64,000 bases of DNA from Paucibacter sp. DJ2R-2 (GTDB taxonomy: Bacteria; Pseudomonadota; Gammaproteobacteria; Burkholderiales; Burkholderiaceae_C), in contig NZ_JAJIRT010000001.1 in NCBI RefSeq assembly GCF_025717675.1, positions 1,240,001 to 1,304,000 of the forward strand, in the 5' to 3' direction. Below the pieces are notes generated by a model. It was not told where the DNA came from, made no database searches, and worked only from the letters and a program-made list of their open reading frames with translations. The translations under genes were made by a program, and so were the position numbers. Below are positions 1-64,000 of this stretch, piece after piece; position 1 is the first letter of the stretch; every line of letters begins with the position of its first letter.

Positions 1-129
1 TACACCGATCTGGCCCAGCCCTGGGTCAGCGGTTACCACCGCAATGTGTTTGTGCGAGATTTCTGGAAGTACATCGACATCGACGCCGAGGCCGCGCAGG
101 CGAGCCCCAAGGCCGATGGAAAAAAATAG
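1..129 (+). CDS. Family 5 solute-binding protein, C-terminal fragment (cut by window edge)
   Basis: An open frame runs from base 1 to a TAG at 127-129 and encodes 42 residues. The tail reads LAQPWVSGYHRN, then a W-K-Y-I-D-I-D segment. This matches the C-termini of the next genes (LAQPWLIGYRRP followed by EYVDID or QYLDID), so it is the end of another paralogue of the same ABC transporter solute-binding family. It lies directly upstream of the next copy, in the same orientation. The N-terminal part is outside the window. Confidence 0.85.
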   Translation, partial: YTDLAQPWVSGYHRNVFVRDFWKYIDIDAEAAQASPKADGKK

Positions 130-159
130 TCCGCCCCAGTGGCAGGAGGAGATGAGATC

Positions 160-1998
160 GTGAGGACCCCCTGGAACGCCGGCGCCACGCTGCTGGCCGG
201 CCTGCTCTTGTGTGCCAGCGCCGCTGTCGAAGCCGCAAATGCGGCGCCGGCCGCCGAAGCCAAAGGCCCCGCCCATGTCTTGCGCATGGCCTTCCCCATC
301 GCCGAGACCAGCCTGGACCCGGCGCGCATCAATGACGAGTATTCGATCGAGATCGTCTCCAACATCTTCGAGTCGCCCCTGGCCTATGACTATCTGGCCC
401 GGCCGGTCAAGCTCAAGCCGCTGACGGCCTCGGCCTTGCCGGAGGTGAGCCCCGATTTCAAGCAGTTCACGGTGCGCATCAAGCCGGGCATCTTCTTTGC
501 GGCCGACCCGGCCTTCAAAGGCCTGAAACCGGGAGAAAAGCGCGAATTGGTCGCGGCCGACTATGCCTATGCGCTGAAGCGCCACTTCGACCCGCAGCTG
601 CGCAGCCCCCATTACGCCAATCTGGAGAACGAGAAGATCCTCGGCCTGGAAGCGCTGCGCCAGCGCGGCCTCAAGAACGGCAAACCTTTCGACTACGACG
701 CTCCGGTCGAGGGCCTGCAGACACCCGACCGCTACACCCTGGTCATCAAGCTGGGCCGTGCCAGCCCGCGCTTCGCCCACCAGCTGACGCAACCGCTGGC
801 CCTGGCGGTGGCACGCGAGGTGGTCGAAGCTTATGGCGACGCGGTCAGCGAACACCCGGTCGGCACCGGACCTTTTGTGCTCAAGGACTGGCGCCGGGCC
901 TCGCGCCTGGTGCTGGAGCGCAACCCGAGCTTCCGCGAGACCTATTTCGACGAGGAGGCGGCGGCCGACGATGCGGCAGCGCAGGCGGTAGCACGGCAGC
1001 TCAAGGGCCGACGCCTGCCCCTGGTAGACCGCGTGGAGGTGTCCATCGTCACCGAGAACCAGCCGCGCTGGCTGGCCTTCCTTGGCAATGAGTTCGATTT
1101 CGTCATCGTGCCCAATGAATACGCCAATATCGCCGCGCCGCGGGGGCAGCTGGCGCCCAATCTGGCCAAGCGCGGCATGGCCTTGCACCGCAATCTGCTG
1201 TCCGATGTGATCTTCAGTTATTTCAATATGGAAGATCCGGTGGTGGGTGGCTACACACCGGACAAAGTGGCCCTGCGCCGCGCCATCGGCCTGGCCTATG
1301 ACAACGCCGAGGAAGCACGCCAACTGCGCCGGCGCCTGGCGGTTCCGGCCCAAGGCATCGTCACGCCCAACACCTTCGGCTACCAAGCGGATTTCAAGAC
1401 CGAGATGAGCGAATACAGCCCGGCCAAGGCGCGCGCCCTGCTGGACATGTATGGCTATGTGGACCGCGACGGCGATGGCTGGCGCGACCTTCCCGATGGC
1501 AGCCCGCTGCGTCTGCAGTACCACACGCAACCGGACAGCAACTCGCGCGCCTTCAACGAACTCTGGCGCAAGCACATGGCCGCGCTGCAAGTGCGCATCG
1601 AATTCAAGTCCGCCAACTGGCCGGACAATATGAAGGCGGCCCGCGCTGGCCGGCTGATGATGTGGATGCTGAGTTGGACCTCCGGCATTCCGGATGCGGA
1701 TTCCATGTTGAGCACCGGCTTCAGCACGGCCAAGGGTGAAGACAATCTGAGCCGCTTTTCCTTGCCCGAGTATGACCGCTTGGTTCAGCGCATTCAGATG
1801 CTGGCCGATGGCCCCGAACGCCTGGCCCTGATCCAGGAAGCCGAGCGCCTGCTGACCGCTTACATGCCCATGAAAGCCCATGTGCACCGCATTCGCCTGC
1901 GCGTGGCGCAACCCTGGCTGCAGGGCTATCTGCCCCACCCCTTCATGACCGGCTACTGGCGATTCGTCGACAGCCAGCCGCCCGAGCGCAAGCCTTGA
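160..1998 (+). CDS. ABC transporter solute-binding protein, family 5 (OppA/DppA-like), array copy 2
   Basis: A periplasmic binding protein of the SBP_bac_5 superfamily, whose members usually bind peptides or related solutes for an ABC importer. I chose the GTG at 160 because a strong AGGAGGA ribosome site at 144-150 sits 9 bases before it; an in-frame GTG at 139 would swallow that site. The product of about 612 aa starts with a signal peptide (hydrophobic stretch ending ASAAVEAANA). Family hallmarks include HPVGTGPF, the FNMEDPVVGGY segment and an acidic D-R-D-G-D-G-W loop near residue 430. No permease or ATPase is nearby. The ligand is unknown. The stop abuts the next paralogue. Confidence 0.9.
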   Translation: MRTPWNAGATLLAGLLLCASAAVEAANAAPAAEAKGPAHVLRMAFPIAETSLDPARINDEYSIEIVSNIFESPLAYDYLARPVKLKPLTASALPEVSPDFKQFTVRIKPGIFFAADPAFKGLKPGEKRELVAADYAYALKRHFDPQLRSPHYANLENEKILGLEALRQRGLKNGKPFDYDAPVEGLQTPDRYTLVIKLGRASPRFAHQLTQPLALAVAREVVEAYGDAVSEHPVGTGPFVLKDWRRASRLVLERNPSFRETYFDEEAAADDAAAQAVARQLKGRRLPLVDRVEVSIVTENQPRWLAFLGNEFDFVIVPNEYANIAAPRGQLAPNLAKRGMALHRNLLSDVIFSYFNMEDPVVGGYTPDKVALRRAIGLAYDNAEEARQLRRRLAVPAQGIVTPNTFGYQADFKTEMSEYSPAKARALLDMYGYVDRDGDGWRDLPDGSPLRLQYHTQPDSNSRAFNELWRKHMAALQVRIEFKSANWPDNMKAARAGRLMMWMLSWTSGIPDADSMLSTGFSTAKGEDNLSRFSLPEYDRLVQRIQMLADGPERLALIQEAERLLTAYMPMKAHVHRIRLRVAQPWLQGYLPHPFMTGYWRFVDSQPPERKP

Positions 1999-2012
1999 GA
2001 GGGGCGCGCCAC

Positions 2013-3887
2013 ATGCGGGCCATGGCTCCACTCTTCAGCGCAGCGCGCATGCGCCGGCACGGCCTGAGTGCATGCCTGAGCTCAGGCCTGAGCGCCGCCC
2101 TGCTGCTCCTGGCCGGGTTCGGCGTCGGCTCCGCAGCCCAGGCCGCGGACAAGGCACTGCCCGCGCCCAAGGTCTTGCGCTACGCCTTTCGCATCGCCGA
2201 GACCGGCTTCGACCCGGCCAAGGTGCAGGACATCTATTCACGCACCATCACCCCGCACATCTTCGAGTCCCTGCTGACCTACGACTATCTGGCGCGGCCG
2301 GCCCGGATCAAGCCTTTGACCGCGGTGGCCCTGCCCGAGGTCAGCGCTGATTTCAAGACCTGGACCCTGCGCATCCAACCGGGCATCTATTTTGCCGACG
2401 ACCCGGCCTTCAAGGGCCAAAGGCGCGAGCTGACCGCGGCCGACTATGTCTACAGCTTCAAGCGCTTCGCCGACCCCGCCACCAACAGCCCGGCCTGGGA
2501 CTCGCTGGAAGAGAACCACCTGCTCGGGCTCAACGAATACCGCGCCGAGCTGGCCCGCAGCAAGCAGGCCTTTGACTACGAACGCCGGATCGAAGGCCTG
2601 CAGGCCCTGGACCGCTACACCTTGCAGATCAAGCTGGGCCGGAGCCGTCCGCGCTTCGACCAGCTGCTGGCCGACGCCAGCCTGTTCGGCGCCGTGGCGC
2701 GCGAGGTGGTCGAGGCCTACCCGCAACGTTCCATGGAGCACCCGGTGGGCACGGGGCCCTTCCGCCTGGCCAGCTGGCGGCGCAGTTCCCTGATCGTGCT
2801 GGAACGCAACCCCGACTACCGAGAACGCTTCTACGACGCCCAACCGCGCGTCGATGACGCCGAGGGTCAGGCCTTGCTGACCCGGTTCAAGGGTCGCCGG
2901 ATTCCCATGCTGGACCGGGTGGAGATCTCCATCATCGAAGAGAACCAGCCGCGTTGGCTGTCCTTCCTGAACGGCCAGTTCGACCTGATCGACCGGGTGC
3001 CGGAAGACTTCATCAACCAGGCCATGCCCGGCGGCCGGCTGGCACCGGGCTTGGCCAAGCGCGGCATCCAGGGCTACCGCGTGCTGACCTCGGACGTGTT
3101 GTTCACCGTCTTCAACACCGAGGACCCGGTGATCGGCGGCAACCAGCCCGAACGCGTGGCCCTGCGCCGCGCCATGGCCTTGGGCACGGACAGCGAACGC
3201 GAGATCCGCATCGTGCGGCGCGGCCAGGCCATCGTCGCGCAGTCCATCCTGATGCCGCACACCACCGGCTATGACCCGCAGTTCAAGAGCGAGGGCGGCG
3301 ACTATGACCCGGCGCGCGCCCGTGCGCTGCTGGACCTCTATGGCTACATCGACCGCGACGGCGACGGTTTCCGCGAGCAGCCCGATGGCAGCCCCCTGCG
3401 CCTGGAGAGCCTGAGCACGCCGGAGAGCTTCCAGCGCCAGATCGACCAGATCTGGCAGAAGGCCATGGCCCAGATCGGCCTGCGCATCGAATTCAAGACC
3501 GCCAAGTGGCCGGAGAACCTCAAGGCCATGCGGGCCGGCAAGTTCCAGATCTGGTCCTTGGCCAGCTCGGCCGCTGCGCCCGATGGGCAGGACGCCCTGG
3601 GCCTGTTCTACAGCCCACGTATCGGCGGCAGCAATTACGCACGTTTCAAGCTGCCGCTGATGGACCAGCTGTATGAGCAGGCCAATGGCTTGCCCGATGG
3701 CCCCGAGCGGGCGGCCGTGTTTGCCGAGGCCAAGCGCGTGGCTGCGGCGTACGCACCCTACCGCGCGCGCGGCCACCGCTTGCTGACCGACCTGGCCCAG
3801 CCCTGGCTGATCGGCTACCGCCGCCCACCCTTCTGGCTGAACTGGTGGGAGTATGTGGACATTGACACCGAGAAAGCACCGCACTGA
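2013..3887 (+). CDS. ABC transporter solute-binding protein, family 5, array copy 3
   Basis: Paralogue of the preceding gene, about 624 aa. The ATG at 2013 follows a GAGAGGGG ribosome site; a TTG at 1995 overlapping the previous stop is also in frame but less likely. A signal peptide ends near AAQAAD. Shared landmarks are the N-terminal LRYAFRIAETGFDPA, EHPVGTGPFRL, FNTEDPVIGGN and the acidic loop D-R-D-G-D-G-F. Its 3' end and the next start overlap by one base (TGATG), which implies translational coupling. It was probably produced by tandem duplication; ligand specificity cannot be read from sequence. Confidence 0.9.
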   Translation: MRAMAPLFSAARMRRHGLSACLSSGLSAALLLLAGFGVGSAAQAADKALPAPKVLRYAFRIAETGFDPAKVQDIYSRTITPHIFESLLTYDYLARPARIKPLTAVALPEVSADFKTWTLRIQPGIYFADDPAFKGQRRELTAADYVYSFKRFADPATNSPAWDSLEENHLLGLNEYRAELARSKQAFDYERRIEGLQALDRYTLQIKLGRSRPRFDQLLADASLFGAVAREVVEAYPQRSMEHPVGTGPFRLASWRRSSLIVLERNPDYRERFYDAQPRVDDAEGQALLTRFKGRRIPMLDRVEISIIEENQPRWLSFLNGQFDLIDRVPEDFINQAMPGGRLAPGLAKRGIQGYRVLTSDVLFTVFNTEDPVIGGNQPERVALRRAMALGTDSEREIRIVRRGQAIVAQSILMPHTTGYDPQFKSEGGDYDPARARALLDLYGYIDRDGDGFREQPDGSPLRLESLSTPESFQRQIDQIWQKAMAQIGLRIEFKTAKWPENLKAMRAGKFQIWSLASSAAAPDGQDALGLFYSPRIGGSNYARFKLPLMDQLYEQANGLPDGPERAAVFAEAKRVAAAYAPYRARGHRLLTDLAQPWLIGYRRPPFWLNWWEYVDIDTEKAPH

Positions 3888-5737
3888 TGAGGCTGAACAC
3901 CCTTGCCATGAGATGGGCCCTGAAGCGGGTCGGCGCCGGCGCCTGCCTGGCCTTGAGCCTCGCAGCAGTCGCGAACCCTGTACCGCAAGCGACTCCAGCG
4001 GCCCACCCCGCCAAGGTCTTGCGTTACGCCTTCCTGGTGGCCGAGACCGGCTTTGACCCGGCTCAGATCAGCGACACCTACTCGCTGACAGTGACGCCCC
4101 ATATCTTTGAGGCGCTCTACACCTACGACTTTCTGGCCCGCCCGGTCAAGGTCAAGCCCCTGACCGCGGCCGCCATGCCCGAGGTTTCGGCCGATTTCCG
4201 CACCTGGACGATCAAGATCCAGCCCGGCATCTATTTCACCGATCACCCTGCCTTCAAAGGCCAGAAGCGCGAGTTGGTGGCCGCCGATTACGTCTACAGC
4301 TTCAAGCGCTTCGCTGACCCGGCGCTGAAGAGCCCCATGTGGAACACGGTGGATGAATGGGGCGTCAGCGGCCTGGCCGCCTTGCGCCAGAGGGCGCTGA
4401 GCAGCAAGCAGCCCTTTGAAAGCAAAAAGCCCATCGAAGGCCTGCAGGCGCTCGACCGCTACACCTTGCAGATCAAGCTAGACCAGGCACGCCCGCGCCT
4501 GCTCGAGCAATTGGCGCGCAGCGACTTGTTTGGCGCGGTCGCCTGGGAAGTGGCCGAGCAGTACGGCCGCGACACCATGGAGCACCCCATCGGCACAGGC
4601 CCCTATCTGCTCAAGGAATGGCGGCGCAGCTCGCGCATGGTGCTGGAGAAGAACCCCGGCTACCGCGAACGTTTCTACGATGCCGAACCCAATGCCGACG
4701 ATGCCGAGGGCCAGGCCTTGGCTGCCCGCTTCAAGGGCCGGCGCATCCCCATGATCGACCGGGTGGAGATTGCCATCATCGAGGAGAGCCAGCCGCGTTG
4801 GCTCTCCTTCCTGAACCGCGAGCATGATTTTCTTGAGCGCCTGCCTGCGGACTTTGTGAACGTCGCCATTCCCCATGGCAAGCTTGCCCCGAACCTGGCC
4901 AAGCAAGGCATGAAGCTGAGCCGGGTGCTGGCGGCGGACAGCGCCTTCACCTTCTTTAATATGGAAGACCCCACGGTGGGTGGCTACAGCGCCGAGAAGG
5001 TGGCACTGCGGCGTGCTATTTCCCTGTCCATCGATGTCGAAGGCGAGATTCGGCGCGTACGACGCGGCCAAGCCATCGTGGCCCAGTCCATGGTGCTGCC
5101 CCACACCAGCGGCTACTCCGAGACTTTCAAGAGCAGCAACGGCGACTACAGCACCGCGCACGCCAATGCCCTGCTGGATCTGTATGGCTATGTCGACCGC
5201 GACGGCGATGGTTGGCGCGACATGCCGGACGGCAGCCCGCTGGAGATTGAGGTGGCCAACCAGCCCGACGCCCTCTCGCGCCAGTACGACGAGCTGTGGC
5301 AACGCAACCTCAAGGCCGTTCACATCAAGGTGCGCTTCATGCACGGCAAATGGCCAGAACAGCTGAAGATGGCCCGGGCGGGCAAGCTCATGCTCTGGTA
5401 CCTGGGCACGGTGGCCGCCGCGCCCGACGGCCTGCCGGCGCTGCAGCGCCTGTATGGGCCGCAGACGGGCAACCAGAATCTGGCGCGCTTCAAGAACAGC
5501 GAGTTCGACGCCCTCTATGACCGCCTGCAGCTGATGCCTGATGGCCCCGAGCGCGATGCCCTGTTCCTGCAGGCCAAGCGCATTCAGGCGGCCTATATGC
5601 CCATGAAGACCCATGTCCATCGCCTGGTCTCCGACATCTCCCAGCCCTGGTTGATCGGCTACCGCCGGCCCCTGTTCCGCTACGACTTTTGGCAGTACCT
5701 GGACATCGACACCGCGCTCCTACCCACGAAGCGCTGA
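3887..5737 (+). CDS. ABC transporter solute-binding protein, family 5, array copy 4
   Basis: Third full-length paralogue, 616 aa, starting in the TGATG overlap with the previous gene. The N-terminus carries a signal peptide (LALSLAAVANP). It shares LRYAFLVAETGFDPAQ, EHPIGTGPYLL, FNMEDPTVGGYS and the D-R-D-G-D-G-W acidic loop with its neighbours. The order and overlap show one transcription unit. Like the others it lacks a linked transporter, so it either feeds a distant permease or has another periplasmic role. Confidence 0.9.
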   Translation: MRLNTLAMRWALKRVGAGACLALSLAAVANPVPQATPAAHPAKVLRYAFLVAETGFDPAQISDTYSLTVTPHIFEALYTYDFLARPVKVKPLTAAAMPEVSADFRTWTIKIQPGIYFTDHPAFKGQKRELVAADYVYSFKRFADPALKSPMWNTVDEWGVSGLAALRQRALSSKQPFESKKPIEGLQALDRYTLQIKLDQARPRLLEQLARSDLFGAVAWEVAEQYGRDTMEHPIGTGPYLLKEWRRSSRMVLEKNPGYRERFYDAEPNADDAEGQALAARFKGRRIPMIDRVEIAIIEESQPRWLSFLNREHDFLERLPADFVNVAIPHGKLAPNLAKQGMKLSRVLAADSAFTFFNMEDPTVGGYSAEKVALRRAISLSIDVEGEIRRVRRGQAIVAQSMVLPHTSGYSETFKSSNGDYSTAHANALLDLYGYVDRDGDGWRDMPDGSPLEIEVANQPDALSRQYDELWQRNLKAVHIKVRFMHGKWPEQLKMARAGKLMLWYLGTVAAAPDGLPALQRLYGPQTGNQNLARFKNSEFDALYDRLQLMPDGPERDALFLQAKRIQAAYMPMKTHVHRLVSDISQPWLIGYRRPLFRYDFWQYLDIDTALLPTKR

Positions 5738-5761
5738 GCCCTCAGAAAAGACAGAACGACG

Positions 5762-7555
5762 ATGCAAAGACGTGAGCTGATGGCCGCCGCCGGCCTGCTG
5801 GTGGCCAGCCCCTGGTCCCAGGCCCTGCCCGAACGTGCTGCCTCGGTAAAGCGCAAGGTGCTGCGCACCGCCTTCAATTCCGCCGAAGTCGGCTTCGACC
5901 CGGCCCAGGTGTCCGACCGCACCTCGGTGGCGGTCAACGCCCATATCTTTGAATCCCCACTGACCTACGACCTGCTGGCGAGGCCGGTGCAGCTGCGGGC
6001 GCAGACCGCCGCCAGCCTCCCTGAGGTGTCCGCTGATTTCAAGCGTTTTGTCTTCACCATCCAGCCCGGCATCTTTTTTGCCGATGACCCCGTCTTCAAG
6101 GGCCGGCCGCGCGAGCTGGTGGCACAGGACTACGTCTACACGGTCAAACGCTTCTACGACCCGCTGCTCAAGACCGAGCATCTCTACCAGTTCGAGAACG
6201 CCAAGATCCTGGGCCTGAGCGAGCTGCGCGAACAGGCCATCCAGCGCAAAACGCCCTTCGACTACGACCGCGAGGTGCCGGGCTTGCGGGCGCTGGACCG
6301 CTACCGCTTCGAGGTGCGCCTGGCCGAGCCCGACCCGCGCTTCGTCCACCTGTTCGCCAATGCCGGCTACACCGGCGCCATGGCGCGCGAGGTGGTGGAG
6401 GCCTATGCGGCCGATCTGCTGGCCCACCCGGTCGGCACCGGGCCCTTCCGGCTGAAGAGTTGGCGGCGCAGCTCGCAGATCGTGCTGGAGCGCAACCCGG
6501 GCTTTCGCGAGCAGGTCTACGAGCCCGGCGAGGTGCCGCCCGATGCCCAGAGCCAGGCCATTGCCCGGCTGCTGAAAGGGCGGCGCCTGCCCATGCTGGA
6601 CGAGATACAGATCAGCATCATCGTCGAGACGCAACCGCGCTGGCTGGCCTTCAATGGCGGCGAGCTCGACCTGCTGGAGATGCCCACCGAGGTGGCTCCG
6701 CTGGCCCTGCCGGGCGGACAGCTGGCACCGAATCTGCGCAAGCGTGGCGTGCAGGTTTTCCGGAGCTATGGTGCCGACATCGGTTTCAGCTTTTTCAATA
6801 TGGAGGACCCGGTGGTCGGCGGCCTGTCTGCCGAGCGCGTGGCTCTGCGCCGCGCCATCACGCTGGGCTATGACAACGAAGCGGAGATCCGCATCGTCTA
6901 CAAAGGCCAGGCGGTGCCGGCCCAGTCCATGCTGCCGCCCCTGGTCTACGGCCACGACCCGGCCTTGCTCAGCGAAGTGGGCCGCCACGACATGGCGCGC
7001 GCCCGCGCCTTGCTCGACCTCTACGGCTACGACAAGCGCGATGCCGAGGGCTACCGCCTGCAACCCGACGGCAGCCGCTTGACCCTGCGTCGCGCCGGCA
7101 CGGCCGGCAGCTCACGCCAACGCCTGATCGACGAGCTCTGGAAAAAGCAGATGGACGCGCTGGGCCTGCGCATCGAGTTCGAGTCGGCCACCTTTGGCGA
7201 ACTGATCAAGAAAGCCCTGGCCAGCCAGCTGATGATTTGGGGCTATGTCTGGGACCTCGGCGCGCCCGATGCAGACTTCCTGCTGGGCATGGGCTACGGC
7301 CCCAACGCCGGCCAGAGCAATGACGCCCGCTTCCAGCTACCCGCCTATGACAAGCTCTATGCCCAGCAGCGCCTGCTGGCCGATGGGCCCGAACGCTACG
7401 CCATGATGCAGCAGCTGAACCGCCTGCTGCTGAGCTATATGCCTTACCAGCCGCACCTCCACCTGATGCGGGTCGACTTGTGCCAGGCCGGGGTCAAGGG
7501 CTTCATCCGTCAGCCGTTCACGAGGGATGCGTGGCGGTTCATGGACATCGCCTGA
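5762..7555 (+). CDS. ABC transporter solute-binding protein, family 5, array copy 5 (divergent)
   Basis: Fourth full-length copy, 597 aa, 24 bases after the previous stop. Its leader differs from the others: it is short and begins MQRRELMAAAGLL, with a paired arginine followed by a hydrophobic run, so Tat export is possible. It keeps HPVGTGPFRLKSW and FNMEDPVVGGL. The acidic loop of the other copies (DRDGDGW) is replaced by K-R-D-A-E-G-Y, so any metal site there is lost. This is the most divergent member and ends the array; a convergent gene follows after 18 bases. Confidence 0.9.
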   Translation: MQRRELMAAAGLLVASPWSQALPERAASVKRKVLRTAFNSAEVGFDPAQVSDRTSVAVNAHIFESPLTYDLLARPVQLRAQTAASLPEVSADFKRFVFTIQPGIFFADDPVFKGRPRELVAQDYVYTVKRFYDPLLKTEHLYQFENAKILGLSELREQAIQRKTPFDYDREVPGLRALDRYRFEVRLAEPDPRFVHLFANAGYTGAMAREVVEAYAADLLAHPVGTGPFRLKSWRRSSQIVLERNPGFREQVYEPGEVPPDAQSQAIARLLKGRRLPMLDEIQISIIVETQPRWLAFNGGELDLLEMPTEVAPLALPGGQLAPNLRKRGVQVFRSYGADIGFSFFNMEDPVVGGLSAERVALRRAITLGYDNEAEIRIVYKGQAVPAQSMLPPLVYGHDPALLSEVGRHDMARARALLDLYGYDKRDAEGYRLQPDGSRLTLRRAGTAGSSRQRLIDELWKKQMDALGLRIEFESATFGELIKKALASQLMIWGYVWDLGAPDADFLLGMGYGPNAGQSNDARFQLPAYDKLYAQQRLLADGPERYAMMQQLNRLLLSYMPYQPHLHLMRVDLCQAGVKGFIRQPFTRDAWRFMDIA

Positions 7556-7573
7556 GTCGTACTCAAGGGAAGC

Positions 7574-9289
7574 TCACCGGAAGTCGCGGAAGCTCAGTGG
7601 CACCGCAGGGGCTTGGCAGCGAAAGCGCTGATCTTCACTTTGCTCTGCGCTCAGGGCTCCCGTTTCTCTGCACACAGCAAGAAAACGTTCGCTTTCAGGC
7701 TTGGCAAACTCCGCAATGCGCGCGGCGATGAATCGGGCGCGATCCAAGTCACCCGCGGCGCGAAGCGCATCAGCCCAAGCGACCAAAAGTGCAACATCAA
7801 TCGCACCATGCGCCGCATACTCGGCAACCCGCACACCCATTGAATCATTCTTCATGTCAAGCGCAGTTGCACGATACCCGACCCAGGAGAATAGCAAGGA
7901 GTTGCGCGCGGACTTCAACTGCTCCAGCCATTCCGGAGATCCTCTGTTTTTAGCAAGGGTTTGCAAATCCGCAGTGACTTTGTATTGCAGAGCACCGAAT
8001 AGTGCTGCGACCACCAAAATACAGCCAGCAAGATAATTCAGAGAACGTACCGGTTGTACTGTGGTTTCTTGCGAGCCAGGTGATTTCAAAACCATGGCAG
8101 CCAGAATCGCAACCGGCATTAGAAAATACATTCTCCACAAAGGGTATTCAAAAAGGCTGTGCCAGCCGATCACCAAGAGCATCAGAAACGCTGCCTGCTT
8201 GCTGATCGCGGCGGCACCGTGCGATGCCCTGATATTCAGCCGTGCTTTCCAGAGAATTGCACCAAACCCGGCAGTAAAAAATAGGGCAAATGGCACTCCC
8301 ATTTCCAGCGCCAAATGCAAAATCAGATTGTGGGCATTGTCAAAGTAGTGACTTTGGAGCCCAGTTTTCGGAGTTAGGGTCCACACGAAATTAAATTCGC
8401 CCCAACCTACGCCCCACAACCAGTTTTCTTTCACGAGCAAGAGAACATCTCGCCAAAGCTGTGTACGCCCACTGCTAGACCCTAACAATACCTTTTGGGT
8501 CAACAGCAATTCTTCTGCCTTGAGATGCGTCCAGATCGAGAATGCAGCCCAAACGGCCAGCAACAGCAGCGAGCTGATCCACAAGCACTTCCGCACGCCG
8601 ATGTGCAAACTGCGATCCAAGATCGCCCAAACGCCCAGAACCAAACAGGCAAGCAACCCCATTCGTGAGGCGGTCAGAACCAGGGCCGTCAGCAGAACAA
8701 GGAGTGCGGGTAACACCAGGCGCAGACTGAGTCTGCCTTTCGCGTGAAGTGCGCTCAGCGAGACCGCCGCCCACAGTTCAAGCAGAGCGGACAGGTTGGG
8801 TTGCCTCAGGTTTCCGCTTCCGTATCCGATCTGAAAGCCCTGTGCCACCCACATGTCATCGGCCAACTCTGGCGCGAATACCTGGATCAGAATCACCAAG
8901 GCGTTGATCAGACCCGCGCACACAAAAGCCCCAAAAAAGGCATCGGCCCACGCATCCAATGTCTCTGCACGGGCAGCGGCCCGCCAATGCACCAGCGCGA
9001 AGCCGAGAATTGCGAACCCGCCAAGCAAACCTTGATCCAAACTCCCGCTCAGCCGATTGGACTGAACAAATGCGAAGCTCCCCAGCAAAACAGCACCGCC
9101 CACAAGGCACTGGCTTGCAGTCGCCAATTTCCCTTGCTTGACTGATTCTTTTTCAAGAGCAAGAAAAACAAAGCCCCAAGCCAGAACTACCATCAGCTGC
9201 TGAGCAACGCCAATCAGTGGCAGGACTTCCAGGGCGAGAATGACTGGAAAGCAGACAGCGAAAAACAGAGCAATTGGTAACGCTGACAT
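7574..9289 (-). CDS. pglL: PglL/PilO-like O-oligosaccharyltransferase (Wzy_C family)
   Basis: Multispanning inner-membrane protein of 571 aa with about ten or more hydrophobic segments. The region around residues 325-350 (NAHNLILHLALEMGVP) and the later HSLFEYPLWRMYFLMP motif are typical of the Wzy_C / PglL group, which transfers lipid-linked glycans to proteins or to O-antigen. It lies 66 bases downstream of pilA on the same strand, which points to pilin as the likely acceptor. A terminator stands between them, so expression may be by readthrough or from its own promoter. An O-antigen ligase role cannot be excluded. Confidence 0.8.
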   Translation of the reverse strand: MSALPIALFFAVCFPVILALEVLPLIGVAQQLMVVLAWGFVFLALEKESVKQGKLATASQCLVGGAVLLGSFAFVQSNRLSGSLDQGLLGGFAILGFALVHWRAAARAETLDAWADAFFGAFVCAGLINALVILIQVFAPELADDMWVAQGFQIGYGSGNLRQPNLSALLELWAAVSLSALHAKGRLSLRLVLPALLVLLTALVLTASRMGLLACLVLGVWAILDRSLHIGVRKCLWISSLLLLAVWAAFSIWTHLKAEELLLTQKVLLGSSSGRTQLWRDVLLLVKENWLWGVGWGEFNFVWTLTPKTGLQSHYFDNAHNLILHLALEMGVPFALFFTAGFGAILWKARLNIRASHGAAAISKQAAFLMLLVIGWHSLFEYPLWRMYFLMPVAILAAMVLKSPGSQETTVQPVRSLNYLAGCILVVAALFGALQYKVTADLQTLAKNRGSPEWLEQLKSARNSLLFSWVGYRATALDMKNDSMGVRVAEYAAHGAIDVALLVAWADALRAAGDLDRARFIAARIAEFAKPESERFLAVCRETGALSAEQSEDQRFRCQAPAVPLSFRDFR

Positions 9290-9313
9290 ACAGTTTCCTT
9301 AACGCCCAAGAAA

Positions 9314-9337
9314 AAAGGGTCGCAAAAGCGACCCTTT
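9314..9337 (-). terminator. Rho-independent terminator after pilA
   Basis: A perfect 10-bp stem (AAAGGGTCGC with GCGACCCTTT) around an AAAA loop. On the minus strand it is followed by a run of T, 19 bases after the pilA stop. It separates highly expressed pilA from the transferase gene. Confidence 0.9.
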
Positions 9338-9355
9338 CAACCATCGATTCTTTTT

Positions 9356-9778
9356 TTACTTCACATAACCGGCGGTCGCGCATGGGCCAGAGTAGGCCCA
9401 CACAACACCATTGCCGCTCACGCTCGGTGTCAAGGTACATGTTTCCGTGGTCAGAACGCCCTTGTATGCATTCGGAGTTGCCACGATAGCTGCTGTAGTT
9501 CCCGTGACAGCAACTTCCTTCAGAGCACCGCTAGTCATACCGCTCGCGAGAGAGATACCCAGTTTGGTCGCAGTGTCACAATCAGCCAAACTCGACGTCG
9601 TGTTGTAGCAAATGCCGATTGCCGTTTTTGCAGGTGCCATGCCGGCGATGACTTCGGAGTATGCCGCTTTCTTGATATAGCTCTGATAGGCCGGAATGGC
9701 CACAGCCGCCAAGATACCAATGATCGCCACAACGATCATCAGTTCGATCAAAGTGAAACCTTGTTGAACGCGCTTCAT
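9356..9778 (-). CDS. pilA: Type IV major pilin PilA
   Basis: A 140-aa prepilin. A short positively charged leader ends in Gly7, followed by [20 protein letters not shown], the classical type IV pilin N-terminus with Glu at mature position 5. It would be cleaved and methylated by PilD after Gly7. Four cysteines (57, 67, 114, 133) could form two disulfides, including the C-terminal D-region loop. A good ribosome site (AGGAG, 8 bases before ATG) is present. Upstream lie a sigma-54 promoter and twin palindromes. No other pil genes are in view. Confidence 0.97.
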
Positions 9779-9828
9779 GGTGAGTACTCCTGCAAAAAAG
9801 TGAACGGGGGGAGGGACACACCCCCTGA

Positions 9829-9846
9829 ATGCAGGGGTCGTGCCAG
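9829..9846 (-). promoter_or_regulatory. Sigma-54 promoter of pilA
   Basis: On the minus strand the sequence reads CTGGCACGACCCCTGCAT. It has the invariant GG (9844-9843) and GC (9832-9831) 12 bases apart, and TGGCACG is a perfect -24 element. The predicted transcript start near 9819 gives a leader of about 40 bases before the pilA ATG. RpoN-dependent pilA transcription is established in other bacteria, where PilR activates it. Confidence 0.88.
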
Positions 9847-9907
9847 GGCTGGCCGAGCCTTATCGCGTGAGAAAGCGCACGAATGGCGGCGCCCGTCGGG
9901 CTTCGCA

Positions 9908-9973
9908 TGACAATTTTTGTCAGCCACGCCCTCGAACCTGCCGACATAAAGCGCCATGTGACAAATTTTGTCA
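9908..9973 (-). promoter_or_regulatory. Twin 15-bp palindromes, candidate PilR enhancer sites
   Basis: Two inverted repeats, TGACAATTTTTGTCA at 9908-9922 and TGACAAATTTTGTCA at 9959-9973, have centres 51 bp apart (about five helical turns). They sit at about -96 and -147 from the predicted sigma-54 start site, the usual place for an enhancer-binding activator. The TGTC half-site resembles the published PilR recognition element. The activator gene is not in this window. Confidence 0.75.
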
Positions 9974-10089
9974 GCACATCCCATGGTCGCCCCAGGCCAA
10001 GGCCCGAAATGCAAAACGGCAGCCAGGGCGGCTGCCGTCGGTCCATCCGGGGCTGGCAGCCTTGAAGCTACCTTTCCCATGCTCTGAAT

Positions 10090-10881
10090 TCAAGCCGGTG
10101 ATGCGGCACCCAGCTCCATCACCATGCCGGCGGCCAAGGCGCTGATCCGGTGGCTGCTGGCCAGGGCGGCGACCTCGGCCATCACGGCCTGACCCTCGCC
10201 TGGCTTGATATGGGTGATCTGCACCTGCACCGAGCCACTCAGCTGAGCCAGTTCGGCCCCCAGGCGGGCGGGGCTCAGATGCCGGCTCAGGTCGGCCAGC
10301 TCCTGTTCCTCGTTGCTGAAGGCGGTTTCGATCACCAAGTGGCTGACCTGCAGCTGAGCCAACCGGGCCCAGAGCGCCGGGTTGGGGCCGGTGTCTCCGG
10401 TGAAGACCCAATGGCCCTCGGCGCCGGCCACGGCGAAGCCGCAGGCCGGCACGGTGTGGGCGGCGCTGAGCACCTCGATGCGCCGACCGCCCAGGTCCAG
10501 CACCTCACCCACCTCGAAGGCGTGCAAGGCCAGCACCGGCTGGGCCGCGCTGGGCAGGCGGGTGAAATCAGGCCAGATCACTCCGTTGAAGATGTGCCGG
10601 CGCAGCGCCTCCAGGGTGGCTGGCAAGCCATGGACCTGAATCGGCGGCCGGCCCGCCTCGGCGCGCATGCGCAGCACCGAATCGGCCAACAGCGGGATCG
10701 ACAGCACATGATCAAGATGGGAATGACTGACCAGGATGTGGTCGATGCGCGCCAAGTCCTCCAGCGGCAGATCGGCCACGCCCGTGCCGGCGTCGATCAG
10801 CACATCGTCGTCGAGCAGGAAGGCGGTGGTCTTGTAGCCGGCCGCAATGGCGCCGGAACAGCCGAGGACGCGAATTTTCAT
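10090..10881 (-). CDS. Class II 3',5'-cyclic-nucleotide phosphodiesterase-like MBL-fold hydrolase
   Basis: A 263-aa metallo-beta-lactamase-fold protein. The metal motif H-S-H-L-D-H is at residues 53-58, a second ligand set includes the FTGDTGPNP segment, and a third includes ITHIKPG. The H-x-H-L-D-H context followed by a hydrophobic run fits PDEase_II, the class II cyclic-nucleotide phosphodiesterases. I chose the start MKIRVLGCSG because the fold begins there; an ATG three codons upstream (10890) is also possible. It is divergently oriented from the SNF2 helicase gene. Substrate is inferred, not shown. Confidence 0.8.
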   Translation of the reverse strand: MKIRVLGCSGAIAAGYKTTAFLLDDDVLIDAGTGVADLPLEDLARIDHILVSHSHLDHVLSIPLLADSVLRMRAEAGRPPIQVHGLPATLEALRRHIFNGVIWPDFTRLPSAAQPVLALHAFEVGEVLDLGGRRIEVLSAAHTVPACGFAVAGAEGHWVFTGDTGPNPALWARLAQLQVSHLVIETAFSNEEQELADLSRHLSPARLGAELAQLSGSVQVQITHIKPGEGQAVMAEVAALASSHRISALAAGMVMELGAASPA

Positions 10882-11124
10882 GAGAGGCATCAGATGGAGC
10901 GGTATGGCTGTCGCGGCGCCGCTCTGAACCGGGCCGTGTGACAAGGCCCTCCAATGTACTGAGCCCCAGCGCCGAAACAAGGGAGCATTACCGGCTTTGT
11001 CGGCACAAAGGCGCAGACAGGGGCTGCGAATCAGACCGGCGTGATTTGCAGCACATCGGCCTCGCCGCCAGCGCGCTTGGCATACTCCCGCCTCCAAGAG
11101 AGAGAAAAAGAAAAGTGTGCGCCC

Positions 11125-15450
<4,326 letters not shown>

Positions 15451-15471
15451 ACGAGGCCTCGCCGGCCCGCT

Positions 15472-17472
15472 TCAATCGCTGCGCAGCAGCTTTTCCTCGG
15501 CCAGGGCCAGGGCCTCGGGCACGCCCGAGAGCACCAGGGTGTCGCCGCCCTCCAGCAGCATCTGCTCATCGGCCGCCACCACGGCGCCGTTGGCGCGCCG
15601 CACCGAAACCACCGACACGCCGGTGGCATGCAGGGCGAGCAAGCCCAGGGCGGTGTGCATGTAAGGGCTGGCCACGGGCAGGGTGACAGAGCGCAGGCGC
15701 GCATGCTGGCGCTCCTCGCCGGTGTCATCGTCGGCGCCGTGGAAGTAGCCGCGCAACAAGCCATAACGCGCATCGCGCGCGTCACGGGTCAGGCGGATCA
15801 CGCGGCGCATGGGCACGCCGACCAGGGCCAGGGCATGGCTGGCCAGCATCAGCGAGCCTTCGATGGCCTCGGGCACCACCTCGGTGGCGCCGGCGGCGCG
15901 CAAGCGCTCCAGGTCGCTGTCGTCGATGGTGCGCACCACCACCGGAACCTGCGGCGCGTGGGAGTGCACCAGATGCAGAATCTTGAGCGCCGAGGCCGTG
16001 TCCGGGTAACTGACCACCACGGCGCTGGCGCGCGCCAGGCCGGCCGCCATCAGGCTTTGCAGGCGGGCGGCGTCACCGAAGACCACACTCTGGCCGGCCG
16101 CGGCCGCCTGGCGCACGCGGTCGGGGTCCAGATCCAGGGCCATATAGGGGATGTTCTCGCCGTCCAGCAGGCGGGCCAGGTTCTGGCCGCTGCGGCCGTA
16201 GCCGCAGATGATCACATGGGCTTGCGCCTTGATCGACTTCTTGGCGATGGTGGTCAGCTGCAGGGACTGCATCATCCAGTCGCTGCTGGACAGCTTCATG
16301 ACGATGCGGTTGCTGTACATGATCAAGAAGGGCGTGGCCAGCATCGACAGCACCATGCTGGCCAGCACCGCGCTGACCCATTGCGGCGCAATCAGCTGAT
16401 GCTGGGCGCCGAGGGTCAGCAGCACAAAGCCGAACTCGCCGGCCTGCGCCAGGTAGAGGCCGGTGCGCAAGGCCACGCCGGCCGGCGCCTGGAACAGGCG
16501 CGCCAAGCCGGCGATCAGCACGAATTTGGCCAGCACCGGCAAGACGCTCAGCGCAATCACCAGCGGCCATTGCTGGGCCAGGGTGCTCCAGTCCAGCTTC
16601 ATGCCAATGGTGATGAAGAACAGGCCCAGCAGCACATCATGGAAGGGCCGGATATCGGTCTCCACCTGGTGCTTGTATTCGGTCTCGGCGATCAACATGC
16701 CGGCAACAAATGCACCCAGGGCCAGGGACAGGCCGGCATGCTCGGTCAACCAGGCCAGGCCCAGGGTCACCAGCAGCAGATTGAGCATGAAGAGCTCGTC
16801 GCTCTTTCGCCGTGCCACCAGGGTCAGCCACCAACGCATCACCTTCTGGCCGCCGACCAGCAGAATGGTCAGCAAGACGCCGGCCTTGAGCGTGGCCCAG
16901 GCCAAGGATTGGGCCATGGCCGGGCCGTCGCTGTTCAGGGCCGGAATCAGCACCAGAAGGGGCACCACAGCCAGATCCTGGAACAGCAACACGCCCACAA
17001 CGCGGCGGCCATGCTCGCTTTCCAGCTCCAAGCGCTCGCTCATCATCTTGACGACGATGGCGGTGCTGCTCATGGCCATGGCCGCACCGAGCACCAGGGA
17101 GCCTTGCCAGTTCAGATCCCAGGGCAGGCCCAGCATCTCCAGCCCGGACTTGATCAGGAAATGCCCGGCGATGGTCGAAACGATGGTGATCAGCACCTGC
17201 AGCAGGCCCAGGCCAAAGACCAGATTGCGCATGCTGCGCAGCTTGGGCAGGTTGAACTCCAGGCCGATCACGAACATCAAAAAGACCACGCCGAACTCGG
17301 CCAGGTAGCGAATGCCCCCCGTGTCGCCGGCCAGCGCCAGCGCATTGGGGCCGATCAGCACACCCACGGCCAGATAGCCCAGCATGGGCGGCAAGCGCAG
17401 GAAGCGGCAGGCCACCACCCCGGCCACCGCGGCAAACAGGTAAATCAGGGCCAAGTCGAGCGAGGTGATCAT
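15472..17472 (-). CDS. CPA2-family monovalent cation:proton antiporter with TrkA-N domain (KefB-like)
   Basis: A 666-aa inner-membrane transporter. About 12 hydrophobic segments make up residues 1-390 (Na_H_exchanger domain, with the LGYLAVGVLIGPNAL and FLMFVIGLEF family signatures). From residue 418 an RCK/TrkA-N domain with the nucleotide-binding motif HVIICGYGRSGQN follows, and then a TrkA-C domain after residue 570. This is the KefB/KefC layout for regulated potassium efflux coupled to proton entry. No KefF/KefG ancillary gene is adjacent. It converges with the SNF2 gene. Confidence 0.92.
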   Translation of the reverse strand: MITSLDLALIYLFAAVAGVVACRFLRLPPMLGYLAVGVLIGPNALALAGDTGGIRYLAEFGVVFLMFVIGLEFNLPKLRSMRNLVFGLGLLQVLITIVSTIAGHFLIKSGLEMLGLPWDLNWQGSLVLGAAMAMSSTAIVVKMMSERLELESEHGRRVVGVLLFQDLAVVPLLVLIPALNSDGPAMAQSLAWATLKAGVLLTILLVGGQKVMRWWLTLVARRKSDELFMLNLLLVTLGLAWLTEHAGLSLALGAFVAGMLIAETEYKHQVETDIRPFHDVLLGLFFITIGMKLDWSTLAQQWPLVIALSVLPVLAKFVLIAGLARLFQAPAGVALRTGLYLAQAGEFGFVLLTLGAQHQLIAPQWVSAVLASMVLSMLATPFLIMYSNRIVMKLSSSDWMMQSLQLTTIAKKSIKAQAHVIICGYGRSGQNLARLLDGENIPYMALDLDPDRVRQAAAAGQSVVFGDAARLQSLMAAGLARASAVVVSYPDTASALKILHLVHSHAPQVPVVVRTIDDSDLERLRAAGATEVVPEAIEGSLMLASHALALVGVPMRRVIRLTRDARDARYGLLRGYFHGADDDTGEERQHARLRSVTLPVASPYMHTALGLLALHATGVSVVSVRRANGAVVAADEQMLLEGGDTLVLSGVPEALALAEEKLLRSD

Positions 17473-17540
17473 GGGCCGATGTTAGCGGGCGTGGGCCGCC
17501 GCCGATCTGTGGAAACAAGCAGCTATGCTCGTCGCTCACC

Positions 17541-18281
17541 ATGGCAACCGCAGCACGACTCCGCTTCGCGTCCCTGAGCTTGCCCCTGCTCGTTGGGCTG
17601 AGCCTGTGCGCGCCGGCCCAGGCCGACCCGGGCTATTACCTGGTGCGCCCCTACGCTGCGGCCGGCAAGACCTCGCTGGACCTGCGCTACTGGACCGTGC
17701 AGGCACCCGGTGAGCCAGCCGTGCTCTGGCCCGAGCTGGGCCTGCGCCACGGTTTCAACGAACGCTGGACCAGCGAACTCCTGCTCAGCTGGATCGGCCC
17801 GAGCTGGCAGGCACAGAAGCTCAGCTCGCTCAACTGGATGAATCAGTGGCTGCTCACCGGGGCCGACAGCAACTTCGACCTGGCCCTGCACAGCCAGCTG
17901 ATCCACAACCGCGGTCGTCACAGCGGCACGGCGCTGGAGATCGGCCCGAGCTGGCAAGGCGACTGGGGCTTGCACCGGCTCAACTTCAATCTGCTGCTCG
18001 AGCACGACTGGACACGCCGTGACGGCAGCCAGCTCAAGCTGCAATGGCAATGGTCCCGTCCCGTGCAACCGGGCCTGCGCCTGGGCCTGCAAGGCTTTGG
18101 CGAACTGGGGCGCTGGAACCATTGGCTGCCCGCCGACCAGCAATCGCACCGCGCCGGGCCGGTGCTGCACTGGGTGCCCGAGGGACAGCGCAGCCTGAGC
18201 CTCAACCTCGCCTACCTTTGGGGCCGCACCTACGGCCAACGCGGCGATATGTTCAGCGCCCAGCTGCTGCTGGATTTCTAA
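17541..18281 (+). CDS. Predicted outer-membrane beta-barrel protein
   Basis: Secreted protein of 246 aa, not matched to a named family. A signal peptide ends at PAQA-DPGYYL. The rest is rich in alternating aromatic/hydrophobic residues with many Trp, Tyr and Leu in short strands, and the last residues are LLLDF. A terminal Phe is the usual signal for BAM-dependent barrel insertion. It may be a copper-resistance or transporter-like barrel, but this is inference. It is divergent from the antiporter gene and converges with the pseudouridine synthase gene. Confidence 0.75.
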   Translation: MATAARLRFASLSLPLLVGLSLCAPAQADPGYYLVRPYAAAGKTSLDLRYWTVQAPGEPAVLWPELGLRHGFNERWTSELLLSWIGPSWQAQKLSSLNWMNQWLLTGADSNFDLALHSQLIHNRGRHSGTALEIGPSWQGDWGLHRLNFNLLLEHDWTRRDGSQLKLQWQWSRPVQPGLRLGLQGFGELGRWNHWLPADQQSHRAGPVLHWVPEGQRSLSLNLAYLWGRTYGQRGDMFSAQLLLDF

Positions 18282-18290
18282 AGCCCCGGC

Positions 18291-19220
18291 TCAAAAAGCC
18301 ATCAGGCGCAGCGCGCTCTCGAAGCGGCGCTGCTGGCCGCTGATGGGGTCCTGAAAGCTCAGGCTCTGCGCCAGCAGCTGCAAGGGCTGCCGGTAGTCGG
18401 GCGCATCGGCCGGCTCGGGCGGCAGCAGCTGCGGGTAGATGCGGTCGCCCAGCAAGGGCAGGCCGAGCGCGTTCATGTGTGCCCGCAGCTGGTGTTTCTG
18501 GCCGGTGCTCGGGCTCAAGCGATAGCGCGCCAAGGGCAGGCTCGGGTGGCGCTGCAACAGCTCGATCTGGGTCTCGGCATTGGGCTCGCCCGGCACTTCT
18601 TGCATCTGCATGAAGGCCTCGCTGCGCTCCATCAAGCGGCTGCGCCGGGTCAGCGGCAGGCTCAGGCCCAGGGGCTCCGGCAAGCCGGCCACGGCCTCGT
18701 AGACCTTGGCCACGGCGCGCTCGCGAAACAAGGCCTGGTAAGCACCGCGCGTGGCCGGCTGCAGGTTGAAGACGACCAGACCAGCGGTTTCGCGGTCGAT
18801 GCGGTGGATGGGGCTCAGCTCTGCCAGGCCGGTGGCCAGGCGCAGACGGGTCAGCAGGGTCTCGCGGACATAGCGGCCGCTGGGCAGCACAGGCAGGAAA
18901 TGCGGCTTGTCGGCCACCAGCAGCAGCTCGTCCTGAAACAAGATGCGGGCCTCGAAAGGCACACGCGGCTCCTGCGCCAGACTGCGCCAGTAATAGACCC
19001 GGCTGCCGGCGCGGTAAGGCGCATGCAGGGGCAAGACCTGACCCCGCTCATCGAGCACCTCGCCCTGCTGCAAGCGCTGCTGCCAGACCTCGGGCGCCAC
19101 GCCGGGCATGCGCTCGACCAGGTAGTCGAGCAGGCCGGGCCAGTCTCCCGGCGGGCAGGCCAGCACGCTGGCGGCCACGCCATCGCGCAAAGGCAGAGCG
19201 AGTTTGGGCGGCCGACTCAT
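18291..19220 (-). CDS. RluA-family pseudouridine synthase
   Basis: A 309-aa RNA-modifying enzyme. The catalytic motif HRIDRETAG near residue 140 carries the essential Asp, and the downstream segment LGDRIYPQL fits the RluA/RluC/RluD family. The N-terminus has an S4-like segment (LQQGEVLDERGQVL). The target (rRNA or tRNA) cannot be read from sequence. It is the last gene of the minus-strand run, 24 bases after the solute-binding-like gene, and probably cotranscribed with it. Confidence 0.88.
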   Translation of the reverse strand: MSRPPKLALPLRDGVAASVLACPPGDWPGLLDYLVERMPGVAPEVWQQRLQQGEVLDERGQVLPLHAPYRAGSRVYYWRSLAQEPRVPFEARILFQDELLLVADKPHFLPVLPSGRYVRETLLTRLRLATGLAELSPIHRIDRETAGLVVFNLQPATRGAYQALFRERAVAKVYEAVAGLPEPLGLSLPLTRRSRLMERSEAFMQMQEVPGEPNAETQIELLQRHPSLPLARYRLSPSTGQKHQLRAHMNALGLPLLGDRIYPQLLPPEPADAPDYRQPLQLLAQSLSFQDPISGQQRRFESALRLMAF

Positions 19221-19244
19221 GGTGCCAGGCGTGCGGCGGCAGGC

Positions 19245-20210
19245 TCAGTCGATCTGCGGGCCGCCGCGCGCGCGCTCGTCCAGATAGCGCTTGAGGCGCT
19301 GTCGCTCCGAGTCATCCTGCGAGGCGCCGCGCCAGGCCTGGATCCAGGCCTCGCGCTGTGGGTCGGCCGCCAGCTTGCGCGCGGCCTGGTCGATGGCCTC
19401 GATCTGCTTGCGCCCTTCCGGCGTGCGGCTGCAGGCATAGGTGGCCAGGGGGGTGCTGACGCCTTCCAGCAAGGGCAGCTTGAGCAGCTCGCCCGGCGCC
19501 ACGGCAACGCTCTTCAGGTACTCGTCCACGGCACTGGCGTAATCCAGGGTGTAGTCCATGCGCTGAGCCAACAGCATGGCCAGCAGATGGGACTGACGGC
19601 CGGTCACCACCGTCTTGGGCGCCCGCGGCCCGGCGCCCTGCAAGGCGGCATCGGCCTTGGGGCCATATGAGCGGTCACGTGGCAGCAGGCCGACCAGCTC
19701 GCTCTGCAGCAGCTCTCCCAGCGCCACCTGGCGGCCGAACTTCTCGAAGCGCGGGGCCAGCTCGCGCCGCGTCACCACGACCAGCTGGCGCGAGATCAGG
19801 GGCGGATGCACATGGGTGAAGTAGAGCCAGCTCTGCCGCTCCGGCGTGTTGACATGCAAGGGCGAGCACAGGGTTTGGCCCTGGCGCACCAGGGCCTCGA
19901 AACGCGGAAAGCCGGCATCGAGAAACTCATGGCGGTATTGGGGCAAATGCTGGATCAGCAAGCGCAGATAGCCATCGATCTCGCCATTGCCCAGATCGGA
20001 GGCGCGTTGGGGCGGCCGGCCGGCCGGATAGGTGAGGTGGGGCGGCACATCGCGCACCATCCAGCGGATCACGCCAGGCTCGGGGCCCTGGTCGGCCGCG
20101 GGCGAGGAGGCCTGGGCGAGCACGGCCATGGGCAGCAGGCCCAACAGCGCCACCCCACTCAACCATCCCCAAGCACGCCAGCCGGCCCTGAGCCGCACGC
20201 CTGGCCTCAC
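19245..20210 (-). CDS. Periplasmic solute-binding family 3-like protein (TIGR02285-like)
   Basis: A 321-aa exported protein. The GTG at 20210 overlaps the MurA-family stop by four bases (GTGA), so translation is coupled. A hydrophobic leader ends at VLAQASS. The mature part resembles periplasmic binding proteins of family 3 of the TIGR02285 kind (MVRDVPPH near the N-terminus, CSPLHVNTPERQ, YTLDYASAVDEYL). Such proteins often occur without a transporter and may act as sensors. The ligand is unknown. Confidence 0.75.
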   Translation of the reverse strand: MRPGVRLRAGWRAWGWLSGVALLGLLPMAVLAQASSPAADQGPEPGVIRWMVRDVPPHLTYPAGRPPQRASDLGNGEIDGYLRLLIQHLPQYRHEFLDAGFPRFEALVRQGQTLCSPLHVNTPERQSWLYFTHVHPPLISRQLVVVTRRELAPRFEKFGRQVALGELLQSELVGLLPRDRSYGPKADAALQGAGPRAPKTVVTGRQSHLLAMLLAQRMDYTLDYASAVDEYLKSVAVAPGELLKLPLLEGVSTPLATYACSRTPEGRKQIEAIDQAARKLAADPQREAWIQAWRGASQDDSERQRLKRYLDERARGGPQID

Positions 20211-21508
20211 TCGCTATCGACCCACTCAATGCGAGCGCCCAGGGTGCAGATGTTCTCGACGAACTGCGGGTGGGCACGGCGGATTGGTGTGGCGTTGCGG
20301 ATCACCGACTTGCCCGGGATGCTGGCCGCCACCATCAGCAGGGCGATGGCCACACGAATGATGTAAGGGCTCTCGACTTCGGCCGCGTGCAAGGGCTTGC
20401 CGCCGAAGGTGACCATGCGGTGCGGGTCGGACAGGAAGGCGTGGGCGCCGAACTTGCTCAGCTCCGAAGTCCAGCCCATGGCGCCGTCGTAGATCTTGTT
20501 CCAGAACATCACGCTGCCCTCGGCCTTGACGCCCAGGGCCACGAAGATGGGCAGCAGGTCGACCGGCAGGTAGGGCCAGGGCGCCGCCTCGACCTTCTGC
20601 AGGATGTTGCGGGTGAACGGTTCCTTGACCTTGAGCGGCCCATTCGTGACCGAACGCGACCAGCCGTTCTCATGAATGATCTGCACGCCGAACTTGGCAA
20701 AGGTACGGTCGATCAGCGGGAACTGCTCGGGCGTGGAGTTCTTCACCTCGACCCGGCCGCCGGTGATGGCGCCCAGGGCCAGGAAGGTGACGATCTCGTG
20801 GAAGTCTTCGGCGAAGGTGAATTCACCGCCGCCTAAGCGCTCGACGCCGTGGATGGTCAGGCGCGAGGTGCCCAGGCCTTCGATCTGCGCGCCCAAAAGC
20901 TTCAGAAAGGCGCAGAACTCCTGCACATGGGGCTCGGAGGCGGCGTTCATCAGCGTCGAACGGCCGCTGGCCAGGGCGGCGCAGAGCACGAAGTTCTCGG
21001 TCGTGGTGACCGAGGCGTAGTCGGTCCAGTGGTCATTGGCCTGCAGGCGCGCGGGCACGGCCAGCACCAGGCCGTCGGGCTGGCGCTCGACGCTGGCGCC
21101 GAAGCGTTGGAAGACCTCGACATGGGGGTCGATCTCGCGCACGCCCAGGGTGCAGCCGGTCACATCGTCCTCGATGCGGGCCGAGCAGAAGCGCGCCAGC
21201 AGGCCGGGCACCAGCATGATGGAGCTGCGCATCTCTTCGGGCAGGCGGTCGCGGGCGGCGTCGAAGTGGGTGTCGCGGTGGTGCAGGTTCAGCACCCGGC
21301 TCTTGGCATCCATCTCGACCGAGCTGCCCAGGCTGCGGAAGACATCGAGGATCTTCTTCACATCCGTGATGTCGGGCACCCCGTGCAGGCGCACCGGCTC
21401 GCGCGTCAGCAGGGTCGCGCAGAGGATGGGCAGGACGGCATTCTTGTTGGCCGAGGGGACGATGCGGCCGGCAAGAGGCGTGCCGCCGTGGACGATGAGA
21501 TTGGACAT
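20207..21508 (-). CDS. UDP-N-acetylglucosamine 1-carboxyvinyltransferase family protein (divergent MurA)
   Basis: A 433-aa enzyme of the EPSP-synthase fold. MurA catalyses the first committed step of peptidoglycan synthesis, adding enolpyruvate to UDP-GlcNAc. Key residues are conserved: the ANKNAVLPIL lysine-asparagine pair, a Cys in VTGCTLGVREID near residue 118 (the phosphoenolpyruvate/fosfomycin Cys), and an Asp in LPVDLLPIF near 315. The sequence is clearly diverged from the usual MurA text I know, and the locus differs from the canonical murA-hisG setting. I read it as a probable second paralogue rather than the housekeeping gene. Confidence 0.85.
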   Translation of the reverse strand: MSNLIVHGGTPLAGRIVPSANKNAVLPILCATLLTREPVRLHGVPDITDVKKILDVFRSLGSSVEMDAKSRVLNLHHRDTHFDAARDRLPEEMRSSIMLVPGLLARFCSARIEDDVTGCTLGVREIDPHVEVFQRFGASVERQPDGLVLAVPARLQANDHWTDYASVTTTENFVLCAALASGRSTLMNAASEPHVQEFCAFLKLLGAQIEGLGTSRLTIHGVERLGGGEFTFAEDFHEIVTFLALGAITGGRVEVKNSTPEQFPLIDRTFAKFGVQIIHENGWSRSVTNGPLKVKEPFTRNILQKVEAAPWPYLPVDLLPIFVALGVKAEGSVMFWNKIYDGAMGWTSELSKFGAHAFLSDPHRMVTFGGKPLHAAEVESPYIIRVAIALLMVAASIPGKSVIRNATPIRRAHPQFVENICTLGARIEWVDSE

Positions 21509-21585
21509 GGACGAAGAAAGGATCGCAGGGGCACCGAAGCGGCGTGCCCGATTATCGTTGGCCTTGCAAAAGACCCCGGTCGGGC

Positions 21586-22428
21586 TCAGCGCACCGGGAT
21601 CAAGGGCTGGGCGCCCGGGCTCATCAACACGGTGTTGCCGGCCTTGCCGGCGATGGCAATCGCGGTGTCGCGGTGGATCTCGGCCAGCTTGATCTCTTTC
21701 AGGGCCGGAGTCAGCGATTCGCTGACGATGCGGTTGGCGCGCGCCTCGCCCTCGGCCTGCACGATCAGGCGTTCGGCTTCGGCCTTGGCCAGCTCGATCT
21801 CCTTGCGCTTCTTCTCGATCGCCTGGTCGGTTTCGGCGCGCTGGCGGATCGCCGACTCGATGGCCGGGTCGGTCAGCAGATTGCGCACATTGACGGCGGT
21901 GACGACAAAGGCGCCCTTGTCATTGGCGTCCAGCTCCTGCTGCAGGCCGGCCCGCACTAGCTCGGCCAGCTCAGTGCGCTTGGTGTGCATGGTGGTGGCG
22001 TCCAACTGGGCGATCGCCTTGTAGACCGCCTCGCGGGCCTCGCGCGAGACCCGGCTGAAGGCAATCACCAGGTCCTTGGTGCCGCCCTTGACGATGTCGC
22101 CATGCTGGACCACATCGCCCTGGTACTTCACATACAGGCCCGGCACGGCGCCGGGCGTGGTCTTGAAGTAGATGTCCAGGTCCACGTCCTTCATGGTCAG
22201 GTTGTCGCGGCTCTTGGGCGTCATGTCATTGAGCGAGAAGCTGACTTCCTTGGTCGTGAACTCGTCCACCGACTTGAACAGCGTGAAGTAGACGCCGGGC
22301 GGCAGTGACTCGGCACCGACCTTGCCTAGGGTGCGCTCGACGCCGACATTGCCGGTATCGATCTGGCTGCAGGCGCTCAGCAGGGCGCACAGGCCCAGCA
22401 GGGCCAGGGTGGCGGGGCTTCGTTTCAT
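21586..22428 (-). CDS. SPFH/Band 7 (prohibitin-like) lipoprotein
   Basis: A 280-aa membrane-associated scaffold protein. It begins MKRSPATLALLGLCALLSAC, a type II signal with lipobox LSAC, so the N-terminus is probably lipidated. The SPFH domain follows (VGVERTLGKV through the central region). A charged helix (residues about 200-245, with RAETDQAIEKKRKEIELAK) is typical of prohibitin/HflC coiled coils. I chose this start over one 96 bases upstream because of the lipobox. It sits 10 bases after the two-TM peptide gene, in the same operon. Confidence 0.88.
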   Translation of the reverse strand: MKRSPATLALLGLCALLSACSQIDTGNVGVERTLGKVGAESLPPGVYFTLFKSVDEFTTKEVSFSLNDMTPKSRDNLTMKDVDLDIYFKTTPGAVPGLYVKYQGDVVQHGDIVKGGTKDLVIAFSRVSREAREAVYKAIAQLDATTMHTKRTELAELVRAGLQQELDANDKGAFVVTAVNVRNLLTDPAIESAIRQRAETDQAIEKKRKEIELAKAEAERLIVQAEGEARANRIVSESLTPALKEIKLAEIHRDTAIAIAGKAGNTVLMSPGAQPLIPVR

Positions 22429-22438
22429 ATCGGGGCCT

Positions 22439-22630
22439 TCAGAGCAGGTGGATGGGCGGGAAGAAATAGGCCAGCAGCAAGAGCCCCAGCAAGAGCGCAA
22501 GCAGCAAGGCCAGGCGCCAGGCATGGCGCCCCAGCAGGCGGCCCAGCTCGGCGCGGCGCCGCTCGCCCAGCAGCTGCCAGGCCAGGTAGAGCAGCAGACT
22601 CAGCAGCAGGACGGCAAGAAACTGGCGCAT
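22439..22630 (-). CDS. Small two-TM membrane protein
   Basis: A 63-aa protein with an N-terminal transmembrane stretch (FLAVLLLSLLLYLAWQLL), a basic cytoplasmic-like loop (GERRRAELGRLLGRHAWR) and a second leucine-rich span. It lies 18 bases after trhO and 10 bases before the SPFH gene, so it fits cleanly into the operon. No family recognised. It may be a partner of the SPFH lipoprotein. Confidence 0.7.
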   Translation of the reverse strand: MRQFLAVLLLSLLLYLAWQLLGERRRAELGRLLGRHAWRLALLLALLLGLLLLAYFFPPIHLL

Positions 22631-22648
22631 GGCAGTAAGGGCTCCGCT

Positions 22649-23491
22649 TCAGCTGCTGGGATCAAGGCGACGGGCCCGCGCCAAGCGCCAAGCTTCCTTG
22701 GGGTCGTCGCCATAGACCTGCTCGGCCGTGGTGGCGGTTTCCTGCAGCCGGGTGTCCAGGGCCATGCGTTTATCGAAGACAAAGCACTCGCCCTGCCAGT
22801 CGGCCGCCGCATCGGGCATCTGCTCGAAATAGCTGACGATGCCGCCGTCGAGCTGGTAGACATCGAGGCCCTGGCTCTGCATCCAGGCACTGGTCTTCTC
22901 GCAGCGGATGCCGCCGGTGCAATACATGGCGATGCGCTTGCCCTCGGCCTTCCAGGCCTCGGCATGGGCGGCCACATAGGCCGGGAAATCGCGGAAATGC
23001 GCGACCTCGGGATCGACCGCATTCTTGAAACGGCCCAGCCGGTATTCAAAGCTGTTGCGGTTGTCCAGCACCAGCACATCGGGCTCGCTGATCAGCTCAC
23101 GCCAGCGCTGCGGCGAGACATGGGTGTCGGGCAGATCGGGGGCCGGCAGGCCGCTGACACCGGGCACGCCGAAGGCGACGATCTCCGGCTTGCAATGGAC
23201 CTTGATCAGGGTGAAGGGCCGGGTCGCGCAAGCGCTGTGCTTGAACACCAGGCCTTGGAAGGCGCCGCCAAAGGCGGGGTCTTCGTGCAGCGCACGCTCG
23301 AAGGCGGCCAGCGCCGTGGCCGGCGCGGCGATGGCGCCGCTGATGCCTTCGCCGGCCACCAGGATGTTGCCGCCGATGCCGGTCTCAGGTGTGCTCAGCT
23401 CGCGCAGCCGGGCTGCCACCGCCTCGGGTTCGGCCAGGGCGACGAAACGGTAGAAGGAGGAATGGACATGGGGCTCGCTCATCACGCTCAT
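22649..23491 (-). CDS. trhO: tRNA uridine hydroxylase TrhO (YceA, rhodanese-domain)
   Basis: A 280-aa protein of the YceA/TrhO family, which hydroxylates uridine 34 of certain tRNAs in an oxygen-dependent route to 5-hydroxyuridine. The N-terminal acylphosphatase-like domain (GIGGNILVAGEGISG) is followed by a rhodanese domain with the active loop CTGGIRCEK near residue 192. The C-terminal part is slightly short compared with enzymes that have a zinc-like tail. It lies 12 bases after the desulfurase-rhodanese gene, so two rhodanese proteins are co-expressed. Confidence 0.92.
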   Translation of the reverse strand: MSVMSEPHVHSSFYRFVALAEPEAVAARLRELSTPETGIGGNILVAGEGISGAIAAPATALAAFERALHEDPAFGGAFQGLVFKHSACATRPFTLIKVHCKPEIVAFGVPGVSGLPAPDLPDTHVSPQRWRELISEPDVLVLDNRNSFEYRLGRFKNAVDPEVAHFRDFPAYVAAHAEAWKAEGKRIAMYCTGGIRCEKTSAWMQSQGLDVYQLDGGIVSYFEQMPDAAADWQGECFVFDKRMALDTRLQETATTAEQVYGDDPKEAWRLARARRLDPSS

Positions 23492-23503
23492 GAACGCTCG
23501 CCC

Positions 23504-25582
23504 TCAGACCAGCAAGGCCGGGTCGGCCGCAGGCGCCACGATGGGCGCATCGGGCAGCAGGGCCAGGCCACCGGCCAGGGTCCAGGCCTGGCCATGGCCC
23601 AGGCGGGCCAGGGCTTGCGCGGCCTGGCGGCTGCGGTTGCCGCTGCGGCAGAAGAACAGCAGCGGCTGTTGCTCGGCCAGCCAGCCCGGAATGGCATTGA
23701 GAAAGCGCGACAGCGGCATGGCTTGCAAGGCCACGCCGGCCAGCTCGGGCGTCTGGCTCAGGAACTGCTCATAGGGCTCGCGCACATCGATCAGCAAGGC
23801 GTCGGGGTGGGCGTCGACAAAGCGCTGCAGCTGCTCACCCGAAAGCTGCAAAAGGGGCGCGGCCACGGCCTCGCCACGCTCCAGCGCCACGGTGCTGGCC
23901 AGCAGCTGGGCCAGGTCGTTCGGCGGTGCGATCAAGGCCTGCGGACCGATCTGCTCGGCCAGCGCCAGCGCCTGCTGCGGGTCGACGAAAGCCAGGCAGC
24001 AGGCTTGCGCCGGCCCGCCTTCGCTGAGCAGCAAGGCCTGGCCGCCACCGTCCAAAAGCACGCGGCGCAAACGCCTGGCGCCCAGGTCCAATTCGGTCTG
24101 CGTCAGCGGCCAGCCGAGCGCATCGATCTCGGCCGCGGCGTCGAGCAGGTCGGGCAGCTCGGCCGCCAGCAAGGCGCGTGCCTCGCCATGGGCGGCCGCG
24201 CCGCTGCTGCTGAGCACGGCGGCAATGGGATAGTTTTGACAGCGCAAGACCTGGGCTAGGCGGCTGAGTTGCTCGGGCAGGGGGTCGATCAGCACACAGC
24301 GCTGCGCGGCCGCATCGGCCAGCACATAGCAGCAGGCGCCTTCCAGCATGAAGCGGCTCAAGCCCTCGCCGACGGTGGGCAGGTTGTCAGTCGGGCTCAT
24401 GCAATTGCGGCGCAGCGATTCACCGCAGGCCTGGATGCGGGCACAGGCTTCGGCGATGAAAGCCTCGTCCACGGCCGGGCCGATGGACAGGCGCACGGCG
24501 CCGGCTGCTTGCCAGTCGGGCAAGCCCATGGCCTGCAGCACAAAGCTCGGTGCGGCCTTGGCCGCGCTGCAGGCCGAGCCGCCGCTGACGCGCACATCGG
24601 CGGCGTCGAACAGGTCCTGCAGCAGGCGCGAGCTCAGACCCGGCACCGAGAAATTGAGGGTGGTGGGCAGGCTCTGTGCCAGCGGCGCGTTGTAGACCAG
24701 GCCTGGGAAGGCCTGCTCGAGCGCGGCGGCCAAGCGGGCGCGGAAGCCGCTCATCTCGGCATGGCTGCGGAAGGTCTTGCCCTCCGGGTCTTCCAGCGCC
24801 TCCAGCACCGCGCCCAGGGCGGCGATGCCGGACATGTTCTCGGTGCCCGAACGCAGCGCCCCTTCCTGGCCGCCGCCAGCCATCAGCGGGGTGAAGGGCG
24901 CACCATTGCGCACATAGAGCAGGCCGATGCCCTTGGGCGCGTAGAGCTTGTGGCCGGAGAAGGGCGCGTAATCGATGCGGCTCTGGCTCAGGCGCAGCGG
25001 GATCTTGCCCAGGGCCTGCACGCCGTCCACCATCCAGAAGGCGGCACTGCCGCTGGCCTCGAGCGCCGCCTCGATGCCGGCCAGGTCGCTGACCACGCCG
25101 GTCTCGTTGTTGGCGGCCATGGTGCAGACCAGGCCGGCCTGGGGCGCTTCACGGCGCAGGAAATCCAGGTCGTGCTGGCCCTGGAGATTGACCGGGATCG
25201 CCCGGATCGCCAGGTTCAGGCCCAGCACCGCATTCCAATGCTTGAGCGCCTCGGGCACGGCCTTGTGCTCGGTGGCGCCGTAGAGCAGCTGGCTGCCGAT
25301 GGCCTCGCCGGCCTCACGGCGCTCGCGCAGCGCATGCAGGGCCGAGAGCACGGCCGTCTGTATGCCTTCGGTGGCGCCGCTGACGAAGAGCAGCTGGCCG
25401 CGGCCCGTGTCCAGCAGGCGCTGGGCGCGGGCGCGCACGCCGTCGATCAAGGCGCGCGCCTTGAGACCGGTGCTGTGCACGCTGCTGGGGTTGCCGTAGT
25501 CCTCCACCATGGCCTGGATGGCCGCCGCCTTGGCCTGCGGCAGCACGGGCGTGGTGGCATTGGCGTCGAGATAGATTTCCAT
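23504..25582 (-). CDS. Cysteine desulfurase fused to degenerate MBL-like domain and rhodanese
   Basis: A 692-aa three-part fusion. Residues 1-394 are an IscS/NifS-type PLP cysteine desulfurase: DANATTP at the start, the PLP lysine in FSGHKLYAP near 209, and a catalytic Cys in GGSACSAAK near 336. Residues about 395-590 look like an ETHE1/persulfide-dioxygenase-type metallo-beta-lactamase domain, but the expected H-x-H-x-D-H is gone. Residues 590-692 are a rhodanese domain with active loop FFCRSGNRSRQAA near 645. The start MEIYLDANATTP was preferred to a longer in-frame extension. It heads a likely seven-gene operon with trhO next. Confidence 0.92.
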   Translation of the reverse strand: MEIYLDANATTPVLPQAKAAAIQAMVEDYGNPSSVHSTGLKARALIDGVRARAQRLLDTGRGQLLFVSGATEGIQTAVLSALHALRERREAGEAIGSQLLYGATEHKAVPEALKHWNAVLGLNLAIRAIPVNLQGQHDLDFLRREAPQAGLVCTMAANNETGVVSDLAGIEAALEASGSAAFWMVDGVQALGKIPLRLSQSRIDYAPFSGHKLYAPKGIGLLYVRNGAPFTPLMAGGGQEGALRSGTENMSGIAALGAVLEALEDPEGKTFRSHAEMSGFRARLAAALEQAFPGLVYNAPLAQSLPTTLNFSVPGLSSRLLQDLFDAADVRVSGGSACSAAKAAPSFVLQAMGLPDWQAAGAVRLSIGPAVDEAFIAEACARIQACGESLRRNCMSPTDNLPTVGEGLSRFMLEGACCYVLADAAAQRCVLIDPLPEQLSRLAQVLRCQNYPIAAVLSSSGAAAHGEARALLAAELPDLLDAAAEIDALGWPLTQTELDLGARRLRRVLLDGGGQALLLSEGGPAQACCLAFVDPQQALALAEQIGPQALIAPPNDLAQLLASTVALERGEAVAAPLLQLSGEQLQRFVDAHPDALLIDVREPYEQFLSQTPELAGVALQAMPLSRFLNAIPGWLAEQQPLLFFCRSGNRSRQAAQALARLGHGQAWTLAGGLALLPDAPIVAPAADPALLV

Positions 25583-25911
25583 GGCGATCAGTGGGTATGG
25601 GAGACAAAGCAGCCCAGGCAGACCTGCATGAGCAGGCACAAATCAGGGCAAGGTGGGGAAAAAAGGCAGAGCCGCCATGGTACCCGGCCGCCCGCGCCGC
25701 ACCTATACTGCGGCCCCGGGTCGGCAGCACACCCAGGCCTTGCCGCGCGGCGCTGCCGCGAGCTAAACCTGCCATTGGCACCAGAAGTACAGACCCAGGT
25801 CCGTGATCATCCTCACCCCTGCGTGCGCTCGTCTGGAGGTCGGCAAGCACCAGCACTGTTCAGCTTGGAGCCGAACAGACCATGCGCGCGCGCTGTGGAG
25901 ACTTTCACGCC
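25583..25911. other. Divergent intergenic region
   Basis: A 329-base gap between the divergent desulfurase and DUF2087 genes. It should hold both promoters. A TATACT at 25704-25709 is a possible -10 for the plus-strand gene, without a convincing -35. I see no other gene or strong hairpin here. Confidence 0.4.
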
Positions 25912-26559
25912 ATGACCCGTCTTGCCATTCCTTTCCATGCCGAGGACCTCTCGGCCCTGGCCAAATCCCTGCGCCAACAGCTGGACAGCCATCTGGCCAG
26001 CACAGCACAGGCGCCCTCGCACCTGAGCCTGCTCAATATGCTGGCGCGCGCCGCCGGCCATCGCAATTTGCAGGCCTTGCGTGCGCAGGCCAGCTTGAAG
26101 CCGGCAGCCAGCTCGGTGCAGCCCATGCCATCGGCGCCGATCGCACCGGCACGCGGCCCACGCCATCCGGGCCTGAGCGAGTTGGCCGACCGTGCCCTGC
26201 GCCAGTTTGACGAGCAAGGGCGCCTGGCCCGCTGGCCCAGCCGGCACCAAGTCCAGCGCCTGGCCATCTGGGGTTTGTGGCTGCATTTCGACAGCCGCCG
26301 CATCTACACCGAGGGCGAGGTCAACGCCTTGCTCCAGGCCCAGCACTGCTTCGGTGACCACTGCACCCTGCGCCGCGAACTGGTGGAGATGAAGCTGCTG
26401 AGCCGCGAAGACGGCGGGCGCCGCTACCAGCGCCAGAACCCGCAGCCCAGCGAAGAGCTGCTGCCCTTGCTGCAGGAACTGCGCCGCCGCCACCGGCTCC
26501 ATGCGGGCCGGCGCAGCCCGCCCGCAGAGGCGGCGGACGCTCAGGCAATCGCCGGGTAG
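25912..26559 (+). CDS. DUF2087 domain protein
   Basis: A 215-aa cytoplasmic protein. The N-terminal 65 residues (HLSLLNMLARAAGHRNLQAL) resemble a small domain often found at the front of DUF2087 proteins. The DUF2087 part (about residues 120-180) includes YTEGEVNALL and TLRRELVEMKLLSREDGG, a winged-helix-like layout seen in predicted regulators. The ATG at 25912 was chosen over one 30 bases upstream because the family begins there. It overlaps the convergent map gene by 19 bases. Function unknown. Confidence 0.82.
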   Translation: MTRLAIPFHAEDLSALAKSLRQQLDSHLASTAQAPSHLSLLNMLARAAGHRNLQALRAQASLKPAASSVQPMPSAPIAPARGPRHPGLSELADRALRQFDEQGRLARWPSRHQVQRLAIWGLWLHFDSRRIYTEGEVNALLQAQHCFGDHCTLRRELVEMKLLSREDGGRRYQRQNPQPSEELLPLLQELRRRHRLHAGRRSPPAEAADAQAIAG

Positions 26560-27335
26560 TCGCCCGTGCCCTCGGGCCAGGCGGTCAGCAGATCGAAGCC
26601 GCTGTCGGTGACCAGCACCATATGCTCCCACTGCGCCGACAGCGAGCGGTCTTGCGTGACCACGGTCCAGCCGTCCGAGAGCTCTTTCACGCCGCGCTTG
26701 CCGGCGTTGATCATGGGCTCGATGGTGAAGATCATGCCGGCCTGCAGCGTCAAGCCCTCGCCGGGCTTGCCGAAGTGGTTGACGTGAGGCTGGTCGTGAT
26801 AGATGTCGCCGATGCCATGGCCGCCGTATTCGCGCACCACGCTGTAGCCGGCCTGGTGGGCCACGCTCTGGATGGCGTGGCCGACATCGCCCAGGGTGGC
26901 ACCGGGCCGCACCTTGCGGATGCCGGCACGCAAGGCTTCATAGGTCACCTGCACCAGGCGGCGTGCGGCCGGCTTGGGGTGGCCGACAAAGTACATGCGG
27001 CTGGTGTCACCGAACCAGCCGTCCTTGATCAGGGCCACGTCGAGATTGACGATGTCGCCCTCTTTGAGGATCTTGGTCGGCGAAGGGATGCCGTGGCAGA
27101 CCACCTCGTTGACCGAGCTGCACAGGGTCTTGGGGTAGCCGTGATAGCCGATATTGGCCGGGGTGACGCGCAACTCATCGACGATGTACTCGCGGCAGAT
27201 GCGGTCCAGTTCGTCGGTGCTGACGCCGGGCTGCACATGGGGCGTGATCATCTGCAGCACCTGGGCGGCCAGGCGGCCCGACTCGCGCGCCTTGGCAATC
27301 TCTTCCGCCGTGCGGATCTTGACGCGGCCGTTCAT
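26541..27335 (-). CDS. map: Methionine aminopeptidase type I
   Basis: A 264-aa cytosolic metalloenzyme that removes the initiator methionine from new proteins. The type I ligand set is visible: two Asp in NLDVALIKDGWFGDTSR, a His in GGHGIGDIYHD, and Glu residues in FTIEPMIN and WEHMV. CSSVNEVVCHGIP is the family signature. The start overlaps the ParD-like stop by four bases (ATGA). This ParD-like/map pairing is seen in other proteobacteria. It may be an additional map besides the one by rpsB-tsf. Confidence 0.95.
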   Translation of the reverse strand: MNGRVKIRTAEEIAKARESGRLAAQVLQMITPHVQPGVSTDELDRICREYIVDELRVTPANIGYHGYPKTLCSSVNEVVCHGIPSPTKILKEGDIVNLDVALIKDGWFGDTSRMYFVGHPKPAARRLVQVTYEALRAGIRKVRPGATLGDVGHAIQSVAHQAGYSVVREYGGHGIGDIYHDQPHVNHFGKPGEGLTLQAGMIFTIEPMINAGKRGVKELSDGWTVVTQDRSLSAQWEHMVLVTDSGFDLLTAWPEGTGDYPAIA

Positions 27336-27619
27336 TGCATGCCCTTGCTGTGATGGCCGGTCGCTCGTGCCGGGCGGGGCGCGGCCGCCGGTGCGGCCTC
27401 CAACTGGCCGGCGGCGGCGCTGGCCAGGTCCAGGCCACCGGCCTGCTCGGCGCGGATCAGCAGGCGGCAGATCTCGCGGTGGTCGAGGTCCGGGTAGAGC
27501 TCGGACAGCAGGCCGATGCGCATCCAATGCTCGGCCTGGGCGTTGATGGAGCGCGACAAGGCCTGGCTGGCAATGCGCAGGCTCTCATGCATCGGATCTG
27601 AAATTTTGACGATTCCCAT
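27332..27619 (-). CDS. ParD-like antitoxin-family protein
   Basis: A 95-aa protein of the ParD_like type (PF11903-like). The N-terminus MGIVKISDPMHESLRIAS suggests a ribbon-helix-helix-like DNA-binding start, then SINAQAEHWMRIGLLSEL. The tail is Ala/Pro-rich and low complexity. No toxin gene is adjacent; instead it is translationally coupled to map. A 14-bp palindrome 17 bases upstream may be its own operator. It probably regulates itself and map rather than acting as an antitoxin. Confidence 0.8.
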   Translation of the reverse strand: MGIVKISDPMHESLRIASQALSRSINAQAEHWMRIGLLSELYPDLDHREICRLLIRAEQAGGLDLASAAAGQLEAAPAAAPRPARATGHHSKGMQ

Positions 27620-27635
27620 GTCGGCAGTTTATGCG

Positions 27636-27649
27636 AAACGTATACGTTT
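27636..27649 (-). promoter_or_regulatory. 14-bp palindrome, candidate operator of ParD-like/map
   Basis: A perfect palindrome AAACGTATACGTTT lies 17 bases before the ParD-like ATG, followed on the plus strand by a further GTATAG. A self-binding ribbon-helix-helix protein would be the natural ligand. This is inference from position. Confidence 0.5.
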
Positions 27650-27738
27650 TGTATAGACAGGCACACCCAGCTCCCGCCCGCTTCGCAGCAGACCTGCTCG
27701 CTACAATCGGCCGCCTTTCTTTCTCACCGGAATCCTTG

Positions 27739-28605
27739 ATGGCCCTGTCCGAACGCCACGCCGTGCTGCTGCAACACCTGCTGCCCAAGCAGGCACTGAC
27801 ACGCTTTGCCGGCTGGGTCGCTGGCGCACGCATGGGCGGGCTTACCACGGCCATCATCCGGCGCTTCGTGGCCCGCTACCACGTCAATATGGCCGAGGCA
27901 GCCAACCCCGACATCGCCGCCTACCCGAGCTTCAACGAGTTCTTCACCCGAGCGCTCAAGCCCGGCGCCCGCCCCCTGGCCGACGCCCCCCTGATCTGCC
28001 CGGTGGACGGCGCGATCAGCCAGTTCGGCCGTATCCAGGGCGAGCAGATCTTCCAGGCCAAGGGCCACGACTTCAGCTGCACCGCCCTGGTCGGCGGCGA
28101 CGCCAGCCTGGCTGCGCAGTTCCGTGACGGCCACTTCGCCAACATCTACCTCAGCCCCAAGGACTACCACCGCATCCACATGCCCTGCGATGGCCGCCTG
28201 ACGCGCATGATCCATGTGCCCGGCGATCTGTTCTCGGTCAACCCGGTCACAGCCCGCGGCGTGCCGGGCCTGTTCGCCCGCAACGAGCGCGTGGTCTGCG
28301 TCTTCGAGAGCGAACAAGGTCCGTGGGTGATGGTGCTGGTTGGCGCCACCATCGTCGGCAGCATGGCCACCATCTGGCACGGCGTGGTCAACCCGCCGCG
28401 CCCGGGCTCCGTGCGCGAATGGAGTTACGCACCCGGCCAGGTCAGCCTCAAGAAGGGCGATGAACTGGGTCGCTTCCTGCTCGGCTCCACCGTGGTGATG
28501 CTCTTCCCCGCCAGCCAGGGCCTGCAGTTCAACCCGGCCTGGCAGGGCGAGAGCCTGGAGCAGCGTGGCAGCGCGGTGCGCCTGGGTGAGGTGATGGCGC
28601 ACTGA
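27739..28605 (+). CDS. psd: Phosphatidylserine decarboxylase proenzyme
   Basis: A 288-aa inner-membrane enzyme that makes phosphatidylethanolamine from phosphatidylserine. The self-cleaving motif LGST is present near residue 247 (FLLGSTVVML); the Ser becomes the pyruvoyl group. The YPSFNEFFTR and PVDGAISQFG segments match the family. ATG 27739 was chosen because the family starts with this helix; the longer frame to 27631 runs through the divergent promoter. The length is normal. It is divergent from the ParD-like/map pair. Confidence 0.95.
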   Translation: MALSERHAVLLQHLLPKQALTRFAGWVAGARMGGLTTAIIRRFVARYHVNMAEAANPDIAAYPSFNEFFTRALKPGARPLADAPLICPVDGAISQFGRIQGEQIFQAKGHDFSCTALVGGDASLAAQFRDGHFANIYLSPKDYHRIHMPCDGRLTRMIHVPGDLFSVNPVTARGVPGLFARNERVVCVFESEQGPWVMVLVGATIVGSMATIWHGVVNPPRPGSVREWSYAPGQVSLKKGDELGRFLLGSTVVMLFPASQGLQFNPAWQGESLEQRGSAVRLGEVMAH

Positions 28606-28618
28606 TCAGCTCCAGGCC

Positions 28619-28640
28619 CCCTCATATCGGGGGGAGTTGG
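28619..28640 (+). terminator. Possible weak terminator hairpin after psd
   Basis: CCCCCTCATATCGGGGGG forms a short GC stem just after the psd stop, but no T-run follows. It may be a Rho-independent-like stop or a simple stem. Confidence 0.3.
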
Positions 28641-28788
28641 CGCGCAACAGGCAGGGATAGCCCGTAGCGACGCCGCGCTAGGCGCTGCTGAGAATCCTGC
28701 CCATCGCCAATTCACCCCTGGCGCGGGCAGCGCCCAAGTCCACCAGCAGCAGTCCGCCGGTCCGGTCGCTGGTCTGCGCCTGCCGACC

Positions 28789-29982
28789 ATGAACACACTG
28801 CCTTTGCTTCGCTCCTCCGGAGCCCTGACGCGCCTGCGTCGCGCTCTGCCCCTGATCACCTTGCTGGCCCTCGGTGCCGGCCTGCTCTGCAGCGGCCAGG
28901 CTCAGGCGCAGAGCTATCAAGTTCAGTCCCTCAGCCAGAACGGCGCCTTCACTTACGCGCTGAACGCACGTGGCCAGGTCAGCGGCAGCCTGTTGGACAA
29001 CAACGGCACTTACCAGGCCTTCCTCAGCGGCCCCGATGGCCAAAGCCTGGTGGCCATGACCCAACTGCCCGGTGACGCCACCGGCAACGCGATCAACTTC
29101 TCAGGCCAAATCGCCGGGGAAGTGATCACCGCCAGCAATCCGACCCGGGTTGAAGCCTTCGTCACCGGCGCCCAGGGTCAGAACGCCATCCTGCTCGGCG
29201 GCATCGGCGGCAATGTGACGACGGCCCGCGGCATCAATGACAGCGGCACCGTGATCGGCATGGGCCGCGACGGCAGCGGCAGCACCAAATTCCATGCCTT
29301 GCGCTGGCAAGCCAACAGCACCGAAGCAGAGCGCCTACTCACCCTGGGCGGCAACACCAGCAGTGCCCAAGCCATCAACGGCAGCGGACTGATCGTCGGC
29401 AACTCGGGCCTCAGCGATGGCAGCCTCCATGCCGTGATCTGGGGCCTGAACGGCGCCGCCATCACCGATCTGGGCACCTTGGGTGGCTTGAACAGCTCGG
29501 CCCTGGCCATCAATCAGAGCGCCCAGGTGGCGGGCACATCGCGCGTGGCGGATGGCAGCCTGCATGCCTTCATCACCGGTGCTGGCGCCCAGAGCATGAG
29601 CGACCTCGGCACCCTGGGCTGGGTGCACAGCCAGGCCGGCTTCATCAACAACGCCGGTGTCGTGGCCGGCACTCTGCTCAACGGCACCGACGGCGATTCC
29701 TACTTCGAGGGCCACGCCTTCATCACCGGTGCCAACGGCCAGGGCATGGTGGATCTGAACAGCTTGGTCAACGTGGGCGAAGGCCTGTACCTGAACGATG
29801 TCTGGGGCTTGAACGACGCCGGCCAACTCTTGGTCAGCGACCAGAACGGCTTGGCCTACCTGCTCACTCCCGTGCCCGAAGCCACGACATCGGCCATGCT
29901 GCTGGCGGGTCTGCTGGTGCTGGCCCTGCTGGCGCGTCAGCGTCGCCGCTCAGCGGCATCGCTCAAACCGGCCTTGGATTGA
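28789..29982 (+). CDS. HAF-repeat extracellular protein with PEP-CTERM-like sorting signal
   Basis: A 397-aa exported protein. The leader ends near SGQAQA. The mature part has repeated units of about 40-50 residues with the pattern LGTLGG..S.A..IN..GQVAG, as in TDLGTLGGLNSSALAINQ and SDLGTLGWVHSQAGFINN, which is the HAF repeat family. The C-terminus reads VPEATTSAMLLAGLL followed by a hydrophobic span and RQRRR, a PEP-CTERM-type signal handled by an exosortase. No exosortase is in the window. It overlaps the convergent LysR gene by 20 bases. Confidence 0.85.
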   Translation: MNTLPLLRSSGALTRLRRALPLITLLALGAGLLCSGQAQAQSYQVQSLSQNGAFTYALNARGQVSGSLLDNNGTYQAFLSGPDGQSLVAMTQLPGDATGNAINFSGQIAGEVITASNPTRVEAFVTGAQGQNAILLGGIGGNVTTARGINDSGTVIGMGRDGSGSTKFHALRWQANSTEAERLLTLGGNTSSAQAINGSGLIVGNSGLSDGSLHAVIWGLNGAAITDLGTLGGLNSSALAINQSAQVAGTSRVADGSLHAFITGAGAQSMSDLGTLGWVHSQAGFINNAGVVAGTLLNGTDGDSYFEGHAFITGANGQGMVDLNSLVNVGEGLYLNDVWGLNDAGQLLVSDQNGLAYLLTPVPEATTSAMLLAGLLVLALLARQRRRSAASLKPALD

Positions 29983-30943
29983 GCGACGAGGGCAAGGAGA
30001 GCGGCGGCGCCTGGATCAGTTCGATCAAGGCCCGCAGAGCTGGGCTGGTCTGGCGCCGGCCCGGGTAGTAGAGCGCGAAGCCGGTGCCTGGCGGGCACCA
30101 ATCGGCCAGCAGCTCGACGAGCTGGCCGCTCTGCAGCAAGGGCGCGGCCGCCAGCTGGTAAACGTAGGCCACACCCGCGCCGTCCAATGCGGCTTGCAGG
30201 GCCACCGCCTGGTCATCCACCGTCAAAGGACCCGGCACGTCGAGATAGGTCGTCAGGCCCGCTCGCGCGCACGCTAGGCCTGCGCAGCGACAGCCGACCG
30301 CGTGTTCAAGAAAGCTCCAGCGGAACAAGCCGCCACTGGCGAAGCGCTGGCGCACGCAGGGCAGGGCCAGCAAGTCCTGCGGCTGCTGCGGCGCCGGGTG
30401 GCGCTGCAGGAACTCAGGTGACGCCACCGCGACAAAACGCTGCGCGCCACCGAGCGGCACGGCCACCATATCGGCCGGCAGGCGTTCGGCGAAGCGCACG
30501 CCGGCATCGAAGCCCTGCTCGACGATGTCGACCAGGCCGTCCTGCGTGCACAGCTCCACCTGCACCTGGGGGTGAGCGGCGACATAACGCGCCAACAAGG
30601 GGGTCATCAAGAGTCGAGCCGCACTGCGCGGCACACTCAGGCGCAGGCTGCCCGAGACCCGCCCGCCCAGCTCGACCACGCCGGCCAAAGCCCGCTCCAG
30701 ACTTAGCATGGCTGGCACGGCCCCGGCCAGGAGTCGCTCACCCGCGGCTGTCAGCGCCACGCTGCGAGTGCTGCGGTTCAACAAGGCCACGCCCAGCTGC
30801 GCCTCCAGCCGGCGCATGGCCTGGCTGACGGCCGAGGGCGAGAGGCCCAGCTGCTGGGCCGCGCGGCGGTAGCTGCGCGCTTCGGCCACGGCGGCAAAGA
30901 CACGCAGGGTTTGGAGTTCGGTTTCGCGAGGGAAGCTCTTCAT
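29963..30943 (-). CDS. LysR-family transcriptional regulator
   Basis: A 326-aa DNA-binding regulator. The N-terminal winged helix-turn-helix (RRAAQQLGLSPSAVSQAMRRL) is followed by the effector-binding domain. I chose MKSFPRE as the start; MASPRL six codons upstream (30961) is possible. It is divergent from the aldo/keto reductase gene, the usual arrangement for a LysR regulator and its target. A 22-bp palindrome lies between them. The inducer is unknown. Confidence 0.9.
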   Translation of the reverse strand: MKSFPRETELQTLRVFAAVAEARSYRRAAQQLGLSPSAVSQAMRRLEAQLGVALLNRSTRSVALTAAGERLLAGAVPAMLSLERALAGVVELGGRVSGSLRLSVPRSAARLLMTPLLARYVAAHPQVQVELCTQDGLVDIVEQGFDAGVRFAERLPADMVAVPLGGAQRFVAVASPEFLQRHPAPQQPQDLLALPCVRQRFASGGLFRWSFLEHAVGCRCAGLACARAGLTTYLDVPGPLTVDDQAVALQAALDGAGVAYVYQLAAAPLLQSGQLVELLADWCPPGTGFALYYPGRRQTSPALRALIELIQAPPLSLPSSLNPRPV

Positions 30944-31000
30944 CAATCGGGGCGAGGCCATGTGGTGCGGATCGGGATGGGCTGCAAGGCGCAGTTTGAA

Positions 31001-31022
31001 GCCAATAGCCCTAGCTATTGGC
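31001..31022. promoter_or_regulatory. 22-bp palindrome in LysR/aldo-keto reductase intergenic region
   Basis: GCCAATAGC and GCTATTGGC form perfect 9-bp arms around CCTA, midway between the divergent genes. It does not fit the exact T-N11-A LysR box, but position and symmetry make it a good operator candidate. Confidence 0.5.
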
Positions 31023-31215
31023 GAGAAGTGCAACACCGCAGGCCGCCCGAGACCGCGCTCTCAGGGGCCGGGCCGATGGATGAAGAGCTTCCCCAAACAC
31101 CCGCCGATTGTGAAGCAGGGCTGCACAGCCCGTGCGGCCGGCGGCGGCTTGTGAAGGCCAGGGCCGGCCGTCACCATGCAGACCTCGATCCACCGCCCAC
31201 TGTGAGCACCACCGC

Positions 31216-32238
31216 ATGAACAAGCCTTCCACACCTCCCCTGCACCGCCGCCTGGCCGGCCGCGACATTCCCGCCATCGGCCTCGGCCTGATGGGCATGA
31301 GCGAGTTCTACGGCGCCGTCGATGACGCCGAGTCGCTGGCCACCTTGCATGCCGCCCGCGAGCTCGGCGTACGCCATCTCGACACCGCCGACACCTACGG
31401 TTCCGGCCACAACGAGCGCCTGCTCGGCCGCTTCCTGGCCGAGCTGAGCCCGGCGCAGCGGGCAGACATGCTGGTGGCCAGCAAGTTCGGCATCAAGCGC
31501 CCGCCGGGCACCTACGAGCGCCACATCGACAACTCATCTGCCTATGCCCGCGCCGCTTGCGAAGCCTCGCTTCAGCGCCTGGGTCTGGAGCGCATCGAGC
31601 TGTTCTATGTGCACCGCCGCGACCCGGCCGTGCCGATCGAGGAGTTGATGCTGACCCTGGCCGACCTGAAGGCCGAGGGCAAGATCGGCGCCGTGGGTCT
31701 GTCCGAAGTCAGCGAAGACACGCTGCGCCGCGCTCATGCGGTGCTGCCGGTGGCGGCACTGCAGAACGAATACTCGCTCTGGGAGCGCAGCGCCGAGCAG
31801 GCCATGCTGGCCGTCACCGCCGAGCTGGGCGTGGCCTTTGTCGCCTACAGCCCGCTGGGCCGTGCCTTGCTCAGCGCCCAGCTGCCGGCCACACAAGACC
31901 TGGCCCCCGATGATTTCCGCCGCGCCCTCCCGCGTTTCAACGGCGAGGCCGGGGAGCACAACCGCCAGCTGGCCGAAGGCCTGGCCGGTCTGGCGGCAGA
32001 CTGGGGCCACAGCGCCGCCCAGCTGGCCTTGGCCTGGGTGCTGCACCAGCAGCCGCACACCCTGGTCATCCCGGGCACGCGGCGCCAGACGCATCTGCGC
32101 AGCAACTGGACGGCCGGGCAGATCCGCCTCGACGCCGCCCAGCTGGACAGCCTCAACCGCGTGTTCGCACCGGGCAGCGTGGCCGGCGAGCGCTACACCG
32201 AGAAGGGCTGGGTCGGCATCGAGTCGGCGCGCGGCTGA
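31216..32238 (+). CDS. Aldo/keto reductase
   Basis: A 340-aa NADPH-dependent oxidoreductase of the aldo-keto reductase superfamily (YajO/Tas-like side). The catalytic tetrad is visible: Asp in HLDTADTYG, Tyr in the same segment, Lys in VASKFGIK and His in FYVHRRDP. The ATG at 31216 is the first sensible start; the earlier frame runs through the intergenic region. It is likely controlled by the divergent LysR gene. The substrate is unknown. Confidence 0.92.
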
Positions 32239-32264
32239 CCGGCGCGCCTTCCTTCTTCTTTCTT

Positions 32265-34544
32265 TCAAGCCAGGCTGCGCCCCAACAGCTCGCCGGCCGC
32301 CGCCGCGGCCAGCGGCCGGCTCAGGTGATAACCCTGCAACTGCGTGCACCCAAGATCGCGTGCCGCCAGGGCCTGGGCCTCGTTCTCGACCCCTTCGGCC
32401 ACCACCTCCAGGCTCAGGGAGCGCCCCAGCGCGCAGGTGGCCTTGACGATGGCGCTGGCCTGGGGCTCGGGCAGCGGCTCGATCATGCTGCGGTCCAGCT
32501 TCATGCAGCTGATGGGCAGCTGGCGCAACATGGTGAGCGAACTCTGGCCGGTGCCGAAGTCGTCCATGCTGCAGAGCACGCCGGCCTGGCGCAGCTGCTG
32601 CAACTGAGGCAAGACCCGGCCCAGGTGGCCGATGGCAGCGGACTCGGTGATTTCGATCTCCAGACTCTGGTGCGGCAGCTGCAACGCATCGAGCCGGTCC
32701 AGCAGGCGTTGGGCAAAGCTCGCGTCGTCGAACTGCAGCGGCGAGACATTGACGGCCACCGGGACCAGCAAGCCCCAGCGATCCAGCCAGTCGCGCAGCT
32801 GCTGGCTGGCAATCTCGACGATCAGCTGGCCGAGCGCGCTGATCTGGCCGGTGCGCTCGGCCGCCGGCACGAAATCGGCCGGGCTGACCCGGCCCAGACC
32901 CGGTCGCTCCCAGCGCACCAAGGCCTCGAAGCCGCAGAGCTTGCGGCTGTCGGCACGGAACTTGGGTTGGTATTCGAGGATGAACTCGCGCTCGACGATG
33001 GCCCGGCCCAGGGACTGCTCGGCTTCCAGGCGGGCGCGCGAGCGCACATTCATGCGCGGCTCGAAGTACTCGCAGGCACTGCCGGCGCGCTGCTTGGCCC
33101 GGTGCATGGCCGAGTCGGCCGCACGCAAGAGGCTGTCGACGTCCGCGCCATCCTGGGGGAAGCGAGCGACCCCCAGGGACAGATGGACGAACAAGGCTTC
33201 GCCATCGACCTCAAAAGGCTGCTCCAGCAGCTGCAGGATCTGCGCCACCACCGGCTCCACCTCGCTGCGCTCGGCCATGCCCTCCAGCAGCACCAGAAAC
33301 TGGTCTTCGCCCAAACGCGTCAGCATGGCTTGCACCGGCAGGTGGCGGCACAAGCGGCGCGCCACGGCGTGCAGCAAGGCGTCACCGACGGCATGGCCCA
33401 GGCTTTCATTGACCAGCTGGAAGCGGTCGACATCGGCCGAGATCAGCGCAAAGGGCGCGCCGCCGGTGAGGGTCAGCTCGCGCAGGCGGGCGACCGCGAA
33501 GTTGCGGTTGGGCAGATCGGTCAACTCGTCGTGCAAAGCCTGGCGGCGCAGCGCGTCGACGGCCCGCTGGCGCGAGCTGTCATCGATCATCACCAGCAGC
33601 TCGGCCGGCGCGCCGTCCCATTCCAGATGGCTGGACAGGCCGCGTACATAGAGGGCACGGCCTTCGCGCGTCAGCCGTGTGGCCTCCCATTCGATGCGCG
33701 CATCAGGGTCGGCCAGCACCAGGGCATGGCGCTCGCTCGCCGAGCGCTGCTGGTCCATGGGCACCAGGGTCGAGAGCAGATCAAACGATTGATCCTGGGA
33801 CACGGTCTGGTCGCCGGGCGGGAAGCCGAACATCTCGCGCGCCGCCGGGTTGGCATAAGCGGCACGGTGCTGCTGCAGCACCACCAGGCCTTGCAGGGAA
33901 TGCTGGGTCAGCTGTTCAAAGCGGTTGCTCTGGCGCCGGGTGTCGGCATGGGCGCGCGCCACCGACAGCAGGATCAAGCCCAGGGACAAGGTCGTCTGCA
34001 CGAACAGGCCCAGGGTGTGGGTGATGGGCGAACGGCCCAAGGGGTCGAGCAAGGGGCTGCTGGCATGGACCAGGCCAACGGCCACGAAGCAGGCCGCCAC
34101 AAAGCGTTCGCCGGCATGGCCGCCTCGCCCCATCCACCAGGCGCAAGCCCAGGAGCCGGCCACAAGATAGACCGTGGCCGCGATCACGGCCAGGCTGTGG
34201 TCCAGGCGAGCGAGCACGACGATGCTGGCCATCATCAGCAAGAAGGCCGGCAACCACAGGGCTTGGCGAAAGGGCAGCTGGCGGTAGCTGCGCGCGCCGG
34301 CGATCAAGAGCATCAGCGAGCCCATCAGGCTGGCCGAGGCCGCCAGGGCCTGCAAGTCGTGCTGCCAGCTGGGCTCCTGTTCGGGCGCCAGCGCAATGCC
34401 CAGGGTCAGGCCCAGGGACAGCAGAATCCAGCTGTAGCCCCATTGCCGAACCTGGGGGAAGCGCGGGTCCTGGCGCCAGAGCAGCAGCAGGGCGATGCCC
34501 AGCATCGCGTTCAACCCGGCACCCATCAACATCAGCGCAGTCAT
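32265..34544 (-). CDS. Membrane-bound GGDEF-EAL protein, probable c-di-GMP phosphodiesterase
   Basis: A 759-aa signalling protein. About six transmembrane segments occupy residues 1-205, then a PAS-like region (residues 215-330), a GGDEF domain and an EAL domain. The GGDEF signature is degenerate (RLGEDQF near residue 410), so cyclase activity is doubtful. The EAL side is intact: FEALVRW near 538, [35 protein letters not shown] and [11 protein letters not shown] infer a phosphodiesterase with a regulatory GGDEF. It is convergent with the aldo/keto reductase and divergent from trpS. Confidence 0.92.
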
Positions 34545-34703
34545 GGCAGGCAGACATGGCCTCTGGACCCGGCAGAGGCAGCGGTGGCGACACGAACCCC
34601 CATGCTAGCGGCTGCGGCGCCGCTTGCAGTGACAATAAGCGCTCACAAAGAATGGCGCGAAGCCCTTTTTCTTCCTTCGCTCACCGATATTCCCGCACAC
34701 ACC

Positions 34704-36098
34704 ATGAACCAGCGCGTCCTGACCGGCATCACCACCACCGGCACCCTGCACCTCGGCAACTATGTCGGCGCCATCCGCCCGGCCATCGCCGCCAGCCGCG
34801 AGGCGGGCGTGGAGAGCTTCTTCTTCATGGCGGACTATCACGCCCTGATCAAGTGCGACGAGCCCGAGCGCATCAACCGCTCGCGCCTGGAGATTGCCGC
34901 CGTCTGGCTGGCCGCCGGCCTGGACACCTCACGCGTGACCTTCTACCGCCAGAGCGACATCCCCGAGATCCCCGAGCTGACCTGGCTGCTGACCTGCATC
35001 ACCTCCAAGGGTCAGATGAACCGCGCCCATGCCTACAAGGGCGCGGTGGACGCCAACTTGGCCGCCGGCGAAGACCCGGACGCCGGCATCACCATGGGCC
35101 TCTACAGCTACCCCATCCTGATGGCGGCCGACATCCTGATCTTCAACGCCCACCGCGTGCCGGTCGGCAAGGACCAGGTGCAGCACATCGAGATGGCGCG
35201 CGATGTGGCGCAGCGCTTCAACCACCAGTTTGCGAAACGGCGCCCCCACGCCGACGCGCAGCGCCGGCTGCCCCCCGAGGGGGCGGCTGATCAGGCTTGG
35301 GGCGGCCCGGCGCCTGATCAGGACGAGGAATTCTTCGTCCTGCCCGAGGCCAATGTCGAGGAAGACGTGGCCCTCTTGCCCGGCCTGGACGGCCGCAAGA
35401 TGAGCAAGAGCTATGACAACAGCATCCCGCTGTTCGAAGGCGGCAGCAAAGGCCTGAAGGAGGCGATCGCCCGCATCGTCACCGACAGCCGCCTGCCCGG
35501 CGAGGCCAAGGAACCCGAGGGTCAGGCCCTGGTGACGATTTACGACGCCTTCGCCACGCCGCAGCAGCGCGCCGATTTCCGGGCCGCCCTGCGCGCTGGC
35601 CTGGCCTGGGGCGAAGCCAAGCAGCAGCTGTTCGAGCTGATCGAGGCCGAGATCGCACCCATGCGCGCGCGCTACGACGCCCTGATGGCCCACCCCGAGC
35701 GCATCGAAGAGATCCTGCAACAAGGTGCCGAAAAGGCCCGCGCCATCGCCGGCCCGCTGCTGGCCCGGGCCCGCGAGGCCGTGGGCCTGCGCCGCTTCAC
35801 CGCCGTGGCTGCACCTGCGGTCGACACCGCCAAGGCCACCAAGGCCGCCCTGCCAGTGTTCAAGCAATACCGCGAGGCCGATGGCCAGTTCTACTTCAAG
35901 CTGGTCAGCGCCGAGGGTCAAGTCTTGCTGCAAAGCGCCGCCTTCGCCGGCGGCCGCGACGCCGGCCAGTGGGTGAGCCGCCTCAAGCGCGAAGGCGCGG
36001 CCGCGCTGGCAGAGGCGCCGGTGCAGCGGGGCGAGGGGGTCGATGAGGCCAGCCTCGCTGCCGCGCTGCAGGCCCTGGCGGAAGCCGAGGCCGGCTAA
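34704..36098 (+). CDS. trpS: Tryptophanyl-tRNA synthetase with in-frame repeat insertion
   Basis: A 464-aa class I aminoacyl-tRNA synthetase. The HIGH-like motif is TLHLGNY near residue 15, and the KMSKS motif is [10 protein letters not shown] near 230. Between FNHQF and EFFVLPEA, where the family is usually continuous, about 30 extra residues (about 177-207) appear, coded by GC-rich palindromic DNA. A C-terminal extension after residue 340 is also present, as in long betaproteobacterial forms. The start MNQRVLTGI was chosen because the frame upstream is antisense to the GGDEF-EAL gene. Confidence 0.93.
35238..35327 (+). repeat. REP-like palindromic element inserted in trpS
   Basis: Within trpS, CTGCCCCCCGAGGGGGCGGC is followed by perfect 10-bp arms CTGATCAGGC (35287-35296) and GCCTGATCAG (35312-35321) around a TTGGGGCGGCCCG loop. 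The length is a multiple of three and the frame stays open. I recall similar CCCCCCGAGGGGGC / GGGGCGGCCCGGC repeats in intergenic DNA of related Burkholderiales. No second copy is in this window. Confidence 0.72.
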
Positions 36099-36258
36099 GT
36101 GCAGCTGAGGGCGGGCGCTTTTTCGCGCTGCGGGTCTAGAGAGCTGCCCCTGATCAGCACAAGGCCAGCAAAAACCCGCTAGGCTGCTCCTGACGCCATG
36201 GTTAGCCTAGGCGTACAAACGCGCCTGCTTTCATGCAGTCCACACAAGGAGACAGCCC

Positions 36259-37959
36259 ATGCCCGCAATCCCGACCGACAACCTGGCCCTGCAACGCTTC
36301 TACCTGCTGGAACGCACCCAGGCCGAGCGCATCTCCCTGACCCAGCCCATGGGCCAGGGTCAAACCCAGGAATTCACCTGGACCCAGGTCGGCGACCAGG
36401 TGCGGCGCATGGCCGCACACCTTCAGGCCATGGGTCAGCAACAGGGCTGGGAGCCGGGCGCCAAGGTCGCCATCCTGTCCAAGAACTGCGCCTGGTGGCT
36501 GTTCAGCGACCTGGCCATCTGGATGGCGGGTTACGTTTCGGTGCCGCTCTACCCGACCCTGGCCTCGGAAACCATCCGCCAGATCCTTGAGCACAGCGAG
36601 GCACGCGCCTGCTTCATCGGCAAGCTCGACGGCTGGGAAGGCATGAAGCCCGGCGTACCCGCCGGCCTGCCCTGCATCAGCTACCCGCTCTCGCCCGACG
36701 ACGCCAAAAAATCCTACGAGGGCTGGGACGTCATCTGCGCCCGCACCGCACCGCTGCAAGGCGAACCGGTGCGCGCGGCCGAAGACCTGGCCACCCTGAT
36801 CTACACCTCGGGCACAACCGGCGCGCCCAAGGGCGTGATGCACAGCTTCGGCAACTTCGCCTGGGCTTTGAGCGCTGCGCTCAAGCGCATCCCCATGGGC
36901 GCCGATGACCGCCTGCTGTCCTACCTGCCTCTGGCCCATGTGGTCGAGCGCGTGCTGATCGAGCATGGCTGGCTGCGTACCGGCTTCCAGGTCTACTTCG
37001 CCGAGAGCCTGGACACCTTCACGCTCGACCTGCAGCGCGCCCGGCCCACCATCTTCTTCTCGGTACCGCGCCTGTGGGTGAAGTTCCAGCAAGGCATCCA
37101 GTCCAAGATGCCGCAGAAGAAGCTCAATCTGCTGCTCAGCCTGCCCCTGATCGGCGGCTTGGTGCGGCGCAAGATCCTCAAGGCTCTGGGCCTGGACCAG
37201 GCGCGTGTCTGCGCCGGCGGTGCCGCGCCCATGCCCGTGCCCCTGCTCGAGTGGTACCGCAAGCTCGGCCTGCACATCAATGAGGGCTACGGCATGACCG
37301 AGAACCTGGCCATCTCGCACATCACCGTGCCGGGCGAGAACCAGATCGGCACCGTGGGCCCGGCCTACGAGGGCGTGGAAGCGCGCCTGGACCCGCAGAC
37401 GAGCGAACTGCTGGTGCGCACCCCCGCCACCATGAGCGGCTACTACAAAGAGCCCGAGATGAGCCGCGCGGCCTTCACCGAAGACGGCTGGCTGCGCACC
37501 GGCGACAAGGGCCAGTTCGACAGCCGCAACTGCCTGCGCATCACCGGTCGCGTCAAGGACCTGTTCAAGACCAGCAAGGGCAAGTACGTGGCCCCGGCGC
37601 CCATCGAAGACCGCCTGGGCGACCACCCGGCCGTGGAAGCCTGCGTGGTGACCGGCGCCAATATGGGCCAGCCGGTCGGCGTGGTGATGCTGTCGCAGAA
37701 CGCCATTGAGCACAGCAGCAACGAAACCGACCGCGCCGCCCTGGTGCAGACCTTGACCGCCCACCTGGCCGAGGTCAACAGCCGCCTCGACCCGCATGAG
37801 CAGCTCGACTGCCTGGTGGCCGTCAAGACGCCCTGGACGGTGGACAACGGCTTCATCACCCCAACCTTCAAGGTCAAACGCAACCGCGTGGACGAGGTTT
37901 ATGGCCCGCAGCTGGAGACCTGGGTCGGTAAGAAGAAGAAGGTCGTGTTTGGCGATTGA
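36259..37959 (+). CDS. AMP-dependent long-chain acyl-CoA synthetase
   Basis: A 566-aa adenylate-forming enzyme that activates fatty acids with ATP and CoA. The P-loop-like motif YTSGTTGAPKG is at about residue 181. EGYGMTE and the GDKGQFDSRNCLRITGR-type hinge region are present, and the C-terminal Lys lies in NGFITPTFKVKR. A clear AAGGAGA ribosome site precedes the ATG. It belongs to the FACS group acting on medium/long chains. It lies next to a patatin-like lipase and a desaturase, suggesting a fatty-acid neighbourhood. Confidence 0.92.
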   Translation: MPAIPTDNLALQRFYLLERTQAERISLTQPMGQGQTQEFTWTQVGDQVRRMAAHLQAMGQQQGWEPGAKVAILSKNCAWWLFSDLAIWMAGYVSVPLYPTLASETIRQILEHSEARACFIGKLDGWEGMKPGVPAGLPCISYPLSPDDAKKSYEGWDVICARTAPLQGEPVRAAEDLATLIYTSGTTGAPKGVMHSFGNFAWALSAALKRIPMGADDRLLSYLPLAHVVERVLIEHGWLRTGFQVYFAESLDTFTLDLQRARPTIFFSVPRLWVKFQQGIQSKMPQKKLNLLLSLPLIGGLVRRKILKALGLDQARVCAGGAAPMPVPLLEWYRKLGLHINEGYGMTENLAISHITVPGENQIGTVGPAYEGVEARLDPQTSELLVRTPATMSGYYKEPEMSRAAFTEDGWLRTGDKGQFDSRNCLRITGRVKDLFKTSKGKYVAPAPIEDRLGDHPAVEACVVTGANMGQPVGVVMLSQNAIEHSSNETDRAALVQTLTAHLAEVNSRLDPHEQLDCLVAVKTPWTVDNGFITPTFKVKRNRVDEVYGPQLETWVGKKKKVVFGD

Positions 37960-37968
37960 AGGCATGTG

Positions 37969-38091
37969 GATTTCTTACTGCGCGACTGCCATGCGTCGTT
38001 GGTCCGGTGCTCGGAATCCTCACGTACAGAACGTACGCTCCGGTTCCTGCGCTCCGTCCGCCTAGCCTGGCAGCCGCTCGCTACAGAAATC
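37969..38091. repeat. Intergenic inverted-repeat element (about 123 bp)
   Basis: Between the acyl-CoA synthetase and patatin genes. The ends GATTTCTTAC and GCTACAGAAATC are approximate inverted repeats, and the centre has CGTAC-AGAA-CGTACG with partly complementary flanks (GGTGCTCGGAATCC / GGTTCCTGCGCTCC). I recognise this as a dispersed stem-loop repeat of betaproteobacteria. It has no coding potential. Confidence 0.7.
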
Positions 38092-38106
38092 TTAGAACTC
38101 TGAACC

Positions 38107-39210
38107 ATGAGCCGCGCCGCCAGCACGCCCCTGCCGCCGCCCATCAACCTGGCCCTGCAGGGCGGCGGCTCACATGGCGCCTTCACCTGGGGCGTGCTGG
38201 ACGCGCTGCTGGAAGACGGCCGACTGAACTTCGAAGGCATCAGTGGCACCAGCGCCGGTGCCATGAATGCCGTCGCCCTGGCCCATGGCCTTGCTCAGGC
38301 CCTGGAGAAGGCACGACCTGACCCCCGGGAAGCGGCGCGCGAATCGCTGGCTGCGTTTTGGAATGGCGTGATTGCCATGGGCGCGCTGGGCGAGGCACAG
38401 CGCGCACCCTTTGGCTTTCTGTTCGGCCACGCGGCCGACGAGAACTCGGCCGCCGCGCCCTGGCTCAGCGCCATGAGCGCGCTCTGGACCAGCACGGTCT
38501 CGCCCTACCAGTCCAACCCCTTCGACATCAATCCCCTGCGCAGCTTTGTCGCCGGCCAGATCGACTTCGAGGCCGTGGCCCGCCAGGCCGGCAAGATCCC
38601 CAAAGTCTTCGTGGTCGCCACCCGGGTCAGCACCGGCAAGGCCGAGATCTTTTCGGGTGAGCGCCTCAGCGTCGATGCCGTCATGGCCTCGGCCTGCCTG
38701 CCGACCCTGTTCAAAGCCGTGGAAATTGACGGTCAGCACTACTGGGACGGCGGCTACTCCGGCAACCCCGCCATCCATCCGCTGATCTACCAATGCACGG
38801 GCCGCGACATCGTGCTGGTGCAGATCAACCCGATCGAACGCGAGGCCCTGCCCACCAGCAGCGCGCAGATCCTGGACCGCCTCAACGAGATCAGCTTCAA
38901 CGCCGCCCTGATCGCCGAGATGCGCGCCATCGACTTCGTCAAGCGCCTGCTGGCCGAAGGCAAGCTGGACCCGGCGCATTACAAAGATGTGCTGATGCAC
39001 CGCATCGACGGCGGCGAAGCGCTGGAGGCCTTCAGCGCCGCCAGCAAGAGCTCCACCAGTGCCGCGCTGATTCACCAGCTGCGTGACCTGGGCCGCAACC
39101 ATGCCCAGAACTGGCTGCAACACCACTTCAAAGACCTGGGCCAGCGCAGCAGCGTCAACATCAAAAGCGACTATCTGGACGATTTGCGCCTGCCGGTGCG
39201 AGGCGCTTGA
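38107..39210 (+). CDS. Patatin-like phospholipase
   Basis: A 367-aa lipid acyl hydrolase. The oxyanion loop LQGGGSHGAF is near residue 20, the nucleophile Ser lies in GTSAGAMN near 47, and the catalytic Asp is in WDGGYSGNP near 214. No signal peptide is visible, so it is probably cytoplasmic or membrane-associated. The C-terminal 50 residues (SAALIHQLRDLG... to DYLDDLR) recur as a decayed fragment beyond the next gene, evidence of duplication. Confidence 0.93.
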   Translation: MSRAASTPLPPPINLALQGGGSHGAFTWGVLDALLEDGRLNFEGISGTSAGAMNAVALAHGLAQALEKARPDPREAARESLAAFWNGVIAMGALGEAQRAPFGFLFGHAADENSAAAPWLSAMSALWTSTVSPYQSNPFDINPLRSFVAGQIDFEAVARQAGKIPKVFVVATRVSTGKAEIFSGERLSVDAVMASACLPTLFKAVEIDGQHYWDGGYSGNPAIHPLIYQCTGRDIVLVQINPIEREALPTSSAQILDRLNEISFNAALIAEMRAIDFVKRLLAEGKLDPAHYKDVLMHRIDGGEALEAFSAASKSSTSAALIHQLRDLGRNHAQNWLQHHFKDLGQRSSVNIKSDYLDDLRLPVRGA

Positions 39211-39397
39211 ATTCACTCCTGGGGCCCGGCGCTAGCAAGGCAGAGGCCCGCCTGCGGGCCCAGCACCGTGCGCGGCTGGCGGCCTCTCACGCCCTGCCAG
39301 CCGGAGCGGCCAGTGATGCCCTTACACTGCCCGCCGCCACTTGGTTTCATGAACAGGGCCACCTCGTCGTCGGTCCTCAGCAAGGATCTTCGCCGCC

Positions 39398-40348
39398 ATG
39401 CCCAACGACCTGCCCGTCGCCATCCTGGGAGACAAGAACTCCTTGAGTCCGAACGCACGCGAGGCGATTCAGAAACTCAATGGTGCCGCGCCTTGGGCCT
39501 TCACCCTGGAGCTCATCTGGGCATGGGCGGTGGTGATCGGGTTCATTACCCTGGCGCTTCATCTCAACACCTGGTGGATGTCGCTGCTGACCGTTCTGGT
39601 GGTGGCCACTAGGCAGAACGTGCTGGGCCTGCTGGTCCATGATCAGGCCCATCTGCTCGGCTACCGCGGTCGTTTCGGCGACCTGGGGGTCAATCTCTTG
39701 GCCGCCTACCCATTGCTGGTTTTGACGGTGGAGGGCTATGCCCAGGTGCACCTGGCCCACCACCGCGACTACTTCGGTCCCAGCGATCCGGACTTCAAAC
39801 GCAAGAGTGGGCCGGACTGGACATTCCCCATGCCTCCCGGCCGCTTGGCCCGTTTATTCCTGAGAGATCTGCTGGGCATCAACACCATCGCCCTGATGCG
39901 GGGCAAGAAGCCGGCCGAAGCGAACCCCGTGTTCGCACGCCGGAACGCCGTGCCCAAGTGGCTGAGGCCGCTCTTTTTCTTGGTCTTGATCGGCCTGTTG
40001 AGCTGGGCCGGTCTGTGGACGGCCTTCCTGCTGTACTGGCTGCTGCCCTTGCTGACGGTGACCCAGGTCATCATTCGCTGGGGCGCCATTTGCGAGCATG
40101 AGTACGGCGCGCCCAAGGCCACAGTGGCCGAATCCACACCCTTGATCGTGCTGAGTTGGTGGGAGCGCCTGTTGCTGCCCAACCTCAACTTCGCCATGCA
40201 CCCTTATCACCACTATTTCCCTGGTGTGCCCTTCTCGCGCCTGCCCGCTTTGCACCGCATTTACGAGCACGACGGGCTGATCGAAGAGAAGCACGTGTTC
40301 CGCGGCTACGGATCCTACTTGCGCTTCATCACCCGCAAGCCGGCCTGA
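39398..40348 (+). CDS. Membrane fatty acid desaturase-family protein
   Basis: A 316-aa di-iron membrane enzyme. Three histidine boxes are present: HDQAH near residue 81, HLAHH near 119 and HPYHH near 267, with four hydrophobic segments between. The pattern fits acyl-lipid/acyl-CoA desaturases or related hydroxylases/ketolases. An AAGGA site precedes the ATG. It is placed between an intact patatin gene and a patatin remnant, suggesting it was inserted into or kept within a duplicated region. The substrate is unknown. Confidence 0.88.
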   Translation: MPNDLPVAILGDKNSLSPNAREAIQKLNGAAPWAFTLELIWAWAVVIGFITLALHLNTWWMSLLTVLVVATRQNVLGLLVHDQAHLLGYRGRFGDLGVNLLAAYPLLVLTVEGYAQVHLAHHRDYFGPSDPDFKRKSGPDWTFPMPPGRLARLFLRDLLGINTIALMRGKKPAEANPVFARRNAVPKWLRPLFFLVLIGLLSWAGLWTAFLLYWLLPLLTVTQVIIRWGAICEHEYGAPKATVAESTPLIVLSWWERLLLPNLNFAMHPYHHYFPGVPFSRLPALHRIYEHDGLIEEKHVFRGYGSYLRFITRKPA

Positions 40349-40369
40349 ATTCGTCCGACGCTCCTCCGC

Positions 40370-40474
40370 AGCGCCGCCCTGATCCACCAACTGCGCGCCC
40401 TTGGCCAACGCAGCAGCGTGAACATCAAGCGCGACTATCTGGACGATTTGCGCATGCCGATCCGCTGCGGCTGA
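40370..40474 (+). pseudogene. Remnant of a second patatin-like gene, C-terminal end
   Basis: A 34-codon frame plus stop encodes SAALIHQLRALGQRSS followed by VNIKRDYLDDLRMPIRCG. This matches the end of the upstream patatin (SAALIHQLRDLG..., then LGQRSSVNIKSDYLDDLRLP), with an internal deletion of about 16 residues between two LG pairs. It has no start codon or upstream domain. It lies 22 bases after the desaturase stop. Confidence 0.85.
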
Positions 40475-40521
40475 GGGGCAGGTTCCGGCACAGAACCGTC
40501 GTTCGCTGAGATTTGAATACG

Positions 40522-40631
40522 AACGCAGAGTGCGCGGAGGTTCGCAGAGATCGCAGAGAGAGAGAAGAAGAGCGAGGATTGTGTTCTCAGCGTCCTCTGC
40601 GGTCCTCTGCGAACTCTGCGTGCTGAAACTT
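40522..40631. repeat. Imperfect inverted repeat of CGCAGAG units
   Basis: The left arm has ACGCAGAGTGCGCGGAGG and TTCGCAGAG units; the right arm reads CCTCTGCGGTCCTCTGCGAA then CTCTGCG. Together they could form a long hairpin. Similar CGCAGAG repeats occur in many unrelated genomes. No gene is seen here. Confidence 0.65.
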
Positions 40632-40732
40632 CTCCGCAAACGACGGCTCAGTGCCGACTGCCGCCCCTGTCATGGCCCTGCCATCCGCATCGCAGACCAT
40701 GGGCGCTTCCTTTCTAGCTGCCCGGGCCCGCC

Positions 40733-42130
40733 ATGAACAACGTCGCTTCCGACCTGGTCGAAAACCTGACCTTTGACGAACTGCAGATCGGCCAGGGCGC
40801 CCGCCTGGTGCGCACCCTGAGCGCCCAGGACATCGCCGCCTTTGCCGCTGTCTCCGGCGACAGCAACCCCGCCCACCTGGACAGCGGCGACGGCACGGCG
40901 CCGCTGATGCACGAGGTGGTCGGCCACGGCATGTGGAGCGGCGCCCTGGTCTCGGCCTTGCTGGGCACCCAGTTCCCCGGCGCCGGCACCCGCTATCTGG
41001 ACCAGAGCCTGCATTTCATCGCCCCAGTGCGCGTCGGCGATACGCTGACCGTCAGCGTCACGGTCACGGCCAAAGACGCCGCGCGCGGCGCCGTCGAGCT
41101 GGCCTGCGAGCTGATCAACCAGAAGGGCGAGCGCGTCGCCAGCGGCATCGCCCGCGTGCTGGCGCCGACGCAAAAGGTCCGCCTGCCGCGAAGCAGCCGG
41201 CCCGAGATCCACCTCTTCGACCCGCAAGCGCGTTTCAATGCCTTGCTGGCCCTGGGCCGAGCGCTGCCGGCCGTGCGCTGCGCCGTGGTCCACCCCTGCG
41301 ACGAAGCCTCGCTGACTGGCGCCGTCGATGCTGCGCGTTTGGGTCTGCTGGACCCGGTCTTGATCGGCCCGGAGGCTCGCCTGCGCGCGGTCGCGGAGGC
41401 CTGCGGCCTGGATCTGGGCGGCCTGGACATCATCGCCATGCCGCACAGCCACGCGGCGGCCGAACATGCGGCCGAGCTGGCCGCCAGCGGCGCCGTGGCC
41501 AGCCTGATGAAAGGCAGCCTGCACACCGACGAGCTGGTCCGCGCCGTGCTGGCGCGCAAGGAGCTTCGCACCGGCCGGCGCATGTCCCATGTGTTCCGCT
41601 TCGATGTGCCGCTCTACAGCAAGCCTTTGCTGATCACCGACGCCGCGCTCAACATCCGGCCGACCCTGGACGAGAAGCGCGACATCGTGCAGAACGCCAT
41701 CGACTTCGCACGCGTGCTCGGCGTCGATCGGCCCCATGTGGCCCTGCTGTCGGCGGTCGAGACCGTCAACGCCAACATCCCCTCCACCCTGGACGCGGCC
41801 GCGCTGTGCAAGATGGCCGACCGCGGCCAGATCAGCGGCGGCGTGCTCGACGGCCCGCTGGCCTTTGACAACGCCATCTCGGCGGAAGCGGCTCGCATCA
41901 AGGGCATTGCCTCGCCGGTGGCCGGCCAGGCCGATATCTTGGCCGTGCCCGATCTGGAAAGCGGCAATATGCTGGCCAAGCAGCTCGAATACCTGGCCGG
42001 CGCCACCGGGGCCGGCATCGTGCTCGGCGCCCGAGTGCCCATCGCCCTGACCAGCCGGGCAGACGGGCCCATGGCGCGGGCGTCCTCGGCGCTGCTGGTA
42101 CAGCTGGTGGCGCAGGCAGCAGCCCGCTGA
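40733..42130 (+). CDS. Bifunctional MaoC-like enoyl-CoA hydratase / phosphate acetyltransferase
   Basis: A 465-aa fusion. Residues 1-150 are a MaoC/hot-dog hydratase domain (AFAAVSGDSNPAHLD with the hydratase motif, then HGMWSGALVSALLG). Residues 165-465 are a PTA_PTB domain (LDPVLIGPEARLRAVA, SLMKGSLHTDELVRAVL, VALLSAVETVN, ADILAVPDLESGN). It would interconvert acyl-CoA and acyl-phosphate. Acetate kinase, FabI and DUF3141 genes lie on the other strand about 3.7 kb away, and this set often travels together in betaproteobacteria. Confidence 0.92.
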   Translation: MNNVASDLVENLTFDELQIGQGARLVRTLSAQDIAAFAAVSGDSNPAHLDSGDGTAPLMHEVVGHGMWSGALVSALLGTQFPGAGTRYLDQSLHFIAPVRVGDTLTVSVTVTAKDAARGAVELACELINQKGERVASGIARVLAPTQKVRLPRSSRPEIHLFDPQARFNALLALGRALPAVRCAVVHPCDEASLTGAVDAARLGLLDPVLIGPEARLRAVAEACGLDLGGLDIIAMPHSHAAAEHAAELAASGAVASLMKGSLHTDELVRAVLARKELRTGRRMSHVFRFDVPLYSKPLLITDAALNIRPTLDEKRDIVQNAIDFARVLGVDRPHVALLSAVETVNANIPSTLDAAALCKMADRGQISGGVLDGPLAFDNAISAEAARIKGIASPVAGQADILAVPDLESGNMLAKQLEYLAGATGAGIVLGARVPIALTSRADGPMARASSALLVQLVAQAAAR

Positions 42131-42287
42131 AGAGCCGCTCTTGTGGGGTTTGAATTACGAGCCCTCGCGGTGCTTGTCGATTCCGCCCATGCTGGAACGT
42201 CGTAGGGCTGATGAGCGCCGTATCGTTCATTCAAGCATTCATACATTCAGCAAGCCCACCGACCTCACTCACAGGAGCGCCCCATCC

Positions 42288-42731
42288 ATGGCCACCACCC
42301 AGAAGATGATCTTCATCAGCCTGCCCGTGCAGGACCTCCCGGCTTCGACCGCCTTCTACCAAGCCCTGGGCTTTGAGCCCAACCCGCAGTTTAGCGACGA
42401 GGCCGGCACGGCCATGGTCTGGAGCGAGGCCATCCATGTGATGCTGCTCACGCACGCCAAATGGCGCAGCTTCACCGACCGCCCCTTCCCGGCCGCCGGC
42501 ACAGCCGGGTCGATGCTGAACCTGTCACTGGACAGCCGAGAAGCCGTCGACGCCATGAACACCTCCGCCGCCGCCCACGGCGGCAAGGCCGATGTGAACC
42601 CGGTGCAGGACTTGGGTTTCATGTACGCCCGTGATCTGTCCGACCCGGACGGGCATTTGTGGGGCGCGTTCTGGATGGACCCGGCGGCGATTCCAGGTGC
42701 GGGGGCGGGGGCGGGGCAGCACGGCGAGTGA
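42288..42731 (+). CDS. VOC-family (glyoxalase/bleomycin resistance-like) protein
   Basis: A 147-aa cytoplasmic protein of the vicinal-oxygen-chelate fold. FISLPVQDLPASTAFYQALG at the start and YARDLSDPDGHLWGAFWMDP at the end are typical. The ATG at 42288 has an AGGAG site 9-14 bases upstream; the earlier frame is not convincing. Such proteins often act as small-molecule lyases or binding proteins. It sits at the left edge of the accessory stretch after the MaoC-Pta gene. Confidence 0.85.
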   Translation: MATTQKMIFISLPVQDLPASTAFYQALGFEPNPQFSDEAGTAMVWSEAIHVMLLTHAKWRSFTDRPFPAAGTAGSMLNLSLDSREAVDAMNTSAAAHGGKADVNPVQDLGFMYARDLSDPDGHLWGAFWMDPAAIPGAGAGAGQHGE

Positions 42732-42828
42732 GGGGGTTAGGTCCCGCCTGGTTCAGACCCAGTGGCGGGTGCGAGCCCGGGGCCAGTCGAGCTGCCCACG
42801 CCCCCTGCCTATACGGTGCGTGGCTTTG

Positions 42829-43239
42829 CTAGAAGAACAAGCTGCGCAGGAACTCCGCCGTTTCCGGGGACAGCCCCACGATCTTGTTGGTGGCCTGCCG
42901 GTAGAGCTTGAAGTTCAACTCGGTCTCAGGGCGGCCGGCATCCCAGTCGGAGAAAGGCTTCAACTCGGTCCTGCCGAGACTGCGCTTGGCCTGAGCCATC
43001 CGACGGACGGTGATGTTGACCCTTGGCGTCTGGCGCTCGATGTCAGCTCTTCTCGGAGTGGGCTCGGCTGCCACGACCGTTCCCAAGGCGATCAGGCCAG
43101 CACCGCCTTCGTTCTCGCTGGCGAAGACGAAGACCTCATCGCCTGCTTCAATGTGCTTGCCGCCATACATCGTCTTCTGAGCCTCAAAGATCCAGGACGC
43201 TGCGCGTGCATCGGTGACTTCGGTCTTGATGGCGTACAT
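42829..43239 (-). CDS. Conserved hypothetical protein, possible PUA/EVE-like fold
   Basis: A 136-aa protein not assigned to a named family. MYAIKTEVTDARAASWIFEA at the start and VFVFASENEGGAGLIALGTV suggest a small beta-rich domain of the kind seen in EVE/ASCH-like nucleic-acid binding proteins; this is a weak inference. No signal peptide or membrane segment is present. It is on the minus strand, facing the VOC gene, in the region of falling GC. Confidence 0.65.
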   Translation of the reverse strand: MYAIKTEVTDARAASWIFEAQKTMYGGKHIEAGDEVFVFASENEGGAGLIALGTVVAAEPTPRRADIERQTPRVNITVRRMAQAKRSLGRTELKPFSDWDAGRPETELNFKLYRQATNKIVGLSPETAEFLRSLFF

Positions 43240-43336
43240 GGACTGAATGGCGGGCTGGGCTGCTGCAGAAGTTACTGCACCCTGCTAAAGGTTCAGCATG
43301 GACCGTTGGTTCTCCGACTGAACGAGTGGCTCAGTC

Positions 43337-43771
43337 TCACTGAGCTTTGATGCGCCCAGCGACGACGAGCGCGGCGGCGATAGCGCAGATGGCGGCCTGA
43401 ACGTGCAAGGCATTCCTGAGCTCTACCCAACAGGCTGTGCCGCCGCCGACGCACTGATAGGAATCGACTGGACCGGAAAAGCTGCCATCCAATCCAAAGA
43501 CGGGAGCAAGGATCAGGAGGCAGCAAGCCACAAGGCCAAACCCCAGTGTCTTCACAGCCAAAGTTTGGCCTCGAAACATCGAACGCAGCAGCACCGAGGC
43601 GAATGCACCAGCCATTGCAAGGCAGATCATCAAAGACGCCGTACTGCTGGCTAGTTTTGTGACCGAGCCGTAGGCAAGGAGCAGCCACACCACCGCCGAC
43701 AAAGCGGGCAACAACTGCCCAAGCTCGATGTGTGGGTCGATGGTCTTGCTAGGTGGGTTCGGGTCCGACAT
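43337..43771 (-). CDS. Hypothetical membrane protein with four TM segments
   Basis: A 144-aa protein with four hydrophobic stretches (LLPALSAVVWLLLAYGSV, MICLAMAGAFASVLL, LGFGLVACCLLILAPVFG, AAICAIAAALVVAG) and a Cys pair in the large loop (YQCVGGGTACW). No family recognised. It lies between orphan genes on the minus strand. Start MSDPNPPSK. Confidence 0.6.
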   Translation of the reverse strand: MSDPNPPSKTIDPHIELGQLLPALSAVVWLLLAYGSVTKLASSTASLMICLAMAGAFASVLLRSMFRGQTLAVKTLGFGLVACCLLILAPVFGLDGSFSGPVDSYQCVGGGTACWVELRNALHVQAAICAIAAALVVAGRIKAQ

Positions 43772-44512
43772 GTGTCACCTGGGTCGCGGGAGAGTGAAGG
43801 CCAACGAGGCTGACGAACAAGCCGAGATACACGCCACCCACGCCGCCTGGTGCGTGTGAATGTCTGCGAGGGCGAGTCGTTGAGCTCATCGTTGAGATGG
43901 AATCGGTAGGCTCCGTTTTCGGGGTCTGCGCCGGATTGTGCCGCCTGCCAGCCGCGTTATGGAACCCCGGTTTGCCCGAAGCTCGCTCACGCGGCCTTCT
44001 CAATGCCATGCACGATGCAAGACACAGGACTCAGCGTCTGACCTTGGCGTGGCCTCGGTAGTTCAAGAGGTTCAGCTGCTTGTTGTGGCAGATGTCCAGC
44101 AACAACCATAGGCGCCAAGGCAAGGATGTGCGGGCAGCTACGTCGCGGCAATGGTGCAAAGGGGTCAGGCCTTGCCCTGAAACATAAGGCGTGACCGCGC
44201 CACCTGGACCCCGCCGCTCTGCAAGGTGCGATGACGGCTCAGACCGCCGGCGGAAAAGAATGACCACCCCGTTGTGGCGCGCAGCGCCAGCACCTCCGAC
44301 CCCGTGATGCAGATGGAGGCCAGCTAACCCGCATTCGGGTCCGGAGCACCGACCTGTTGACTGCTACAAGGCAGTCTAAGAGTGGGCGTAGTTTCTCTGT
44401 GTACCCCTTCGTCCCTCGATGTACGAGATGGCAATAAGCTAGGGTCAGGTCTCGATGAGAAATCAGAACGACGGAGTTGAAGAGAAGGAAAGCCCCTGTA
44501 AGGCATCAGGCT
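43772..44512. other. 741-base region without a confident gene
   Basis: I find no well-supported gene here. It holds one copy of a 50-bp repeat (43930-43979), a small hairpin ACCCG-CATT-CGGGT at 44327-44340, and a weak minus-strand frame at 44031-44267 with GLTPLHHCRD and LNLLNYRGHAKV, which faintly recalls ankyrin repeats. It is probably a decayed accessory gene. Confidence 0.5.
43930..43979. repeat. 50-bp direct repeat, copy A
   Basis: It begins GCCGGATTGTGCCGC and, after ten variable bases, continues CGTTATGGAA and so on to CCCGA. It aligns without gaps to copy B at 45803-45852 in the same orientation. It lies upstream of the minus-strand membrane-protein gene. Confidence 0.7.
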
Positions 44513-45088
44513 TCACTTGCGACCACCAGGAACCAAAGAGAAGGACGTCCTCGTGTGGGTGAGACCGTCCTGGGCAGCGAGATTTGTCAATTCCGCGGTG
44601 TATTCGCCGCGGGCAAGTGTGACCCAACCAATGCTCCGCGACTTTCGGTTGTTGGAGTGGCTCTGAAGGCACAACGTTACAAACTTCGAATCGACAACGA
44701 CAGAACTATCGTTTGCCCTGCGAATGACCACTCTGATTGGTATGGGGCGACCGTACTCTGCTTGTCCTGCCAGCGACATTGGGTTGCTCTGGCAGCCTGC
44801 AGCGTAGTTGTTGCCAACAATCTTGTCTTGAAGACGGGCCTCAGTTGAAGCGAACTCGAATTCCAGAAGGAACTGGTAGCTCTTGTCAACTGGGACAGTG
44901 AATGAACTGGAGGTCGCGATGCCTGCAGTTTGAAGCGGTAGTGCTGTACTGCCAATAAGGGGCGGAAACACGCACAGCCCAACGATCCACATTGCCGGGC
45001 CGATGATGCCGTTCTGACAGAGAGCGTATGCAGTTGGTCCCATATACAGCCGAACGTTTGCGCTGAGTTTCGAGCAGCTGATGGGCAC
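44513..45088 (-). CDS. Hypothetical membrane-anchored protein (DUF5625-like), possibly frameshifted
   Basis: A 191-aa frame from GTG 45088. A transmembrane segment (IIGPAMWIVGLCVFPPLIG) is followed by a soluble domain with FTVPVDKSYQFLLEFEF, which reminds me of DUF5625-type small proteins. The start lacks a ribosome site. A better start, MSQVEVSNRSF at 45176, overlaps the upstream stop in ATGA but lies in another frame, so a frameshift near 45085 is possible. GC is low compared with the host. No function assigned. Confidence 0.55.
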   Translation of the reverse strand: MPISCSKLSANVRLYMGPTAYALCQNGIIGPAMWIVGLCVFPPLIGSTALPLQTAGIATSSSFTVPVDKSYQFLLEFEFASTEARLQDKIVGNNYAAGCQSNPMSLAGQAEYGRPIPIRVVIRRANDSSVVVDSKFVTLCLQSHSNNRKSRSIGWVTLARGEYTAELTNLAAQDGLTHTRTSFSLVPGGRK

Positions 45089-45172
45089 GGAAGGTCCAGA
45101 ACGAAACAGAGGCCTGGAGTGGCCAGTCGTCGCGAGTCAGCTTAAACGACCGGTTGGAAACTTCCACCTGAC

Positions 45173-45703
45173 TCATGCGATTGGTTTATAGCCCTTGTCG
45201 GATATTTCAAGATGCAGCGCTACTCGCGCGCAAAGCATCTCAGCAAACGGTATCCCTTGATTCTTGTCGCTTACGACACGAACCAATTCCTTGGTGGAAT
45301 AGCCGACAGTACCGACTTCCACCACCAGCTGTGTCTTGTAACCGATTGGTCGAGCCCTGACCCACGCTGCGTCGGATACGTCAACCTCCTTCGTGGCCAG
45401 TTGGCGACCAAACAAAATCGTTGTCTTTCGCACTTTCTTGGCTCCGGGATCAAGTTCGGACTTGCGCCTCAAACCACGTGCCGCGATCAAACAGAAAATG
45501 ACGAGCAACGTGCTCGCGAAAGCCAATTTTGGGCTCAGACCCAATCTGGTCGAGTCCCAAATCTTAACCACGGCTGTAGCAGACCCAATAGCCGACAAGC
45601 GCCATGTGGTTGGATCGGTGACAAGGTATTCGTCGAGATCGACCAGTGGCATGGAACTTCTAAATTGGCTGTCCAAAAACTCAAAAGCTGCAGCAGCTCG
45701 CAT
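45173..45703 (-). CDS. Hypothetical protein with one TM segment
   Basis: A 176-aa protein with a TM segment (LAFASTLLVIFCLIAARGL) in the middle and a basic-rich C-terminal part (GRQLATKEVDVSDAAWV, EVGTVGYSTKELVRVV). The start may be MRAAAAF (45703) or MPLVDLDEY (45652). It is followed in ATGA overlap by the next short frame, suggesting a two-gene unit. Local GC is well below that of the core genes, suggesting transfer. No family recognised. Confidence 0.55.
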   Translation of the reverse strand: MRAAAAFEFLDSQFRSSMPLVDLDEYLVTDPTTWRLSAIGSATAVVKIWDSTRLGLSPKLAFASTLLVIFCLIAARGLRRKSELDPGAKKVRKTTILFGRQLATKEVDVSDAAWVRARPIGYKTQLVVEVGTVGYSTKELVRVVSDKNQGIPFAEMLCARVALHLEISDKGYKPIA

Positions 45704-45802
45704 CCCTCTGTACGCACGCGAGCGAGAGTACGTGATCGCAATTCGTGAGTTTTGGATTCATGGATGAACTAGGAACCGTAGGCCGACACTTTCGACGGCT
45801 AA

Positions 45803-45852
45803 GCCGGATTGTGCCGCGTACGCGTTCCGTTATCGAATCCTAGTTTCCCCGA
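45803..45852. repeat. 50-bp direct repeat, copy B
   Basis: It begins GCCGGATTGTGCCGC and aligns without gaps to copy A (43930-43979): 15 identical bases, a 10-base variable block, CGTTAT, then 14 of 19 identical. It lies just beyond the orphan gene pair and 16 bases from the fabI stop. Confidence 0.7.
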
Positions 45853-45867
45853 TGCCGGTGCAGCATC

Positions 45868-46695
45868 TCACGCCATATGGTGCAGCCCCCCATCCACATA
45901 CAGCGTGTCCCCCGTCATCCCCGACGCCCCGCCGCCGACCAAAAATGCGACCAGGCGGCCGACTTCGGCGATGTCGATCAGGCGGTGGGCGGGCGCGCGG
46001 CTGACGGCCATGTCGATCAGCTCGTCGAAGTGGTCAATGCCGGAGGCCGCGCGGGTGCGCAGCGGGCCGGGCGAGACAGCGAAGACGCGAACCTGGCGTT
46101 CGGCCAGCTCGCTGGCCAGGTAGCGCACGCTGGACTGCAGCGCGGCCTTGACCGGGCCCATCAGGTTGTAGTGATCCACGACCTTGTCGGCGCCGTGATA
46201 GCTCATGGTGATCAGCGCGCCGCCGGGGTTCATGAGCGGCTCGGCATAACGCGCCATTTCGATGAAGGAATGGCAGGACACCTGCATGGCTTGCAGAAAG
46301 CCGGCCTGCGAGCAGTCGATCACTCGGCCGTGCAGGTCATCGCGCGGCGCAAAGGCGATTGAGTGGATGACGAAGTCCAGCGTTCCCCAGGTCTCGCGCA
46401 GCTGTTCGAACACGGCTTGCATCTGGCCGGGCTGGCTGACGTCCAGCGGCATCAGCAGGCGCGCATCGAGCGCCTCGGCCAGCGGCGCGACATGGGGGCG
46501 AGCCTTGTCGTTGAGGTAGGTGAGTGCAATCTCGGCGCCGAAGGCGCGCAGCTTGGCGGCGCAGCCGAAAGCGATGCTGTCGCCATTGGCCACGCCGACC
46601 ACCAGGCCGCGCTTGCCTTTGAGCATGTCGCCGATGCGGGTGTCCTCGTCCCAGATCTTGGGCAGGGGGTCGCGAGAAGTGTTGTCGTGGTTCAT
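45868..46695 (-). CDS. fabI: Enoyl-ACP reductase FabI-family protein
   Basis: A 275-aa short-chain dehydrogenase of the FabI type, which reduces enoyl-ACP in fatty-acid synthesis. The N-terminal nucleotide motif is VGVANGDSIAFG. The catalytic Tyr-x6-Lys is in HYNLMGPVKAAL, with a second Tyr ten residues earlier (MSYHGADK). The N-terminal extension of about 25 residues is unusual. It starts four bases after DUF3141 ends, so it is cotranscribed with DUF3141 and probably ackA. It is likely a paralogue of the housekeeping FabI. Confidence 0.88.
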   Translation of the reverse strand: MNHDNTSRDPLPKIWDEDTRIGDMLKGKRGLVVGVANGDSIAFGCAAKLRAFGAEIALTYLNDKARPHVAPLAEALDARLLMPLDVSQPGQMQAVFEQLRETWGTLDFVIHSIAFAPRDDLHGRVIDCSQAGFLQAMQVSCHSFIEMARYAEPLMNPGGALITMSYHGADKVVDHYNLMGPVKAALQSSVRYLASELAERQVRVFAVSPGPLRTRAASGIDHFDELIDMAVSRAPAHRLIDIAEVGRLVAFLVGGGASGMTGDTLYVDGGLHHMA

Positions 46696-46699
46696 GGCT

Positions 46700-49045
46700 T
46701 CAGGCCTCCTCTAGGCTGGTGAGCGCCTCGGGCGCGGGAGTAATTGGTGTGGCGAGCTCAAACAGCTCGCGCATGCGCTGCAGCAGAGCGGCGGTGCGAG
46801 GCTCCATCTCACGGACATCGCCGAGGATGTACTCAACCACTTGCAGGGCCGCCACGCGCTCCTCGCGTTGCGGCAGCAGGCGCGGCAGAGCGGCCAGCGC
46901 GGCCTCGGGCTCGAACTCGATGATGACCGACTGCTCGCGGATCATGGCCGCGCGTCGCTCGGGCGTTAGCGAGGCAAAGGGCTCGCGCTGGGTCAGCACC
47001 TCGGCGGAGCGCTCCAGGCGGTCGCGCCGCACCGAGCCGCGCGACTCGGCCAGCAGAATCAGCATGCGGATCACTGTGCTGCGGTAGCCGCCGTTGTCCA
47101 AGCCCAGCAGCATGGCTTGCACCTCGGGCAGGTAGCGCAACTCGGCCGGGTCTTTGTGGATGCGCTCGCGCGCGAAGGGCTTTCCCAACCACTGCATGAA
47201 GGGCGTGCCGTAGAGCGCCAAGAAGCTGCTTTCATAGGCTGCATCGCGCAGGTCGCGCATCAGGTCCATGCCTTGCATCAGGCCCTGGGCCGAGAGCTGC
47301 TCCAGCGCCAGCCAGGGGTTGTCCGGCGCGGCCGGCTGACGCTGGGCCTGCAGCTGCGGAACCAGGCCGCCCAGCCACTTCATCGCAGGGTTGTGGTCAT
47401 CGGCAAAGGCGCGCCGGCTGGTGCGTGCAGGATGGGCGTCACGGATCAACTGCGCCAGCTGCGGCGTGACCAGGGCTTGCACCATGGGGCGCAGGGCCAG
47501 CTCGTAGGCATCGGTACCCAAAGCGGACAAACGGGCCACGGCGGCGAAGTCATGCTCCTGCTCCCGGTCTTGAAACTCCGCGCCGCTGATGTCGCTGAGC
47601 TTGCGCTCGTGGAAGCTGACGACGAAATGCTCGGCATGGCCTTCGCCATGGACCGCGTCGATGGTCATCTCGTACAGGCCCGGCGGCAAGGTCTCGATGG
47701 TCTTCAGCGTCGAGGCCATCTCGGCATGCTCTTTGTTTGCGATCGAGGAGGAGACAAAGATGCCCAGATGCCCGACCTTGTCGTGGACCATATAGAGGAT
47801 GCGCTGGCCGCGGATGCGGATCTCATGCTCATCGGCATAGGTGTCAACGATCCAGTTCAGCGCCTGCTGCGGCGGCGTGATGTTGTCGCCGCGGCTGGCG
47901 AACACGATGATGGGCGAACGAATCGCCTTCAGGTCCAGGTGGCGGCCCGGTTCCAGCTGGGCCTCGCCGCGCGACAGGCGGTTGCCGACGAAGAGTTGCT
48001 CGACGATCCAGCGGATCTCGGCCTCGTTGGAGAAGTGAAAGCCTCCCCACCAACGCTCGAAATCAAGAAAGCTCTGGCGCCGCGTGTCGACCTCGCGGTA
48101 GAGATCGAAATACTTGCCGAAGAAATTGCGGCTGGGGTTGAGCTGCTCGAAGTTGGAGACCAGGTGGGCACCGTCGAATTCGCCATGGCCCAGGTCCGAC
48201 ATCAGCAGCGCCGGCAGCGCGCCGCCGAGCAGGCCACCGTTGTAGCGCATGGGGTTCTCGCCGAGCTTGCCCGACCAGGTGGCCACCGGCGCGCCATTGA
48301 TGACCAGGGGGCCCGAGATCTCGGGGTTGGCCGCCGCCAGCACCAGGGTGGCCCAGCCGCCCTGGCAGTTGCCCACCACCACGGGCTTGGGCGCCTCCGG
48401 GTGTAGGCGGCGGATCTCCTGGATGAAGCCGGCCTCGGCGCGCATCACATCGGCCAGGGTCTGGCCCGGCTCGGGGTGCTGGCGGAAGACGACGAAGTAA
48501 ACCGGGTGACCGGCGCGCAGGGCGACCCCCACCTGGCTGTCATGCTTGAAGCCTCCGATGCCGGCGCCGTGGCCGGCGCGCGGGTCGATGATCATGTAGG
48601 GCCGCTTCCAGTCCATCACCTCGACGCCGGCCGGCGGCGTGATGCGCAAGAGACGGTAGTTCACCGGGCGCGGCAGCTGGCGGCCATCGACGACTTCCTC
48701 GTAGGCGTAGTCCAGCACCGGTGGCGTGCCGGCGGCCTCGTGGTCCAGGTCCTGCTGGCCGCGTTCGCGCAAGGTGTCCAGGGTCAGCAGCAGGCGCTGG
48801 GCCGCGTCGACCCCATAGGCCGCCGCGTCACGCGCCCCATGGCCGCGCCAGGCCGCGAGGGCCAGGTCTTGCCCGAGGCGCAGCCAATCGGCCCAGAGCT
48901 GCTGGCCACGTTCGCCGTGGCTGTGCTGGATGCGCTCGGCATGCTGCCGTTGGGCGGTGTTCAGGCGCTCGGCCTGGCGCGACCAGATGTCGGCATCCTC
49001 GCGCTGGCGTTGGCCCAGATTGTTGACGCTGAAATTGGGAGTCAT
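46700..49045 (-). CDS. DUF3141 protein (PHA synthase-like alpha/beta hydrolase)
   Basis: A 781-aa cytoplasmic protein. A helical N-terminus of about 100 residues precedes an alpha/beta hydrolase core with RPYMIIDPRAGHGAGIGG, the nucleophile elbow VVVGNCQGGWA near residue 223 (Cys in place of Ser, as in PhaC synthases), and VFASRGDNITPP. The C-terminal 250 residues have no domain I recognise. It is encoded between ackA and fabI. The partner genes suggest a role in acyl-CoA or polyester metabolism; this is inference. Confidence 0.88.
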   Translation of the reverse strand: MTPNFSVNNLGQRQREDADIWSRQAERLNTAQRQHAERIQHSHGERGQQLWADWLRLGQDLALAAWRGHGARDAAAYGVDAAQRLLLTLDTLRERGQQDLDHEAAGTPPVLDYAYEEVVDGRQLPRPVNYRLLRITPPAGVEVMDWKRPYMIIDPRAGHGAGIGGFKHDSQVGVALRAGHPVYFVVFRQHPEPGQTLADVMRAEAGFIQEIRRLHPEAPKPVVVGNCQGGWATLVLAAANPEISGPLVINGAPVATWSGKLGENPMRYNGGLLGGALPALLMSDLGHGEFDGAHLVSNFEQLNPSRNFFGKYFDLYREVDTRRQSFLDFERWWGGFHFSNEAEIRWIVEQLFVGNRLSRGEAQLEPGRHLDLKAIRSPIIVFASRGDNITPPQQALNWIVDTYADEHEIRIRGQRILYMVHDKVGHLGIFVSSSIANKEHAEMASTLKTIETLPPGLYEMTIDAVHGEGHAEHFVVSFHERKLSDISGAEFQDREQEHDFAAVARLSALGTDAYELALRPMVQALVTPQLAQLIRDAHPARTSRRAFADDHNPAMKWLGGLVPQLQAQRQPAAPDNPWLALEQLSAQGLMQGMDLMRDLRDAAYESSFLALYGTPFMQWLGKPFARERIHKDPAELRYLPEVQAMLLGLDNGGYRSTVIRMLILLAESRGSVRRDRLERSAEVLTQREPFASLTPERRAAMIREQSVIIEFEPEAALAALPRLLPQREERVAALQVVEYILGDVREMEPRTAALLQRMRELFELATPITPAPEALTSLEEA

Positions 49046-49081
49046 GGGGTTTCGCCTTGAAGTGATTTGGGTACTGCGAGT

Positions 49082-50266
49082 TCAGGCCCACAGCAGCTCG
49101 GCCGCATGCTCGGCCAGCATGCGTTCCTCGTCGGTCTTGATGACGCGGATGTGGACCTTGGAGTCGGGGTGGCTGATCAGGGCCTGGCCGCGCTGGTTGG
49201 CCTCGGGGTCCAGGCGCAGGCCCATCCACTCCATGTCGGCGAGCAGATCGGCGCGCAGTTCGGCGGCGTTCTCGCCGATGCCGCCGGTCAGCACCAAGGC
49301 GTCCAGCCCGCCCAGGCAGGCGGCCAGGCCGGCCAGCTCGCGCCGGCCACGGTCAACGAAGTAGGCCAGCGCCTCGCGCGCCGCAGGGCTGCCGGAGGCC
49401 TGCAGCACGCGCACATCGTGCGACTCACCGGACAAGCCCTTCAGGCCCGCGTTCTTGTAGAGCAAGTCGCTGAGGGCGGCCGGGTCCATGCGGTGTTCGC
49501 TCATCAGGTAGAGCAGAACGCCGGGGTCGAGCTGGCCGCAGCGGGTTCCCATGGGCAGGCCGTCGAGCGCCGTGAAACCCATGGTGGACGCGACCGAGCG
49601 CCCTCCGCGCAGGGCGCACATGGAAGCGCCATTGCCCAGATGCGCGATCACCACGCGGCCGAGTGCACGCTCGGGCTCGAGCTCGCGCAGGCGGCGAGCG
49701 ATGAACTCGTAAGACAGGCCGTGGAAGCCATAACGCCGTATGCCTTGTTCGTAATAGCGGCGCGGCAGGGCAAAGGTGTCGGCGACGAAGGGGTGGCTGC
49801 GGTGGAAGGCGGTGTCGAAGCAGGCGACCTGGTGGGCCTCGGGGAAGGCGGCGCGTGCGGCGCGGATGCCGGCCAGGTTGTGCGGCTGGTGCAGCGGCGC
49901 CAGCGGGCAGAAGCGCTCGAGCTGGGCCAGCAGGGCGGCGTCGATCAACTGCGGCGCAGCGAACTCCGGGCCGCCATGCACAACCCGGTGGCTGACGGCG
50001 CTGAGCACCTCACCGTGGAAATGGTGGGTCAGCACGTCGAGGATGGCTTGCAAAGCCAGCTCATGGTCGCCCACGGCGGCGTCATGGCGCAGGGACTGCT
50101 GCAGGCGGGTGCCCGCCCCGAGCTCGGCCTGCAGGCGCGGGCTGTCCCCCAGGCCCTCGACCTGGCCGTGGGCCAGCATGCTCAGTTCGGGCTGGGCTTT
50201 GTAAAGCGAAAACTTCAGCGAAGAAGAGCCGGCGTTCAGGGTCAGAAGCAGGTCATTGGCAGCCAT
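49082..50266 (-). CDS. ackA: Acetate kinase
   Basis: A 394-aa enzyme that interconverts acetyl-phosphate and acetate with ADP/ATP. LTLNAGSSSLKFSLY at the start, SHRVVHGGP, FDTAFH, RRYGFHGLS and IAHLGNGASMCA are all typical. The ATG at 50266 was chosen from the family start; the longer frame is intergenic. It begins the ackA-DUF3141-fabI run, complementary in function to the phosphotransacetylase half of the MaoC-Pta fusion. Confidence 0.95.
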   Translation of the reverse strand: MAANDLLLTLNAGSSSLKFSLYKAQPELSMLAHGQVEGLGDSPRLQAELGAGTRLQQSLRHDAAVGDHELALQAILDVLTHHFHGEVLSAVSHRVVHGGPEFAAPQLIDAALLAQLERFCPLAPLHQPHNLAGIRAARAAFPEAHQVACFDTAFHRSHPFVADTFALPRRYYEQGIRRYGFHGLSYEFIARRLRELEPERALGRVVIAHLGNGASMCALRGGRSVASTMGFTALDGLPMGTRCGQLDPGVLLYLMSEHRMDPAALSDLLYKNAGLKGLSGESHDVRVLQASGSPAAREALAYFVDRGRRELAGLAACLGGLDALVLTGGIGENAAELRADLLADMEWMGLRLDPEANQRGQALISHPDSKVHIRVIKTDEERMLAEHAAELLWA

Positions 50267-50395
50267 GGTCGGGCATCCTGGGCGGCCCGGGGGCCGCTTC
50301 CGTTCGGAGAGATACCCTGAAGCTAACGAGCGCTGATGACCCACCCGTGACGCGCAGGCCTCGCTTTCATGACAGGCCCGAGTCGCGTGGCCGCT

Positions 50396-50716
50396 TCAGC
50401 GAGCGGCGGCGTCGCGCAGACGCGCCAGCTCGCGCGCCATCAGATGCTGGCGCAGGCGCGGGCCGCGCAGCTTGGCCAGGGTGGCCAGGCCGTGGATGGC
50501 CAGGCCCAGACCCCAGCCCCAGAGCGGGAAGGCCGTCCAGTAGCTCTGGTGCAGCCCGCTGAGCAGGTAGAGGCCCAGGTTGACAGCCACAAACACCGTC
50601 AGGTGGCCGAGAAAACCCATCAGGGCGTCGACGCGTTGCTGGGCTTCTTGCAGCAAGGCGGCTTCGGGGTCTGTGCCCTTGAAGGCGGGGTCGCTGGGGT
50701 GCAGGCAGTGGCTCAT
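50396..50716 (-). CDS. 2TM domain protein
   Basis: A 106-aa membrane protein with two hydrophobic spans (MGFLGHLTVFVAVNLGLYLL and WGWGLGLAIHGLATL) flanked by short charged tails. This is the common 2TM domain (PF13239-like) of unknown role. The start MSHCLHPSD (50716) precedes the helix DPEAALLQEAQQRVDAL. It is on the minus strand between ackA and a LysR gene. Confidence 0.8.
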   Translation of the reverse strand: MSHCLHPSDPAFKGTDPEAALLQEAQQRVDALMGFLGHLTVFVAVNLGLYLLSGLHQSYWTAFPLWGWGLGLAIHGLATLAKLRGPRLRQHLMARELARLRDAAAR

Positions 50717-50850
50717 GCTTCGGTGCTCCTGGGCTGTGTGATGGCTGCATCTTGGCGGCGCAGCGCAGCGCAAGCCAAGGCCATGCGACGGCTTGTCAGC
50801 GGCGGGCGCGAATCGACGGCCCGAGCGATGAAGCGAGCGGCTGCCGCAGC

Positions 50851-51804
50851 TCAAGCACCGGACAAGCCCTGCGCCAGATGGTCCACCAGCGCCCGCACCC
50901 GCTGCGGCAGAAAGCGCTGGCTGGGCATGAGGGCGTGCAGGGGCAAGTCATCGCCCTGCCAGTCGGGGAAGAGGTCAACCAGGGCGCCGCTGCCCAGGCT
51001 CAGGCGCACATCGAGCGCGCTCTTGTAGATCACGCCGAAACCTTGCAGGGCCCATTGGTGGGCGATGGCAGCGTCGTCACAGCTGCGCGGGCCATGAACC
51101 GCCACCACCAGGGGCGCGGCCGCCTCTTGGCCGCGCGGGCGAAAGCGCCAGCTGCGCTCGTGCCGGTTGCGGATCTTGAAGGTCAGGCAGGCGTGCTGGC
51201 TGAGCTCGCTGGGGTGGCCGGGCCGGCCATGGCGCTCGAGATAGGCCGGGCTGGCCACGGCCATGCGTCGCACCAAGGCCAAGCGGCGCGCCACCAGGCC
51301 CGAGTCGGGCAGCTGGCCGTAGCGCAGGGCCAGGTCCACCTCGTCCTTGACCAGGTCCAGCAGGGAATCGCTGACGCTGAGCTGCAGCTCCACGGCCGGG
51401 TGGCGCTCCAGAAACTCGTCGAACAGCGGCAGCAGCAGCTGGCGGGTCAGATCGCTGGGCGCCGAAACCCGGATGCGGCCGCGCAAGGAAGGCGCCGCCG
51501 CACCGGCCGCGCGGCTGCCGGCCGCGCAGGCCACCGGGTCGGCCTCCAGCGCCAGCGCCAGGCCTTCGTCCAGCAATTCCAGCGCACGCTGGCCATGCTC
51601 GCGCAGCTGCTCGCCGGCCTGGGTCAGGCGCAGGGCCCGCGTGCTGCGCTCCACCAGGCGCAGACCCAGACGCGCTTCCAGCTTCTTGAGCATGGCGCTG
51701 GCCGCCGCCGGCGTGATGTCCATGACCTTGGATGCGGCCGTCAGGCTGCCGCCCCGGGCGCACTCCAGCAGCAGGCGCAGCTCGTCGGTATTTTCAATTT
51801 TCAT
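50851..51804 (-). CDS. LysR-family transcriptional regulator
   Basis: A 317-aa regulator. The N-terminal winged helix (LTAASKVMDITPAAASAMLK) starts at MKIENTDELRLLL; the longer upstream frame is antisense to the oxidoreductase. The effector domain carries IRVSAPSDLTRQLLLPLF. It is divergent from the zinc-type oxidoreductase, with 99 bases between the starts, so that gene is the likely target. The inducer is unknown. Confidence 0.9.
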   Translation of the reverse strand: MKIENTDELRLLLECARGGSLTAASKVMDITPAAASAMLKKLEARLGLRLVERSTRALRLTQAGEQLREHGQRALELLDEGLALALEADPVACAAGSRAAGAAAPSLRGRIRVSAPSDLTRQLLLPLFDEFLERHPAVELQLSVSDSLLDLVKDEVDLALRYGQLPDSGLVARRLALVRRMAVASPAYLERHGRPGHPSELSQHACLTFKIRNRHERSWRFRPRGQEAAAPLVVAVHGPRSCDDAAIAHQWALQGFGVIYKSALDVRLSLGSGALVDLFPDWQGDDLPLHALMPSQRFLPQRVRALVDHLAQGLSGA

Positions 51805-51903
51805 TTGAAACAGTCGCTTCGAACCATGGCTTTTTCCGAAAGCCAAACAGACCGAGGATAGCGTCCAACGCCGGGATCGTCCCGGCCTCACCGGAGTCTT
51901 CCC

Positions 51904-52941
51904 ATGAAAGCTGTTGGCTATTTCCAGAACCTGCCCCTCACAGCCCCCGAGTCCTTGCTCGACCTGGAGCTGCCCCGCCCCACCCCCGGCCCGCGCGACC
52001 TGCTGGTCGAGGTGCGCGCCATTGCCGTCAACCCGGTTGATGTGAAGGTGCGCATGAGCCGGCCCGCGGCCGATGCGCAGACCCCGGTCGTGCTGGGCTG
52101 GGATGCCGTGGGCATCGTCCGCGAAGTCGGGCCCGAGGTGCGCGGCTTCCAGCCGGGCGACCGGGTCTGGTACGCCGGCGAGATCAACCGCCCGGGCAGC
52201 TATGCCCAGTTCCAGGCCGTGGACCACCGCCTGGCCGCGCTGGCCCCGGCCTCGCTCAGCGACGCCGAGGCGGCCGCCCTGCCGCTGACCGCCATCACCG
52301 CCTGGGAGCTGCTGTTCGACCGCCTGCAGGTGCAACACCAGCCCGAGCGCCCGGTCAGCCTGCTGGTCACGGCGGCCAATGGCGGGGTCGGCTCCATCCT
52401 TTTGCAACTGGCACGCCAGCTGCCCCATCTGACCTTGATCGCCAGCACCAGCCGGCCCGAAACCGCCGCCCGCCTGCAAGCCTTGGGCGCCCATCACGTG
52501 GTGGATCACCGCCAGCCCCTGGCGCCACAGCTGAAGCAACTGGTGAGCCAGCACCAACTTCCGCCGATCCGCTATGCCGCCAGCCTCAGCCACACCAGCG
52601 AACATTTCGGCGAACTGGTCGAGGCGCTGGAGGTGCAAGGCCGGCTGGGCCTGATCGACGATTTCCCGCCCGAGGCCGTCAATGTGATGGCGCTCAAGGG
52701 CAAGGCCCTGTCCCTGCACTGGGAGATGATGTTCGCCCGCGCCCTGCACGCCAGCCACGATGTGGCAGAAGTCGGCGCCCTGCTGGCCGAAGTGGCGCGG
52801 CGGGTGGACGCCGGCGCGCTGCGCAGCACCTTGGCGGAGGTGCTCGGGCCGATCTCGGCCGCCACGCTCAAGCAGGCACATCAGCGCCTGGAAGGCCAGC
52901 ACACCGAGGGCAAGCTGGTGCTCGAGGGCTGGCCAGGCTGA
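51904..52941 (+). CDS. Zinc-type alcohol dehydrogenase-like / quinone oxidoreductase family protein
   Basis: A 345-aa medium-chain reductase. A GroES-like domain (NPVDVKVRMSRPAADA, GWDAVGIVREVG) is followed by a Rossmann domain with VTAANGGVGSILLQLA. No zinc-ligand cysteines are evident, so this is the zinc-lacking quinone-reductase side. It is the probable target of the divergent LysR regulator. Confidence 0.9.
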   Translation: MKAVGYFQNLPLTAPESLLDLELPRPTPGPRDLLVEVRAIAVNPVDVKVRMSRPAADAQTPVVLGWDAVGIVREVGPEVRGFQPGDRVWYAGEINRPGSYAQFQAVDHRLAALAPASLSDAEAAALPLTAITAWELLFDRLQVQHQPERPVSLLVTAANGGVGSILLQLARQLPHLTLIASTSRPETAARLQALGAHHVVDHRQPLAPQLKQLVSQHQLPPIRYAASLSHTSEHFGELVEALEVQGRLGLIDDFPPEAVNVMALKGKALSLHWEMMFARALHASHDVAEVGALLAEVARRVDAGALRSTLAEVLGPISAATLKQAHQRLEGQHTEGKLVLEGWPG

Positions 52942-53018
52942 GTCGCCGGCAAGGCGGGAAGCAGGAGGGGCGCGGCTGCTATGGTCGCGCCTGCGTGTTT
53001 TTTCCTTCCGCTTGATTG

Positions 53019-54179
53019 ATGCCCGACTTGCTTTCCGTCCTGCCGCTGCTGGACGCCGCCTTGCGCGGCGCCCTGCTGGCCATGCTCCTGCTGCTGGGCT
53101 GGGCCTTGTGGCGCGACGGCTCGGCGCGGCCGCGCCCGGCCGGGGCGCAGCTGGGCATGATGCTGGCGGCCGGCTTGATGGTGCAGGTGATCAGCTCCAT
53201 GCCCGCCTTCGAGGCCGGCCTGCCCCTGGCCTGGCAGGCGCCGGCCATCGCCATCTCGGTGGCCAATGCGCCGCTGTTCGCCCTGTTTGCCCGAGCCTTG
53301 TTCGTGGACGAGTTCCAGCTGCGGCCGCGTCACGCCCTGATTTGGCTGGCGGCCGCCGGCCTGAGTCTGCTCAACTGCATCTGGCTGCAGCCTTTGTCGC
53401 AAGGGCCGCAGCCCTGGTGGCCGGCCCAGGCCGCGGTCGGCTTGCAGCGCAGCCTGCCCTTGCTCTGCGGCTTGGTCGTGGCTGGCGCCGCCCTGCAGCA
53501 CTGGCGGGTGGACCTGGTCGAGCGCCGACGGCGCCTGCGCCTGTTTGTGGTGCTGGGTGGCACGGCATACATGTGCGCCATGGTTTGGGCGCGGGCACGC
53601 AGCCCGCAGGGCGCACTGAGCCCCGGTCTGGCCTTGGCCGATATGAGTGGCCTGCTGCTGATCCTGACCGTGCTCGCGCTGGGCTTGCTGCGCCTGCCGG
53701 CCCAAGGCCTGTTTGGAGGCCTGACGGTGGCCAGCTGCTCACAGCCGCTGGCGCCTGCCCCTCCACCAGACCCGGCCCCTGATGCCGACACGACCGACCC
53801 GGCCGAGCTGCAGCGCCTGCTGCAGTTGGTGCATCAGCATGCCTTCCACCGCAGTGAGGAACCCAGCCTGGGAGCCCTGGCCGCGCTCGCTGATCTGCCC
53901 GAGTACCGCCTGCGCCGCCTGATCCATCAAGGCCTGGGCCATCGCAACTTCAACGCCTTCATCAACAGCTTCCGCCTGGCCGAGGCCCGGGCGGCTCTGG
54001 CCGACCCAGCCCGGCGCGGCGTGCCCATCCTGAGCCTGGCGCTGGAGGCGGGCTTTCAATCCATCGGCCCCTTCAACCGGGCTTTCAAGACCGAGACGGG
54101 CCTGACGCCAAGCGAGTACCGCCAACAAAGCCTGGACACAAGCAGCACGGGCAACGCTATTTCTCTGGCCGAAAACTGA
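53019..54179 (+). CDS. Membrane-bound AraC-family transcriptional regulator
   Basis: A 386-aa protein whose N-terminal half has about seven hydrophobic segments (LRGALLAMLLLLGWALW through LLILTVLALGLL). The C-terminal 110 residues form an AraC-type double helix-turn-helix (LGALAALADLPEYRLRRLIH, then ILSLALEAGFQSIGPFNRAF). The layout is that of membrane-embedded AraC regulators that sense envelope or lipid signals. The ATG at 53019 overlaps no other gene. It may control the following hydrolase gene, 95 bases away. Confidence 0.85.
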   Translation: MPDLLSVLPLLDAALRGALLAMLLLLGWALWRDGSARPRPAGAQLGMMLAAGLMVQVISSMPAFEAGLPLAWQAPAIAISVANAPLFALFARALFVDEFQLRPRHALIWLAAAGLSLLNCIWLQPLSQGPQPWWPAQAAVGLQRSLPLLCGLVVAGAALQHWRVDLVERRRRLRLFVVLGGTAYMCAMVWARARSPQGALSPGLALADMSGLLLILTVLALGLLRLPAQGLFGGLTVASCSQPLAPAPPPDPAPDADTTDPAELQRLLQLVHQHAFHRSEEPSLGALAALADLPEYRLRRLIHQGLGHRNFNAFINSFRLAEARAALADPARRGVPILSLALEAGFQSIGPFNRAFKTETGLTPSEYRQQSLDTSSTGNAISLAEN

Positions 54180-54274
54180 AATCACCGTTTTCGGCAAGAC
54201 CGGCCGGCTTGCGAGCGGCAAGGTATGGGCTTCTCTTCTGTCACCCATACCTTCACCGGATCGGAGCCATCACC

Positions 54275-55366
54275 GTGCCTCATCGAATCTCCCCGCGCAG
54301 CCCGCTGCACACAAGTCTTCTGAATCTGGCCGCACTGCTGCTGAGCGCGCTGCTGGCCAGCACTGCCCAAGCCAACGTCGCCTGGCGCGAGCTGCCGGCG
54401 CGGGGCGAAGACGGCCCGGTCACGGTCTTCTACCCCAGCGAGACGGCCGAGCAGGCGCAGCGTTTCGGCCCCTTTGGCGAACTGAGACTGGCGGCTGAGG
54501 GCGAGCCGGCGCCGGCCCGTGGCAACGGCCGCCTGGTGCTGATCTCGCACGGCTCGGGCGGCGGGCCCTGGGGCCATGCCCAACTGGCCCAGGCCCTGGT
54601 GCGCGCCGGCTTTGTGGTCGCCGTGCCCTGGCACCGGGCCGACAACTTTCGCGACCCCAGCCGCCCCGGCCCCGACAGCTGGAAGCTGCGCCCGGCCGAG
54701 ATGTCGCGCGCCATCGACGCGGTGGCCGCGGATGCCGGCATGGCCCACTTCGCCTTGGACCTGGAGCGCGTCGGCGCCTACGGCATGTCGGCCGGCGGCC
54801 ACACCGTGCTCAGCCTGGCGGGCGGCCGCTGGTCAGCGGGCGGTTTCAAGCGACATTGCGACACGCACCTGGCCGAAGACTTCCAGTTCTGCGTCGGCCT
54901 GATCACGCGTCTGAACGGCGGCGGGCTCGATGGGCTCAAGCAATGGGCGGCCCGGCGCGTGCTCGCCTGGCGCTTCGCCGACGACACGCCACAAACGCAT
55001 GAGGACCCGCGCATCCGCGCCGTGGTGGCGGCGGTGCCGGCCGCGGCCGATTTCGAGCTCGACTCGCTGGTGCAGCCACGCATACCCCTGGCCCTGCTGA
55101 CAGCGAGGCAAGACGCCTGGCTGCACCCGCAATGGCACAGCGACGCCGTGCTGCAGCGTTGCCGCCAGGCCCCACGCCAGCCCTGCGAGCAGTTGGCCGA
55201 TCTGCCCCAAGGCGGCCATGGCGCCTACCTCGCGCCCCTGCCGGCCGGTCTGGACGGGCTGCTGGGGGACTTGCTCAACGATCCGCCGGGCTTCGACCGA
55301 AACCAATTGGCCGAGATCGATGCGCGCGTGGTGGGGTTTTTCCAGAAGCATCTGCTGCAGCCCTGA
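54275..55366 (+). CDS. Secreted alpha/beta hydrolase (dienelactone hydrolase/lipase-like)
   Basis: A 363-aa exported enzyme. I chose GTG 54275, because GGAG sits about 8 bases upstream and it starts a signal peptide (LNLAALLLSALLASTAQA). The Ser nucleophile lies in AYGMSAGGHT near residue 170; ISHGSGGG near 90 holds the oxyanion region, and the His is probably in QGGHGAY near 318. Cys residues suggest periplasmic oxidation. The substrate is unknown. Confidence 0.85.
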   Translation: MPHRISPRSPLHTSLLNLAALLLSALLASTAQANVAWRELPARGEDGPVTVFYPSETAEQAQRFGPFGELRLAAEGEPAPARGNGRLVLISHGSGGGPWGHAQLAQALVRAGFVVAVPWHRADNFRDPSRPGPDSWKLRPAEMSRAIDAVAADAGMAHFALDLERVGAYGMSAGGHTVLSLAGGRWSAGGFKRHCDTHLAEDFQFCVGLITRLNGGGLDGLKQWAARRVLAWRFADDTPQTHEDPRIRAVVAAVPAAADFELDSLVQPRIPLALLTARQDAWLHPQWHSDAVLQRCRQAPRQPCEQLADLPQGGHGAYLAPLPAGLDGLLGDLLNDPPGFDRNQLAEIDARVVGFFQKHLLQP

Positions 55367-55396
55367 ACCCGGTGAGGGCGGCCACGTCCAAAGAAA

Positions 55397-55424
55397 AAAG
55401 GCGAGCCTCGCGGCCCGCCTCTTT
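55397..55424 (+). terminator. Terminator hairpin after the secreted hydrolase
   Basis: AAAAGGCGAGCC-TCGC-GGCCCGCCTCTTT: an imperfect GC stem with A-tract before and T-rich tail after. A near-identical hairpin follows at 56128-56167. Confidence 0.7.
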
Positions 55425-55435
55425 CATTGAACGAA

Positions 55436-55499
55436 ATAGGGTCAGAGTCAATTTTTGCAGGCAAGTCATGGTCAGCTTTAAATAACTCTGACCCCATTT
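55436..55499. repeat. Short palindromic element with GGGTCAGAGT ends
   Basis: GGGTCAGAGT at 55439-55448 and ACTCTGACCC at 55485-55494 are perfect inverted arms 36 bp apart, with AATTTTT inside. It resembles the small elements mobilised by REP-associated tyrosine transposases. No transposase is in the window. Confidence 0.65.
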
Positions 55500-55538
55500 G
55501 AATGTGTCGCCATGGGTTGGCGAACTGGCGCTCTTCCC

Positions 55539-56012
55539 TCACGGACCTCCCACATTGATGTAGACGACGGCGAAGCCGTCATGGACCCCTGTTGTCACCG
55601 TGGCACGCAGGATTCGACCATGGGACTCCTCAGGCCGCACTGCAAAGTGCACGCGACTGGCTTCACCGGTGAAGCTGGCCGAGGCCGTACCGTCGGCATT
55701 GGTTTGCACACTGAAGTCGACCTGAGACGGATCACTCAGGGGCCTCCAGGCCAGAAAAGTCAAGGCACGGGGCGGGTGGGCCTGAATCAGATAGTGGATA
55801 CCCCCAGGCGGAGCCTGGAACGAAAGCTCAAAGCAATTGGCCGCCTCAGGCCTCGCCTCGATGCTCACATCTTGAATGACGTCTTTATTGATGGTGACGC
55901 AGCCTGTCGCTGTTGCTGACCAGGCCGGGCATGAAACAGCGAGTGAAGCAGCAAGCCATGCGGCGGTGAATGGACTGCGGCTGATCGTTGGGTTTCGAAG
56001 ATTCCAGCGCAT
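55539..56012 (-). CDS. Hypothetical secreted protein
   Basis: A 157-aa protein with a signal peptide (AAWLAASLAVSCPAWSATA). The rest is a soluble region with a probable Cys pair (GCVTINK and NCFELSF) and a beta-rich C-terminus. No family recognised. It converges with the secreted hydrolase; no partners are obvious. Confidence 0.65.
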   Translation of the reverse strand: MRWNLRNPTISRSPFTAAWLAASLAVSCPAWSATATGCVTINKDVIQDVSIEARPEAANCFELSFQAPPGGIHYLIQAHPPRALTFLAWRPLSDPSQVDFSVQTNADGTASASFTGEASRVHFAVRPEESHGRILRATVTTGVHDGFAVVYINVGGP

Positions 56013-56127
56013 CTTGCTGCTTGTTTCGAGTGAGAGAGCTGCAGTCTAGCTTGCGTGGATTCATGAAGTTACTTTCCCAAACAAGGACGTGCGCATGCTG
56101 GAACGCCCCCATACAGGCAGGGAGCAC

Positions 56128-56167
56128 CGACCAGAAAAAAGGCGAGCCTCACGGCCCGCCCTTTTTC
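56128..56167 (-). terminator. Terminator hairpin after the zinc metalloprotease
   Basis: An imperfect stem GGCGAGCC-TCAC-GGCCCGCC with A-tract before and CTTTTTC after, 43 bases beyond the metalloprotease stop. It is nearly identical to the hairpin at 55397-55424. Confidence 0.7.
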
Positions 56168-56209
56168 AATGGCCACCCGCCGGGAGGCGGGCGGCTCAAG
56201 CCCGATCGC

Positions 56210-58825
56210 TCAGGGCGCCAGCTGCGGCCAGCAGGCCTCGCTGTGCTGGTGGCCAAGACGGCCTTCTTCGTCGATACCAGGGCGCGCCGCGGGCACCGCA
56301 ACCGCGCTGGCCGTGGCGGCGGCGCGCGGGTCCAGGGCCTTGCCGGCCAGATCGGCCAGCTCGTCCAGATGGGCCTTGAGCACTCGGTCGCCGGCGGAGG
56401 CGGCCTTGGCGCTGAACAGGGACTTCAGACCCTTGAGCTCGGCACGCACGGCCGGGCGGCCTTCTTCCGCACCCGAAGCACCGGGCACCGCCAGGCGCTC
56501 GGCCAGCAGCTCCACATAGGCGCGCTGCAGATTGCGACGCGGCACGCTGACCTTGGCGGCGCCGGTGTTCAGCTCGCTGAACACACCGCCGCGCAGATCG
56601 GCCAGCAGCTCGTCCAGGCGGTAGGCCTTGCCCTCAGCCGCCGCGGCTTCTTGGGCCAGCAGACGGGCGCTGCGGCTGCGGTCCAGCAAGGCACGCAGGA
56701 CATTGCGCTGGGAGGTCAGCAGCATGGCGCCCGGCTCGGCCGGCTTGACCCGCTCCAGGATGGCGGGTTCAAACAACCAGCTCGGGGTCTTGAACAGCTG
56801 CTCGTTCAGGAAGGCCACGGCCTGGGCCTGCTTGGCCTTGGTGGCCGGGGTGTGCACGGCACCGGCCTGGCCGCCATGCTTGTTGTGGAAGTTGTAGCCG
56901 CCGACGATGGCGGTCACATGACCCAGCTCACGGCCCCACTGGCCCCAGGTGGCGCGGTAGAGGTCTTCCAGCGGCTTGTCGCTCTCGCCGTCCTTCAAAG
57001 CCATCTTGGGCAGCTGCTTGACGATGCGCTGCAGGTTCTTGATGCCCAGGCCGGTGGAATACACGGCATCGGCGTCGCCCACGGCTTCGGTGGTGTCGCC
57101 GTACTCGCCCTCACCCTTGGGCGAAGTGAAGCGCAGCCAGGGCTTGCTGTCCTGCTCGCGGATCCAGCGGTCCAGCACCGGCTTCTCGGCCGCCGCGGTC
57201 TTGGCCTCGGGGATGGGCGTGTAGCCCCATTGGGTGGCAAAGATGTCGTAGGGGCCGATCTTGGGGATCAGCAGAGCCGGGTCGATCTTGTCCTCGGGCT
57301 GCACCACGTAGTTGATGCGGCTGTAGTCCATCAAGGTGGGCACATGGCCCATTTCCTTGAGCCATTTGGCATCGCGCAGCTTGTCGACCGGGTAGGTCGA
57401 GCTGGCCTTCATATTGTGCGGAAAGCCCAAGGAGTGGCCGACCTCATGGGTCACCACATAGCCGACCAGATCGCCCATCAAATCGTCCGGCAGCGGCAGT
57501 TGCTGGGCGCGCGGATCGACAGCACCGGCTTGCGTGACGTACCAGTCGCGCTGCAGCTGCATGATGTTGTGATACATCACGATGTTGGCGTTCAGGATCT
57601 CGCCGCTGCGCGGGTCGCTGAGGTGGGGGCCGTAGGCATTGGCGATCGGGCTCGGCACCCAGCGGATGATGCTGTAGCGCACATCGGCGGGGTCGAACTC
57701 GGGGTCTTCTTCCTTCGTCGGGAAGGTCCGCGCCTGCACCGCGTTCTTGAAGCCGGCGGCCTCAAACGCCACATTCCAGGCCTCGATGCCCTTCTTCACA
57801 TAGGGCACCAGATTGCTGGGCGTGGAGCTGTCGATGTACCAGACGATGGGCTTGACCGGCTCGCTCAGCGCGGCGCTCGGGTCCTTCTTTTCGAGGCGCC
57901 AGCGGGTGATCAGGCGCTCACGCTTGCTCTCCTGGGCATCGCTGCCGAAGTCGACGCGGGCGATGCTGAAAAAGCCGACGCGGTCGTCCATGATGCGCGG
58001 CTGCATCGGCACTTCGGGCAGCTGCACCAGGTTGTAGGCGACATTGACGCTGGCGAACTTGGGCGGCTGCGGCGGCAGCTGGAAGCCCGGCGGCAGGCCC
58101 GGCGGCAAGATGATGGGCGTGGGCGTGACGCCGTAGGTGTGGACCGCGTCGATGCGCAGGCTGCCGGCAAAAGCCTTGGTGGTGTCAACATAGCTGCGGC
58201 TCGGGTCCACCGAATTGCCGCGCAGAATGCCACGGGCCGAGAAGTCACCGACCTCGCTGTTGAACAGGCGGGTCACCTCGATCACCGGCGCGCCGCTCTT
58301 GGCAAAGGCCTCGACCGGGAAACTCAGCACGATGGTGTCGCGCTGCGAGGCCTCGACCGAGGGGGCAATCGGCCGGCTCGGGTCGGCCACGAAATCATGC
58401 GAGACCACCTGCAAATAGACCCGGTTTCCTTGCAGGCTGAAGCGCACCACCTCGGTGTTCAGCTCCTTGCCGACATGGTCGACATTGGCGGGCACGGCGG
58501 TGGCCGTGGCCACCATCAGCAGGGGTTTGGAGAGCAGATCCTTGGGGATTTCGAAGTAAGTCTTGCCCTTGAGGCTGTGGATGTTGAACAGGCCGGTCTG
58601 GGTCTTGGCCTCGGCGGTGATGATCTTGTCGAAGGGCTTGGGCTCGCTGGCATCGGGTGCGGCCGGCGGCGTGGCCGGCTTGGCTGCTGCGGCAGCTGCG
58701 GAGGCAGCACCGGCCGGCGCCTCAGGCGCCTGCTTGGGGTCGGCGGCATGCGCGGACAGGGCAGCCAGGCTGGAGATGGCTAAGGCCATGGCGGTGGCCA
58801 CGGGGCCGGTGAGTTTCAAGGACAT
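56210..58825 (-). CDS. Secreted zinc-dependent metalloprotease (DUF5117/DUF5118 type)
   Basis: An 871-aa exported protease-like protein. The leader is MSLKLTGPVATAMALA and on, to SAHAADP. An Ala/Pro-rich spacer precedes the conserved domain. The zinc site THEVGHSLGFPHN near residue 460 is the metzincin-type HExxHxxGxxH. YDIFATQWGYTP lies beyond it, and the C-terminus is DUF5117-like. ATG 58825 was chosen over a longer frame because of the signal peptide. It may degrade peptides in the envelope or medium. It is divergent from the MacA-like gene. Confidence 0.9.
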   Translation of the reverse strand: MSLKLTGPVATAMALAISSLAALSAHAADPKQAPEAPAGAASAAAAAAKPATPPAAPDASEPKPFDKIITAEAKTQTGLFNIHSLKGKTYFEIPKDLLSKPLLMVATATAVPANVDHVGKELNTEVVRFSLQGNRVYLQVVSHDFVADPSRPIAPSVEASQRDTIVLSFPVEAFAKSGAPVIEVTRLFNSEVGDFSARGILRGNSVDPSRSYVDTTKAFAGSLRIDAVHTYGVTPTPIILPPGLPPGFQLPPQPPKFASVNVAYNLVQLPEVPMQPRIMDDRVGFFSIARVDFGSDAQESKRERLITRWRLEKKDPSAALSEPVKPIVWYIDSSTPSNLVPYVKKGIEAWNVAFEAAGFKNAVQARTFPTKEEDPEFDPADVRYSIIRWVPSPIANAYGPHLSDPRSGEILNANIVMYHNIMQLQRDWYVTQAGAVDPRAQQLPLPDDLMGDLVGYVVTHEVGHSLGFPHNMKASSTYPVDKLRDAKWLKEMGHVPTLMDYSRINYVVQPEDKIDPALLIPKIGPYDIFATQWGYTPIPEAKTAAAEKPVLDRWIREQDSKPWLRFTSPKGEGEYGDTTEAVGDADAVYSTGLGIKNLQRIVKQLPKMALKDGESDKPLEDLYRATWGQWGRELGHVTAIVGGYNFHNKHGGQAGAVHTPATKAKQAQAVAFLNEQLFKTPSWLFEPAILERVKPAEPGAMLLTSQRNVLRALLDRSRSARLLAQEAAAAEGKAYRLDELLADLRGGVFSELNTGAAKVSVPRRNLQRAYVELLAERLAVPGASGAEEGRPAVRAELKGLKSLFSAKAASAGDRVLKAHLDELADLAGKALDPRAAATASAVAVPAARPGIDEEGRLGHQHSEACWPQLAP

Positions 58826-59089
58826 GGGTGGTTTTCCTTTGCGGGGGCGGTGGCCCCGGGTCTGCTCAGGGCCCCGAGCACCGGCAGCGGCTGTCGAGCG
58901 GCTCGGTCTGGGGTGATTCCTGATTTCGGAATTGTGTCGTGCGAGCGCGCGCGCGCCGAAAGTCAGCCCCCCGGGGAAACCCTGGAGGCTGTGCGCTCCC
59001 ACCGCAATTCAGACATCGCCAACGTCGATTGGTCGCAAATTCCGGGCCCATCGCTTCTCCACCACGCAATTCGCGGTTAGAAAGCCGCC

Positions 59090-60336
59090 ATGGCACTTTC
59101 CACCTCGCTCAAAAAACTCTTCGCCCGGCGCAGCGTCGTCGCCCTCGTGGTCCTCGGTCTGGCCGGCGCCGGCTGGGTGGCCTTCAACCGCGGAGAGCAC
59201 AAGCCACCGCCGGAGCGCTTTCGCAGCACCGCCATCGACGAGGGCGCCATCACCCAGGTGGTGATGGCCAATGGCAATCTACAGCCGGTGACCACCGTGG
59301 TGGTCGGCGCGGCGGTCAGCGGCACGGTGGCCGAGCGCCTGGTCGACTTCAATGACGCGGTCAAAAAGGGTCAGGTCTTGCTGCGCATCGACCCGGCGAA
59401 TTTCCAGGCCCGGGTGCGCCAGGCCAAGGCCCAGCTGGCCTCGGCCGAAGCGCAGGTGGCGTTTGCCCGCGGCAATCTGGAGCGCAACGAAGCGCTCAAG
59501 GCCCAGGGCTATATCGCCGCGCCGCAGCGCGACCAGAGCCTGCGAGAGCTGGAGGTGGCCCGCGGCAACCTGGGCATCGCCCGCGCCCAGCTTGATGCGG
59601 CCGAGACCGACCTCGGCAACACCGTGATCCGTGCCCCGGTGGACGGGGTGGTGATCAAGCGCAGCGTCGATGTCGGCCAGACCGTGGCCGCCAGCTTCCA
59701 GACGCCCGAGCTCTTCCTGATCGCCAAGGACTTGCGCGAGATGGTCATCCAGACCAATGTCAGCGAGGCCGATGCCGGCCTGATCCAGAACGGCCAGGTG
59801 GTGCGCTTCGTGGTCGATGCGCACCCCAACCGCGAGTTCGAGGGCAAGGTCGAGCAGTTCCGCCTGAACGCCACCAACACCCAGGGCGTGGTCACCTACA
59901 CCGTGATCGTCAACGTGCCCAACCCCGACGGCATCCTCAAGCCCGGCATGACGGCGCAGACCCGCATCGTCGTTGCCAGCAAGAGCAAGACCCTGCGCCT
60001 GCCCACCGCTGCCCTGCGCTTCAAGCCCGATGAAGACGAGCTCAAGCCGCAGGGCAAGGCCGCTAAAGCTGCAGCCTCGGCCTCATCCGCTGCTTCCGCC
60101 GCCTCGGCCCCCAAGACTGAAGTCGCCCGCCCTGACGACGACGGCGTGCTCAGCAATCTGCGCGGCAACGCCCGTGTCTACAAGGTCTACACCGTGGACG
60201 CCGAGCAAAACCTCAAGGCGCACGAGATCACGGTCGGCATCTCCAACACCCGCTTCACCGAGCTGCTCAGCGGCGACCTGAAGCGCGGCGATGCCGTGGT
60301 GACCCGGCGCGCATCCAAGGACAAGAAGGAGGAGCT

Positions 60337-60340
<4 letters not shown>
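59090..60340 (+). CDS. MacA-like periplasmic adaptor of an ABC exporter
   Basis: A 416-aa membrane-fusion protein. An N-terminal TM anchor (SVVALVVLGLAGAGWVAF) is followed by a barrel-sandwich/lipoyl region, a coiled coil (residues 105-175, with QARVRQAKAQLASAEAQVAF) and a beta-barrel domain (VIRAPVDGVVIKRSVDVGQ). A low-complexity AASASSAASAASAP linker lies near the C-terminus. It starts a three-gene operon with ATPase and permease, whose starts overlap, as in MacA-MacB systems. An outer-membrane channel is not seen here. Confidence 0.92.
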
Positions 60341-61049
<709 letters not shown>

Positions 61050-61053
<4 letters not shown>

Positions 61054-62267
61054 ACCCGATGCAGATTTTTCTCGAGGCCCTGCGTTCCCTGAACGCCAAC
61101 CGCCTGCGCAGCGCCCTGACCATGCTGGGCGTGGTGATCGGCATTGCCTCGGTGCTGCTGATGCTCAGCGTCGGCGATGCCGTGCGCGCCTTCATCGACA
61201 AGGAGCTGGCCGTGCTGGGCAGCAACCAGCTGATCGTGCAGAACGGCACGCCGGTGGACGGCGGCGGCGTCAAGCGCCGCACCGGCGAGGTGCCGGCCCT
61301 GACCGTGGCCGATGCCCGAGCCCTGGCCGAGCTGCCCAGCCTCAAGGGCGCGGCGCCGGCGCTGCAGGGCTTTTTCCAGGTGCAGTATGGCGAGAGCAAC
61401 AGCAACCAGACGGTGCTGGGCACCACGCCGGCCATGCTGGCCCTGCGCAGCTGGCAGGTGGAGCAGGGCGTGCCCCTGGACGAGCGCGATGTGCAGGCCG
61501 CCGCCCGGGTGGCGGTGATCGGCTCCAAGCTGGCGGCCGACCATTTCAGCAACCGCAACCCGCTGGGCCAAACCGTGCGCCTGGACGGACAGCCCTTCAC
61601 CGTCATCGGCGTGCTGGGCGGCAGCGGCCGCACCCTGGACGGCACCGAACTGGGCGAGCTGATCCTGGTGCCCATCAGCGCCATGCCCATGCGCTTGCAG
61701 CGCCCTGGAAGCGTGCACTACATCAGCGTGCAGTCCCACAGCGCCGCCGGCCTGGCCGAGGCTCAGCTCGATGTGGAAGAACTGCTGCGCGACCGCCACC
61801 GCATCACCGGCGACAAGCTCGATGATTTCGTCGTCACCAACCTGGCCAGCATCGCCAAATCGGGCGCGGCCATCGCCGGCGGCCTGTCCATCGGCCTGGG
61901 CCTGATCGGCGCGGTCTCGCTGCTGGTGGGCGGCATCGGCATCATGAACATCATGCTGGTCAGCGTGTCCGAGCGGGTGCGAGAGATCGGCATCCGCATG
62001 GCCATCGGCGCCAAGCCGCGCGATGTGCTCTGGCAGTTCCTCGGCGAAGCGGTGGTGCTGTGCCTCCTGGGCGGCCTGATCGGCCTGAGCATCGCCGCCC
62101 TGGGCGCTTGGGGTGTCAATGCCAACACCTCGTTCGCCATGAGCCTGGCGCCCAAGCACATCATGGTGGCCATCGGCTTTGCCAGCGGCGTGGGCCTGTT
62201 CTTTGGCTATTACCCGGCGCGGCGCGCTTCACGCCTGCTGCCGATTGAGTGCTTGCGGCAGGATTGA
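61050..62267 (+). CDS. MacB-like ABC transporter permease (FtsX/MacB_PCD)
   Basis: A 405-aa permease that starts in ATGA overlap with the ATPase. The first TM segment (TMLGVVIGIASVLLMLSVG) is followed by a large periplasmic MacB_PCD domain (residues 45-270), and three TM segments close the protein with the FtsX signature GGIGIMNIMLVSVSERVREIG. A four-TM type VII ABC permease. Its likely cargo is unknown. Confidence 0.95.
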
Positions 62268-62286
62268 AGCGTTCGGGACCTGCGGG

Positions 62287-63195
62287 TCAAAGCTGGGAAG
62301 CGCTGCGGCGGTCAGCCGGCCGGGCGCTGCTCTTGCTGCGACGCTGCACCTGCTTTTGCATGCGCCAGTAGCCCCAGGCACCGCGGCCCAATGCCAAGGT
62401 CAAGACCAGGCCGATGACCCAAGGCGTGAGCTCGTCGACGAGCTGCTTCAGCATCACCGAGACCAGAATCGAATCACGCCGAATCTCGGCATCACTGCGT
62501 GGGCGGGCGCCCGGGTCGGCACCGCCACCACCCTGGCCGAAGCCCCCGGAGCTTGACAGCTCGGAGCGCTGCCGGCTGCTGCGACGCCGCTCCATTTCCT
62601 CTTCGCTGGGCTCTTCAAACAGCAGACCGCCACGGAACTGGCTCAACTCGGCCCGGGCGTCACGCCAGAAGTCCTTGAAGTCGCGCAGCTCGCTGCTGTC
62701 GCGCAGTTCGCGCAAGGCGTCGTTGATCAGTAGCTGATCACCGGCATGCATGGCATCGCGTGTCGGCTGCCCCGCCGCCGAAGCGTCAGGGCGAGTGCGC
62801 GCGGCACCGGGGCCGCTGCTGCCAGGCTCGGTCTGGGGCCGCGCCGGCTTGCCATCGGCAGACGGAGCGGCCAGGACCTGGGCTGCCGCCGCCTGCCAGT
62901 CGGCCTCACCCGGCGCCGCCTGACCCACACCGAAATTGGACTTGAACGGCAGCGACAGCTCGAGACGCCGGCCAAAGCCTTGGCTTTCCACCGGGGCCGA
63001 GGCTGCATAGGGGTTCTGCAAAAGCTTGCTGATATCCACCGGCGCCATGGCCGGCTGGATGACCGGCTCAGCGCCAACCGAGGCCGCGCCGCAGAGCAGC
63101 AAGGCGCAAGCAGCGGGCCGCACCAGGGCCGCAGCCCATGCGGCGGCGCAAGCGGTGACCCGCTTGTTTGCGCCTGCTTGCTGAACCGATTTCAT
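62287..63195 (-). CDS. Hypothetical exported protein with C-terminal TM segment
   Basis: A 302-aa protein; the start MKSVQQAGANK (63195) precedes a probable signal segment (AACALLLCGAASVGAEP). The middle is low complexity, with Ala/Pro/Gly/Ser-rich stretches and a GGFGQGGGGADPG run. A TM segment (TPWVIGLVLTLALGRGAWGYW) near residue 270 precedes a basic tail (RMQKQVQRRSKSSARPADRR). No family recognised. It converges with the ABC permease gene. Confidence 0.6.
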   Translation of the reverse strand: MKSVQQAGANKRVTACAAAWAAALVRPAACALLLCGAASVGAEPVIQPAMAPVDISKLLQNPYAASAPVESQGFGRRLELSLPFKSNFGVGQAAPGEADWQAAAAQVLAAPSADGKPARPQTEPGSSGPGAARTRPDASAAGQPTRDAMHAGDQLLINDALRELRDSSELRDFKDFWRDARAELSQFRGGLLFEEPSEEEMERRRSSRQRSELSSSGGFGQGGGGADPGARPRSDAEIRRDSILVSVMLKQLVDELTPWVIGLVLTLALGRGAWGYWRMQKQVQRRSKSSARPADRRSASQL

Positions 63196-63249
63196 GCCCG
63201 ACACTCGTTTTCTCTTCCGCACCCGCGCCCAATGCGGGCGCGGTCTTAT

Positions 63250-64000
63250 TTACATTTTGCCCGGCTCGCGAGGCATTTCTGCCGTGCTGGCGCTCGGTTC
63301 GGTGTCCTTTTCACCATCTGCGGCGCCAAACCCCCCGGCTCCGGGGGTGCGAATCACAAACACATCGCCGGCCTGCATCTCGGCCTGGCCGATGTGGGGC
63401 AGGTCCTCGCGGCGGCCATCGGCGCGCTCCACCCAGTTGGCCCCCGGCGCCCCGGCGCCGCCACCGGCCAGGCCAAAGGCGCCGCGCAGCCGGCCATTGC
63501 TCAGAATGCCCGCCGTCATGGGCTCCAGGAAGCGGATCCGGCGCTCGCCGCCATTACCGCCACGCCACCGCCCGGCGCCGCCACTGCCGGGCACGATCTC
63601 GTAGCCGTCCAGGCGCACCGGGAAACGGAATTCCAGCACCTCGGGGTCGGTCAGGCGCGAGTTGGTCATATGGGTCTGCACCACGCTGGTCCCGTCAAAG
63701 CCCGGGCCGGCACCCGAGCCGCCGGAAATCGTCTCGTAGTACTGGTGGCGCGCGTTGCCGAAGGTGAAGTTGTTCATGGTGCACTGGCTGGCCGCCAGCA
63801 CGCCAAGGGCGCCGTAGAGCGCGTTGGTGACACAGCTGGAGGTTTCGACATTGCCGGCCACCACGGCCGCCGGCGCGCGCGGGTTGAGCATGCAGCCCTC
63901 GGGCACGATCACCTGCAGCGGCTTCAGGCAGCCCGCATTGAGCGGGATCTGGTCGTCCACCAGGGTTCGGAACACATAGAGCACCGCCGCCATGGTGATG
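63250..64000 (-). CDS. Hydantoinase B / 5-oxoprolinase subunit, C-terminal part (cut by window edge)
   Basis: The last 250 codons of a gene that runs off the right end. QCTMNNFTFG, YYETISGGSGAGPGFDG, QTHMTNSRLTDPEVLE and PGSGGAGRWRGGNGG are conserved features of HyuB/oxoprolinase subunits, which hydrolyse cyclic amides with ATP. The extended C-terminus after PGAGGFGA (EKDTEPSASTAEMP) is unusual. A partner HyuA-type domain would lie outside the window or on the same chain. Confidence 0.92.
   Translation of the reverse strand, partial: ITMAAVLYVFRTLVDDQIPLNAGCLKPLQVIVPEGCMLNPRAPAAVVAGNVETSSCVTNALYGALGVLAASQCTMNNFTFGNARHQYYETISGGSGAGPGFDGTSVVQTHMTNSRLTDPEVLEFRFPVRLDGYEIVPGSGGAGRWRGGNGGERRIRFLEPMTAGILSNGRLRGAFGLAGGGAGAPGANWVERADGRREDLPHIGQAEMQAGDVFVIRTPGAGGFGAADGEKDTEPSASTAEMPREPGKM

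What the first reader, a model, noticed from the sequence alone, without database searches (positions are those of the whole stretch)
22649..25582. Cysteine desulfurase / dead MBL-like / rhodanese fusion co-transcribed with TrhO
A PLP desulfurase with intact Lys and Cys is fused to a domain that looks like a persulfide-dioxygenase (ETHE1) fold that lost its H-x-H-x-D-H, then to a rhodanese with an intact Cys. TrhO, another rhodanese-domain tRNA enzyme, follows by 12 bases. The chain could pass persulfide sulfur internally, the dead domain acting as scaffold or shield, and link it to tRNA modification.
Basis: partly seen in the sequence, partly recalled or inferred. Interest (0 to 1): 0.75.

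Follow-up and report, generated by a model that had tools for sequence, protein, structure and literature searches.

The report
Desulfurase–rhodanese fusion with disarmed oxidase
A bacterial enzyme that pulls sulfur off cysteine carries in its middle a sulfur-oxidising domain that has lost its metal site, and in one lineage its gene has come to sit in front of a tRNA-modifying gene, which suggests that sulfur once burnt off may now be handed on to other proteins.

Summary
Window 23504-25582 (-) encodes 692 aa: cysteine desulfurase (K212, C338), a middle domain, rhodanese (C645); trhO follows after 12 bases. The middle domain is an ex-persulfide dioxygenase: its fold, predicted from metal-site-less sequences alone, matches ETHE1 best, and a congener carries the same fusion with all seven metal ligands, aligning along the whole of BpPRF, a known dioxygenase-rhodanese fusion. 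Of 113 distinct relatives 52 are intact, 46 lack the metal site, 15 lack the domain; the other three catalytic residues stay in 113 of 113. The tree forces at least five changes. The two-domain form is known: Pseudorhodoferax CD-Rhd relays cysteine sulfur to its rhodanese (PMC8931425). trhO linkage is real but confined: 22 of 113, none of the 52 intact, compatible with one origin. The 22 also show no Lrp-type regulator, found beside 70 of the other 91. Most likely a cysteine-to-sulfite chain became a plain persulfide relay. TrhO as acceptor is an untested idea. New variant of a known kind.

The parts
23504..25582 (-). Fusion gene: cysteine desulfurase / degenerate persulfide dioxygenase / rhodanese, 692 aa
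   Evidence: conserved start in congeners
24410..25582 (-). Cysteine desulfurase domain, about residues 1-391
   Evidence: Pfam Aminotran_5 168.7 bits; best NCBIfam models NifS/DndA/IscS, all below their cut-offs
24947..24949 (-). PLP lysine K212 (SGHK)
   Evidence: retained in 113 of 113 relatives
24569..24571 (-). Desulfurase catalytic cysteine C338 (GSACSAAK)
   Evidence: retained in 113 of 113
23849..24376 (-). Degenerate persulfide-dioxygenase (MBL-fold) domain, about residues 403-578
   Evidence: AF2 model pLDDT 85.8, pTM 0.83; Foldseek best hit hETHE1; aligned to an intact relative
24185..24220 (-). Remnant of the H-x-H-x-D-H metal motif, read as AVLSSSGAAAHG (residues 455-466)
   Evidence: alignment with THSHGDH of L036
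23555..23827 (-). Rhodanese domain, about residues 586-676
   Evidence: Pfam Rhodanese 28.1 bits, cut-off 22.2, residues 586-673
23648..23650 (-). Rhodanese catalytic cysteine C645 (CRSGNRS)
   Evidence: retained in 113 of 113
23492..23503 (-). 12-base spacer between the two genes
   Evidence: Over the 22 linked loci the spacing printed is -13 to 23 in 20 and 131-132 in two; it runs to the first aligned TrhO residue, not to a proven start codon, and counts one base too many (13 for the window's 12)
22649..23491 (-). trhO, O2-dependent tRNA U34 hydroxylase by family, 280 aa, active-site C191
   Evidence: NF001133 238.1 bits, cut-off 170; CTGGIR
20207..21508 (-). murA-like gene; flank of the trhO locus also in genomes whose fusion lies elsewhere
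   Evidence: EPSP_synthase, PRK09369 326.8 bits over 297, TIGR01072 311.5 under 392.7; synteny
27631..28605 (+). psd, phosphatidylserine decarboxylase; other flank of the trhO locus
   Evidence: TIGR00163; synteny

Best explanation
The protein descends from a one-chain pathway: desulfurase takes sulfur from cysteine as a persulfide on its Cys, rhodanese passes it on, and a persulfide dioxygenase between them oxidises it to sulfite. In the window's lineage the oxidase lost its metal site and shrank, so the chain now only makes and relays persulfide (C338 to C645) to acceptors outside. The dead domain is kept as a loosely constrained folded spacer between the two catalytic parts. The gene also left its Lrp-regulated locus and entered the psd-trhO-murA locus directly ahead of trhO, so it is probably co-transcribed with trhO. 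Shown here: domain identities, loss of ligands, repeated change of the domain, the different loci. Shown elsewhere for the two-domain homologue: the relay. Inferred: sulfite as product of the intact forms, spacer role, direction of the move, co-transcription. Least sure (about 0.25): that TrhO's C191 receives the persulfide.
For: Intact congener protein (L036:6853-9150:-): Pfam Lactamase_B, all seven ligands, and residues 36-373 of its C-terminal part align with 35-372 of BpPRF at E 6e-21. A model from 27 degenerate sequences only has hETHE1 as best PDB match, E 3.6e-8, TM 0.61 by query, followed by other persulfide dioxygenases and BpPRF. 52 intact / 46 dead / 15 two-domain, K-C-C in 113 of 113. 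One clade of all dead or of all two-domain forms is rejected, AU p 5e-49 and 1e-6. Median pairwise dN/dS, desulfurase/middle/rhodanese: 0.21/0.54/0.24 in dead trhO-linked, 0.26/0.39/0.40 in intact. Lrp-type regulator within 800 bases upstream: 35 of 52 intact, 23 of 27 dead unlinked, 12 of 12 two-domain unlinked, 0 of 22 trhO-linked. In nine genomes with the fusion elsewhere (9 of the 17 such), the stretch around trhO holds psd in 7 and murA in 6 and no fusion. Two-domain CD-Rhd relays L-cysteine sulfur via its rhodanese Cys (PMC8931425).
Against: No activity was measured for any three-domain protein, intact or dead. The 22 trhO-linked loci are compatible with one origin (AU p 0.226), and only 1-3 independent pairs bear on the trhO/oxidase association, so it has the weight of very few events. 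Dead domains also occur without trhO (27 loci), so trhO cannot be the general reason for the loss. TrhO residues do not differ between linked and unlinked copies. The section read on TrhO reports in vitro product and names no sulfur source (its methods were not read). dN/dS pairs are not independent and synonymous sites are near saturation; at equal desulfurase identity the rhodanese is no more alike in the dead linked than in the intact group (0.69 and 0.69). The outgroup-rooted quick tree puts two-domain forms at the base, which would make the oxidase a later insertion that was then lost again; its outgroup branch is too long to trust.
Confidence: 0.72

Rival explanations
1. TrhO is the dedicated acceptor: C645 charges TrhO C191 with a persulfide needed for repeated O2-dependent hydroxylation of U34, and the oxidase was disarmed because it would have burnt that persulfide.
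For: All 22 fusions followed by trhO have a dead or deleted oxidase (psd lies in the held DNA of 16 of them), and all 4 intact fusions found beside psd (L062, L065, L113, L190) have no trhO behind; their genomes hold no TrhO closer than 41% identity. Short spacing in 20 of 22. E. coli TrhO C200 is essential, and ten equivalents of enzyme gave 75% product (PMC6599085).
Against: Few independent events. No sulfur source is named for the in vitro reaction in the section read. TrhO occurs without the fusion: 114 of 250 family genomes have a TrhO match at E 1e-40 or better (57 of them at 51% identity or more), 40 of 250 the fusion. Dead oxidases without trhO nearby in 27 loci.
Confidence: 0.25
2. 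The adjacency is a neutral translocation: a persulfide/H2S-making enzyme of cysteine metabolism landed in a housekeeping operon and gained its expression, with no link to TrhO.
For: One origin is not rejected; no co-varying TrhO residue; the four intact fusions beside psd lie in the same neighbourhood without trhO.
Against: Same orientation in 22 of 22 loci and short spacing in 20 of 22, across several genera; absence of the regulator fits a change of role.
Confidence: 0.4
3. The middle domain is still a working enzyme or ligand-binding domain with a rebuilt site (for example through its conserved cysteines C394, C417, C429, C448).
For: Confident fold; dN/dS below 1 (0.54); C429 is Cys in 46 of 46 dead forms but in 32 of 52 intact ones.
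Against: Six of seven ligand positions lost in the window, two of them in alignment gaps; the fastest-evolving of the three parts; lacking outright in 15 of 113, in more than one branch.
Confidence: 0.12

Closest known systems
CD-Rhd of Pseudorhodoferax sp. Leaf274 (WP_056898193.1; PMC8931425, PMC12319549; passages read)
   Same: Desulfurase and rhodanese in one chain, both catalytic Cys; the published relay from desulfurase Cys to rhodanese Cys is the model for this protein
   Different: 54 kDa, catalytic Cys 132 residues apart (334, 466); here 307 (338, 645) with a degenerate dioxygenase domain between; trhO is not mentioned in the passages read
BpPRF, persulfide dioxygenase-rhodanese fusion of Burkholderia phytofirmans (PDB 5ve3-5ve5; Motl 2017 not held; seen only in reference lists)
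   Same: Same order of dioxygenase and rhodanese; the intact relative aligns over its whole length
   Different: No desulfurase; the window protein lacks the metal site that the intact relative has
ETHE1 / persulfide dioxygenases
   Same: Fold
   Different: Of the seven ligand columns the window keeps one
IscS / NifS / DndA cysteine desulfurases
   Same: Class V PLP family, Lys and Cys
   Different: Scores at most half of these equivalog cut-offs (259.7 of 530.75 for NifS)
TrhO (YceA), PMC6599085 (section 13 and passages read)
   Same: The downstream gene meets the TrhO model and has the CTGGIR loop
   Different: No desulfurase partner appears in the titles and abstract starts listed (searches list 20 of 29 and 20 of 118 papers)

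Membership tests
Cysteine desulfurase (class V PLP) | Aminotran_5 domain with PLP Lys and catalytic Cys | tested here: met
   168.7 bits over 21.5; K212, C338
Cysteine desulfurase (class V PLP) | L-cysteine desulfuration | not testable with these tools
   published for the two-domain homologue
NifS / IscS / DndA equivalogs | NCBIfam curated cut-off | tested here: not met
   259.7 of 530.75; 179.7 of 643.2; 213.4 of 480
CD-Rhd fusion | Desulfurase and rhodanese in one chain with both Cys | tested here: met
CD-Rhd fusion | Two domains only, about 130 residues between the two Cys | tested here: not met
   307 residues between C338 and C645, with a third fold between
Persulfide dioxygenase (ETHE1) | MBL fold of the ETHE1 type | tested here: met
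   Foldseek best hit 4chl_B, E 3.6e-8, probability 1.00, TM 0.61 by query, rmsd 11.8 over 232 columns with gaps
Persulfide dioxygenase (ETHE1) | Seven metal-site residues H-x-H-x-D-H, H, D, H (motif recalled; positions taken from the intact relative) | tested here: not met
   one of seven left in the window; all seven in 52 of 113 relatives
PRF (dioxygenase-rhodanese fusion) | Dioxygenase followed by rhodanese, co-linear with BpPRF | tested here: met
   for the intact relative L036, E 6e-21 over 36-373; the window's own half reaches BpPRF only over 160-279 of 298, E 2.1e-5
Rhodanese | Pfam domain with active-site Cys loop | tested here: met
   28.1 over 22.2, C645
TrhO | NF001133 cut-off and CTGGIR | tested here: met
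   238.1 over 170; C191
TrhO | O2-dependent ho5U34 formation | not testable with these tools
   needs an assay; none could be run here

The most novel reading that the evidence does not exclude
TrhO, whose chemistry is unexplained, is a persulfide-charged hydroxylase: a cysteine-fed desulfurase-rhodanese loads its active-site Cys, and this lineage fixed that supply line by disarming the oxidase in the same chain and placing the gene ahead of trhO; where the oxidase stayed alive in that slot, trhO is missing.
Probability: 0.2. Interest if true: 0.82.

Novelty: new variant of a known kind. Interest (0 to 1): 0.6.

Why it matters
It puts the characterised two-domain CD-Rhd into a series: three-domain enzymes that should turn cysteine sulfur into sulfite in one chain, forms with the oxidase disarmed, and forms without it, with at least five changes of the oxidase's state forced by the tree. 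Such repeats show which step evolution can drop and which it keeps: 113 of 113 keep the relay residues. It also gives a cheap test of an open question, how the rhodanese-type enzyme TrhO hydroxylates tRNA with O2: remove or add its operon neighbour and measure ho5U34.

Tried and rejected
Considered and rejected: a middle domain unrelated to the MBL fold (against it); a general fusion-trhO linkage (22 of 113); TrhO residues that mark linked copies (none found among 22 linked and 9 unlinked); one origin of the dead domain. Two scans of viral contigs, each by six short peptide patterns, gave no relatives. Sequence search of the window's middle domain alone is too weak: ETHE1 at E 1.2, no Pfam hit. 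The trhO/dead-oxidase association could not be tested against phylogeny, too few independent pairs. Domain geometry was not measured: no model coordinates are in the box. The outgroup-rooted quick tree was not used for the direction of change. I first thought the rhodanese is under tighter constraint in the linked group; dN/dS says so, identity at equal desulfurase distance does not, so I do not claim it.

Sampling limits: one search kept the 80 best of 530 loci, ranked by likeness to the window, so two-domain forms are under-sampled there; the other distinct rows come; 12 of 125 entries were dropped as identical. Trees use 64 of the 113 (rows over 90% identical with the same labels were merged). 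'Dead' means not all seven ligands; by the printed columns such forms keep 0 to 3 of seven. One intact locus (L085) has no DNA downstream, and 4 of the 22 linked loci have under 800 bases upstream.
Full report
OBSERVATION. On the minus strand, 23504-25582 encodes 692 aa from a conserved ATG, and trhO (22649-23491, 280 aa) starts 12 bases after its stop. Pfam sees Aminotran_5 (3-373) and Rhodanese (586-673) and nothing between. K212, C338 and C645 are in place. The second gene passes the NCBIfam TrhO model, 238.1 bits over 170. The window's closest named relatives are a Burkholderiales MAG (92%) and a Rubrivivax MAG (91%), then Paucibacter/Roseateles records at 70-73%.

THE MIDDLE DOMAIN. By sequence alone the window's domain is nearly mute: no Pfam hit, ETHE1 at E 1.2 in the PDB. 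Two lines identify it. First, a congener (G010; the identical protein is in Roseateles koreensis, L114) has the same fusion with an intact metal site: H469, H471, D473, H474, H522, D544, H585, Pfam Lactamase_B, and an alignment to BpPRF over that protein's whole length (36-373 on 35-372, E 6e-21). The window protein aligns with it at 50% identity and has S460, A462, A464, H465, gap, gap, N555 at the ligand columns. Second, a model from 27 degenerate sequences only (pLDDT 85.8, pTM 0.83) finds hETHE1 as the best PDB match (E 3.6e-8, probability 1.00, TM 0.61 by query, rmsd 11.8 over 232 gapped columns), followed by other persulfide dioxygenases, BpPRF and glyoxalase II; 43 matches reach E 0.001. 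The full-length model has pLDDT 89.3 and pTM 0.88.

THE FAMILY. I gathered 125 loci, 113 distinct proteins. 52 keep all seven ligands, 46 have the domain without a complete site (0 to 3 of seven left), 15 lack the domain (488-538 aa). Lys, desulfurase Cys and rhodanese Cys are kept in 113 of 113. Frequency: 16 of 17 congeners searched, 40 of 250 genomes of the family sample and 5 of 349 of the order sample, own genome included in the last two. On a tree of the desulfurase domain alone (64 merged rows) the intact label needs 7 changes, at least 5 forced by well-supported branches. One clade of all dead forms is rejected (AU p 5e-49), as is one clade of all two-domain forms (p 1e-6). As regaining seven ligands is unlikely, most changes should be losses. 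An outgroup-rooted quick tree puts some two-domain forms at the base; if that root were right the oxidase was inserted once and then lost again in several branches. Its outgroup branch is too long to decide.

SELECTION. At desulfurase identity 0.80-0.85 the middle domain is 47% identical within the trhO-linked dead group, 60% within the Oxalobacteraceae dead group and 67% within the intact group. Median pairwise dN/dS for desulfurase, middle and rhodanese is 0.21, 0.54, 0.24 in the linked dead group, 0.24, 0.45, 0.22 in Oxalobacteraceae dead forms and 0.26, 0.39, 0.40 in intact forms. So the oxidase is relaxed but not free. Whether the rhodanese is under tighter constraint is unclear: dN/dS falls, but identity at equal desulfurase distance is the same (0.69 and 0.69). 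The pairs are not independent and synonymous sites are near saturation.

NEIGHBOURHOOD. trhO lies directly behind on the same strand in 19 of 46 dead and 3 of 15 two-domain forms, in 0 of 52 intact forms (one intact locus has no DNA downstream). A Lrp/AsnC-type regulator (Pfam AsnC_trans_reg, below the Lrp and AsnC equivalog cut-offs) lies within 800 bases upstream in 35 of 52 intact, 23 of 27 dead unlinked, 12 of 12 two-domain unlinked and 0 of 22 trhO-linked loci, divergent in 69 of these 70 (4 of the 22 have under 800 bases upstream). In E. coli the cysteine-dependent regulator CyuR activates the cysteine-degrading cyuPA operon (PMC11408624 and PMC9040844, abstract starts seen; that CyuR is of the Lrp family is recalled). 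By analogy the ancestral gene was probably cysteine-induced; this is inference.

HOW THE GENE CAME TO trhO. Of 17 genomes that hold the fusion and a TrhO of 51% identity or more apart from each other, I fetched the trhO stretch of nine: psd is there in 7, murA in 6, the fusion in none. In the window's lineage the order is psd, fusion, trhO, murA (psd within the held DNA of 16 of the 22 linked loci). So the trhO locus is probably older and the fusion entered it. One origin of the 22 linked loci is not rejected (AU p 0.226). Beside psd, then, trhO goes with a dead or missing oxidase, and its absence with an intact one (4 of 4). This fits competition for the persulfide, but rests on very few events: only 1-3 independent pairs bear on it.

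MECHANISM. The two-domain homologue is a PLP homodimer that desulfurates L-cysteine, passes sulfur to its rhodanese Cys and on to a test protein; without that Cys, catalytic efficiency with GSH or mercaptoethanol falls about tenfold (PMC8931425, passages; a biosensor was built on it, PMC12319549, passages). The window protein keeps all these parts, so the same relay is the best-supported reading. What the relay feeds is open: H2S or small persulfides, protein persulfidation, or TrhO. TrhO needs its rhodanese Cys and takes its oxygen from O2, and its mechanism is left open (PMC6599085, section 13 and passages of the discussion). Against TrhO as acceptor: the section read reports product in vitro and names no sulfur source, and TrhO is common without the fusion.

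PRIOR ART. Papers holding persulfide dioxygenase, cysteine desulfurase, rhodanese and fusion together: two reviews, in whose matching passages no desulfurase-dioxygenase fusion appears. CD-Rhd, desulfurase and rhodanese: three papers, two of them opened. No title or abstract start in the listings (20 of 29; 10 of 10; 20 of 118) tells of a desulfurase for TrhO. The library holds open-licence papers only.

VERDICT. The dead-MBL reading is right and gains an evolutionary series; the trhO link is real but lineage-bound; TrhO as sulfur acceptor is a testable idea, not a finding. New variant of a known kind.

Noticed in passing
L061 and L063 (Roseateles toxinivorans); L161 (G529): One genome holds two fusion paralogues, one with intact and one with degenerate dioxygenase, neither beside trhO; a degenerate copy over 90% identical in the desulfurase part is in G529.
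   Followed up: partly
L103-L127 in part (Duganella, Janthinobacterium and kin) and three other unlinked degenerate loci: A gene of about 1930 aa (median member) follows on the same strand; that gene cluster has 22 members, 21 of them in the first downstream place. Function not looked up.
   Followed up: no
window 24296-24298 (residue C429): C429 of the middle domain is Cys in 46 of 46 degenerate forms but in 32 of 52 intact ones, as if fixed after the metal site was lost.
   Followed up: no
own genome G000: No cmoB over its cut-off (54.1 of 275 bits) although trhO and two peptidase-U32 genes are present, so ho5U34 may stay unmodified or go to another product.
   Followed up: partly
L062, L065, L113, L190: Intact fusions sit beside psd in genomes that lack a close TrhO.
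   Followed up: partly
L192 (G573): Intact fusion with an enlarged middle part, 427 residues between the two Cys where the other intact forms have 367-391.
   Followed up: no
window 8001-12000 and 44001-48000: G+C is 0.605 and 0.613; the other 4-kb blocks have 0.641 to 0.711.
   Followed up: no
window 19245-20210 and 28789-29982: A 321-aa protein without Pfam hit, with relatives near murA in several loci, and a protein with a PEP-CTERM-like end just under its cut-off (19.8 of 20.7 bits).
   Followed up: no
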